Under the pieces are notes generated by a model, which did not search any database, was not told where the DNA came from, and saw only the letters and a program-made list of their open reading frames with translations. This document shows positions 1-44,778 of a stretch of 44,778 nt of DNA, one piece after another. Source of the stretch: a virus; the IMG/VR virus record IMGVR_UViG_3300010885_022212, positions 1-44,778 of that record; one strand, 5' to 3'. Position 1 is the stretch's first letter. Each line of letters starts with the position of its first letter. The position numbers and the translations under genes were made by a program.

Positions 1-70
1 ATGATATTATCTATTTCTGAATTGGATTCCATGTTGCTTTTAAATTGAAGGTACTATATTATTTAGCTAT
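1..70. other. Left edge, no confident gene
   Basis: Two tiny reading frames touch this edge. On the minus strand an ATG at 32-30 opens a frame (MESNSEIDNI) that runs off the window, so it could be the 5' end of a gene divergent from the one at 71. On the plus strand a 15-codon frame runs from 1 to 48 but ends in TGA, a stop that no recognised gene here uses, so it is probably not coding. AT-rich sequence at 50-70 precedes the next start and may hold a promoter, but no clear motif was seen. Confidence 0.2.
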
Positions 71-232
71 ATGACTACAAAAATAACGATAGAAAATTAC
101 GGAACATTTTTTATAGACCAAAACAAAGTTGGAGAATTGATTAAATGGCTACAAGCAAATTATATAAATCCTTCTATTGGTGAAGTTGTCAATCTTCAAG
201 CAATCAATGGCAATCAACTTATTAATGGCTAA
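71..232 (+). CDS. Small hypothetical protein, 53 aa
   Basis: This short frame starts at an ATG at 71 and encodes a 53-residue protein beginning MTTKITIENYGTFF, with a possible amphipathic segment (VGELIKWLQANY). I do not recognise a family. It is supported by its junction with the dUTPase: its TAA is followed by a single T and then the dUTPase ATG, the same TAATATG arrangement seen at 684-690, 14112-14118 and 20413-20419. It would be the first gene of a three-gene unit with dUTPase and clamp loader. No cysteines, signal peptide or membrane segment are visible. It may be a small accessory protein of nucleotide metabolism or replication, but that rests only on position. Confidence 0.5.
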   Translation: MTTKITIENYGTFFIDQNKVGELIKWLQANYINPSIGEVVNLQAINGNQLING

Positions 233-233
233 T

Positions 234-686
234 ATGGAACAACCAAACATTCTCAAAGCTCCTAAGATTGCCTTTAAAAAGTCCCACCCAGACGCCCAAC
301 TTCCTTTCAGGAAGAGAACCAATGATACTGGATATGATTTATTTTCAATTAGTGACGTATTAATTCCGGCAAAAGGAGATGCAGAAGTTCCAACCGGAAT
401 TACCGTAGCAAAGGTTCCATTCGGGGTGTGGTTCCTGATCTTGCCTCGATCCGGAATGGGATTCCAGCACGGCATTCAACCTCATCTAGGAGTTATTGAT
501 AATCCTTATAGAGGAGACCTGTCTGTAAAGTTGTATAATTTTTCAGATAAAGACTACCAGATATCTAAAGGAGATCGCATTGCACAGATAGCATACTTTC
601 CTCTTCTGGCTCTAGAGCCAGAATGGTCAGATGAAGTAGAAAACACGGACCGGGGTGATAAGGGGTTTGGCAATTCGGGAAAATAA
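234..686 (+). CDS. dut: dUTPase (dUTP diphosphatase), trimeric type
   Basis: This enzyme hydrolyses dUTP to dUMP and pyrophosphate, keeping uracil out of phage DNA and supplying dUMP for dTTP synthesis. All five motifs of the homotrimeric family are visible in the 150-aa product: DTGYDL (31-36), PRSG (71-74), GVIDNPYRGDL (86-96) with the catalytic-site Tyr92, GDRIAQI (113-119) and the C-terminal P-loop-like RGDKGFGNSG (140-149). The length is typical. The start at 234 is chosen because it follows the upstream TAA by one base and gives the usual short N-terminus; an in-frame ATG at 225 is the alternative, while longer starts add unrelated residues. It is followed by the clamp-loader gene at the same TAATATG spacing, so the two are probably translated together. 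No Shine-Dalgarno is visible. Confidence 0.95.
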   Translation: MEQPNILKAPKIAFKKSHPDAQLPFRKRTNDTGYDLFSISDVLIPAKGDAEVPTGITVAKVPFGVWFLILPRSGMGFQHGIQPHLGVIDNPYRGDLSVKLYNFSDKDYQISKGDRIAQIAYFPLLALEPEWSDEVENTDRGDKGFGNSGK

Positions 687-687
687 T

Positions 688-1629
688 ATGAGTCAAGCAA
701 ATCATTACAACAAACTCTGGGTAGAAAAATATCGTCCCAAAAATTTAAATGATGTGGTTCTTTCCGCAGAGGTCAAAGAGCATTTTGAATCCCTGAATGA
801 TGACACCCCTCATCTTTTATTTTACGGATCACCAGGAACTGGTAAAAGTACAATGGCAAAAGTCATTGTTAATGACATTTTAAAGTGTCAATACCTTTAC
901 ATTAATGCTTCAGATGAAAATGGAGTAGATACTATTAGAAACAAAGTCATCAGCTTTGCTCAAACTCGCTCCGTGGATGGAAAGAAGAAAGTAGTCATCT
1001 TAGAAGAAGCTGATGGTCTCACAGGAGATAGTCTCCGTATACTTCGTAATGTCATGGAAGACTATGAAGGCACCACTCGGTTCATTCTAACAGCAAATTA
1101 CTTTAACAAAGTTATTGAACCTATTAGATCAAGGTGTTTGTTATTTAAATTACAACCAGATCTCAAAGAGATAGTTATTAGGTGTATACACATTCTTCAG
1201 GCAGAAAAAATAACAGTAGAAGAATCTCAAAAATCTGCTCTTCTTGCACACATTGAAACCAATTATCCAGATTTAAGAAGGATCATTAATGATTTGCAAA
1301 AGTTTTCAACTTCAGGAAAGTTGATCATGAAAGAGCAGCATCAAATATCAGACATAGTAAATTATGTTTATGATAATCTTCTTTGCAAAACTTCAAGCTT
1401 AGAAATTCGAGCTAAAATTATTGAAAATGAAAAAACTTTCAACGGTGATTATCAAACTCTAATGAAGGAATTATTTGAGGTCTTTTACAATTCAAAAAAT
1501 GTAAAAGAGGTGACCAAAAAGATGGCAATGTGTGATATAGGAGAGTACATGTTTAGAGACTGCACAGTACTAGACCACGAGATTAATTTTTATATGTGTA
1601 TTGCCTCCTTAGAAAATCATCTCAAATAA
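688..1629 (+). CDS. Sliding-clamp loader large subunit (T4 gp44 / RFC small-subunit-like AAA+ ATPase)
   Basis: This AAA+ ATPase should load the phage sliding clamp onto primer-template DNA for replication. In T4 the loaded clamp also activates late transcription. In the 313-aa product the sequence shows the RFC-type N-terminus WVEKYRP (11-17), Walker A GSPGTGKS (47-54), a Walker B of the form VVILEEAD (102-109), a sensor-1-like region around LTANY (134-138) and the diagnostic SRC motif (148-150) with its arginine finger. T4 gp44 is 319 aa, so the length fits. The start at 688 follows the dUTPase stop by one base; an in-frame GTG at 655 would add 11 residues overlapping dUTPase and is less likely. 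The gp62-like small subunit and the clamp are not in the window. The gene converges with the next one without any gap. Confidence 0.93.
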   Translation: MSQANHYNKLWVEKYRPKNLNDVVLSAEVKEHFESLNDDTPHLLFYGSPGTGKSTMAKVIVNDILKCQYLYINASDENGVDTIRNKVISFAQTRSVDGKKKVVILEEADGLTGDSLRILRNVMEDYEGTTRFILTANYFNKVIEPIRSRCLLFKLQPDLKEIVIRCIHILQAEKITVEESQKSALLAHIETNYPDLRRIINDLQKFSTSGKLIMKEQHQISDIVNYVYDNLLCKTSSLEIRAKIIENEKTFNGDYQTLMKELFEVFYNSKNVKEVTKKMAMCDIGEYMFRDCTVLDHEINFYMCIASLENHLK

Positions 1630-1637
1630 TTATTTGA
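1622..1637. repeat. Perfect 16-bp palindrome spanning two convergent stop codons
   Basis: The 16 bases TCAAATAATTATTTGA read the same on both strands and contain the TAA stops of the clamp-loader gene (plus) and of the hypothetical gene (minus), which abut at 1629/1630. With no loop and only A/T-rich pairs it is a weak hairpin at best. It could act as a small bidirectional end signal, or simply reflect both genes ending in an AAA-TAA context. Confidence 0.4.
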
Positions 1638-2199
1638 CCCTCTTAAAGGAAGCGGAAGAAGCTCCTTTAGAGTTTTTCAAAGTAACATTTTTTGTAGGCA
1701 AAGAATTGTCTACAGAATGATTGTCTAGTTTAGATTCCATGCGATAGACCTTAGCGGTTACATCCCCTACAGGTCTTTCATATCTGTTTGGAACACTTTC
1801 TAACGGTGGAAGATTGATACCATAATCTTTTACCTCCACGGAGTCGTAATCACCTGGCACAGTAAATTCATTGAATTCTGTAGGCCATTCAACTTTACGA
1901 GGATCAGTCCGAAGAACCAAATAGCAATCTCCAGCACCCTCGTTATCATTAGCATCTTTTACATTTTGTTTGGCACCATCTGCAACGACTCTTTTTATGA
2001 AGAATAAAACTTGATCTGCTATGAGTTCTTTTAAAAATTTAGCAAAAGCAGCACTGCCGGAATAATGCTTTTTAAAATAAGCATGTTTTAAAAATGAAGG
2101 TTTGAGTACCACGGCAGAACCCTCTCTAAATCCTCCATTTGAAAAGTGAGAAAAAGCAGTTTCAAATAAAGTTTCGAATTTGTTAAATTTTTGTTTCAT
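1630..2199 (-). CDS. Hypothetical protein, 189 aa
   Basis: I do not recognise this protein with confidence. It begins MKQKFNKFETLFETAF and has a basic, aromatic N-terminal half (residues 1-75, with SAVVLKPSFLKHAYFKKH) that looks alpha-helical, an acidic/polar centre, and a Ser/Lys-rich C-terminus (SSASFKRVK). There is no signal peptide or membrane span. It is the only minus-strand gene in the first 32 kb. It converges head-on with the clamp-loader gene and diverges from the gp25-like gene across 37 bp. That position at the boundary of replication and structural genes would suit a late accessory or head/tail protein, but this is inference only. Confidence 0.75.
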   Translation of the reverse strand: MKQKFNKFETLFETAFSHFSNGGFREGSAVVLKPSFLKHAYFKKHYSGSAAFAKFLKELIADQVLFFIKRVVADGAKQNVKDANDNEGAGDCYLVLRTDPRKVEWPTEFNEFTVPGDYDSVEVKDYGINLPPLESVPNRYERPVGDVTAKVYRMESKLDNHSVDNSLPTKNVTLKNSKGASSASFKRVK

Positions 2200-2217
2200 A
2201 TAATATAGAGTTTGTCT

Positions 2218-2225
2218 AATAAATA
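2218..2225 (+). promoter_or_regulatory. Possible T4-type late promoter before the gp25-like gene
   Basis: AATAAATA lies in the 37-bp divergent intergenic region, with its TAAATA core ending 11 nt before the ATG at 2237. It resembles the T4 late consensus TATAAATA. The spacing differs from the 6-nt spacing of the best examples here, so this is a weaker candidate that would start the long baseplate transcript. Confidence 0.4.
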
Positions 2226-2236
2226 TTTACCTTAAT

Positions 2237-2752
2237 ATGGCGACTATTTATTTAGATAATTTGATTAAACCTCAAAAGGTCCAATCGCAATTTACAAATA
2301 TTGCCACAGAACCCGAGCCCCTACATTACACATACAGGGACTTACATTTAGACTTAGAGATATTTAAAAACATCGGCAACGGGTTAAATGAGGTAAATTC
2401 TAAAGACATATCGGCAGATTATGACATCCAAGCCATACGTAATTCTATTTACAACATCTTTACTACAAAACCAGGCGAGAAAATACTATCTCCCGGTTTT
2501 GGTAGTTCTTTAGAACAATTTTTATTTGAAAGTTTGTCTGAATTTAAAGCTAATATCATAGGAAATTTAATTTTAAACAATCTCACAAAATATGAACCTC
2601 GTATAAATGTGACTAAAGTGTTGGTACATGCTAATTATAATGATTTACAATATGAAATATATGTTTCTTATGATATTCCTGATCATGGGTTAGTAGACAC
2701 ATTACAAATGAACTTTAATACCACCACCCACTCTTCTATACAAATACTATAA
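2237..2752 (+). CDS. Baseplate wedge protein, gp25/GPW family
   Basis: This is probably a baseplate wedge component that joins the wedge to the sheath start, as T4 gp25 does. In the 171-aa product the family signature occupies about residues 64-100: a helix (IRNSIYNIFTTKPGEK) followed by ILSPGFGSSLEQFLFE, matching the usual pattern of t.pGE, p.fG and l..llfE. The C-terminal half (about 110-160) reads as alternating beta strands (VTKVLVHANY, QYEIYVSYDIP), also normal for gp25. About 50 extra residues at the N-terminus make it longer than T4 gp25 (132 aa). It is immediately followed by the gp6-like gene, a pairing common in T4-like and other contractile tails. Confidence 0.88.
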   Translation: MATIYLDNLIKPQKVQSQFTNIATEPEPLHYTYRDLHLDLEIFKNIGNGLNEVNSKDISADYDIQAIRNSIYNIFTTKPGEKILSPGFGSSLEQFLFESLSEFKANIIGNLILNNLTKYEPRINVTKVLVHANYNDLQYEIYVSYDIPDHGLVDTLQMNFNTTTHSSIQIL

Positions 2753-2756
2753 TATC

Positions 2757-4556
2757 ATGGCCAATTTTATTCAACCAACCACCTTAAATCCCAATATAGC
2801 GTTTGATCCATCTGAATTGCGCAATAAAATTATTGATAGATTGAACCAAGGCCAGGTTTTTACGGATCAAAACTATCAGGGATCTAATTTATCTGCTATT
2901 ATAGATATATTGGGGTATGTTTTCGGCACATTGATGTATTATAATAGCAAAACATCTGCTGAGTCCATGTTTTCAGAGTCTCAAATATACGAAAACATGA
3001 ATCGTATAGTAAAATTAATCAATTATAAGCCTATTGGAAGATTAACCCAAAATGTACCTTTTAATTTATTAGCCTATGAATTTTTAAATTCAGCCGCATA
3101 TATTATTCCACGTTTTAGCTCCATCACATCAGGAAATACCACATTTTCATTGACTTCAGATTTAGCATTTTCTAAATTAACCAATGCAGCAGAAACAATA
3201 GCAGATGTTAACAACAATTATTTATTGCATCAAGGCTCTATAGAAGAATATCCGCTGTATAACTCAATTGGAGTTGAAAATGAAGTAATATTTTTATCAT
3301 TAAATGAGTCTATTCAAATAGATCACTTCAATATTTTCGTCTATGTAAAGTCTACGGACAAAATCTGGAGAGAATATACCCGAGTTGAAGACAGATCTAC
3401 CTACACAGCAAATGATAACTTATTTGAAGCAAGATTTAATGCCAATAAACGATATGAATTATCTTTTGGTGATGGAATAAACGGCTCACAACTCAAACAA
3501 GGAGATCTGGTAGCAGTATATTATTTAAATATTGACCCCCTTGCAATCAACATCGGAGCTGGAGCTTTGGACGGAGCCAGATTAATACCGTTTAATTCTA
3601 TACAATTTCAAGAAATTCTATATGATACCGCAAATTCTTACGGCAACTACCTAGCTGCTAATCAATTTAATTTCATCCAGATGTCTAATACGTTTCCCTC
3701 TTCTGATTATTCCCCCGAAGAAACCGTAGACTCTATAAGAAACAATTCACCTAAAACTTTTAGATCTCAACATAGATTAGTTTCCTCTCAAGATTATCAA
3801 TATTTTGTTAAAACAAATTTTAACAATCTAATATCCACTTCTCATATTGCCAGTAATGATGAATATTTGAGGGGGCATATGAGGTATTTGTATAACATAG
3901 GACTTAACAAGCCTCAATCAGAAACTTTGGTGTTATTCAATCAAGTCAAATTTGCTAACAGTTGTAACTTTAATAACATTTACGTATATTCTGTACCGGT
4001 CAGAGATCAATTATACCTATCTTCACCTCAAAAAGAATACATCTTAAATGAAATCAATAATTTAAAAACTATTACCTCTCAAATAGTTTTTATGGATCCA
4101 GAATACATACTTTTTGATTTTTACACCAAAAGGGCAGACGGTTCTTTTGACACGAGCGATATAAAACAAAGCAAATTGAGAATATACAAAAATTCAAATG
4201 TCAGAAGATCTAATTCTGCCATTTTATATGATGTTATTCAAGTAATAACCCAAGCCTTTAATAAAAGCACATCATCCTTAGGTCAAGACATTAATACTCA
4301 TCAATTATCAACAGACATTCTATCCATAGACGGAATCAAATCTTTGGAAACTTATAGAGCTGATATAGACAGTGGAGTCAACGAAATTTCTTTGATGGCT
4401 TGGAATTCCAAATACCCTTCAGATGACGTAAATGTGTATACTCAATCCATACGGTTAGATTATTTTCAATTTCCTCTATTTAATGAAATAGCCAATCTAT
4501 CAAATCGTATAGAAATTGTAGATTTGTCTAATTCCATCAAAGTACCTGAATTTTAA
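2757..4556 (+). CDS. Baseplate wedge protein, gp6/baseplate-J-like
   Basis: This is likely the wedge subunit that forms the inner ring holding gp25 and the tail-tube hub together. The 599-aa length is close to T4 gp6 (660 aa). The N-terminus has the family-type start (FDPSELRNKIIDRLN, then DILGYVFGTLMYYN at about 50-63) and a helical segment with NRIVKLINYKPIGR. Around residue 230 the RYELSFGDGINGSQLKQGD segment is the conserved baseplate-J core motif. The end (SLMAWNSKYP, SIRLDYFQFPLF) is beta-rich. It lies 4 nt after the gp25-like gene and 2 nt before the next gene, suggesting one transcript. No SD sequence precedes it. Confidence 0.85.
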   Translation: MANFIQPTTLNPNIAFDPSELRNKIIDRLNQGQVFTDQNYQGSNLSAIIDILGYVFGTLMYYNSKTSAESMFSESQIYENMNRIVKLINYKPIGRLTQNVPFNLLAYEFLNSAAYIIPRFSSITSGNTTFSLTSDLAFSKLTNAAETIADVNNNYLLHQGSIEEYPLYNSIGVENEVIFLSLNESIQIDHFNIFVYVKSTDKIWREYTRVEDRSTYTANDNLFEARFNANKRYELSFGDGINGSQLKQGDLVAVYYLNIDPLAINIGAGALDGARLIPFNSIQFQEILYDTANSYGNYLAANQFNFIQMSNTFPSSDYSPEETVDSIRNNSPKTFRSQHRLVSSQDYQYFVKTNFNNLISTSHIASNDEYLRGHMRYLYNIGLNKPQSETLVLFNQVKFANSCNFNNIYVYSVPVRDQLYLSSPQKEYILNEINNLKTITSQIVFMDPEYILFDFYTKRADGSFDTSDIKQSKLRIYKNSNVRRSNSAILYDVIQVITQAFNKSTSSLGQDINTHQLSTDILSIDGIKSLETYRADIDSGVNEISLMAWNSKYPSDDVNVYTQSIRLDYFQFPLFNEIANLSNRIEIVDLSNSIKVPEF

Positions 4557-4558
4557 AA

Positions 4559-7500
4559 ATGATAACTCCTACCGACTTTTCTATTAGTCCATCCTCCGGT
4601 GAATCCGGGGTCACAAATTTTGAATTAGATTCTGGTATTGTAGATACATCTTACAAAGTCACTTGGTATTTTGGTGACGGAAGCACCTTCTCTGGGCTTA
4701 AAGCTTCTCATACATATACATCTCCTGGAAAATATATAATTTCTTCAATAATATATCACGGCTCTGATGCACCTGTGTTTTTACAAAAAGAAGTTGAAAT
4801 ATCTTTAAATTTAAACAATTCTATATGTTTTAGTTTTATACCCCCTCCAACATTTGCTGGACATTATAATAGATATCCGTTTAGAGTCAATATAACCTCT
4901 CCTGATGTACAAGACCATTATGTAAATCTTGGGTGCCAATTTTCTCGATCCGACTCCCCTCAAGATATACCGAATAAATGGTCTTTCTTAAGGCCACAGT
5001 GGAGATTTTTTGACGTCAAAGGAAATCCAGTTCAAAAAATCAAAACAATAGACACACTTATAAAGGCAAACAGTGCAGGTAATATAGACCCTCTAGGCAC
5101 CAATGTAATAGGAGTTTCTGGATATGCTGATTTTTACTTCACTGATGATATATACAATTTTGATTTAGCGACTAGCAATCAACCATACACCACAATTATA
5201 GCCACCCTAGACACTTTAGATTCAAAAGACTTTACTTTACAATCAGATTCACAGAACCTTCTCCCGAGCTTCGCAAATAGTTTAGCATCTGTTACTTGTC
5301 CTCATGTTTTTTTATGGAGAACTCCAGATTATTTAAAAATATCTGAAAATGGAATACGCAAACACTCCAATCCTAGATGGACATCTAGCAATGTGCCTAT
5401 AATTGTAAATTCCAATTTCAATACGGAGGTTTATGATCCATTTAAAGAAGGTAACGGTGTTAAAGTAATAAACCCAGATTCATTTTTCGTTCATAATTTT
5501 CCTGTAGACAACAGAGATTCTTTATATTTAAATCTTCAAAGTCCTAATCATAATGTAGCATTTTTTCCTGAACCCTCTTTAGAATGGACAGATAGTTCTT
5601 ATTATAAGACACCTGGATACTACAAAGGAGTTTATAACCTACAAGAAGTTAGTGCTACTAATTTACAAATAAATGCAGGGTTAACATTCAATATACCACC
5701 ACTATCCGGCAATTATTACAGTCCATTGTTGTGGTTGTCTACGCCCTGTAAAAATCAATTATATATTTCAGAACATCAAAAATTTCCAGAACTGCGCAAC
5801 ATATCAAGTAATGACCCAGTCTATACTCGCACAGTATTTCTATCCAGTACTCCAGCTTCTAATAACTATACAATTGCAGCAAATCTTTTACCGGATTATC
5901 ATGCTTGGGTGTTAGATGAAAAATTTAAAAAAATACATAGAGTATCTTCCTTTGGTCAAATTTTAACATCAATAGATATACCCAAATTACTAGAAAATTC
6001 TCTGATTATTTCTTTGTCTGGTTTGGCTGAAAATTATCTCGCCCCCTCTTTTTTAATAACTGACAGGGATAAAAATCTCTGGGTTTCTTTAAAGAATGGC
6101 ATATCTTCTTTTAAATTGGATTCTTTTGGAAATTTTTTAACAGCAACCAATCCATTTATTTCCGGAGGATATCGAGAGCACACTAAGCCGGTTAATGTTG
6201 AAACAGACACTCAGAGCAATTTATATGTGTCTTATACAAACTCTTCCGAGGTTTCGGGTTTTGTGGTAAAGTACTTTCCAGACGGCACTATATGTGAAAC
6301 TAGAAATTTTTTAGAACCTGTAGCCAAGTGCAATCATATAAAATGTGATAATTCAAATCATGTTTGGTTTGTACATTCTTTGGATCCAGTAAATAATTTT
6401 GACATAATAGAAAAAAAATCTGCAGAAGGCAATTTAGTATATTACACAGCAGCCAGTGCCACCAGTGCTGCTCAATTTGGGCCGTATAATAATGTAAATT
6501 ATTTAACATTAGACAAACATCAAAATTTGTGGTTTACCTGTAACAATAAAAGTTTATATAAAATATCTTCAATTACATATGAAATTTCTAGCATAGAATT
6601 AATCAGCGAATTATCACCAATTGTTCCAGAAAGCAGATATGCTATTACCGGCCTGGCTTCTAATTTTAGTGGTAAGATATATGCCATTAATTCAGATGAA
6701 AATTTAGTATATGTAGTTAATGATTCTATGGTTATAGAAGATACGTTTTATATAAAAGCCTCTTCTTGTGCGGTGGGAGATTGGACTGGATTTAATTGGA
6801 TTAACAAATATGGTGCTTCTATCCCTGAATTTTCTGTGGAAGAAACTTATAAAACCATATATGGCAATTCAGAACCTTTAGATTTTTATGTAGACACTGC
6901 TACAAATTATAATTTTTTAAAGGTGAATGAAAATTATGATCTAGCCAAGACGCTAAAAGGCTATGCCTTTACACCCAAATTGAATGAAAGTCCGGAATTG
7001 TTTGATAAATTTTTTGGTTCCTTATATGGTCAGTATCCATTTAAGCCTAATGATCCTGGAGTTGAAACTTATCAAAAAATTGCAAATTTTGTATCCAACC
7101 ACAATGACATAGATACTTGCAATATTGATCAATTATATAGTAATTCTGAAATGGTAGATTTATTAACAGATGATTTTCGTTTAAAATATCCAGCTTCTAT
7201 TCAAAGGTTGATGGATCTTGCTAGTATCAATCAAAGTAGATTGAGAGGTTCAACAGATTCTGCTGGGTTAGAATTTAATGCCCGCAATCAATCTGGATTC
7301 TTCAATAGAGGCACTCTTATATCATCCTTTTCCTATAGAGTTTCTGGTGGTATTCCCTTGGTCCTAGGAAACAAAACAACATACAATCCTTATAAATTGA
7401 TATACACCGGGAGAATAGGAGGCAAACGGTATTATGACATAGACGTATTGGCAGATTACCTAGGTCTTCCTTATCCGTGGAGAAATGAATATGAATTTTA

Positions 7501-7678
7501 TACCTACGTGCCTTCAACAGAGGGGGATCAATTAGAAGGTATAATAGACTGGAATAATCCTCAAACAACTATTAGTTTTTCTAATTCCTCCTCCAATGTT
7601 TGGTCAGGACATGAAGGAATTTTAGAAACAGTTTTTGGTTACGAACTCTATAAAGGTTTAAATCTCTTGAACGATTAA
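4559..7678 (+). CDS. Large baseplate-associated protein with PKD domain and NHL-type beta-propeller
   Basis: This is a 1039-aa protein in the place where T4-like phages carry gp7, directly after gp6. Residues 20-80 form a PKD domain with the hallmark WYFGDGS (36-42) and SHTYTSPGKY (50-59). Residues about 444-745 are an NHL/SMP-30-like propeller, with repeats such as DRDKNLWVSLKNGISSF, DTQSNLYVSY and DNSNHVWFVHS, closing with a C..GDWTG motif (Cys737, GDWTG 740-744). Residues 760-1039 are a separate C-terminal region containing YPFKPNDPGVETYQKIANF and IGGKRYYDIDVLADYLGLP, which looks like a conserved tail domain. The same propeller ending recurs in the 24605-28090 product. I infer a peripheral baseplate or fibre-anchoring role; an enzymatic role is not indicated. 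Family assignment to gp7 is positional only. Confidence 0.75.
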   Translation: MITPTDFSISPSSGESGVTNFELDSGIVDTSYKVTWYFGDGSTFSGLKASHTYTSPGKYIISSIIYHGSDAPVFLQKEVEISLNLNNSICFSFIPPPTFAGHYNRYPFRVNITSPDVQDHYVNLGCQFSRSDSPQDIPNKWSFLRPQWRFFDVKGNPVQKIKTIDTLIKANSAGNIDPLGTNVIGVSGYADFYFTDDIYNFDLATSNQPYTTIIATLDTLDSKDFTLQSDSQNLLPSFANSLASVTCPHVFLWRTPDYLKISENGIRKHSNPRWTSSNVPIIVNSNFNTEVYDPFKEGNGVKVINPDSFFVHNFPVDNRDSLYLNLQSPNHNVAFFPEPSLEWTDSSYYKTPGYYKGVYNLQEVSATNLQINAGLTFNIPPLSGNYYSPLLWLSTPCKNQLYISEHQKFPELRNISSNDPVYTRTVFLSSTPASNNYTIAANLLPDYHAWVLDEKFKKIHRVSSFGQILTSIDIPKLLENSLIISLSGLAENYLAPSFLITDRDKNLWVSLKNGISSFKLDSFGNFLTATNPFISGGYREHTKPVNVETDTQSNLYVSYTNSSEVSGFVVKYFPDGTICETRNFLEPVAKCNHIKCDNSNHVWFVHSLDPVNNFDIIEKKSAEGNLVYYTAASATSAAQFGPYNNVNYLTLDKHQNLWFTCNNKSLYKISSITYEISSIELISELSPIVPESRYAITGLASNFSGKIYAINSDENLVYVVNDSMVIEDTFYIKASSCAVGDWTGFNWINKYGASIPEFSVEETYKTIYGNSEPLDFYVDTATNYNFLKVNENYDLAKTLKGYAFTPKLNESPELFDKFFGSLYGQYPFKPNDPGVETYQKIANFVSNHNDIDTCNIDQLYSNSEMVDLLTDDFRLKYPASIQRLMDLASINQSRLRGSTDSAGLEFNARNQSGFFNRGTLISSFSYRVSGGIPLVLGNKTTYNPYKLIYTGRIGGKRYYDIDVLADYLGLPYPWRNEYEFYTYVPSTEGDQLEGIIDWNNPQTTISFSNSSSNVWSGHEGILETVFGYELYKGLNLLND

Positions 7679-7685
7679 CTTGTTT

Positions 7686-7693
7686 GCTAAATA
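7686..7693 (+). promoter_or_regulatory. Candidate T4-type late promoter, 6 nt before ATG
   Basis: GCTAAATA with the core TAAATA (7688-7693) sits exactly 6 nt before the ATG at 7700, in the 21-nt gap after the preceding gene. The spacing is identical to those at 13480, 24591 and 44073. Confidence 0.5.
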
Positions 7694-7699
7694 TTAGTC

Positions 7700-10600
7700 A
7701 TGTCTAACAGCATTCAAGCTTTTAATATACAGACCATAGGCATCTGGCCTAATGAAACGTATCAAATAAATCCGTTGGATCAATACATAGATCCAAATGC
7801 TGGGTTTTTACCCGCGGAAAATATGTTTCGGTATTTAAACAATTCCTTGAATGAAACAGACTCTTTTCACACTGTAAATTATTCTGGCATAACTTACAAC
7901 TTTTCTCCAATAGTTAGTCAATATGCAATAGACACCACTCCAAACTCTAAGTTTGTATGGGATTTAACCTCTCACCGCAAAAATTATAATTTTGGACCAC
8001 AATTTAATTATTTCTATGCTCTGTCCAATCCAGGAACTGATGCATACTATCGCAAATATTATGCATATCTCTTATATCCAGCTCGTTTATTTCTAAAACC
8101 CCTTTCTTTGCAGAAAAATGCTTCTTCTTGGACTCTCACCACAAGCACGGTTCTAGTATCTCCTCAAACCTATTTCTTTTCGGGGTCTAGTCATGAATTT
8201 CCTTCATATCTTCAGCACACCCAACACATAAACACCAAACCCACTTTTTACCCTCTCCCAATAGACACTGCAAATAATTTTATATTTGAATTATCTGCCT
8301 GTAGGATGATGAAAGATGTTCCGGTGGTTTCTTTTACAGGAGATTTTAATCCCTACAGTGCTAGTAGATCTTTGGATCGGATAGGTGGGTGTATTAGACC
8401 AGATTCTACATTTATTTCTTATAATGTTGACTACACTCAACCCACTGGAAGCACTTCTTCATTGGGTCAAGTGTTGCCCGACACGGACCCCTTAATATCT
8501 CACGCATTTAAAACTTCTTATATTCTCAACCAATCAGAATTATCCTCTGGTAAATTACAAAAATTTCAACTGCTTCAAAATAGGCCCCAAGAAGGCACTA
8601 AAAATTTAGGAGATTCCTCTTATTGCATACTCAGTGCAGTTTTTAATTTGTCGTCTACAAATTTACAATATTTTAATTTACAGTTTATTAAGGAAAATTT
8701 TACTCATGTAAACGCGGTTACTGGCCGCGCCGGAAGCATAATAGGTGCTTCTTATATAATAGACAGTGATAAATTTCTATTTTCAAATGAATCATGTCAA
8801 AGCACGTTTACTTCTTTTCAAATTAACGGCAGTGTTAAAACCCTAGGAATACCTGTAAATTACCAGAATCTGACAAGCAGTTCTACCTGGATAACAAAAT
8901 ATCCTCCACATTATTATAGTTATAAAACCTCTTTATATTCTCCTAGTAATGGTTACAATAGCAAAGCAGATACCTGTAATCTAACATTCTTTCTACAAAC
9001 ATCTGTTTTAAATTTAACAACTTCCAATGCTTTACTTTCTTCTTTTATAGGATCAGATTATAATGCATTGACTTACAATCTCCCGGATAACAATTTAAAT
9101 GAATATATTAAATTTGAATTATTATCAGATAATTCATTGTTTAGAAACAACAATTCTTTAAGTGCTATTAATTTTTATTATGGTCCTTCATTAAACGTGC
9201 CTTATAATATAGAAATTTCTCCGTGGGTTCCGGTATCTTCTGCTTGTAAGCTGTTTATAGATTATCCGGGCACCCCTTATGGTGAAACATTTTTAACAAT
9301 TCGTTCCACTTTAAGCTCACCCGCTGGATATTTGGCATCTAAAGAAGCCGTAAACATCTTTTTTGCACCAAATCAAACTCAATCTGCAGTTGGTAGTCCT
9401 ATTTTTCTAGATTTAATAGATCAGCCCGTAGATGCATTCGACGTTACCAGTGCCTTTCTAACGGCAGCACCACAATGGCCTACTAAAAATTTAATAGGTT
9501 CTTTTATTTCCTGGGATTTCTTTCCCAAAACAATAGGAGCTCAACTTTATTCTATAGATTCTTTAGGCAATCCTTTATTAGCACTTTCTGCTAATGAAAA
9601 AGTTGCTTTTTCTGATCTTACCCAAAATGTTAGATTGTCTGGTACAGGATTTTCGACAGTGGTGATATATCTATCTTCCCAAAAATATAATCAAACCACT
9701 TCCCTCACTTCCAACTCTGCTTTATATGACCCGTTTGTTTTAAACAAATTTATTATAGGCCCCAATTCTGTTTTATCTAACGTTAACCGCACTCGAACAA
9801 TAAGCTTAACAGCATTGCTGCCTTACGGGAATCAATTGTATAGCATACCTTACAACACCCCAGTCTCTTGGACGTGGGATTATACCACAAACACTGCCCC
9901 TTCTAGAGGACCCATCAATGCATATTACGGACCTAACAAGACTCCATATGTGTATGCAACTGAAATGAGTGTTAATGTCTTAAGTTCTATTTATTTAGAA
10001 ATAACTCCCACAGACAACGATTCAATTCCAGTTCTCAACCATGTTAGGGCTCACCTGAGCAGCAAAGTCAGAGTACCTGCCATATACTCAACCTATGAAT
10101 TCGTTGTTGATGATTTTCCTGCTCGCTCTGTATTAAATTCAGATTTTCGTATAGGATATACAAGCTTTCAAAGCCCATCAGGAACTATTTTAGATACTGG
10201 TTTAGATCAATATGTTTTAACAAGGCCACAAGACGGAACAAATATATTATCCTTGTCTAGTTACGCTAATTCACACATCAGTCCCTCTACTACCTATGTA
10301 TGGACCATTTCTGATAATGCAAACACCTTGTCTTCTGTTACGGTTCCGTATTCAAATCATTTTATTAATTATAACATTAAAACTGCTGCAACTGCAACCT
10401 ACATTTCATTAAGTGCAGTCAAAGCCGTAGTTGACGCCTGGGGCAATGTCAATATAACTGATAATTCAGAATTTTTATCATCCCCGGAACATAGTGTAGA
10501 GACTAGTGTTTACATATATACACCCACTTCTGCAGAATTTTATAAGCCATTAGAATTTGTTATTTATCCCGAGTATGCTTGGTTGGGTGGTCGTCAATTA

Positions 10601-13459
10601 ACATTATTAACTCCTTCTAATTACACCCTTTCCAAGGCACCTTCAGCATATTCTCATAAAAAATCTAGTAGCCAAACTTTTTGGGTTAGTGCTAATAAAA
10701 AATTTAACGAATATAATTACTGCATAGGGTCTTCTTATAAATTTTTATCATCGGTCAATGCTAATATTGGCCTCATAGACATTCCATATACCACAGAACT
10801 TTCTGATGTGTCTGGACTAATGATTTCTTTGTCGGGGTTTAGTTTAGCATATCCTTCATACGCATCTATATATTATGTTAAACCGGAAAATGGGGTTTTA
10901 AAAACATTTACATTCCCTATCACCGCTCAAACTCAAAATTTATCCGGTAACCCCTCATTAAATGTCTTTAAGTCAAATCCTTACATTGTACCTCATAAAA
11001 TAGACACAGTGTTTAATTTTTCATTGGCGACTACCTCGTTGGATTTAGATTATACTAGAATAATAACTTTAACCCAGCACATTACAACCTCTCCTCTAGA
11101 AGCACCGGCTCAGCCTCTTAAGGATTTCGGGACTATTACCTATCTACTATCCACCGATTATTGGGCTAAGGAAATTACAGTTCCTTCTATTGACGGCACA
11201 TTTGACGCCATTTCCTTGAATATAGGTGATCCGTTTGAGGAAGGGTATATTAGCAACTCTAAAACCAACCATTTATCATTCAGGCCGTTATTTGCCACGA
11301 TGCCTTATCAGATACCTTCTTCAACTTTTGATAATTATTCTATATTCAGTTATGCCAGTGCCAGAGACCTATGGAGTCCGTATATCCAGACAACTAGTCT
11401 TTCTGCTACCAATGAATGGCAGACTCTTGTCGCATATTATACAGGGTCCATGCCACAGGCATTTTTGTCCACTTACATAGCTCTAACTGGCCAGGAAATA
11501 TACATAGAATTCACCTCTCCAGATGAATTAGAACACCATTACATAACTCATTGTGTTACAAATTTTGGCGAGCTTAGTGGAACATTTACCCAATCAGTCT
11601 CTTCTGACAAAAATCAACCGGCCAAGTATACATACAATTCAAGTGGCTCGTTCTTTATACAATATGAAGTCTTTTATAACGATGGCACATCTAAGATTAA
11701 TTTTCTTCCAGACGCCATTACAATATTTCCACAATGGACTGTATATAACCAGGAAGCCATTCGAACAATTAATGAAGCTTCTCTTGCATTTAATTATTCA
11801 TTAGATCAAATAAAAATTCAACCCAATGAATGGGGTGATGTTGATATTTTTAATACAGCCATATCTCGTCTTCACGATAATTTACAATATTTGCGAGAAA
11901 ATTCTCAAACTATTGACACAGATTCACCTTCTATGTTTTATGGTTGGTTGGGATGTAATTCTTTTAAAAAATCTGAAGGCATACGTTGGTATGCTAAGAA
12001 TTTTGATGAATTGTTTTATGAGGATTTAAATTTTGCCACAAATTCTGGCAGTTCTAGTTTTTCCAATATTCAAGACGTGGCAGCCACTGATGATTATATA
12101 TTTGTGTTGGATAATTTTAAACTGAGAGGTTTTTATAATAAACATTATAAACCAGTAGAAACTCTTTTTGTATCTTCCTCTGACATTTCTTCTTCTTGGG
12201 ACTTGGAAATGGTTGCTCCTTGCAGCATGGATATAGATACAAAAACTTCAAATATATATGTCGTAGACCCACCGCGCAATAAAGTGGTTTGCTTAAATAT
12301 AGATTATAGCACTCCGGCAATAAACTTTTCTGTTAATATAGGAGGTTTTGGTTCTAAAAATGATTCCGGAAAATTTAATGCTCCTTCCCAAGTAATTGTT
12401 TCTAGTGATAGTGTTTTTGTGTTGGATTATAATAACCAATGTGTTAAGGAGTATACCACAGACCTTAATTGGATTCACACTTATTTTACAGAAGATTTTA
12501 ACACAGACCAACCTATTAGTATTGCTAGTACAAACAGTGGCACCGTTTATATTTTGACTAAATCTATGAGAGTATATATCTTCATAGAATCTAACCCATC
12601 AACCCCGCTTATCCAGTTTTCTTTATTAGAAATGATGTCTAATAAAGAAGATGCTATTAAAATGATATTAGACGAAAACGGAAGTTTCTTGTATATTACA
12701 ACTCCCACAAAGATTTTTAAATATACATCAACTCCTATAAAAAACAGTACAACCACCTACATAGGGACTTATATAGGAATAGTAGATTTTAAATTTCCGT
12801 CTTCTGCAATTAAGAAAGCCACAAATCAGAATTTATTAATTGCCACTCCAAATGCAGTGGCAAAGGTCCAAGACATTGTGTCTTTATTTAAAATCGGGGA
12901 TGGTCTTCCTTATCAAATGTGGTCTTTAGATCAATTATTACTTGATAAACAAGAATTTGCGTCTGATGTAAATTACAACAAATCACTTGTCAGATTAACT
13001 CAAAATATTAAAACATTTAGAAACAATCTCAATTCTAGATTTGTAAAAATTTATAAAAAAACAGATATAGGTGATTTATATTACTTTGCTTTAGATCCAG
13101 TACCGGTTGGTGATCAACCTCAATTTGAAAAAGATGTGGAAAATGAATCTGTAAACATAGGAGTCAACGAATTACATATTCCTCAAGTATTTAACAGAGA
13201 ATTGACAAAAATTTATAATGCCTTAGATCAATTGAGATTATTTTTAAATATTTCTGATCTGTCTCTGTCTAGTGCGTCTATTATTAAAGAAAATTTTTGT
13301 TGGTCGTGGAAATCAACTGCTTGCCACAATTTAACCCTGCCATCTATTAAGGTAGCCAACGTAAATCCTATTACATTTACAGAACTTAAAAAGAATTTTC
13401 CTATAGAATATGCTCCTTCTAAGCTTTGGAAAGATGCAGTTTCTAATTGCTGTTCTTAA
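7700..13459 (+). CDS. Giant virion protein (1919 aa), Ig/PKD-like array plus C-terminal beta-propeller
   Basis: This is the largest gene in the window. No whole-protein family is recognised. The first ~1250 residues are Ser/Thr/Asn/Tyr-rich beta-strand sequence with many short repeats of the type SLSS and YSLP, and Ig-like stretches such as PVSWTWDYTTN, suggesting a string of small beta domains. Residues about 1269-1346 resemble a PKD/cadherin-like unit (AKYTYNSSGSFFIQYEVF). Residues about 1453-1733 form an NHL-type propeller with blades such as DDYIFVLDNFKLRGF, DTKTSNIYVVDPPRNKVVCL and SDSVFVLDYNNQCVKEY. A helical tail follows (YNKSLVRLTQNIKTFRNNLN) and the protein ends in SNCCS. It lies in the baseplate transcript, so a baseplate periphery or long-fibre attachment role is inferred. 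A late-promoter-like motif precedes the ATG by 6 nt. Confidence 0.72.
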   Translation: MSNSIQAFNIQTIGIWPNETYQINPLDQYIDPNAGFLPAENMFRYLNNSLNETDSFHTVNYSGITYNFSPIVSQYAIDTTPNSKFVWDLTSHRKNYNFGPQFNYFYALSNPGTDAYYRKYYAYLLYPARLFLKPLSLQKNASSWTLTTSTVLVSPQTYFFSGSSHEFPSYLQHTQHINTKPTFYPLPIDTANNFIFELSACRMMKDVPVVSFTGDFNPYSASRSLDRIGGCIRPDSTFISYNVDYTQPTGSTSSLGQVLPDTDPLISHAFKTSYILNQSELSSGKLQKFQLLQNRPQEGTKNLGDSSYCILSAVFNLSSTNLQYFNLQFIKENFTHVNAVTGRAGSIIGASYIIDSDKFLFSNESCQSTFTSFQINGSVKTLGIPVNYQNLTSSSTWITKYPPHYYSYKTSLYSPSNGYNSKADTCNLTFFLQTSVLNLTTSNALLSSFIGSDYNALTYNLPDNNLNEYIKFELLSDNSLFRNNNSLSAINFYYGPSLNVPYNIEISPWVPVSSACKLFIDYPGTPYGETFLTIRSTLSSPAGYLASKEAVNIFFAPNQTQSAVGSPIFLDLIDQPVDAFDVTSAFLTAAPQWPTKNLIGSFISWDFFPKTIGAQLYSIDSLGNPLLALSANEKVAFSDLTQNVRLSGTGFSTVVIYLSSQKYNQTTSLTSNSALYDPFVLNKFIIGPNSVLSNVNRTRTISLTALLPYGNQLYSIPYNTPVSWTWDYTTNTAPSRGPINAYYGPNKTPYVYATEMSVNVLSSIYLEITPTDNDSIPVLNHVRAHLSSKVRVPAIYSTYEFVVDDFPARSVLNSDFRIGYTSFQSPSGTILDTGLDQYVLTRPQDGTNILSLSSYANSHISPSTTYVWTISDNANTLSSVTVPYSNHFINYNIKTAATATYISLSAVKAVVDAWGNVNITDNSEFLSSPEHSVETSVYIYTPTSAEFYKPLEFVIYPEYAWLGGRQLTLLTPSNYTLSKAPSAYSHKKSSSQTFWVSANKKFNEYNYCIGSSYKFLSSVNANIGLIDIPYTTELSDVSGLMISLSGFSLAYPSYASIYYVKPENGVLKTFTFPITAQTQNLSGNPSLNVFKSNPYIVPHKIDTVFNFSLATTSLDLDYTRIITLTQHITTSPLEAPAQPLKDFGTITYLLSTDYWAKEITVPSIDGTFDAISLNIGDPFEEGYISNSKTNHLSFRPLFATMPYQIPSSTFDNYSIFSYASARDLWSPYIQTTSLSATNEWQTLVAYYTGSMPQAFLSTYIALTGQEIYIEFTSPDELEHHYITHCVTNFGELSGTFTQSVSSDKNQPAKYTYNSSGSFFIQYEVFYNDGTSKINFLPDAITIFPQWTVYNQEAIRTINEASLAFNYSLDQIKIQPNEWGDVDIFNTAISRLHDNLQYLRENSQTIDTDSPSMFYGWLGCNSFKKSEGIRWYAKNFDELFYEDLNFATNSGSSSFSNIQDVAATDDYIFVLDNFKLRGFYNKHYKPVETLFVSSSDISSSWDLEMVAPCSMDIDTKTSNIYVVDPPRNKVVCLNIDYSTPAINFSVNIGGFGSKNDSGKFNAPSQVIVSSDSVFVLDYNNQCVKEYTTDLNWIHTYFTEDFNTDQPISIASTNSGTVYILTKSMRVYIFIESNPSTPLIQFSLLEMMSNKEDAIKMILDENGSFLYITTPTKIFKYTSTPIKNSTTTYIGTYIGIVDFKFPSSAIKKATNQNLLIATPNAVAKVQDIVSLFKIGDGLPYQMWSLDQLLLDKQEFASDVNYNKSLVRLTQNIKTFRNNLNSRFVKIYKKTDIGDLYYFALDPVPVGDQPQFEKDVENESVNIGVNELHIPQVFNRELTKIYNALDQLRLFLNISDLSLSSASIIKENFCWSWKSTACHNLTLPSIKVANVNPITFTELKKNFPIEYAPSKLWKDAVSNCCS

Positions 13460-13479
13460 TTTGATAAAAATAAATTATC

Positions 13480-13487
13480 TATAAATA
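13480..13487 (+). promoter_or_regulatory. Candidate T4-type late promoter, perfect TATAAATA
   Basis: An exact match to the T4 late consensus TATAAATA lies in a 34-nt intergenic gap and ends 6 nt before the ATG at 13494. If the start point follows T4 rules (TATAAATA at about -13 to -6), the transcript begins within a base or so of the start codon. Confidence 0.65.
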
Positions 13488-13493
13488 CCTAAA

Positions 13494-14114
13494 ATGTTTA
13501 ATTCTTCCTCCATAACCTTAAATCCGTTGGAACTCACTCAAACATTAAACAGAGTATCCCCCTTTGTATTGTCTATAAATCCACAATTTACAGATCCTCT
13601 ATCAAAGTCTTATAAAATAGTATATGATTTTAATGACGGAACCTCTACAATTACCAAGATATTAAAAGCCACTCCATATCAAAAAAATGATCTTTTAAAA
13701 TTTCCTTATGAAATAACAGACCCGCGCAATGAAATAGTTTCCCACACGTTTATTTTACAAAAAGAAACTTCTAAAACTTTTTATATTAATGTTAAAGTAT
13801 ATTCGGTCATGGATGCTATCTTTGGATCTGGAGAAACCCCAAATTACAGTGAATTTATAATAACTCTTCACCTACAAGCACCCACCCTTGATACCAAATC
13901 GATAGAATTAAGCAGTAATTTTTTTGAAGAAATTCACTTATTAAATTCCAGGATGTTTGATTTAGATAATACACTTTTATATAATTTTGAAAGCTCCAAT
14001 CCTCACTATTTGTTGCCCACAGTGGTCAAATGGCATGATCCTTTCAATAACCTAAACACTGCACCTTTTCTTTTTGATCCAGAATATTCTCCAAGAGGAA
14101 GATACCCTAGATAA
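13494..14114 (+). CDS. Hypothetical virion protein with PKD-like fold, 206 aa
   Basis: I do not recognise a family for the whole protein. Residues about 40-110 have a PKD-like layout: YKIVYDFNDGTSTITK, where DFNDG stands in place of the usual FGDG, then a segment ending in VSHTFILQKE and KTFYINVKVYSV. The rest is beta-rich and ends with HDPFNNLNTAPFLF and SPRGRYPR. It shares the PKD theme with the 4559-7678 product and lies between giant baseplate proteins and the fibre genes, so a small structural adaptor is plausible. Its TAA is followed by one T and the next ATG, implying translational coupling. A perfect TATAAATA motif precedes it. Confidence 0.65.
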   Translation: MFNSSSITLNPLELTQTLNRVSPFVLSINPQFTDPLSKSYKIVYDFNDGTSTITKILKATPYQKNDLLKFPYEITDPRNEIVSHTFILQKETSKTFYINVKVYSVMDAIFGSGETPNYSEFIITLHLQAPTLDTKSIELSSNFFEEIHLLNSRMFDLDNTLLYNFESSNPHYLLPTVVKWHDPFNNLNTAPFLFDPEYSPRGRYPR

Positions 14115-14115
14115 T

Positions 14116-15054
14116 ATGCTTAATTTTCAAAACCACACCACACCAGGAGAACTTTGGCTGCGAGATCCCAAAGGCAATAAGGCATCTGCAGCTACTTTAT
14201 TGAGTAATGTTTATAATAAATACCAAACATTAAACCCCTCAATAACTTCCAACTTAAACGGCTCTGTATATCTCAATGACCAACAAATATATGATACATT
14301 TTATTCTGAATTAACCTCCAATCAAATAACTAGATTTGATACATTTTATGATAGCCTTTTTATTGAGACCAAATCTGGATGTATTTTTGAAAAGATATAT
14401 GTTGATAAAGATGTAATTAAACCCTTTTCTGTTGCAGATAATTTTACAGCTAAGCACAATGTTAATCCAGGATTTTTGTCTTATGATAGTTATGTAGATT
14501 ATTGGTTTGATGAATCAAAGAATTATGTATACTTTGCGTATATTTCTAATTTAAATGAAAACAAAGATTTTCCTCTCAGATTTGCATTTGCTTTAATAGT
14601 AAATCAATTTGATTGCAAGACCGGATTAATAAGAACAATTATGTTGTGGAAGGTTATCCTAGGATTTAATTCTAGTATAAATTGGGATATATTTGATTAT
14701 GTATTAGAAGCTCCTAAAATTACCTTCAACTCCTCTACTCGTACTTTTAATGTTTCCTTCTTGTTAAAAAATATTGTTAGACAATTTGGATTGGTGAGTA
14801 TAAACTTCAAGCAAACTGACACAGTTCAGCAAGGAACTTTTGAAATCACAGAAGTCAATGGCCATTTACCATTTTTTGAGCTAGATCCCACCAAATGTGA
14901 AGCATATCCATATGACCCCAGAGCCCTGTCTCATTATCGAGTTGTAACGGTGGCTAGTGAGAAAACAGACCCAGCTTATAACCTCAAATTCATAACTTTA
15001 GTCTCTTACAATCCCGATGAAGAACTTGTCGCTAATTATCTTGTTGTGGAATAA
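14116..15054 (+). CDS. Hypothetical structural protein, 312 aa
   Basis: The start at 14116 is chosen because it forms the TAATATG junction with the preceding stop. An in-frame upstream start at 14074 would overlap the neighbour by 41 nt and add 14 residues. The product begins MLNFQNHTTPGELWLRDPKG and includes a segment of the type FDTFYDSLFIETKSGCIFEK (about 75-94), a Phe/Tyr-rich beta middle and a C-terminus VSYNPDEELVANYLVVE. No enzyme motif, membrane segment or signal peptide is seen. Its place between the baseplate block and the first fibre suggests a baseplate-fibre connector, which is inference only. Confidence 0.68.
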   Translation: MLNFQNHTTPGELWLRDPKGNKASAATLLSNVYNKYQTLNPSITSNLNGSVYLNDQQIYDTFYSELTSNQITRFDTFYDSLFIETKSGCIFEKIYVDKDVIKPFSVADNFTAKHNVNPGFLSYDSYVDYWFDESKNYVYFAYISNLNENKDFPLRFAFALIVNQFDCKTGLIRTIMLWKVILGFNSSINWDIFDYVLEAPKITFNSSTRTFNVSFLLKNIVRQFGLVSINFKQTDTVQQGTFEITEVNGHLPFFELDPTKCEAYPYDPRALSHYRVVTVASEKTDPAYNLKFITLVSYNPDEELVANYLVVE

Positions 15055-15063
15055 GTAATAAAA

Positions 15064-18000
15064 ATGGATCCTTTAATCACAAATGGCGAAATAAAAATTA
15101 CAGACCTATCTAGGGCCCCGATTTTAAGATCTAGTGATCTATTCGTAGCCGCCACCCATTTAGACGGTTCTGCTGATATAACCACCCAGGCCATATCCTC
15201 TTGCGTATTGCTTGATTATGTTCTCTCACACGGTCCCTATAATTTTGGAGCCAATTTATCCAGTATAGGAGTCCACACCAATCCAACTCTCGATGGATGT
15301 TTTGTTTGTGATATTAATGCCAAACATTACAGTATTATTCCCAGCAACCCAGCATGGCCTCAATCTCAAAGCCAACCTGAAGCACCTAATTGCACAACTG
15401 ATTCTTACTATTCTAACATAGGAGGAGGAACTGGTAATGTGGTATGGGGTACAGAATCCACCATCGGCGGCGGTTGCTATAATACGGTAATGGACAGTAA
15501 TTCTGTTATAGCCGGTGGTAAAAATAATATAATAAATTGCTGTGAATCCTCAATAGGTGGCGGCGGTAATAATATATCATGTGGAATATACACCACTATT
15601 GGAGGAGGAAATTGCAACGTAGCAAATCAAGAAGCTAGCACCATAGCCGGTGGTAAACTCAACCTGATTACAACTCCAGAATTGACTAATATTACATACA
15701 GAGGAGGAGTTATTTCTGGGGGCACTAATAACGCTCTTTCTGGATGTTATGGATTTATTGGCGGCGGATTTCATAATGATTCCACCGGCAACCACTCCGT
15801 TATAGTTGCTGGGGAATGTAACAATATAGATTCACACCACAGCTTTATCGGTGGTGGAGAATTTAATAATATTGCATCTGGTAATTGCAGTGTTATAATA
15901 GGAGGAGGTTCCAACATTATATCCGGCGGCGCCTCTATATTAATAGGAGGAACTCACAATAATATTAATGGAATTTACTCCGTTGTAAATGGTGGCTATA
16001 CTAATTCTATAACTGGTGAATATTCTTATATAGGCACCGGAGATCATAATCATATCTCTGGGAACAATTCTTCTGTAGTGGCAGGTGTTTGCAACTTTAT
16101 TGCAAGTGATCATTCTTTTATAGGAACCGGTCTGTGTAATTCTGCCATTCAAACCCATGCTTCAGTTCTTAATGGCAGGTGCAACAATTCATTGGGTGAG
16201 TTTTCGGCAATTCTTAATGGGCAGAATAATGTTGCTTTAGGATCTAACTCAACTGTTCTTAACGGGTGTGTTAATACTGCATCCGGAAATTGTAGTTTAA
16301 TTGGTGGCGGCTGCTATAACATAGCATCTAATGCATATTCAACTATTCTAGGGGGTCATCATAACTCAGCAAGTGCTGTACATTCTTTTATAGCTGGTGG
16401 AAGCTATAATAGCAGTAATTCCTATAACAATACTTTTATATTAGGATCAACTATAAGTGCCACCAGGGTTGATTTTACTTACGTAAACAATTTAAGTTCA
16501 GGAAATGAAATATATGCAGCCAACAATGTTTGTAGTATTAATCAATGTGCCACAGATTGCATAGGTTCGGGTAACAACATATGTGCCACTAATACTATAT
16601 GTGGAAATTATATATGTGGAAGATCTTGTGTAAGCACCCCTCGTTCATTTTCTTCTATTTGTGCATCAACCCCTTTAATCAGTTCTCAGTATGCATATAT
16701 CTCAGAAAAGTTGTATGGCAATATAATATATGCTAACAAGTGTGTACACACCACAGATATAGAATCTTCCACTATAACCAATATAGGCACTCTTACAAAT
16801 GTGGGCCAACTTACAAGTGTTGGGTCCATTTGCAATTACGGAGCATTTAACAACACTGGCACCATGTGCAATACAGGATATTTCCACAATGAAGGAACTA
16901 TCTGCAACACCACTGGGTCTATATGCAGTAATAGTGATATAGTGGTGGGTACTACAGGAAGATTCTTATCGGGCGGTCAAGATTTATTAGAATTGTTTAA
17001 TTCTTACACAGCTGGATCGGGGTTTTATAAAACCCCTTATGTGGTTCAATTTATAGGAGATGGTGTCACTACAAAATTTAGTGATTCAAATTTTCCCAGC
17101 ATAAATCCAAATAATTTTTTAATTTCTATAGCGGGTTTAATTCAAAGACCTTATATAGATTTTACCAGCAATTTATCCAACAAAGGATCTGTGGTATTTT
17201 CTTCACCTCCACCAGCTGGGCAATTAATTAATATATACGCCAATCAAAGTAGTGAAGTGGGTAAGAGTATTGTTGGATTTTATAATCCTCAATATACAAC
17301 CTTCATTGCGGACGGTACCTCCTTGGATTACTCTATTCCGAGTGAAGTATATAATGGCACAGACCCTAATGGATATTTGGTTTCTGTGACTGGATTGGTC
17401 CAAAGACCCACTACAGACTTTACAGTGTTAAGTGCTAATGATGGCTTAAATGGCATTATACATTTTGTAGCCCCTCCACCCTTAAATGGAGCAGTAACCA
17501 TACATTCATTTAAATTTTCTACAATTTCAATTTTTAATTCCATATTTAATTATCTCTCAGCTAGTAATTTTAATATTCCCATATCTTCATTTACCGCGCC
17601 TGGAATTACAGCTGCTCATATAGTAGCAACTTCTGATATATATACTCCTTTTATAAATGCCACTCGTATAGCGGGTTCTACTGTCAGCGGAAATCTTACC
17701 ATTACAGGTAATTTATCCACTTTAGGGACTACGACCTTCGTGGGTTCTATAATATCAAACACTAGTGCTTTGAGTGTGATAAATTACGGACCTTCTCCAG
17801 CACTGTGGGTGGGTCAATATAGTACAGCTGGGGACATAGCATCCTTTTATGACTTAGACCAACAAAGAGAGGTGTTGCATGTAGGAGGCATTAACGGTAT
17901 TAACCCAAATGTTGGTATTTTAACTTCCACTCCCAATAAAACATTAACTGTAGTGGGAGAAATTAGTGCCACCGGAAGTCTTTTCTCTTCAGGAAACCTT

Positions 18001-19788
18001 AATGTAACCGGTTCGGGTATTAATTACATAAACGGCAATGTTGGATTAGGCACTTTAACTCCTCGCAGTAAATTGGATCTTAATGCCGGAGTTATAGCCG
18101 GAGTTGCTAATATTAGAGGGGTTTCTAATTCTGGAGCTTATTCTATATGGGGTGGTTTAGGGACAGATGGAGCTATAGATGGAGGTTATGTACAATTGTA
18201 TGGTAGTGCTCACACTGGTTATCCAAATTTATTATTATTTGGAAACTCTTCTTCCAATGAAACAATGCGCATTGCTTCAAACGGCAATGTAGGAATAAAC
18301 GATACTGCTCCCTCTGAAAAGCTATCAGTCACTGGTAATATTAGAGCCACAGGCACCCTCAACATAGGAGGTACCAGCTTACTCCATGGCCCGTTATGGT
18401 TGGGTAGACAAGACGCTTCATTGGAAGGAGGACAATTAACTTTTGCCAAAGCATTAGATAATACAGAAGCTTGGACCATTGATGTTTTCGGAAATGATGC
18501 ATCTCCTCGTTTAAGATTTTTTACTTCTAACGAAAAGATGACCATTTTAAACAATGGCAAAGTTGGAATAGGAACCGCTGCTCCTACTAGAACATTAGAA
18601 GTAAACGGAGATTTCCAAGCAACTAACATTTATGGATCTTTAAATGTAAATCAAATAGCCGGGACTCTTTTAACCTCTCAAGGCGGAACAGGCGGCGCCA
18701 CCGCTTCAGCGGGTGCAAAGAATTTATTAGACGGGATAGGCACTGGTACATCTGGTTATGTTTTAAAAACAGGAGGTGCTGGAAATTATTATTGGGCAGC
18801 AGAAACGGGAGCCACCGTCCAAGTAGGAACTCTTATAAATTCTACTCGGGCGGCATGGACGGCCACGGCCTCTCAAACTGTATTCACGGCCCCTTCTTAT
18901 ACAACCGGAGCCAATCAATTAAGAGTATATGTTAATGGCGTTCGCCAAACCACCAATGATTACGCAGAAACATCTACAACTTCTTTTACATTAACAGTTG
19001 GTTGTAATGCTGGAGATTATGTTTTAGCAGAGGTGGATGGATATTATACATATCCAAACATAGCGTCTGCAGTAGTGTTTAGCCCCACAGGCAATGTCGC
19101 TGCTATAAATGTTCAATCTGCAATAGCAGAGCTAGATACAGAAAAATTTGATAAAACTGGGGGACCTATTTCCGGGGATGTAACAATGTCTGCTGCTAAA
19201 ATAACCTTAGCTGCAGGAACTACCACTAAACCGCCTTTAGTGTTTTCATCTGGTGCAACCCTTAGTAGTTTATTGGCTGGCGCCGTGGAATGGGACGGTT
19301 CTAAACTATATGTCACATATACTGCGGGCCCTACAAGAAAAACAGTGGCCACAGAAGATTATGTAACCACGGCCTTAGGATCTTATGCCCCTAAAGCAGC
19401 TCCTGCTTTCACAGGAGCTTGCCAAATTGGTGTAAGTGGAACTAATGGTAGTCTTTTAGTTTACGGCGACATAAATGCCACAGGCGATGTAATTGCTGCT
19501 TATGCCCCCTCAGATATAAGACTTAAATCTAACATAGTTCCTATATCCGATGCGTTAAACAAAATTGATAAAATTTCTGGTGTTGAATTTATATGGAATA
19601 ATAAACAGCAACTTTATAAAGGCAAGGATGTGGGAGTTATTGCCCAGGAAATAGAAAAAGTCTTACCCGAAGTGGTAGCCGTCAGACATGATGGATATAA
19701 TGGGGTAAAATATGAAAAAATTGTGGCTCTATTAATTGAAGGTATTAAAGAATTAAGAAAAGAAGTAGAGGAGTTAAAAAGAAAGTAA
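15064..19788 (+). CDS. Long tail fibre: Cys-rich YadA-head-like repeats, C-terminal S74 intramolecular chaperone
   Basis: This 1574-aa fibre has clear modules. Residues 1-50 contain ITDLSRAPILRSSDLFVAA, a probable virion-anchoring start that resembles the N-terminus of the 33680-39145 fibre. Residues ~118-450 hold about 20 repeats of ~15 residues (S.IGGG..N), like the beta-roll heads of YadA-type trimeric adhesins. Residues ~485-625 are a second Cys-rich Asn/Thr repeat zone (NTGTMCNTGYFHNEGTICNT). Then come two ~95-aa fibre repeats (about 656-845; DGVTTKFS...GLIQRP..DF), a shared module at about 900-965 ending [16 protein letters not shown], and more fibre repeats. The last 92 residues are a peptidase S74 chaperone starting at Ser1483-Asp (SDIRLKSN) with GVIAQEI and a coiled-coil end. 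S74 domains trimerise the fibre and then cut themselves off before that Ser. Thirty-one of its ~33 cysteines lie before residue 622. Confidence 0.88.
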   Translation: MDPLITNGEIKITDLSRAPILRSSDLFVAATHLDGSADITTQAISSCVLLDYVLSHGPYNFGANLSSIGVHTNPTLDGCFVCDINAKHYSIIPSNPAWPQSQSQPEAPNCTTDSYYSNIGGGTGNVVWGTESTIGGGCYNTVMDSNSVIAGGKNNIINCCESSIGGGGNNISCGIYTTIGGGNCNVANQEASTIAGGKLNLITTPELTNITYRGGVISGGTNNALSGCYGFIGGGFHNDSTGNHSVIVAGECNNIDSHHSFIGGGEFNNIASGNCSVIIGGGSNIISGGASILIGGTHNNINGIYSVVNGGYTNSITGEYSYIGTGDHNHISGNNSSVVAGVCNFIASDHSFIGTGLCNSAIQTHASVLNGRCNNSLGEFSAILNGQNNVALGSNSTVLNGCVNTASGNCSLIGGGCYNIASNAYSTILGGHHNSASAVHSFIAGGSYNSSNSYNNTFILGSTISATRVDFTYVNNLSSGNEIYAANNVCSINQCATDCIGSGNNICATNTICGNYICGRSCVSTPRSFSSICASTPLISSQYAYISEKLYGNIIYANKCVHTTDIESSTITNIGTLTNVGQLTSVGSICNYGAFNNTGTMCNTGYFHNEGTICNTTGSICSNSDIVVGTTGRFLSGGQDLLELFNSYTAGSGFYKTPYVVQFIGDGVTTKFSDSNFPSINPNNFLISIAGLIQRPYIDFTSNLSNKGSVVFSSPPPAGQLINIYANQSSEVGKSIVGFYNPQYTTFIADGTSLDYSIPSEVYNGTDPNGYLVSVTGLVQRPTTDFTVLSANDGLNGIIHFVAPPPLNGAVTIHSFKFSTISIFNSIFNYLSASNFNIPISSFTAPGITAAHIVATSDIYTPFINATRIAGSTVSGNLTITGNLSTLGTTTFVGSIISNTSALSVINYGPSPALWVGQYSTAGDIASFYDLDQQREVLHVGGINGINPNVGILTSTPNKTLTVVGEISATGSLFSSGNLNVTGSGINYINGNVGLGTLTPRSKLDLNAGVIAGVANIRGVSNSGAYSIWGGLGTDGAIDGGYVQLYGSAHTGYPNLLLFGNSSSNETMRIASNGNVGINDTAPSEKLSVTGNIRATGTLNIGGTSLLHGPLWLGRQDASLEGGQLTFAKALDNTEAWTIDVFGNDASPRLRFFTSNEKMTILNNGKVGIGTAAPTRTLEVNGDFQATNIYGSLNVNQIAGTLLTSQGGTGGATASAGAKNLLDGIGTGTSGYVLKTGGAGNYYWAAETGATVQVGTLINSTRAAWTATASQTVFTAPSYTTGANQLRVYVNGVRQTTNDYAETSTTSFTLTVGCNAGDYVLAEVDGYYTYPNIASAVVFSPTGNVAAINVQSAIAELDTEKFDKTGGPISGDVTMSAAKITLAAGTTTKPPLVFSSGATLSSLLAGAVEWDGSKLYVTYTAGPTRKTVATEDYVTTALGSYAPKAAPAFTGACQIGVSGTNGSLLVYGDINATGDVIAAYAPSDIRLKSNIVPISDALNKIDKISGVEFIWNNKQQLYKGKDVGVIAQEIEKVLPEVVAVRHDGYNGVKYEKIVALLIEGIKELRKEVEELKRK

Positions 19789-19803
19789 TAAATTTATTAA
19801 ATT

Positions 19804-20415
19804 ATGACAAAAGTTAAAAGTTCAACATTAGATTTAACAAATCTTTCAGCAATAGCCGCCGCCACCGGCGGAGCCACCTACACAGGCGCTTGGACCCCTG
19901 GGAGCGGTGGAACTTTTGTTTCTACTTCTTGTTCTGGAAATGCAGCAACCGCTAGTGCTTGTACCGGCAACGCAGCTACAGCTACAAATGCAACCGCATT
20001 GCGCAATGCTGCCACCACCGCATACATACTCGCAGCTCTTTCCGGTGCTAGTACGATAGTACAAACTGACACATACGGGTCCATAACAGCCACCGGAGAC
20101 GTAACCGCATATTCAGATGCTAAACTTAAAGAAAATGTAAAAACTATTGACAATGCTTTGGATAAAACATTAAAATTAAGAGGAGTCTATTATAATAAAA
20201 TAGATGATCAAACGAAGCGTCAAAATGTTGGAGTTATAGCCCAGGAAATTAAAGAAATTTTACCAGAAGTGGTACATTGCGTTGATTCAGAGAATGAAGA
20301 TTCTATTTTATCAGTTAGTTACGGCAACATTGTTGCTCTTCTTATAGAAGCTATTAAAGAACAACAAAAACAAATAGAAGATTTAAAGAAGGTTGTTACT
20401 AAGTTAAATAAATAA
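19804..20415 (+). CDS. Short fibre protein with C-terminal S74 chaperone, 203 aa
   Basis: The protein is almost half S74 domain: residues 104-203 start at Ser104-Asp (SDAKLKENV), include [19 protein letters not shown] and end in a coiled coil ([20 protein letters not shown]). The N-terminal 103 residues are a Thr/Ala/Gly-rich fibre segment with repeated GNAATA ([20 protein letters not shown]), typical of phage fibres. Self-cleavage before Ser104 would leave a tiny mature fibre. The domain is clearly related to the S74 end of the preceding gene, which lies 15 nt upstream. It could be a separate short fibre, or a detached fibre tip with its own chaperone that assembles with the upstream fibre. 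It overlaps nothing and joins the next gene through TAATATG. Confidence 0.8.
20403..20410 (+). promoter_or_regulatory. Possible late promoter inside the end of the mini-fibre gene
   Basis: GTTAAATA, with its TAAATA core at 20405-20410, is exactly 6 nt before the ATG at 20417, the same spacing as the better candidates. It overlaps the last codons and stop of the upstream gene, so codon choice (TTA AAT AAA TAA) could have produced it by chance. Confidence 0.3.
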
Positions 20416-20416
20416 T

Positions 20417-22294
20417 ATGAGTTTCGTCAAAGCCACTTTAAATATGTTTGAAATTCCACTCAGTGGAGTTTTAGCCGGTAAAAACTCTGTAGTCAATCAT
20501 GATAACAGTTTCATTATCGGATCGAACATGATGTCAACATCAGCAAATGTTTTATTTGTTAATAGTTTAAGTGCTTCTGGCAAAATTTTTGGAGTTACTG
20601 ATGGTAGCATGGTTAACTCTGTAGGAGGAAAAAGAGGCAATGTAACCTTAGAAATTCCGGATGTTAATTACCTGGAAACAACTTTACAAAGTATTGAGCA
20701 AACTCTTTATTCTAAATTAGATTTAGTAGGAGGTACCATTGTTGGAGATCTTACAGTCACGGGAGGAATATCTGCACAGGGAGGAGTTCATTTTGCCAAT
20801 ACCATATTTTCCACAACCTCTTCTTTAAGTGTGGTCAACACTGGGTACGGCCCCGCTCTTTATGTATATCAAGGCAAAGGATCTGGAGATGTCGCTTCTT
20901 TCTATGACGGTGACGGAATAGAAGTTTTACATATAGGAAACGCAAAAAATACAGCAGGGCTGGATCCATCTGGGGTCATTGGGATTAAAACCTCTAATCC
21001 CAACAAAACTTTAACGGTTGTGGGTGAAATCAGTGCTACCTCAGATATTACCACTTCTGGTAAATTTAAAGGAGATGGAACTTCTTTGACATTGCCTTTG
21101 GCAACCTCTGGTCTTGCAGGTGTATTTAAATTAGGAGCTGGGTTATCTTTGGATCCGAACGGCGCTTTGAATATTGCCAATATTTTCACCGGTGCCACTG
21201 GAGCTACGGGTCCCATTGGAGCCTCTGGAGCCACTGGACCTCTAGGAATTACTGGAGCTACGGGACCTTCCGGGCCTATCGGATTTTCGGGCTCTCCTGG
21301 TCAAACAGGGACCCAAGGATCTACTGGAGCCACTGGATTGGGCGCTACTGGAGCCACTGGCATTCAAGGTCCAAACGGCGCCACTGGACCCTTTGGTGCC
21401 ACCGGCCTTGGAGCCACCGGCGCCACAGGCATTCAAGGCCCGAGTGGGGCGACAGGTCCTCAGGGTATTCAAGGAACTCCTGGAGGAGCCACTGGGCTTC
21501 AGGGTCCTACAGGAGCCACGGGATTAGGAGCCACCGGAGTTCAGGGGCCAGCCGGCATTCAAGGGGCCACTGGAATAGGAGTTCAGGGACTTAGTGGTAA
21601 TCCAGGAGCTACTGGAGTCATGGGTCCCGCCGGGCCTGTAGGTGCTACTGGAATAGGTGCCACCGGACTTCAGGGCACTATAGGAATACAAGGAATTCAA
21701 GGTCCAAGCGGGGCCACGGGTATTCAGGGTGCCACTGGTTTAGGAGCAACCGGCATTCAAGGACCCACAGGTGCCACGGGAATACAGGGTGTCTCTGGTT
21801 TATCTGGTAGTCTAGGACAAACTGGACCCACAGGTGCTACTGGTATTCAGGGAGCCACAGGAATACAAGGTGCTACTGGTATTCAGGGAGCCACTGGTGC
21901 AAACTTAGACAGTACTAAACTTCCTCTAGCAGGTGGAACCATGACTGGTGGGATAAATCTTCTCTACGTCACAGAAACATATGCAGTCCCTTCCATTGTA
22001 TCCAATGCAGTTGCTTTTGATTTAACATCTGCCTCTTTATTTAGATTAACTCTAAATTCTACAGTCACTATAACCTTTACAAACACCCCAACTGCTCCAA
22101 AAGTTTATAGTTTTGCTTTACAGACTATAGGAGACGGAACTGCTAGAGCCATTACTTGGCCCACTACTATTAAATGGCCAACAGGAGTTGCACCCACCGT
22201 AACATCTACTCTTAATAAAGTAGATACATACAGCTTTCTCACATCAGATGGTGGCTCCAACTGGTATGGATATATAGGTTATCAGGGACATTAA
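20417..22294 (+). CDS. Collagen-like tail fibre, 625 aa
   Basis: Residues ~20-55 ([20 protein letters not shown]) match the post-head segment of the 15064-19788 fibre (TFILGSTISATRVDFTYVNN). Residues ~135-208 match that fibre's module with GDVASFYD and [14 protein letters not shown]. From about 259 to 494 the protein is an almost uninterrupted Gly-X-Y collagen-like stretch, rich in GATG and GIQG triplets. The last ~130 residues are a globular tip ([11 protein letters not shown], then [16 protein letters not shown] and a Tyr/Gly-rich end GYIGYQGH), a type common at phage fibre ends. It is followed 2 nt later by a tail-fibre assembly chaperone that probably acts on it. The collagen stretch should form a stiff trimeric shaft. 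It lacks an S74 domain. Confidence 0.85.
21191..21898 (+). repeat. Collagen-like coding repeats (Gly-X-Y)
   Basis: In-frame 9- and 18-nt units encoding GATG and GIQG triplets make up this segment. The nucleotide units are degenerate (gcc/gct/gca, act/acc), so it is a coding repeat under protein-level constraint, prone to length change by slippage or recombination with the similar stretch on the minus strand at 37962-38992. Confidence 0.8.
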
Positions 22295-22296
22295 TT

Positions 22297-22782
22297 ATGA
22301 AATTATATTGCTTAGTAGAAGACAGAAAAGATGAAGAAGGTAATGTTTATAAGAGTATAAACCAAGGTCCCACAGAATTGCCGCAAAACACTTCATTTGT
22401 TTCTAATTTAAATTCTTTAGACGAAACCTCTCTTAAAGAATTGGGATGGTTGCCTTATAAAAAGCAATCAGAAGACAAAGAAGTTTATGTTTCTTCTAAA
22501 TATGAAATTTTAGAAGACAAAGTAATTGAAATTATAGAAACCAGAAATAAAACCGAAGAAGAATTAAACATTGATAAAGAAAAGAGAGAATATTATCTAT
22601 GGCAAGATTTGAGAAAACAAAGAGATCAGTTGTTGTCTGAATCTGATAAAATGGTCATGGTGGACAAGTGGGAAAAAATGAATGAATTTGAAAGAGAAAG
22701 GATATCCACATATCGTCAATCTTTAAGAGACTTGCCAGATTTAACCAAAGATCCTGCCGAAGTAAACTTTCCAGTTCTTTAA
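22297..22782 (+). CDS. Tail fibre assembly chaperone-like protein, 161 aa
   Basis: The C-terminal half carries the pattern of phage tail-assembly chaperones: WQDLRKQRDQLLSESD (about 106-121), then ISTYRQSLRDLPDL (about 138-151) and a closing PAEVNFPVL, matching the family layout of LR..RD.LL..sD, then YRq.LRDlp and a final P...fP. The N-terminus (MKLYCLVEDRKDEEGNVY) is beta and variable, followed by a Glu/Lys-rich middle. Such proteins help trimerise or fold the distal tip of the fibre encoded immediately upstream, here the collagen-like fibre 2 nt away. The protein is cytoplasmic and usually not found in the virion. Length fits the family. Confidence 0.8.
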   Translation: MKLYCLVEDRKDEEGNVYKSINQGPTELPQNTSFVSNLNSLDETSLKELGWLPYKKQSEDKEVYVSSKYEILEDKVIEIIETRNKTEEELNIDKEKREYYLWQDLRKQRDQLLSESDKMVMVDKWEKMNEFERERISTYRQSLRDLPDLTKDPAEVNFPVL

Positions 22783-22786
22783 TTTT

Positions 22787-24556
22787 ATGTCTTTCTTATT
22801 TGCCCAGCGCAGGAGTTTTTCGAATTCTTTGTCCGTCAAAGGCCTCGGAACATTTAATAGAATTGCAGCGACCGACGGCTGTTCTTTGGCTCTTAAAAGT
22901 GATGGCACATTAATTGGATGGGGAATTGGCCCTCACCTTATCATTCCTTCTAGTGCTAATTCAGGGGTGGTGGACATTAAAGTAAGCCAGCAAGGTTGTT
23001 TGGCTCTTAAAAGTGATGGTTCAGTGATAGGATGGGGCACTAATTGGTATGGTGAATTCACCATTCCTATTGGAGTTAGTTCTAAAGTGGTGAGTATTTC
23101 CCTGGGCGGCCATCATTCTCTAGCTCTTAAAAGTGATGGCACTGTAGTTGGCTGGGGGGATAATAGTTACGGCCAAATTACTATTCCTTCTAGTGCCACT
23201 TCTGGTGTGGTGGCTATTGCTTGTGGGTATTACCATTCTCTAGCTCTTAAAAGTGATGGATCTGTAATTGCCTGGGGATTTAATAATTTTGGTCAAACCA
23301 CTATTCCTATTAGTGCTAATTCTAATGTGGTTGCTATTGCTGCAGGTGGCTTCCATTCTCTAGCTCTTAAAAGTAATGGCACTGTAGTTGGCTGGGGGAG
23401 CTATGTTTATGGAGAGCTCGCCATTACAGATTCTAATGTGGTGGCTATTGCTGCTAGTGGGAATGTTTCCTTGGCTCTTAAAAGTGATGGCTCTGTAATT
23501 AGTGCCGGACAATGGGCGTTCTACAACGCCAATACCAATCAAATGTATTATGTCGGGGTCACCAATCCCACTAGTGTTAGTTCTGGCGTGGTTACTATTG
23601 ATACCTCTAGTCGAAGTTGTTTAGCCATTAAAAGTGATGGCTCTATAATTGGTTGGGGGGATAATAGTGTCGGCCAAATTACTATTTCTACTACAACCCT
23701 TTCTAGAGCAGCCTGTGCAAAAAGAATTGCTGCTGGCCGCACCCATTCTCTAGCTCTTAAAAGTGATGGATCTGTAATTGCCTGGGGATTGAATAATTTT
23801 GGTCAAACCACTATTCCTTCTAGTGCCACTTCTGGTGTGGTGGCTATTGCTGGCGGCTGGCGCCATTCTCTAGCTCTTAAAAGTGACGGCTCTGTAATTG
23901 CCTGGGGAGATAATTTTTATGACCAAACTACTATTCCTTCTAGTGCCACCTCTGGTGTGGTGGCTATTGATTGTGGGGATTACCATTCTCTAGCTCTTAA
24001 AAGTGACGGCTCTGTAATTGCCTGGGGATATGGTGTTGACGGTCAAACCACCATTCCATCCAGTGCCACTTCTGGTGTGGTGGCTATTGCTTGTGCCCAA
24101 TATTATTCTCTAGCCCTTAAAAGTGACGGCTCTGTAATCTCCTGGGGGCGTAATAGTGTCGGTCAAGCCCCCATTCCATCCAGTGCTGCTTCTGGTGTGG
24201 TGGCTATTGCTTGTGGCGTCGAGTATTCCATGGCCCTTAAAAGTGACGGCTCTGTGATTGGTTGGGGAATCAATATTTACGGGACGTCACCCGTTATTCC
24301 ATCCAGCGCGCTTTCTGGTGTAGTGGCTATTGCTTGTGGTGGCAACCATTATCTAGCACTTAAAAGTGACGGCTCTGTAATTGCCTGGGGATATAATAAT
24401 TATGGTCAAACCACCATTCCATCCAGCGCACTTTCTGGTGTAGTGGCTATTGCTGGCGGCAGCGAGCATTCCATGGCCCTTAAAAGTGACGGCTCTGTAA
24501 TTGCCTGGGGAAATAATAGTAGTGGTCAAACCACTGTTCCAGCATCTTTAACTTAA
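22787..24556 (+). CDS. RCC1-repeat protein with 14 repeats (two seven-bladed propellers), 589 aa
   Basis: After a 22-residue N-terminus (MSFLFAQRRSFSNSLSVKG) the whole protein is RCC1-type repeats of ~40 residues, each with SLALKSDGSVIAWG..N..GQTTIP followed by SGVVAIA.G. Fourteen S(L/M)ALKSDG-type blade starts can be placed at residues 33, 72, 111, 151, 191, 228, 278, 321, 361, 401, 441, 481, 522 and 562. After the seventh the sequence changes to STTTLSRAACAKRIAAG and restarts. The beginning (FNRIAATDGCSLALK) and the restart (AKRIAAGRTHSLALK) match, giving two units of about 278 residues (23-300 and 312-589), each fitting one seven-bladed propeller. Repeat 6 is irregular with a ~10-residue insertion. 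There is no signal peptide or attachment domain. It lies between the fibre chaperone and the LamG protein, so a role as a fibre tip or surface-binding protein is inferred. Confidence 0.85.
   Translation: MSFLFAQRRSFSNSLSVKGLGTFNRIAATDGCSLALKSDGTLIGWGIGPHLIIPSSANSGVVDIKVSQQGCLALKSDGSVIGWGTNWYGEFTIPIGVSSKVVSISLGGHHSLALKSDGTVVGWGDNSYGQITIPSSATSGVVAIACGYYHSLALKSDGSVIAWGFNNFGQTTIPISANSNVVAIAAGGFHSLALKSNGTVVGWGSYVYGELAITDSNVVAIAASGNVSLALKSDGSVISAGQWAFYNANTNQMYYVGVTNPTSVSSGVVTIDTSSRSCLAIKSDGSIIGWGDNSVGQITISTTTLSRAACAKRIAAGRTHSLALKSDGSVIAWGLNNFGQTTIPSSATSGVVAIAGGWRHSLALKSDGSVIAWGDNFYDQTTIPSSATSGVVAIDCGDYHSLALKSDGSVIAWGYGVDGQTTIPSSATSGVVAIACAQYYSLALKSDGSVISWGRNSVGQAPIPSSAASGVVAIACGVEYSMALKSDGSVIGWGINIYGTSPVIPSSALSGVVAIACGGNHYLALKSDGSVIAWGYNNYGQTTIPSSALSGVVAIAGGSEHSMALKSDGSVIAWGNNSSGQTTVPASLT
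22883..24556 (+). repeat. Tandem ~120-bp coding repeats (RCC1 blades)
   Basis: Blade units recur every 120 bp in most of the gene. Units are most alike in the second half. The 76-bp stretch 23233-23308 (blade 4) equals 23743-23818 (blade 8) except for one base, which points to recent duplication or gene conversion between the two propellers. Confidence 0.85.
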
Positions 24557-24590
24557 CAGAAGAGTTATACTATCATAGTTAACCATTCTT

Positions 24591-24598
24591 GATAAATA
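24591..24598 (+). promoter_or_regulatory. Candidate T4-type late promoter, 6 nt before ATG
   Basis: GATAAATA lies in the 48-nt gap after the RCC1 gene, with its TAAATA core (24593-24598) exactly 6 nt before the ATG at 24605. It differs from the T4 late consensus only at the first base. Confidence 0.55.
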
Positions 24599-24604
24599 GT
24601 ATAG

Positions 24605-27600
24605 ATGTCCGTTTCTTTTAATTTTCCAGACCTCAACACTATTCAATGGCTCCCAGTTAATTATAAAACTGTAGGCCAAGATTATGTTACTAAATTTACT
24701 ACTTTAAAATTTCAAGACGGAGTAACTTTTGGGTTGAATGAATGTTTAAAGAATTTTAAAGATGCATCATTTAATAAGAGCACTGGAATGTTCTTAACTG
24801 ACATTAACACTAGTTCTAACATTTTAGAAGATGCTAGTAACCCCGACGATATTAGCAATCTGGCTCAAATTTTTACACCCATATGCACAGTTGATTCACT
24901 AGACAATAAATTAATAACTCTATCTACAACCTATGAATTGTCTGCCACATCTCGTGTGGCTATGGATTTATTTGGTAAAAATTCTAATGCTCAATCCTCA
25001 GATAATTTTAATTTTATTTTCTCTAAAGATTTCACACATGTATTAAACAACGCAGAAGAAAATTTTGTTTCGGTAGAAACCACTTATTATAGCAAAAACA
25101 CTCAGGAAGTTCCTCATCAATTTTTATTAACTTGGAATAATATTAATAATAAATTAATTTTTCAACCAAAAATACATCCAGATAGTAATAGTCAGAAATT
25201 TTCTTATCTATTGTCCGATGATGGTATTTGTTTATTTAAACCGGATACAAACTTTTCTATACTGGTAGATAAGGATTCAAGCTCAGATACTTTTGTTTTT
25301 AAAAACTATACACCGACTCCGAATGAAGCCCTTCCTCTTTCTTCCTTTTTAAAATTTGTTTCTTATAAAATCCAGCAACTCTCTCATTCAGATATTGTAG
25401 ACAGCCATTTGACTCGGTATGCAGTTAACAAATTAGACTATCAACAAGAAATAGTCCCAGACCCAGAAATTAATTCTGAGCCATATTCTCAAAATTTCTT
25501 AGGCATTTTTCCAGTAGAGAAACCCGTAATTGAAGATGATAGAGCTACCTACAATTTACAAATACACGGATTAAAAAATTATCAAACCCCTGAATACAAT
25601 TACTCTTTTAATAAAAATTATGTAGATGGATACAATGGAGTTCATCGAATATATGATCACATATTTTCCGGATCCAATCAAAAAGAAGGTCTTCTTAATG
25701 TCCATTTGGGGTATACCGCAAATACTTCAGAGTTAACATTTTTAAGAGACCAAGAAACCCCATTTAATTTTGCCTCTACTTCTTTTAGAATGCCTTTGAG
25801 TAGTGCGGGCCTTATAGAAGACGGAGCCATTCCTGGTCATCATCCGTTTGTTTCTGATCGCATATACTTTCGCCAAATGGATTATAATGGACAAATACAG
25901 GGAGTGCCCCAACCTCCTAGTATAAACAAATTCACCAATACATGGTTATGTGCTTGGTTATCTGGGTCTAATAGCAATGGTTCATTATGGATGGATAGAT
26001 TTTATAATGCAGCTTATTATACTTTAGACCAAGCCCTGACTTCAAACAATTTAATTTATCATGATAAAATAGACCCTTCTCAGAGTTACATAATAGATGT
26101 TCCTTCTACTATGTTTTTAGAACCAGGAGCCTTTTATAGATACTATCACAGTGGTATTAAGACTAGTCAACAATATGTGCCTTTTATAGACGGAACCTTC
26201 AACTCTCCGCTTGGATCAAAGGTACTGCATATAAGTTCTTGGAATTCTAATCCTTTACAGGACAATTCTTTATACCAAAACAATGGTTTAATACATCCTG
26301 TGGGTTTTTTGAACAAAGAATCTGATTATTGGGATTTGACTGGAGATAATCATGTTGTGTTTCCATCTAAAAGTCAATTATTAGAAGAACATCACTTTAC
26401 AACCTCTTTATGGGTCAAAGTGTCTAACTGGTCTAATATTCAAGGGAAACAGATATTCGGTAATTTCTATGACAGTGGATATGGCCTACTCAATGATACA
26501 TCTTTAACAGCACCTTTATTATCCTTTATAGATAAATCTACCGGACAACTTTATAATTTAAATTATAAATTTAAAATTGTAAACACTTCTGATACTCCTA
26601 TAGATGCCTTAACCAAAAATATTATCACCGTCAGGCTTCCAGATTTTACTTATTGGGTATTTGATGCCAATAACGGAACTGGTATTAAATTTGACATTGA
26701 AGGAAGGAAATTAAAATCCACCACTCAAAGATTTTTTAGAATAGCTCAAATAGAAGTAGATGAAAATTCAAATCTACATATATTTCAACCTTACAAAAAA
26801 AGAGTAATTGTTTTAAATCAACATGGTGTTTTATTAAACAAACTTACTTATCACATTAAAAAAAGAGCCTCAGTTCGAGTGGAGCTTTTTAAATATCAAA
26901 ATTTTTCTAAAACATCTGTTATTGAAATTTTTGGAAATGCTTCCGTGATTGACAATGAAGGACACATCTGGCAAGTGTTAGGCAATAACCTGTACAAGTC
27001 AACTTACAATGCAATTTCAGATGTTCATGGGTCACCGACATTTTTTGCGACTCTGGGAGTTACCCAACAAATAACCTGTGACTCTTATAACAATATATGG
27101 ATATTACACGATCAAGATAAAATATCCATTCTTAAAGCAAATCAAAAATCTTTTCAGACCTTTAGAATGGGCAAACGCAAAGGCCTTCCTGAAGACCCTT
27201 GTTTAAAAAATTCTGTTAGGTTTCGATATCTTAACTTCGTCAAAACACCAGAAACTAGTACAGTAGATTGTGAGGTTCAAAAATATAAAGATTTAGCAAT
27301 ATTAATAGATGTAAGAGACAACGAATTAATGTTATTAGATTTAAACGGAGATCTCCTCACTCGTTTAGACATGACCACATTGTATGGATTAAAATCTTCC
27401 GTTCCAGAATTTTGTGCGGATGGTGATTTTACTGGATATCAATTATTGAGAAGATTTAAGAGCAATAGTAAAAACATAGGTTGGAAATTTTATATAGCAG
27501 AAAAGACTGGTAGATACCCAGAAACATTATCTTTAAAATATGACAGTTCTTTACTGCATCCCGGGTGGCATCATTTTACTTTTGTTTTTGATGCAGAAAA

Positions 27601-28090
27601 TGGAGTTGCCTCTTATTATATAGATTCTGTTTTAGTGGATCAAACCCCAGTAGACAAAACCAAACAATTGTGGTTTGATTATCGCTCCTCTTTATTGTTA
27701 GGTGCAGAATCTGTAAAAAATAGTAGTTTAAATGATTTAATTAATCTTCAAGATGCTTATAAATTTATAGGGCAAGTTGCAGATTTGAGAATTTATAATA
27801 AATCTTTATCTCAGGGAGATGTTGAACAATTATATTTTAGTTTTAAATATTCAGACAATCGCAAACCGTTAATTTGGAATATGTCTACAGGTAAACGAAA
27901 TTATATCGAAAACATTCAACACTGGTTTCAATTACAATTACCCGGAAGCAAGAGTAAATATTTTAACATTAACATTCACAATTTAAACACAACACCGGAA
28001 ATACAAGCTCTTATAGAAGATGCTATAAGAAAAAATATATCTAAATTAGCACCTGCCTATACTTCTTTGTATAAAATAAACTGGTCATAA
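24605..28090 (+). CDS. Large adhesin-like protein with LamG domain interrupted by a beta-propeller, 1161 aa
   Basis: Residues 1-545 are beta-rich with no recognised family, containing the PFVSDRIYFRQMDYNG and GAFYRYYHSGIKT segments. Residues ~550-625 are the first half of a LamG/concanavalin-like jelly roll (DYWDLTGDNHVVFPSKSQL, then FTTSLWVKV at 598-606). The second half appears only at ~975-1080 (GWHHFTFVFDAENGVASYYI around Trp988, then GQVADLRIYNKSLSQGDVEQ). Between them, ~640-945, is an NHL-type propeller (DENSNLHIFQPYKKRVIVL, DNEGHIWQVLGNNLYKS, DSYNNIWILHDQDKISIL) ending in Cys937-..-GDFTG (940-944), like the propeller of the 4559-7678 product. LamG domains commonly bind carbohydrate, so host-surface glycan binding is inferred. 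It starts a transcript with a candidate late promoter and is followed 3 nt later by the first of three paralogues. Confidence 0.78.
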   Translation: MSVSFNFPDLNTIQWLPVNYKTVGQDYVTKFTTLKFQDGVTFGLNECLKNFKDASFNKSTGMFLTDINTSSNILEDASNPDDISNLAQIFTPICTVDSLDNKLITLSTTYELSATSRVAMDLFGKNSNAQSSDNFNFIFSKDFTHVLNNAEENFVSVETTYYSKNTQEVPHQFLLTWNNINNKLIFQPKIHPDSNSQKFSYLLSDDGICLFKPDTNFSILVDKDSSSDTFVFKNYTPTPNEALPLSSFLKFVSYKIQQLSHSDIVDSHLTRYAVNKLDYQQEIVPDPEINSEPYSQNFLGIFPVEKPVIEDDRATYNLQIHGLKNYQTPEYNYSFNKNYVDGYNGVHRIYDHIFSGSNQKEGLLNVHLGYTANTSELTFLRDQETPFNFASTSFRMPLSSAGLIEDGAIPGHHPFVSDRIYFRQMDYNGQIQGVPQPPSINKFTNTWLCAWLSGSNSNGSLWMDRFYNAAYYTLDQALTSNNLIYHDKIDPSQSYIIDVPSTMFLEPGAFYRYYHSGIKTSQQYVPFIDGTFNSPLGSKVLHISSWNSNPLQDNSLYQNNGLIHPVGFLNKESDYWDLTGDNHVVFPSKSQLLEEHHFTTSLWVKVSNWSNIQGKQIFGNFYDSGYGLLNDTSLTAPLLSFIDKSTGQLYNLNYKFKIVNTSDTPIDALTKNIITVRLPDFTYWVFDANNGTGIKFDIEGRKLKSTTQRFFRIAQIEVDENSNLHIFQPYKKRVIVLNQHGVLLNKLTYHIKKRASVRVELFKYQNFSKTSVIEIFGNASVIDNEGHIWQVLGNNLYKSTYNAISDVHGSPTFFATLGVTQQITCDSYNNIWILHDQDKISILKANQKSFQTFRMGKRKGLPEDPCLKNSVRFRYLNFVKTPETSTVDCEVQKYKDLAILIDVRDNELMLLDLNGDLLTRLDMTTLYGLKSSVPEFCADGDFTGYQLLRRFKSNSKNIGWKFYIAEKTGRYPETLSLKYDSSLLHPGWHHFTFVFDAENGVASYYIDSVLVDQTPVDKTKQLWFDYRSSLLLGAESVKNSSLNDLINLQDAYKFIGQVADLRIYNKSLSQGDVEQLYFSFKYSDNRKPLIWNMSTGKRNYIENIQHWFQLQLPGSKSKYFNINIHNLNTTPEIQALIEDAIRKNISKLAPAYTSLYKINWS

Positions 28091-28093
28091 CCC

Positions 28094-28882
28094 ATGAGTT
28101 CCATTCCAAACATTCCTACCAAATTTAAAGAAGGTTGCTCTTTGATATATCTTATAGATGAAAATCAATGTGTGGCACATTCCAGAGACACCATTAATAA
28201 CAATATTTCTTCTTTGTCTAGCAATTTGCTAAATCTTGAAAATTATGCCCAGTATTGGAATACAGCATATTCAACTTTTTTATCCAACAGTGCTTCCTGG
28301 TTGATTGCATCTTCTCATATACAACAATACAATAAATTGTGGTCTGGGACTTATACCACGGTTAATGCTTTAAGTGCTAGTTGGTACACTCCTTTTACAT
28401 TATACTACCCTCAAATTGTTTTAATAGATACCTGGTATAGCAATCCAGCCGCCTATACCGGCAAGCTTATTCCCGATTGGTTAACAACAAATTTTCCTCC
28501 TTTAAAATATGCCCCTTCACAAATAGTATATATTCAAGTTAATCTGTATCAGCAACAACCCTTTAGTTTTAGTTTTAGCAGATCTCTTTGGGAGGGATGT
28601 GCCCCTCAAGGAGGTGCCTCATTTGTTTGTAATCAAGAATGCGGAGACAGACCTAATAGAGGATGTAATCACCATGACGAACATGCTGGTTGGGGTGCCT
28701 GTGATAATGCCTTTGATCACTGTGGGGTTTCTGTAAGAGCTTTAAATTCTTCTTTCTCTTGCGGCAGTTCTGGCGGAAGACAATTACAAATAAATAAAAA
28801 CTTAACATCGGTAGACACGAGTGTTGCTCGAATTTTAAAATTTACCTATAAAAACATTAACAATACTTGGAGTTTGATATAA
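28094..28882 (+). CDS. Virion adhesin paralogue 1, Cys/His-rich insert, 262 aa
   Basis: This is the first of three tandem related genes. Its N-terminal module has NSASWLIASS, then LSASWYTPFTLYYPQIV and WLTTNFPPLKYAP, the equivalents of LTPLSLFYPQI and WLNQNFPV in the next gene. The final ARILKFTYKNINNTWSLI matches the closing F.F...(N).W element of the paralogues. Between them (about 163-225) is a compact Cys/His-rich segment, with WEGCAPQGGASFVCNQECGD and GCNHHDEHAGWGACDNAFDH containing eight or more cysteines and several histidines. That could bind metal or form disulphides. It has no signal peptide. Downstream of the LamG protein, it is probably a small structural or adhesin subunit; the function is unknown. 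Confidence 0.7.
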   Translation: MSSIPNIPTKFKEGCSLIYLIDENQCVAHSRDTINNNISSLSSNLLNLENYAQYWNTAYSTFLSNSASWLIASSHIQQYNKLWSGTYTTVNALSASWYTPFTLYYPQIVLIDTWYSNPAAYTGKLIPDWLTTNFPPLKYAPSQIVYIQVNLYQQQPFSFSFSRSLWEGCAPQGGASFVCNQECGDRPNRGCNHHDEHAGWGACDNAFDHCGVSVRALNSSFSCGSSGGRQLQINKNLTSVDTSVARILKFTYKNINNTWSLI

Positions 28883-29767
28883 ATGTACAACTTTACCGCC
28901 ATAGGCCTTTCTTCAACTATAGGTGACTCTTTGCCTCTTGTAAACCAAAATTATGAATTTTTGGATCAATGGACTGCAAACATACAATTAAGTGCCACTC
29001 AATATTGGCAACCTTTGATAGATTTGTATAATAGACATTTAACAGATTGGAACCAATCTTTAACACTGGCTCAGCAAAACTCTGCAATTTGGACCAGTGT
29101 TTCTACCACAGTTGAAAGTTTTAGTGCAGCGTGGCTTACTCCATTATCTCTGTTTTATCCCCAAATATATCCTCAAAATACAGATCTGGCCACCGTTAAA
29201 AATACTATAACTGCATGGCTCAATCAAAATTTTCCAGTATCAAATGCATTCACATCTGCTCCCTATTATGTAGAAAATCAAAAAGCAATTGTTTATAATT
29301 ACAATTATTATATAGCAAACATTGTCAATGAAAAACAAACAATTGTAGATCAAACTACCTGCAGCACGCAAGACGGTGTTTCTGTAATTAATTGTCGTAG
29401 TGATTTAACCGGAACTGCATTTTGTAGTAATGGAGATGTGGCCTGTGATGGTAATGGTAGTCAATGTGCTCATAATGAAAGTGTAAGTTGTTCATTTAAC
29501 GCCGGTCCCTATATTGTGGGTCAGGGATATAAAACTGTAGTAGTGCCCAGAGATCCTATAAGAACTATTGATGATGATGGTAATACTGTTCTCACGGCTC
29601 AATCGCCGATAACTACCACAGTTTATGGCAATTTAAGTAATACAGGCCAATCTTATATACAAGCAAATATAAGCACCTATTTTGTAAATCAATCCGAAAC
29701 AACCTCTCTTAATTATTTTAAATTTATAGTCAAGGACTGTCAGTGGGTTTATGTTTCATCCTTTTAA
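28883..29767 (+). CDS. Virion adhesin paralogue 2, 294 aa
   Basis: The start codon directly abuts the previous stop (TAAATG), so translation is probably coupled. The N-terminal module (LSATQYWQPLIDLYN, NSAIWTSVSTTVESFSAAW, LTPLSLFYPQIYP, WLNQNFPVS) aligns with paralogues 1 and 3, and the C-terminus LNYFKFIVKDCQWVYVSSF matches their closing element. The middle (about 165-205) is again Cys-rich but unlike paralogue 1 (TTCSTQDGVSVINCRSD, then CSNGDVACDGNGSQCAHNES). The segment IVVPRD-like TVVVPRDPIRTIDDDGN follows. The ends are conserved and the centre exchanged, which is the pattern expected of binding proteins under diversifying selection. Whether all three are present in one virion cannot be told from sequence. 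Confidence 0.7.
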   Translation: MYNFTAIGLSSTIGDSLPLVNQNYEFLDQWTANIQLSATQYWQPLIDLYNRHLTDWNQSLTLAQQNSAIWTSVSTTVESFSAAWLTPLSLFYPQIYPQNTDLATVKNTITAWLNQNFPVSNAFTSAPYYVENQKAIVYNYNYYIANIVNEKQTIVDQTTCSTQDGVSVINCRSDLTGTAFCSNGDVACDGNGSQCAHNESVSCSFNAGPYIVGQGYKTVVVPRDPIRTIDDDGNTVLTAQSPITTTVYGNLSNTGQSYIQANISTYFVNQSETTSLNYFKFIVKDCQWVYVSSF

Positions 29768-29780
29768 TAGATAATTCAAT

Positions 29781-31160
29781 ATGGCAAATAACCGACAATT
29801 CACCTATGAAATATTTGAACAAGATTGCTTAGGCAACAGTGCTGGAAAACATAATTTTAATAGCTTGAGCTTAGAAACTCAAATATGTAATTTGTCCAGT
29901 TCTTTCATGTCTCCTAATAACTTGTTTACGACTTCTTTAAGTGGATTTTTGGCACAAGTAGATAAACTTAAACAATTCGGAGATTTAAATAGATTTAATA
30001 AAACCTTTACCACAGTTTCTTTGTTAAGTTCTTATTGGAATGTTCAAGACTTTTCAGTTTTATACCCTCTCAATATATCCAGCCAAGGAGGCCAGTCAAT
30101 AGTAGGCCCAACCTCACAAACTCCAGCAACAGAATTAATTTCATTGGCTCAGTCTTATTTAACTGCCAATTTTCCTAATAGTTCTTATACACCAAATACA
30201 AGAGCCAGTGTAAACATGTTTGTTTATAACTATCCCTCTAATCCGTATGATCCCAATATTCTTAATTCTGTAACAAATTCTAATGAATTTTCCTTTACAA
30301 ACAGAAGCATGAATGTTTCTATGTCTAGACAAGACATACATCTAGAAAAGGGAAACATTTTCCAATTTTCAAATATTAACAATAAATGGGCCAGCATTAA
30401 TGTATTAGGACCCACCGTTGTCTTGGACTCAACTACCAACAGAAAAAAAATAACATTAACCATCAATTCAAATCAAATAAATTTTAATGTAGGAGACGTT
30501 ATTAGAAAGATGCCAGAGTATGTGCAAGGCCACACAGATGTCGTGCTGACTATCAATAGTGGGGTTATAATATCCAGTGGTAGACCAGAAGATGCGGCTC
30601 TTTCAATAGCTAATCTTAGTAATGGAGATTATGTATTTTTGTTTAATAATGGTATTATTATTGGATGTGGTGGATCCGGCGGTCAAGGAGGTGATAGTTT
30701 GGATACAAAAAACACCAAAGGTGCTGCCGGCAGTCGCGGTGGACCTGCCATAGCCGCTTTTGTTCCTTGTACCATAGAAAACCACGGGCACATTTATGCG
30801 GGCGGCGGCGGCGGTGCCGGCGGAACTGGTGGTTTAACTGGATCAACCTCGGTCGGAGGCGGCGGCGGCGGCGGTGCTGGAATATACGGAGGCACAGGTG
30901 GTCGCAGAGGCACTAACATCATTTATAGAAGTAAAGGGGTATTTGTGAATGATGGTTTGCCAGGAGAGCGTTCCTTAGGTGGCATAGGAGGTCCGGGTTT
31001 GTCTACAGATCCTTTAGCTACGGGGGGTAATGGTGGTAATATCGGTAAGCCTGGATTTAAATCAGATTCAGCAGATGGAGGGCCTGCGGGATATTATATA
31101 CTAGGAAATTCAAATGTTTTCTGGGCTATTACCGGTGACGTAAAAGGCGAGGTGTCTTAA
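29781..31160 (+). CDS. Virion adhesin paralogue 3 fused to glycine-rich gp38-like receptor-binding module, 459 aa
   Basis: The first ~215 residues parallel the two preceding genes (LLSSYWNVQDFSVLYPLN, SYLTANFPNS, and a module end NIFQFSNINNKWASINV), but with no Cys-rich insert. After this point a new module begins: DVVLTINSGVIISSGRPEDA (about 254-273), NGDYVFLFNNGIIIGCGGSG, AAGSRGGPAIAAFVPC, then IENHGHIYAGGGGGAGGTGG and more glycine runs up to ~440. Glycine-rich stretches of this kind form packed polyglycine-II helices in the gp38-type adhesins at long-fibre tips of T-even-like phages, where the loops contact the receptor. Here the module is fused to the paralogue scaffold rather than being a separate gene. 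Receptor binding is inferred from this similarity. Confidence 0.75.
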   Translation: MANNRQFTYEIFEQDCLGNSAGKHNFNSLSLETQICNLSSSFMSPNNLFTTSLSGFLAQVDKLKQFGDLNRFNKTFTTVSLLSSYWNVQDFSVLYPLNISSQGGQSIVGPTSQTPATELISLAQSYLTANFPNSSYTPNTRASVNMFVYNYPSNPYDPNILNSVTNSNEFSFTNRSMNVSMSRQDIHLEKGNIFQFSNINNKWASINVLGPTVVLDSTTNRKKITLTINSNQINFNVGDVIRKMPEYVQGHTDVVLTINSGVIISSGRPEDAALSIANLSNGDYVFLFNNGIIIGCGGSGGQGGDSLDTKNTKGAAGSRGGPAIAAFVPCTIENHGHIYAGGGGGAGGTGGLTGSTSVGGGGGGGAGIYGGTGGRRGTNIIYRSKGVFVNDGLPGERSLGGIGGPGLSTDPLATGGNGGNIGKPGFKSDSADGGPAGYYILGNSNVFWAITGDVKGEVS

Positions 31161-31168
31161 TATAATAT

Positions 31169-31570
31169 ATGTTTGCCTTGTTTAATACAAATCTTAATTT
31201 TATAGGTTATTCGCCAGACATTCAAGACCAGCCCCATATTTTAAAAAAAGAAATACCGGAACACCAAAGAGATCTTAATGTTTGGAAATGGGAAGGAAAT
31301 TATACAGATGGAAAAATGGTTTCTATTTTTGAAGAAGGGATTCCTCAAGAAGAATTAGAAGAACAAAAAAGAATGTTTAATGATTTAAATTCAAAATATC
31401 CAACCGGAGTTCAGTTGGTTAATATTATAAGACAACTTAAAAAAATAGCAGAACAATCTGAACTTCAAGATGACAGGTTTATGGACATGGCTGAAAATGT
31501 TTTAAATGTTATGGACAAACACGATAAACATCTTAAATATGTTTTAACCAGAAAGAAATTTTTTAATTAA
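31169..31570 (+). CDS. Hypothetical protein, probably helical, 133 aa
   Basis: I do not recognise this protein. Residues 1-55 look like a short beta unit (MFALFNTNLNFIGYSPDI, then NVWKWEGNYTDGKMVSIFE). From about 56 onward it is charged and helical (EELEEQKRMFNDLNSKYP, IRQLKKIAEQSELQDDRFMD, MDKHDKHLKYVLTRKK), with coiled-coil character. There are no cysteines. It follows the glycine-rich adhesin by 8 nt and precedes another small gene by 2 nt. The small beta unit plus helix would suit a fibre-assembly helper for the upstream adhesin, like the chaperone at 22297, but the sequences are not visibly alike and this is inference. Confidence 0.65.
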   Translation: MFALFNTNLNFIGYSPDIQDQPHILKKEIPEHQRDLNVWKWEGNYTDGKMVSIFEEGIPQEELEEQKRMFNDLNSKYPTGVQLVNIIRQLKKIAEQSELQDDRFMDMAENVLNVMDKHDKHLKYVLTRKKFFN

Positions 31571-31572
31571 AA

Positions 31573-32046
31573 ATGAATACCAAAAATCCAGACCCCTATT
31601 TATTTTTCAAATATAATCGTGGCGTGGGAGACCTCGTTGCCAGCATTCTACATTCAAAGGCCTTCGGGTGGCTTACAAAGAGAATTACCGGAAAAGATAA
31701 ACCATGTACCATCTGCTCCAAAAGAGCTGATGCTTTAAATACTTTATTTCCTATACCATTTTGGAGATTGTTTTTTAAAGATGTCGCAATCATGACCGAA
31801 TCTTTAAGTGATGATCTTCGTCGTGCCGGATATCAAACTTCCATGACATCAAATAGATCTGAGATATCTTCCATGAAAACAGAATTTATTCCCGAAGAAG
31901 GAAACAATAACAAATCTGTAAATTTTAATCCTTTAAATGATATATTCAATGATGAAAAATTGGCAAAATATTTCTTTATAAGCTCTAGTGATCAGGAAGT
32001 GGATCATTTATTAATACGCACACAATATTTTAAACTTAAACCTTAA
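31573..32046 (+). CDS. Hypothetical protein with CxxC motif, 157 aa
   Basis: Residues 17-60 contain a conserved-looking block: GVGDLVASILHSKAFG, then GKDKPCTICSKRADALNTLFP, with a CxxC pair followed by an Arg/Leu-Asn segment. I have seen comparable GxGD...C..C..R...LN..FP blocks in small phage proteins of unknown role, but cannot name a family. The block might bind zinc with nearby His27, although only two cysteines are present. Residues 60-157 are polar with a SSDQEVDHLLIRTQYFKLKP end. No membrane segment or signal peptide is seen. It overlaps no gene, starts 2 nt after the previous stop and ends 2 nt before the ferritin-like gene. Confidence 0.65.
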   Translation: MNTKNPDPYLFFKYNRGVGDLVASILHSKAFGWLTKRITGKDKPCTICSKRADALNTLFPIPFWRLFFKDVAIMTESLSDDLRRAGYQTSMTSNRSEISSMKTEFIPEEGNNNKSVNFNPLNDIFNDEKLAKYFFISSSDQEVDHLLIRTQYFKLKP

Positions 32047-32048
32047 TT

Positions 32049-32510
32049 ATGGAAATTACCGTTATACGAGCCCCTGAGGAAAATTCCTTGGAATCTACAC
32101 AATATTTTGGATTATTGTTATCAAAAACCTTGACTCTAATACACATGACTCATTGGTATATTTTAAATCCAAATATTCATGAAATATTGGGAGATCTATA
32201 TGAAGACTTAGATGGTCTATTTGACAAACTGCAAGAAGAGGTTATAGGCACTACTAAACTTCAAGGCAAGCCGTTTCCATATTTTTCACCTGATTGTTTA
32301 GATATAGAAAATTTAGATCAATATAAAGGTGACAACGTAGATCTTATGGAAACCTATCACAAGACTACCACAAAACTTATAGCCATATTAAATTCCTTAG
32401 AATTTACCAATTATATAGGTTCTGTGTCTTCTGGACTAAACAACACCAAGGAAGACATCCTTTCCCGTGTTAATAAGGCTAATTATTTATTAGCCATGAT
32501 ACAAGTATAG
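32049..32510 (+). CDS. Ferritin/Dps-like four-helix protein, 153 aa
   Basis: The first two helices show a Dps-type metal site: HW at 35-36, His44, then Asp59 and Glu63, giving HW-x8-H-x14-D-x3-E, within LLSKTLTLIHMTHWYILN and NIHEILGDLYEDLDGLFDKL. In Dps proteins the corresponding His, His, Asp and Glu bind iron at the ferroxidase centre. Two further helical segments follow (VDLMETYHKTTTKLIAILNS, KEDILSRVNKANYLLAMIQV), completing a likely four-helix bundle. Related ferritin-like proteins of uncertain role occur in other large phages. The function could be iron or DNA protection, or a purely structural use of the fold. It is the only gene in the window ending in TAG, and its last 28 nt overlap the convergent glycosyltransferase gene. 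Confidence 0.72.
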   Translation: MEITVIRAPEENSLESTQYFGLLLSKTLTLIHMTHWYILNPNIHEILGDLYEDLDGLFDKLQEEVIGTTKLQGKPFPYFSPDCLDIENLDQYKGDNVDLMETYHKTTTKLIAILNSLEFTNYIGSVSSGLNNTKEDILSRVNKANYLLAMIQV

Positions 32511-33628
32511 TCAGTACCGTACATACCTTCTAAATTCAGATCTGAATGCGGTTCATACCAGCCATTTCCTTGGTAGATATCTAATACTTGTTGGAAGTAG
32601 TGTTCATATTTTCTAGCTATCACACTCATGGAGTAATTAGCATTTGCCCAGGCGGCACATGTATAGGGGTTAATGTTTTTAATATTATTAATAGCCCATA
32701 TAAAATCACCCATAGTTCTTCCACGATAACCCGTAACTCCGTGAGGATTGACTTCTGTAAAAGCTCCCCAATCAGATGAAATTACCGGAGTTCCGGACAT
32801 GTGGTATTCTACTTGTACTCCTCCAAATGGTTCTATGTAGGTGCTCGCAATAAAACCAGCCTTTGCCTTAGACATCAGCTTTCTTCGGGTTTCAATATCT
32901 GCGTAACCTATACATTCAACATGAGACGGCCATTCTTTGAGACCCACATTAGAAGGATCTCCCTGACCTGCTATAATTAATTTGTGTCCAGTTTTTTCAG
33001 TGGCCTGAATGGCTATGTCTACTCCCTTGGCGCTAGTTATTCGGCCCAGAGCTAAAATGTAATCATCTTTCTCTGCTTCAAATGTAAATTCTGTAGGATC
33101 AAAATAATTGGGAATTACAGTATGATACCAATCCATAATACCCATGGCCACAGCATTCACTCCACACAAAGCATGCATTACTGCATAAGACTCATACACC
33201 TTGAAACGAGAAAAAGAATGTGGATATCCAATACCTGGTTCCACCACAATCAAATCCTGATTAGCATCACAGGCACCCTTAACTCCATATCCCCAAAAAG
33301 CTAAAATAAAATCATTCTTTTGTTTTCGTTTAGCAATTTCTTTTCCGGCTCTTTCATTAAAAACCGTATGAGCATGATCCCCTGCATTATGCTTGAAGAA
33401 ATTTTTCTTCCAATCATAATTGCCATAAGCAATCTCTAAATCTTCATCAGTGGTGACTGTAACATGTTCATCGGCATCTACCACACTATCTGCGTGTCCA
33501 TAATGAATAAGAGTGTGACCTCTCCCTTTCATCATCCTACAGAACTTGACAACCTTTTGAGTAAAGGCACAAGCATTATATTCTGGGGAACTAACGGTGT
33601 GTGGTAGACCTAGGACATGAAATCTCAT
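32483..33628 (-). CDS. Glycosyltransferase, GT4-like (GT-B fold), 381 aa
   Basis: This should transfer a sugar from a nucleotide sugar to an acceptor. The C-terminal half has the GT-B donor-site layout: ILALGRITSAKGVDIAIQAT (191-210), KLIIAGQGD (216-224), then EPFGGVQVE (266-274) giving the E-x7-E motif, and GTPVISSDWGAFTEV (279-293). The N-terminus (MRFHVLGLPHTVSSPEYNAC) and the VEPGIGYPHSFSRFKVYE stretch (129-146) form the acceptor domain. There is no signal peptide, so it acts in the cytoplasm. It lies among fibre genes, and could decorate virion proteins, phage DNA or host glycans; the sequence does not decide. Its 3' end overlaps the ferritin-like gene tail to tail by 28 nt. Confidence 0.88.
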   Translation of the reverse strand: MRFHVLGLPHTVSSPEYNACAFTQKVVKFCRMMKGRGHTLIHYGHADSVVDADEHVTVTTDEDLEIAYGNYDWKKNFFKHNAGDHAHTVFNERAGKEIAKRKQKNDFILAFWGYGVKGACDANQDLIVVEPGIGYPHSFSRFKVYESYAVMHALCGVNAVAMGIMDWYHTVIPNYFDPTEFTFEAEKDDYILALGRITSAKGVDIAIQATEKTGHKLIIAGQGDPSNVGLKEWPSHVECIGYADIETRRKLMSKAKAGFIASTYIEPFGGVQVEYHMSGTPVISSDWGAFTEVNPHGVTGYRGRTMGDFIWAINNIKNINPYTCAAWANANYSMSVIARKYEHYFQQVLDIYQGNGWYEPHSDLNLEGMYGTDYTCIMANK

Positions 33629-33637
33629 AATATTATA

Positions 33638-33689
33638 TATAAGATATTCATTCCTATTTTCAACTATTCAACTAAAATATTATCTTATA
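33638..33689. repeat. Inverted repeat, possible weak hairpin after the 1821-aa fibre gene
   Basis: TATAAGATA at 33638-33646 and its reverse complement TATCTTATA at 33681-33689 are separated by 34 nt. The pair spans the stop of the fibre gene and the region before the glycosyltransferase start. It is A/T-rich with no T-run, so a role as terminator or mRNA-end structure is only a possibility. Confidence 0.3.
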
Positions 33690-36600
33690 AAAGACACCCC
33701 AATTTCATTACAATTATACAAATTACCTGCATATGCAGCCTGAATTCTACACGAATTAATTGTTTTAGAATCAGCAATCGTAGAACGTGCTCCAATTGAA
33801 AGACCTCCATCAACAGCGGTTGTACTATAATAAACACCACCTTGTATGACATAGTATGCATCAATCATAGGAGATGTAAATGTTATAGTATAATCGCCAT
33901 TGGCATTACTAACAATATGGTCTACATTAAATGAGGCCTTTATCATAGATCTGATTGTCAAGGTTCCTGCTGGCGCATTACCATAGTCGAGGCTTACTTC
34001 GAATGTATAACTGTTGGCATCGAGCTCTGTAATAACACGGCCAACACTAGTGTCCCATATACTATAATCAGGTGACGAATTAGAATCCATCGCATTAACT
34101 ATTTCTGCTATCATACCCGTGGAATAACCATGAGATGTATGAGTAACAGTCACCAAGTTCCCGCTTCGGGTATAAGGCTTGGTTGTTTGAGGCACACCAC
34201 AAAAGGTTACCCAAGCTTTTGTTGAAAACCGAGTATCACTTCCCAACACAACCTGGTCACCTCCCGCATTGGTGTCTGGTGCAGCCGTATCCACTAAGGC
34301 AGCTGTGCCCAAAGATAATGATCGAGAGGATGCATAAGTTACTAATCCAGTGGAATTGACTTCTATAACGGGAATTGATAGAGATAAATCACTTATGGTT
34401 TTTGGAACATGGGTAAAATCACCAGAGGGCACACTAATAGAAGCATTTCTAAGATTTGACACCCAGTTAGTATTGGCTGGGCTATTGTATATAATACCCG
34501 GACTAGTAGAATTTCTCACCCATTTTCCGTTTCCATATACTCCACTATATGTTGCACCCGGAGATGTTCCAGCCGCCTGCCACGCAATTCCGTCTGTGGT
34601 ACTGTACCAAATGCCTTGGGTTCTTAAATAAAGTATTCCGTTTTGTTGAACAAAGGTTGCTGATGTGCCCAATCCCGAGACAACCAAGTTTCCTAAGGCA
34701 AATCTCTTTAGGTCGGAAGAATAATACACAACAATACGAGCCGTTGAACTTATGTATTGAGTGGTTATTAGTATATACAAAGAATTGTAGTATACAATGC
34801 TAGATGGACCCGTCGTAGACCACCCAGTCAAAGCTTTAAAATGTTCTCCATCTGTAGAATCTGTAATTGTTCCTGCATATCCAACACCAGTATATTTGTT
34901 GTTGACATATAATAAAGAATTAAATAGAGGAAAATTGTTATAAAGATTTGCGGGGCTCCGGGTGAATAGATAATCAGGTGGACTAATTCTTTTCCAATTG
35001 ACCAAATCTGTGGAAGTGCAAAGATAACTGCCACAAGTAATCCATCTACCGTTTAAATACCATATACCATATTGAGTCATCGTTGACCAATGGGATGAGG
35101 TCAGGCTAGAAGAAATATTGGTATAAAGATCTGTCAAGCTAGTTGGTGCTGCTACGGTCGTCCAAGTTATTCCATCTGCAGAAGATTGCATTATGACATT
35201 GGTGGTACTTGCATTTAAATAATAACGCCCATTCGCATATGTCATGGAATTTACCCCCACTGTGGTAGCGGGAACTGAATATGTCCAAGTAATTCCGTCT
35301 GTTGACATATAAAATCTTACAGTTGTACTAGAAATAATACAAAATTTACCATTCAGAAATTTTATGTTTGCAACAGTTCCGGTCCACGATGCTATTGTTC
35401 GTGTGGTCCAATTTATCCCGTCTGTTGAAGTTGTACATTTGCCAGCGGAGTCCACCATGACAAATGTATTATTACCAAAAACCACTCCTTTTATATGAGT
35501 AGCTAAACCGCCTGTAGCATAAGGAATAGAGCGCCTAGTCCAGGTCAGGCCATCAGAAGAAGTTGCAAAAGAGGTTCCATAGGATCCCGTAGGACTCAGT
35601 CTGTAATTACCGGCGGTTACAAACAGTCCGTTGCCGTAAGTCACGGTATTTAGGCCGTATAAAAAACCCGCCGTTGTTCCGGTATCTGCCGGAGAGAGGG
35701 CATTATAAAGTAATCCACTGACATATATTTCAGCCCAATCTTCCCCGTTGGTAGAAGTGTATATCCCTCTTTTTGTGCCTGTGCTGCTGCCGCCAACTGC
35801 CACATAAAGCCCGTTTGCATATGTTAAATCCGCAAAATTAAAAGTACCAATAGAGCCACCTGGTGCATTTCTTTCAAACCAGGTATTAGAATCTGTGGAA
35901 GTAATAAGCCTGTCTATTGTAGAACCCATTATTATATATTTTGAATTTAAATATTGAGCGCCCGGACTTATACTAGTAAAATAAGCATCTAAAGTTCCAC
36001 CATCAGCGATATTGTTTACACTTTTAATGACCCAATTAATGCCATCAGAAGATATGTAAATTCTTCCATAAGATGCAGATACCACAAATTTTCCTTCATT
36101 ATAGGTTATAGAGTTTGCAATAGTTGAAGAAGTTAAAGGAACTGAATACATTCCAGACAAAGAAATAGTCCAGGTAACTCCACCATTTAAAGAATAATAA
36201 ATAGTATCATCACACACCACAACATAGGTATTTGACCCCGATGCATAGGCAACTCCGGAAAAAGTTCCTAAAAAATTATTTGATTTCCAAGTTATTCCGT
36301 CTGAAGAATTTAATTTGGAACCAGAACCCAGAGCCCATATATAATTTCCAGCAACTGCAAAAGAAGAACCCAAATCTAACCCACCAGAAATAGTCCAATT
36401 TAGTGCATCTGTAGAGCGAGCATATGAGCCAGAATCTATTGAACCGTCTTTATTCTGCAATCTACATATATAAAGATTGTTAAAAAATTCTAAGTAACGG
36501 GCAGTTTTACCACCAAATACATTAGTGGTGTGGTTCCAGGTTGTCGTGTCTGATAAAGATGCAAGTGCGGCTAATCCTTTATTATCAGTTGCCAATAAAG

Positions 36601-39145
36601 GGGCGTATGGTTTTTCGGAAGATTTAACTATGGAAGTAATTACTCCGTACGCTGCATTCGCTACATTTCCGAAAAGTGGGTCCTTTTCTGCCCACACTCT
36701 ACTCAATCTTCCTAGAGTTAAATCTATATAAGATGACACAATACGAATCCCGTCCGTGTACACCACTTGTATTTTATTTGAATCTGGTGACAATGATAAA
36801 CAAATAGAATCATTTTGAATAGGATAGGCGCCTTGTGCGGCTAAAATGCCTATATCATTTTCACTGTTGTATAGAGTTAATCCAGGAGTGTTAGGGTCCA
36901 TTATAGCCCACCCCAAACCGTTAAGTTGATAACTTGTATCAAATCCTCCATCAATACCGTTTTTAAATATTATACTAGAATGGAATGGAATTGTTTGGCC
37001 CACATTATCATCTAAATTATACCCGGCTACAACAAAATAATGAGCATCTGTTTTTCCGGTTTTGACTCTTAAATATCCAATATTTCCTATAGCACCTATT
37101 CTAAGAGGATGGGTTGAACCATATAAGGCAGCATAGGGGCCTATATTTTCAGCTGCCGGATCAGCAAAATTATATATTGACTTCCATTCCATATACCCCC
37201 CATTGTTGCCGGTGTTCCAATTTATACCCGTTGAATGATATAAAGAATATTGAGGTACCACAGTTGCGGCAATTGATTGAGTAGGTTCACCATTGCGAGT
37301 TAATGCCCAAAAAAATTCACCATTATATCCAATTTTAGCAATGCTTGGCAATGTCCCGACGCCACTATTTATATGCAGTTGCAAGTTCTTCCATGTTAAC
37401 CCATCCGTGGAACTGTAACCATATGAAAAAACAGCAGGGTCTCCGTTTACAATTTTTATAAATTGATTATCAATACAAAACATGTTAACTAATATTGCAC
37501 TATTAGGGTTGAAGTACGCCGCAAAATCATGTAAACTATAATTCCAGGTGATTCCTCCATCTAAGGATACAGCATTTGCGTAATTAGAAAAACAGATAAG
37601 AATTTTTTTATCACTCTGTGCAACACCTACCACAGAGGGAGCAGTCGTCTGTCCTTGGAAAACTCCAATTTGAGACAACACAATTACATTATCCTGCCAA
37701 GTAATTCCTTCATCTGTGGAAATATGAGTTCTTATTTGAGGAGTTATTCCGTCAGCAAGATATTCTATTCCGGTATCAAAAAACAAAAGCCCGGCAGTAG
37801 AAAACCCGTAAGACCCCGCTGGCGAAGGATTTAGAGCAGACAAAGAACCCACACCAGAGCCGGTTACAATGCCGGTTAAGTGGCTGCCGTCTCCGTAAAG
37901 AGTTGTTGCTGAGACATAAGAAGAAAAGGTACCAGAAGAAATGCTTAAATTTGAAGGATATGCACCGGTGGCTCCAATAAGCCCTTGTATGCCTGTGGCT
38001 CCTGTGGTCCCTTGTATACCTGTAGCACCTAGCCCAGTAGCTCCAATAAGCCCTTGTATGCCTGTGGTCCCTTGTATACCTGTAGCACCTAGCCCAGTAG
38101 CTCCAATAAGCCCTTGTATACCTGTGGCTCCTGTGGTCCCTTGTATACCTGTAGCACCTAGCCCAGTGGCTCCAATAAGCCCTTGTATGCCTGTGGCTCC
38201 TGTGGTCCCTTGTATACCTGTAGCACCTAGCCCAGTGGCTCCAATAAGCCCTTGTATGCCTGTGGCTCCTGTGGTCCCGGTAAGTCCTTGTATACCAGTA
38301 GCACCACCGGGTGTGCCTTGTAATCCAGTAGCGCCTTGTATACCAGTAGCACCACCGGGTGTGCCTTGTAATCCAGTAGCGCCTTGTAATCCAGTGGCAC
38401 CTATTCCAGTAGCGCCTTGTAATCCAGTGGCACCTTGTAAACCTGTAGCACCTCCCGGCGTCCCTTGTATACCAGTGGCTCCTTGTACTCCCGTGGCCCC
38501 AGTAGGACCACCAGAGGGACCAGTAGATCCCACAGGGCCCGTGGCTCCTGTAGCACCTAGTCCCGTAGCCCCTTTTAGTCCCATGATGCCGGCAGGGCCA
38601 CTGGGCCCCGTTGATCCAGTAGCTCCCAATGATCCTGTGGCACCTGTGGGGCCTCCTGAAGGCCCCGTGGCCCCTAAGGGTCCTGTGGCACCTTGCACGC
38701 CTGTAGCACCAGAAGCTCCTATACCCGTAGCACCCGTAGCTCCTATACCCGTAGCTCCAGTAGCACCAGCGTGCCCATCTGGTCCAACATTTCCGGTTAA
38801 TCCCATAGGTCCGCTGGGTCCTGTAGAACCAGTCAATCCAGTGTTTCCTGTAAAGCCAGTCAATCCAATAGGCCCAGAGGCTCCATCAGGTCCGGTCGGT
38901 CCAATAGGTCCTGTGCTTCCTATAGGTCCGTCTAATCCAGTGGGTCCAATGGGACCGGAAGGCCCGGAGGCACCCAGAGGCCCAGTGGCTCCTAATAATA
39001 TAACATCTCTTACAACACCGGCTACGTAATTATTAATAGCACTCAACGGTAATGTGCTGGTAATATTGTTGTGACTAGCCAAGAGCACATCAGTCGCACT
39101 CGGATTGGTCACTAAAGGAAAATCTCTGATGGTTTTATTACGCAT
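33680..39145 (-). CDS. Giant fibre: collagen-like shaft, Asp-box (BNR) propeller region, C-terminal adhesin domain, 1821 aa
   Basis: Residues 1-51 ([20 protein letters not shown]) look like an anchoring segment and resemble the start of the 15064-19788 fibre. Residues 52-~394 are a collagen-like Gly-X-Y shaft. Residues ~465-1565 hold about 18 Asp-box/BNR-like motifs of the type [16 protein letters not shown] and NGGVTWT, spaced by 40-90 residues with [10 protein letters not shown]-type strands between. This predicts one or more large beta-propellers, as in sialidases and photosynthesis-type Asp-box proteins. No catalytic sialidase residues were identified. The last ~255 residues contain [28 protein letters not shown] and a final tip with [20 protein letters not shown]. 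These are common in phage fibre ends. The protein is probably a long fibre with a very large binding head. Confidence 0.83.
37972..38290 (-). repeat. 69-bp tandem repeats in collagen-like segment
   Basis: Near-identical units begin at 37972, 38041, 38101, 38170 and 38239. Spacings are 69, 60, 69 and 69 bp, so one unit has lost exactly 9 bp (one collagen-type GAT triplet) in frame. Each unit encodes 23 residues of the pattern [18 protein letters not shown]. The near-identity suggests recent expansion and ready length variation of the fibre shaft. Confidence 0.9.
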
Positions 39146-39155
39146 ATTATAATTA

Positions 39156-39163
39156 TATTTAGA
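39156..39163 (-). promoter_or_regulatory. Possible late promoter before the 1821-aa fibre gene
   Basis: On the minus strand TCTAAATA lies 10 nt before the ATG at 39145, with its TAAATA core including the stop codon of the upstream vWA gene. It is T4-late-like but lacks the 6-nt spacing and may be accidental. Confidence 0.3.
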
Positions 39164-42100
39164 TCCAAGCTATCGGTTTTTGATCATCTCCCGTTAAGAT
39201 GTCTTCTAGATCATCTACAATGAAATTTCCTTCGGTGTCTATATTGAAAGTTATGTATATTGGCACACTACTAACCATACCCATTAAGTTACTAACTTGA
39301 CACACATAGACCCCCGAGGTTTCTGGCACAGATTTAAATATTTTATAATCAGTAAAGGCGCCACCAACTATGGGTGTATTATTATGATACCATTGATAAC
39401 TAAAGGGTTGTTCGCCAGATGCTATTATAGATAAGGCACAGAAAGATCCTACATTAATACTAAGAGCAGAAGCAGTCTGAAATATAATAGTAGGAGGCAA
39501 CTTTTTAATATGTATCACTTCTGTTTGTAATTGTTTATACAAGCCGTAATCATTACCAAATATGTCACATCTCCATTGAACCATGGTACCTTTATTGGCT
39601 AATAATTTATTAACATGAGTTCCATATACATCGGATAAAAGTTCTTTTCTGTAATTAGAATCCGAAGTTTTATCTTTCCATATTACATTATTATCCTCAT
39701 TAAATTTCCAAAATTGAAAATCATCTTGCTGACGCGCCAAGCCATGAGTGTTATAACCTAATATTTCATAATCAGATTGATATGGAGTAAATTTTTGGTT
39801 TTCCTTGGTTCCTAATATAACACCAGCCTTGGCACCAGATCCATAAGGCTCCATTATCCATTTGTTATCTATTCCATCTAATACAACGGGAGATAATTGA
39901 TCCTTTTTAGTCAATCCTCTATTGCGAGATCCATACTTTTTGGGATCCAAAAACACCGCTTCACTATTAGATAAACTTATAGCCGATAAATTAGTTTGAT
40001 TAACAGAATAACTATACCCTCTTCCTCTGTAGGTAGATACTCCCAAATTTTCAGGTAACATATACCCACCTACTTCATTTTCTGTTACGGCTAAATTAGG
40101 GAAAGAAACCGTGGCTGCGGTCGGAAAAAATCTATTATCCAAATTTGCATAAGGTTCCGCAGGTTCTATAAACACACCCGAATTGAAAATTATATAATTG
40201 GATATGCATCTGTTTTTTAGATACAAATTTTCAGAATAAGAAAAAGAATTTACAGCATAATAATGATATCTTGCTGGTTTATATTCAGAATATCCTTCTA
40301 ATAAAATATCACTTAGTTCTGTAGAGCCTTGTATAATACAATCTAGTTTATTAGACCGTAAAATAGATTCTAAATTAGAATACTTCTTGTCAAATATAAT
40401 TTTATTCCATTGAACAGTATTAATAGTAACATCAAAATTTAATGGTTGATCCCACCCTAAATCCAAGGCTCCAATTCTATTGTATTGAACATAATCCCCA
40501 GTGTTTAAAGACATGACAGAAATGTCTGGCTGATGGAGAGGCACATAATCATATACAAATTTAATTTGCCCAGCATAAACCACTGGGTTTGTAGGAACCT
40601 TTGCCCAAAAAGGTTTTGCCCCAAAAGAAGGGCCCACATTTAGGTTTGAAAAATTACTCATTTCATAATCCCAACCATCCAATTTAATATTGATAGTAAA
40701 TGATACACCCGGTTGATAAAATTCCACACCAGCAAAGGTGTCAATGTAGGAAGTGCCGCCTTGATGTTCGTATATTAAATAATCATTAGGTCTTAATATA
40801 ATATCAGATACCAATGTAGTTTCTATCCAATTACCACTTTGATTTTTGATAGCCTTGCGCCACACCGGATAGAAGGGCACACACCCATTTATTCTTGTAG
40901 ATATGTAACTTATAAAAGAATCATAATTTCCGTCCCCGGATACAAGATATTTATAAAGATTAAAATGGGTTTGATCTGAAGTAGCTATTTGTTCCATCAA
41001 GCTATTAGTTAGAGATAATTCTCCCATACTAATAGCTTGAATTTCTATACCTTTATTTTTATATTGTTTTGCTAAACTTACAATATCTGCGGAATCTTCT
41101 GTGGTAGATACCCCATCACTAATAATAACAATTTTTTGTATAGCACCTTTTTGAGGCGAATTTAAAGCCCCACTCAATTTTGATTGATTCGCCAGTGTAA
41201 CATTAAGACTACTGCATAAAGTTTTTAAATCTAAAAGAGTTTTGTCTAATCCAGGAGATGTTGGATTTAAGATATTGTCACACAAACGCAAAGCAGCTGA
41301 AAAGTTAGTTTGATAATCTGGAAATTGAGTGGGACAATTTAAAGCTTCTATTTGAAGATTTAGTTCATACTCTTCATTGGTAAGATAGTTTACCATTACA
41401 CTATTAGCAGCAAATCCTACTATAGCAACCTGCACAGATTTTTGTCTATCATAACAAACATTTGAACCATCATTTGTGCAGGCATTAATAAGCTTAGAAC
41501 ATATAGTGTTTACAGCTTTTTTAACTTTATCAAAATCAAAACTTTGTGATCTGCTATAATCCAAGGCTATAACAATGTCATACTTTACATCATTGCCATC
41601 ACACATGATGGCATTTAATTTTGGATATATGTAATTGCAAACAAAATAAGGTGAAGATTTGGCAGATATAGTATTACCAGCACCACTGGAACTATTAGTT
41701 CTAAGACCAGATCTGCAATAGGTATAACGCCGACCCGTTTTCAGAATCATTCTATCACCTACTTCAGACAATGTAGTATCGCTGGTTTTCCATCTACCAG
41801 TACCAAACCCAATGTTTCCATCTCCTTCAGTTTGATCTAATTGAAAGAAGGAGAATTGTGGGCTATCCTTTATATTCAAGCCTCTCGTGTCTACCCAAGA
41901 ACCTATAGTAAATTTATCTCCAAGACCAAAAGGATCTGCAAACAGATAGTCTGCTGTGCCGTTATAATCTGTGACCTTATTCCCTTTATGACCAATCGGT
42001 GAATAGTGTACGGCTTTACAAGAACATTGAGTCCAATAATTTTTATTAGATAAAGAAACCGGGTTAACAAAGTCTTGGTCTTTGTAATATTCATGTGGAT

Positions 42101-44066
42101 ATGTTTTTCCATACACACAATTCTTTTCATGGTTAATATATTTAAACACCTCATCAGCAAAGGTATCTTCTCCGCACCATATGAAAGATATCTTCTCATT
42201 AGCATTTGCTTTAAATGATATAGAACTTTGTATTGAACCATCCACAAAATGAGAACATTCAACGGCACTCATTTGGCCATAAATCATTATGTTTTGGGTG
42301 GTTATGTTTAAGTGACTCACCGGTTCACTTCCGTACCAGGCAGCTTCTGTTGCTTGGGTAACATCACCTCTGCTGTTTAATTTATAAATTACATCTGATG
42401 TGGAAATAGTCTGCCCGGCAACTGCACCGGCCATAGCATAAGAAGAATTAACCTCTGATAGTCTTATAGGTAAACAATCATTTTCTGTGAAATTGGTAGG
42501 TAAAGTGTCACCAGTTGTGAAAGTTTGTACCGGCCATTGTATATTATTAGTCCCCTTGATGATTGCTAAATCTGTTCTATCAAATTTATAAACAAATGAT
42601 ATCTCAGTATCTATCCCCGAGTGAATTTCCGGAGTTGTATAATCATGAGTTCTTTTTATAATGACATCTGCTTCATCAGAAAATTTACCCGCAGTGGCCC
42701 CTCTGTCTATTAAAGTACTTTGATTTAAATAAATGGGAAGGGAAGCTGTTAGAGGAAAATTTGTAGTATAATATTTGGTTAAAATGTCTACTTGTTGTTC
42801 GGTAGTTAAAGCTTTAAAGAATTTATCATTATTTCTTTCTAAATTAAAGTTTTTGAAAATCATTTCACGGGTATCTAGGTCATACCCAACAAACGGATAT
42901 AAAAACTCTGTAACCTCTCCGCCTTTTAATATGATATTAGTTCTACCGTTTACTGGTAAACTATATGGCCCTTGTAACCAAGCTCCTTCCACTGTTCCAT
43001 TTTTATCAGAAAATAATAAATCAGAATTTGTGTAAGTCGAACCCGGAGTTGCTCCGGATTGAATAAAAGAAGATTCTTGAATGTTTATAGGTGAATATGA
43101 ATTATTATAAACATTATGTTTTAATTCTTGATATCCACTTGGCCATAAAAACCAATTATCTCCCTGAGCCATTCCTACATTTAATATAAAATCTGGCTGA
43201 GCCACTTCTTCCAATTTTACAGCAGTAAGACCGTACAAGGTTTCACCTAAAAATTTTTGACTAATGGCTATTTGATTATTGATCTGAGAAGTTTGGCTGG
43301 ATAAAGAGGGGTTTGAAGTTACATTAGAAAGATAATCTTTGAATATGTTAGAGAGTGGAGTGTCTGACACCCTGTCTAAAAATCTAGTAGAAATCATGCC
43401 AAGTATTTCCTTTTCAGAAAAGGGATTTACATCATCTTTTAATGGTAAAAAATCTTCTATGTGGCTATAATCCAGATATTCTTTTACATCAACACTCGGA
43501 TCTGAGTCATGATAATTTGCAACATCATGCAGCTCTTCTAGTTCTATAAAGAAATCATTTTTTATAGAACTTAATTCCGGAAACATTGTTTGTATCGGCA
43601 ATGCCGGAATTTGAGTAACCAACCCGTCCCTTTGAGTAAAGGTTCTCAATACATAATCATATAACAAAGACTCTAAACCTTTATTAGAACCTATTAAATT
43701 AAATTTATTTTTAGCTCTTTTAACAGACTCTCTTTTTGAATTTAAAACTTTGGCCACCTCTGTAAGTTTCTTGGCAAAAAAAGGAATTGCTAAAATAAGA
43801 TCTTCTTGATTATTATAATCTATATCTTTTATAAAAAGATTAGTTTCATTTTGAGCAAAAATAAAATTAAGATCTTTAATTAACTGTATAAATTCTTGTT
43901 TTAATGCCTCCTTAGCTTTAGATGAATGCTGATTTTTGTTATTGTACCATTGTTTGAGGTATTGTATATAAGCAGATTCAGAAGCCCCGTGAACATCTGC
44001 ATAACTCTGTTGCATTTGCCATTGGCTAAAAGTCCATGGTGTTGAGTTTTCAGAATGATTAGACAT
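39159..44066 (-). CDS. Large virion protein with von Willebrand A domain and C-terminal Ig domain, 1635 aa
   Basis: Residues 1-170 are helical ([54 protein letters not shown]) and recall the N-termini of large uncharacterised baseplate proteins of T4-like phages. The ~200-825 region is mostly beta. Residues ~826-1058 form a vWA domain with a complete metal site (MIDAS): DYSRS (836-840), Thr920 in QTNFSAAL and Asp984 in IISDG. vWA MIDAS domains bind protein ligands through a divalent metal. Residues ~1523-1607 are an Ig-like domain ([20 protein letters not shown], then [10 protein letters not shown]) with the Cys, Trp and Cys core. The protein is probably exposed on the tail or baseplate and may contact host protein or other virion proteins. 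The gene is followed by the collagen/BNR fibre, 13 nt further along on the minus strand. Confidence 0.8.
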
Positions 44067-44072
44067 TGGTAA

Positions 44073-44080
44073 TATTTATA
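44073..44080 (-). promoter_or_regulatory. Candidate T4-type late promoter, perfect TATAAATA
   Basis: On the minus strand TATAAATA ends exactly 6 nt before the ATG at 44066. It matches the T4 late consensus exactly and has the same spacing as the motif at 13480 on the other strand, making it one of the two strongest promoter candidates in the window. It overlaps the end of the upstream partial gene. Confidence 0.62.
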
Positions 44081-44778
44081 TTATAAAACTAAAAGCCTTC
44101 GAGAATTACCATTAGAATCTTGACAGGTTATATATCCACTAGCGGATGTTCCGTTAGAGAGAGATAAAGGTTGTGTTGTATATGCACCGAACCTTACATT
44201 TGTTCCTAAATCTATATACTTTGTATCTGTCCCAGGGTATAATTTTAATCCAACCTGGTCAGAACTGTTTTCTGCCCCATTTACAGAAATAAGACTATGA
44301 CCGTTAGAGTCAGCGCCAGTTACCCTAACATGACTCACCGCAGAATTTGCATTAGAAATTTCAAATTGAGTAAAACTATTATAGGTGTTAAACAATATAG
44401 AATTAGAATCTGGAGTTTTGATGTATAATTTTCCGACACTAGAAGAAACAGCCGCGTTATCATTCCAGGTGGTTAAGCTGGTGTATATGCTAGAGGTTAA
44501 ATTGGAGCTACCATTTATAACCCCGTACGTATTAAACTCCATACCGTATCTTCCGTTACTCAAAGCAACTGCATTATAGCATTCTATTTCTCCAGCTGTC
44601 TGAGCATAAAAACCAGATCTTGTATTTAAACTAGAAGTAGTATTTTTAGCATCTATTTGTGAATTGGAATAAGAATTATAACCATTGGTGGTATTATAAG
44701 TTGCTTGGGAATACTTAGCATTTATTTGAGAATGGTTTTCAGCCAAATAACCAGCTAAATTGTGATTTGAATTGGCAT
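44081..44778 (-). CDS. Fibre-like protein, C-terminal part only (5' end beyond window)
   Basis: The reading frame is open to the right edge of the window, so the start is missing and 231 codons are seen. A TTG at 44746 should not be taken as the start. The visible part begins with Asn/Ser/Ala-rich repeats in which AENHSQINAKYSQATYN is echoed by SNSQIDAKNTTSSLN. Next comes a beta-rich part (YGMEFNTYGVINGSSNLTSS, KLYIKTPDSNSILFNTYNS) and a C-terminus with LKLYPGTDTKYIDLGTNVRF and CQDSNGNSRRLLVL. This resembles the distal part of a trimeric fibre or adhesin, but no S74 domain is present and no family is recognised. It is upstream of the vWA gene on the same strand. Confidence 0.7.
   Translation of the reverse strand, partial: ANSNHNLAGYLAENHSQINAKYSQATYNTTNGYNSYSNSQIDAKNTTSSLNTRSGFYAQTAGEIECYNAVALSNGRYGMEFNTYGVINGSSNLTSSIYTSLTTWNDNAAVSSSVGKLYIKTPDSNSILFNTYNSFTQFEISNANSAVSHVRVTGADSNGHSLISVNGAENSSDQVGLKLYPGTDTKYIDLGTNVRFGAYTTQPLSLSNGTSASGYITCQDSNGNSRRLLVL

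Follow-up and report, generated by a model that had tools for sequence, protein, structure and literature searches.

A vWA domain with an intact MIDAS motif in a family of large proteins from uncultured T4-like viruses

Results

The vWA/Ig gene and its surroundings

The DNA analysed here, referred to as the window, is the whole 44,778-nucleotide stretch of IMG/VR virus record IMGVR_UViG_3300010885_022212. It contains a long open reading frame on the minus strand, a strand that an earlier note on this DNA had not stated. Related loci are denoted L003, L006 and so on. The gene and its parts, in window coordinates and residue numbers of the encoded protein, are as follows.

39159-44066, minus strand: gene for the 1635-residue vWA/Ig protein, read from 44066 to 39159 with an ATG start; relative L003 is 67% identical across the full length
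43635-44030, minus strand: N-terminal part, residues 13-144, predicted helical (secondary structure of the AlphaFold2 model; confidence low to middling)
41601-41603, minus strand: Cys822, on the N-terminal flank of the vWA domain; co-present or co-absent with Cys1062 in 30 of 32 sequences
40881-41579, minus strand: vWA domain, residues 830-1062 (Pfam; fold match with Z 22)
41547-41561, minus strand: MIDAS motif D836-x-S838-x-S840 (DYSRS); D-x-S-x-[S/T] conserved in 37 of 37 members
41307-41309, minus strand: MIDAS Thr920, invariant in 37 of 37 members
41115-41117, minus strand: MIDAS Asp984; Asp here, Asn in three members of one clade
40881-40883, minus strand: Cys1062, on the C-terminal flank of the vWA domain; co-present or co-absent with Cys822 in 30 of 32 sequences
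39534-40196, minus strand: most conserved scaffold block, residues 1291-1511, with 82% identity to L003 and 55% to L006
39288-39497, minus strand: C-terminal Ig domain, residues 1524-1593, at an exchangeable position (Pfam, PHROGs and PDB matches; exchange in relatives)

In the window, the vWA gene has fibre genes for neighbours. One of these (33680-39145, minus strand) follows it after 13 bases, and the 1821-residue product has a collagen GXY stalk followed by SxDGxxW-type repeats, Asp-box-like as judged by eye. The neighbour types are identical in L003. A glycosyltransferase gene (32483-33628, minus strand; phrog_3408, E 3.5e-149) closes the fibre gene run, and an RCC1-like repeat protein is encoded amid fibre genes at 22787-24556 on the plus strand. 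Seven tail-region genes occupy 24605-32510 on the plus strand and show synteny with the vWA gene across many relatives; the vWA gene of other family members often adjoins a block homologous to this region. The protein encoded at 24605-28090 had no relative among phage isolates by tblastn. In L035 and L006, the vWA gene is found inside the baseplate cluster, downstream of gp25-gp6, and the gene order in L035 reads clamp loader, gp25, gp6, the 4559-7678 homologue, a 254-residue gene, the vWA gene, and the 7700-13459 homologue. The T4-type major capsid protein gp23 was present in all ten contigs tested and psbA in none of the ten, a result still compatible with a cyanophage origin. From the gene neighbourhood we infer that the vWA/Ig protein is a virion component.

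The vWA domain and the protein termini

The open reading frame holds a real vWA domain with all five MIDAS residues. The earlier note had read DYSRS, Thr920, and Asp984 from the sequence; the first of these begins at residue 836, and the other two are located within QTNFS and ISDGVS, respectively. The Pfam VWA profile (PF00092) matches with E 9.7e-10 when the whole protein is searched and E 4.6e-12 for the domain alone, and the score of 39.4 bits for the window protein is above the curated cut-off of 23.8. A family-specific insert following T920 splits the match in two.

An AlphaFold2 model was calculated for residues 560-1635 from 31 sequences. The vWA region (model residues 264-504) is predicted with pLDDT values mostly between 75 and 90, and shows strands alternating with helices, but confidence is low for much of the chain beyond residue 1125, for most of the N-terminal half, and for most of the scaffold. 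When the predicted fold was compared with known structures using VIA-align, the best match was the pilus-tip vWA domain of Mfa5 (Z 22.2, 2.2 Å over 176 residues), followed by CMG2 (Z 22) and the integrin alpha-M I domain (Z 21); overall, the vWA matches have Z about 20-22 and rmsd 2.2-2.7 Å over about 170-185 residues. Foldseek likewise places the predicted structure with vWA domains, with SpaC among the matches. The predicted fold is thus that of a vWA domain. Fold likeness by itself proves no function, and vWA folds serve intracellular roles too.

As for the termini, the N-terminal helices described in the earlier note are predicted by AlphaFold2, with low to middling confidence, whereas the label "tail-type" given to them there finds no library match. 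For the C-terminal Ig domain, Pfam Ig_3 stays under the cut-off in the window protein (E 1.1e-5) and passes it in the relative L142 (E 1.1e-12), and the window domain resembles phage tail proteins in PHROGs (phrog_3995, E 4.7e-7) and in the PDB (9c2d, E 3.9e-12).

A family with a fixed metal site and exchangeable C-termini

The window protein is a member of an undescribed family found in uncultured T4-like viruses of bacteria. A query covering the conserved block (1290-1525) recovered L006, and alignments of three sequences, made for this block and for the N-terminus, recovered further relatives. All family queries were free of the vWA domain, with the sole exception of the first, which found L003. 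The initial set comprised 32 complete vWA members, counting the window and with duplicates removed, and one truncated member; five were added later, giving 37 intact members. Median pairwise identity among members is 43%, and Pfam detects the vWA domain in 26 of the 26 members scanned.

Conservation of the MIDAS positions among homologues had been proposed as a check on the earlier reading. D836, S838, Ser or Thr at 840, T920, and Asp or Asn at 984 are retained in each of the 37 intact members. Among the first 32, D836, S838, and T920 are invariant; at position 840, 27 members have Ser and 5 have Thr, and at position 984, 29 have Asp and 3 have Asn. The three Asn984 members belong to one clade, and count against the explanation that we favour below. 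The domain around these residues is more variable: between the window and L006, identity is 35.5% in the vWA domain, 43-55% in other parts of the scaffold, and 23% in the C-terminus. L017, L019, and L026 carry a coiled-coil-like insert of about 260-290 residues straight after the MIDAS Asp loop.

Beyond residue 1511 or so, the members differ in kind. An Ig domain is found there in the window, L003, L142, and L143, Laminin_G_3 in L006, and a legume lectin in L033 and L039, while the L012-L026 clade shares a related module of about 240-280 residues, with a glycine-rich insert in L012. The remaining proteins end in other unclassified stretches, in short tails, or in nothing further. The C-terminal module changed no fewer than 15 times across the 32 tips, a count in which every unclassified module is its own class. 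A Cys-rich module has a gene of its own (3226-3990) next to the vWA gene in L006, and in L008 (9667-10335) it is fused to the vWA protein and forms its C-terminus; the two versions are 43% identical.

The vWA domain is flanked by a pair of cysteines in many members. Of 32 sequences, 18 have equivalents of both C822 and C1062, 12 have neither, and the remaining 2 are discordant. In vWF A1 and A3, a disulphide closes the vWA domain, and a similar closure through C822-C1062 is suggested by the sequences. Because the joint presence and absence amounts to about four independent changes (about 3-4 on the tree), the covariation is suggestive only.

Relatives without the domain

Six more distant relatives (L141 and L156-L160) have no vWA domain and show a clean junction in its place. 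They fit the family profile up to about residue 805 and again from about residue 1040. At this point L141 reads LVIRYPYSQYESEYNKSLVWLKAVKDENDNWVSTN, and the vWA members have a strand ending in Y.Y, the domain, and then W.KAI. Some 45 residues beyond the junction, the vWA-less proteins carry another insert of about 160 residues, for which no Pfam match was obtained in the three tested. In a scaffold tree calculated with the vWA columns excluded, proteins with and without the domain form two clades, separated by one change. On this tree, the domain was gained or lost once in the family; the tree is unrooted and the direction undecidable from it. Because the contigs of the vWA-less relatives were reached via the neighbour family of window 24605-28090, their scaffold gene probably sits at the same locus as the vWA gene. 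Among 12 contigs picked via the 24605-28090 family, all of them fragments, 8 have the scaffold gene, in one case without the vWA domain.

Discussion

Possible role of the vWA domain

Because the MIDAS is conserved among homologues and the fold is that of a vWA domain, a metal-dependent protein contact would be the likeliest role for the domain. The earlier note had proposed such a contact at the tail, either with a host surface protein or as a switch in the baseplate. Neither of the two outcomes that it had named as refuting, MIDAS residues that vary among close homologues or a predicted fold other than vWA, was observed, and the proposal is partly supported. The variation that resembles that of a host-range determinant lies in the C-terminus past residue 1511, and not in the vWA domain. 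Phage tails recognise hosts through fibres, Ig-like modules, and carbohydrate-binding modules.

Our best explanation, which we regard as close to evenly balanced, is that the protein is a baseplate-region component of a T4-like virion, in which a conserved scaffold presents a host-contacting MIDAS vWA domain together with a swappable C-terminal module. The long scaffold would then bear two binding devices. The first would be the vWA domain, seated in one scaffold loop and in many members flanked by the cysteine pair; its MIDAS would hold a divalent metal, the coordination of which would be completed by an acidic residue of a protein ligand, as can be expected from the vWA family. Virion incorporation, metal binding, and the ligand are all inferred. 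By analogy with integrin I domains and pilus-tip vWA domains, the ligand would most likely reside on the host surface, which we rank first because the metal site stays fixed while the rest of the vWA domain diverges, and because the protein carries lectin or Ig modules. The second device would be the C-terminal module, Ig in the window and lectin-type or other in relatives, which probably tunes the contact with different hosts. That an uncultured T4-like lineage thereby combines metal-dependent host adhesion, through a baseplate protein bearing an integrin-like vWA domain with a MIDAS, with an exchangeable lectin or Ig module is possible, and we advance it with some reserve.

The main rival to a ligand on the host surface is a metal-dependent contact inside the virion, where the vWA domain would bind another baseplate or fibre protein and hold or release it during rearrangement, as a clasp or switch. 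An internal partner could account for the unvarying metal site, it is the C-terminus, and not the conserved MIDAS, that has a host-specific look, and in L035 the vWA gene belongs to the baseplate cluster. For a fixed internal interface, however, it is unexpected that the domain is less conserved than the rest of the scaffold in the comparison of the window with L006, and six related proteins manage without it; we consider an internal contact rather unlikely. The absence of the domain from the sister clade could also fit a structural or stabilising element in which the metal has no ligand and the conserved residues serve folding, and some vWA domains do bind metal with no ligand known. That D836, S838, and T920 are invariant while the rest of the domain strongly diverges, and that the best fold matches are adhesion vWA domains, both make this improbable.

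An assembly factor paired with a MoxR-type AAA+ ATPase, similar to viral vWA co-chaperones, must also be considered, since vWA-MoxR pairs are on record in viruses (PMC7824862, PMC7911831). We find this very improbable, because no MoxR-type ATPase exceeds the cut-off (AAA_3 in 0 of 8 long relatives, whose records may all be fragments) and because, in the four genomes examined by alignment, the principal AAA_5 matches proved to be the loader of the sliding clamp. A long scaffold with lectin or Ig modules is also unlike the architecture of a co-chaperone.

If host contact by the domain is true, metal-dependent protein adhesion would join the means by which phages recognise hosts; with a ligand inside the virion, a metal-dependent baseplate clasp would be revealed. 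The family also takes in conserved tail-region genes that are absent from PHROGs.

Comparison with known systems

A known adhesion fold is present in a phage protein family where, in the sources searched, it had not previously been described. Searches of 50,697 phage records by tblastn, with the complete protein, separate parts of it, and two distant members as queries, found no relative of the vWA/Ig protein at the sensitivities used, and the vWA piece by itself produced matches no better than chance in phage records (E 5 and above). Prokaryote genomes likewise yielded no relative at the sensitivity used, and no report of a vWA domain in phage virions was found in the open-access literature searched.

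The vWA gene of L035 shares with the genes for the T4 and cyanophage wedge proteins (gp7, gp8, gp10, and gp7-like) a place downstream of gp6 within the baseplate cluster. Homology of the scaffold to these baseplate proteins was considered and rejected, as there is no profile similarity: hhalign probabilities against T4 gp7, gp8, and gp10 or the cyanophage counterparts are about 1% or less, and a vWA domain was not found in them here.

Viral vWA proteins in the literature searched include the CobT type (PMC8651126), MoxR partners and TerF (PMC7824862), adaptor-like proteins of haloviruses (PMC7911831), and gp25 of phage N4 (PMC4193335). Unlike CobT, TerF, the MoxR co-chaperones, and N4 gp25, which are intracellular or non-adhesive and share with our family the presence of a vWA domain in a virus, the protein described here is large, is encoded in or near a baseplate cluster, and has Ig or lectin modules, and a MoxR partner was not found over the cut-off in the eight long relatives, which may be fragments. 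The nearest parallel in an isolate is gene 141 of the Salicola jumbo phage SCTP-2 (MF360958, 139271-148561; locus L164), a 3096-residue open reading frame with two vWA domains that is annotated as hypothetical. It is also a very large phage protein holding a vWA domain, but the likeness to our family is confined to the vWA part and is weak (hhalign probability 36%).

Outside viruses, the integrin alpha I domains and the vWA domain of CMG2/ANTXR2 share the fold (Z about 20-22) and all five MIDAS positions with the phage domain. A relation at the level of the full protein is undetectable, and the phage family has an insert of its own between T920 and the D984 strand. Mfa5 of Porphyromonas gingivalis and SpaC of Lactobacillus rhamnosus resemble the phage protein in having the vWA fold within a larger surface protein. 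Both are bacterial pilus proteins, whereas the vWA domain in the window, with about 19% identity to Mfa5, is part of a putative phage baseplate-region scaffold.
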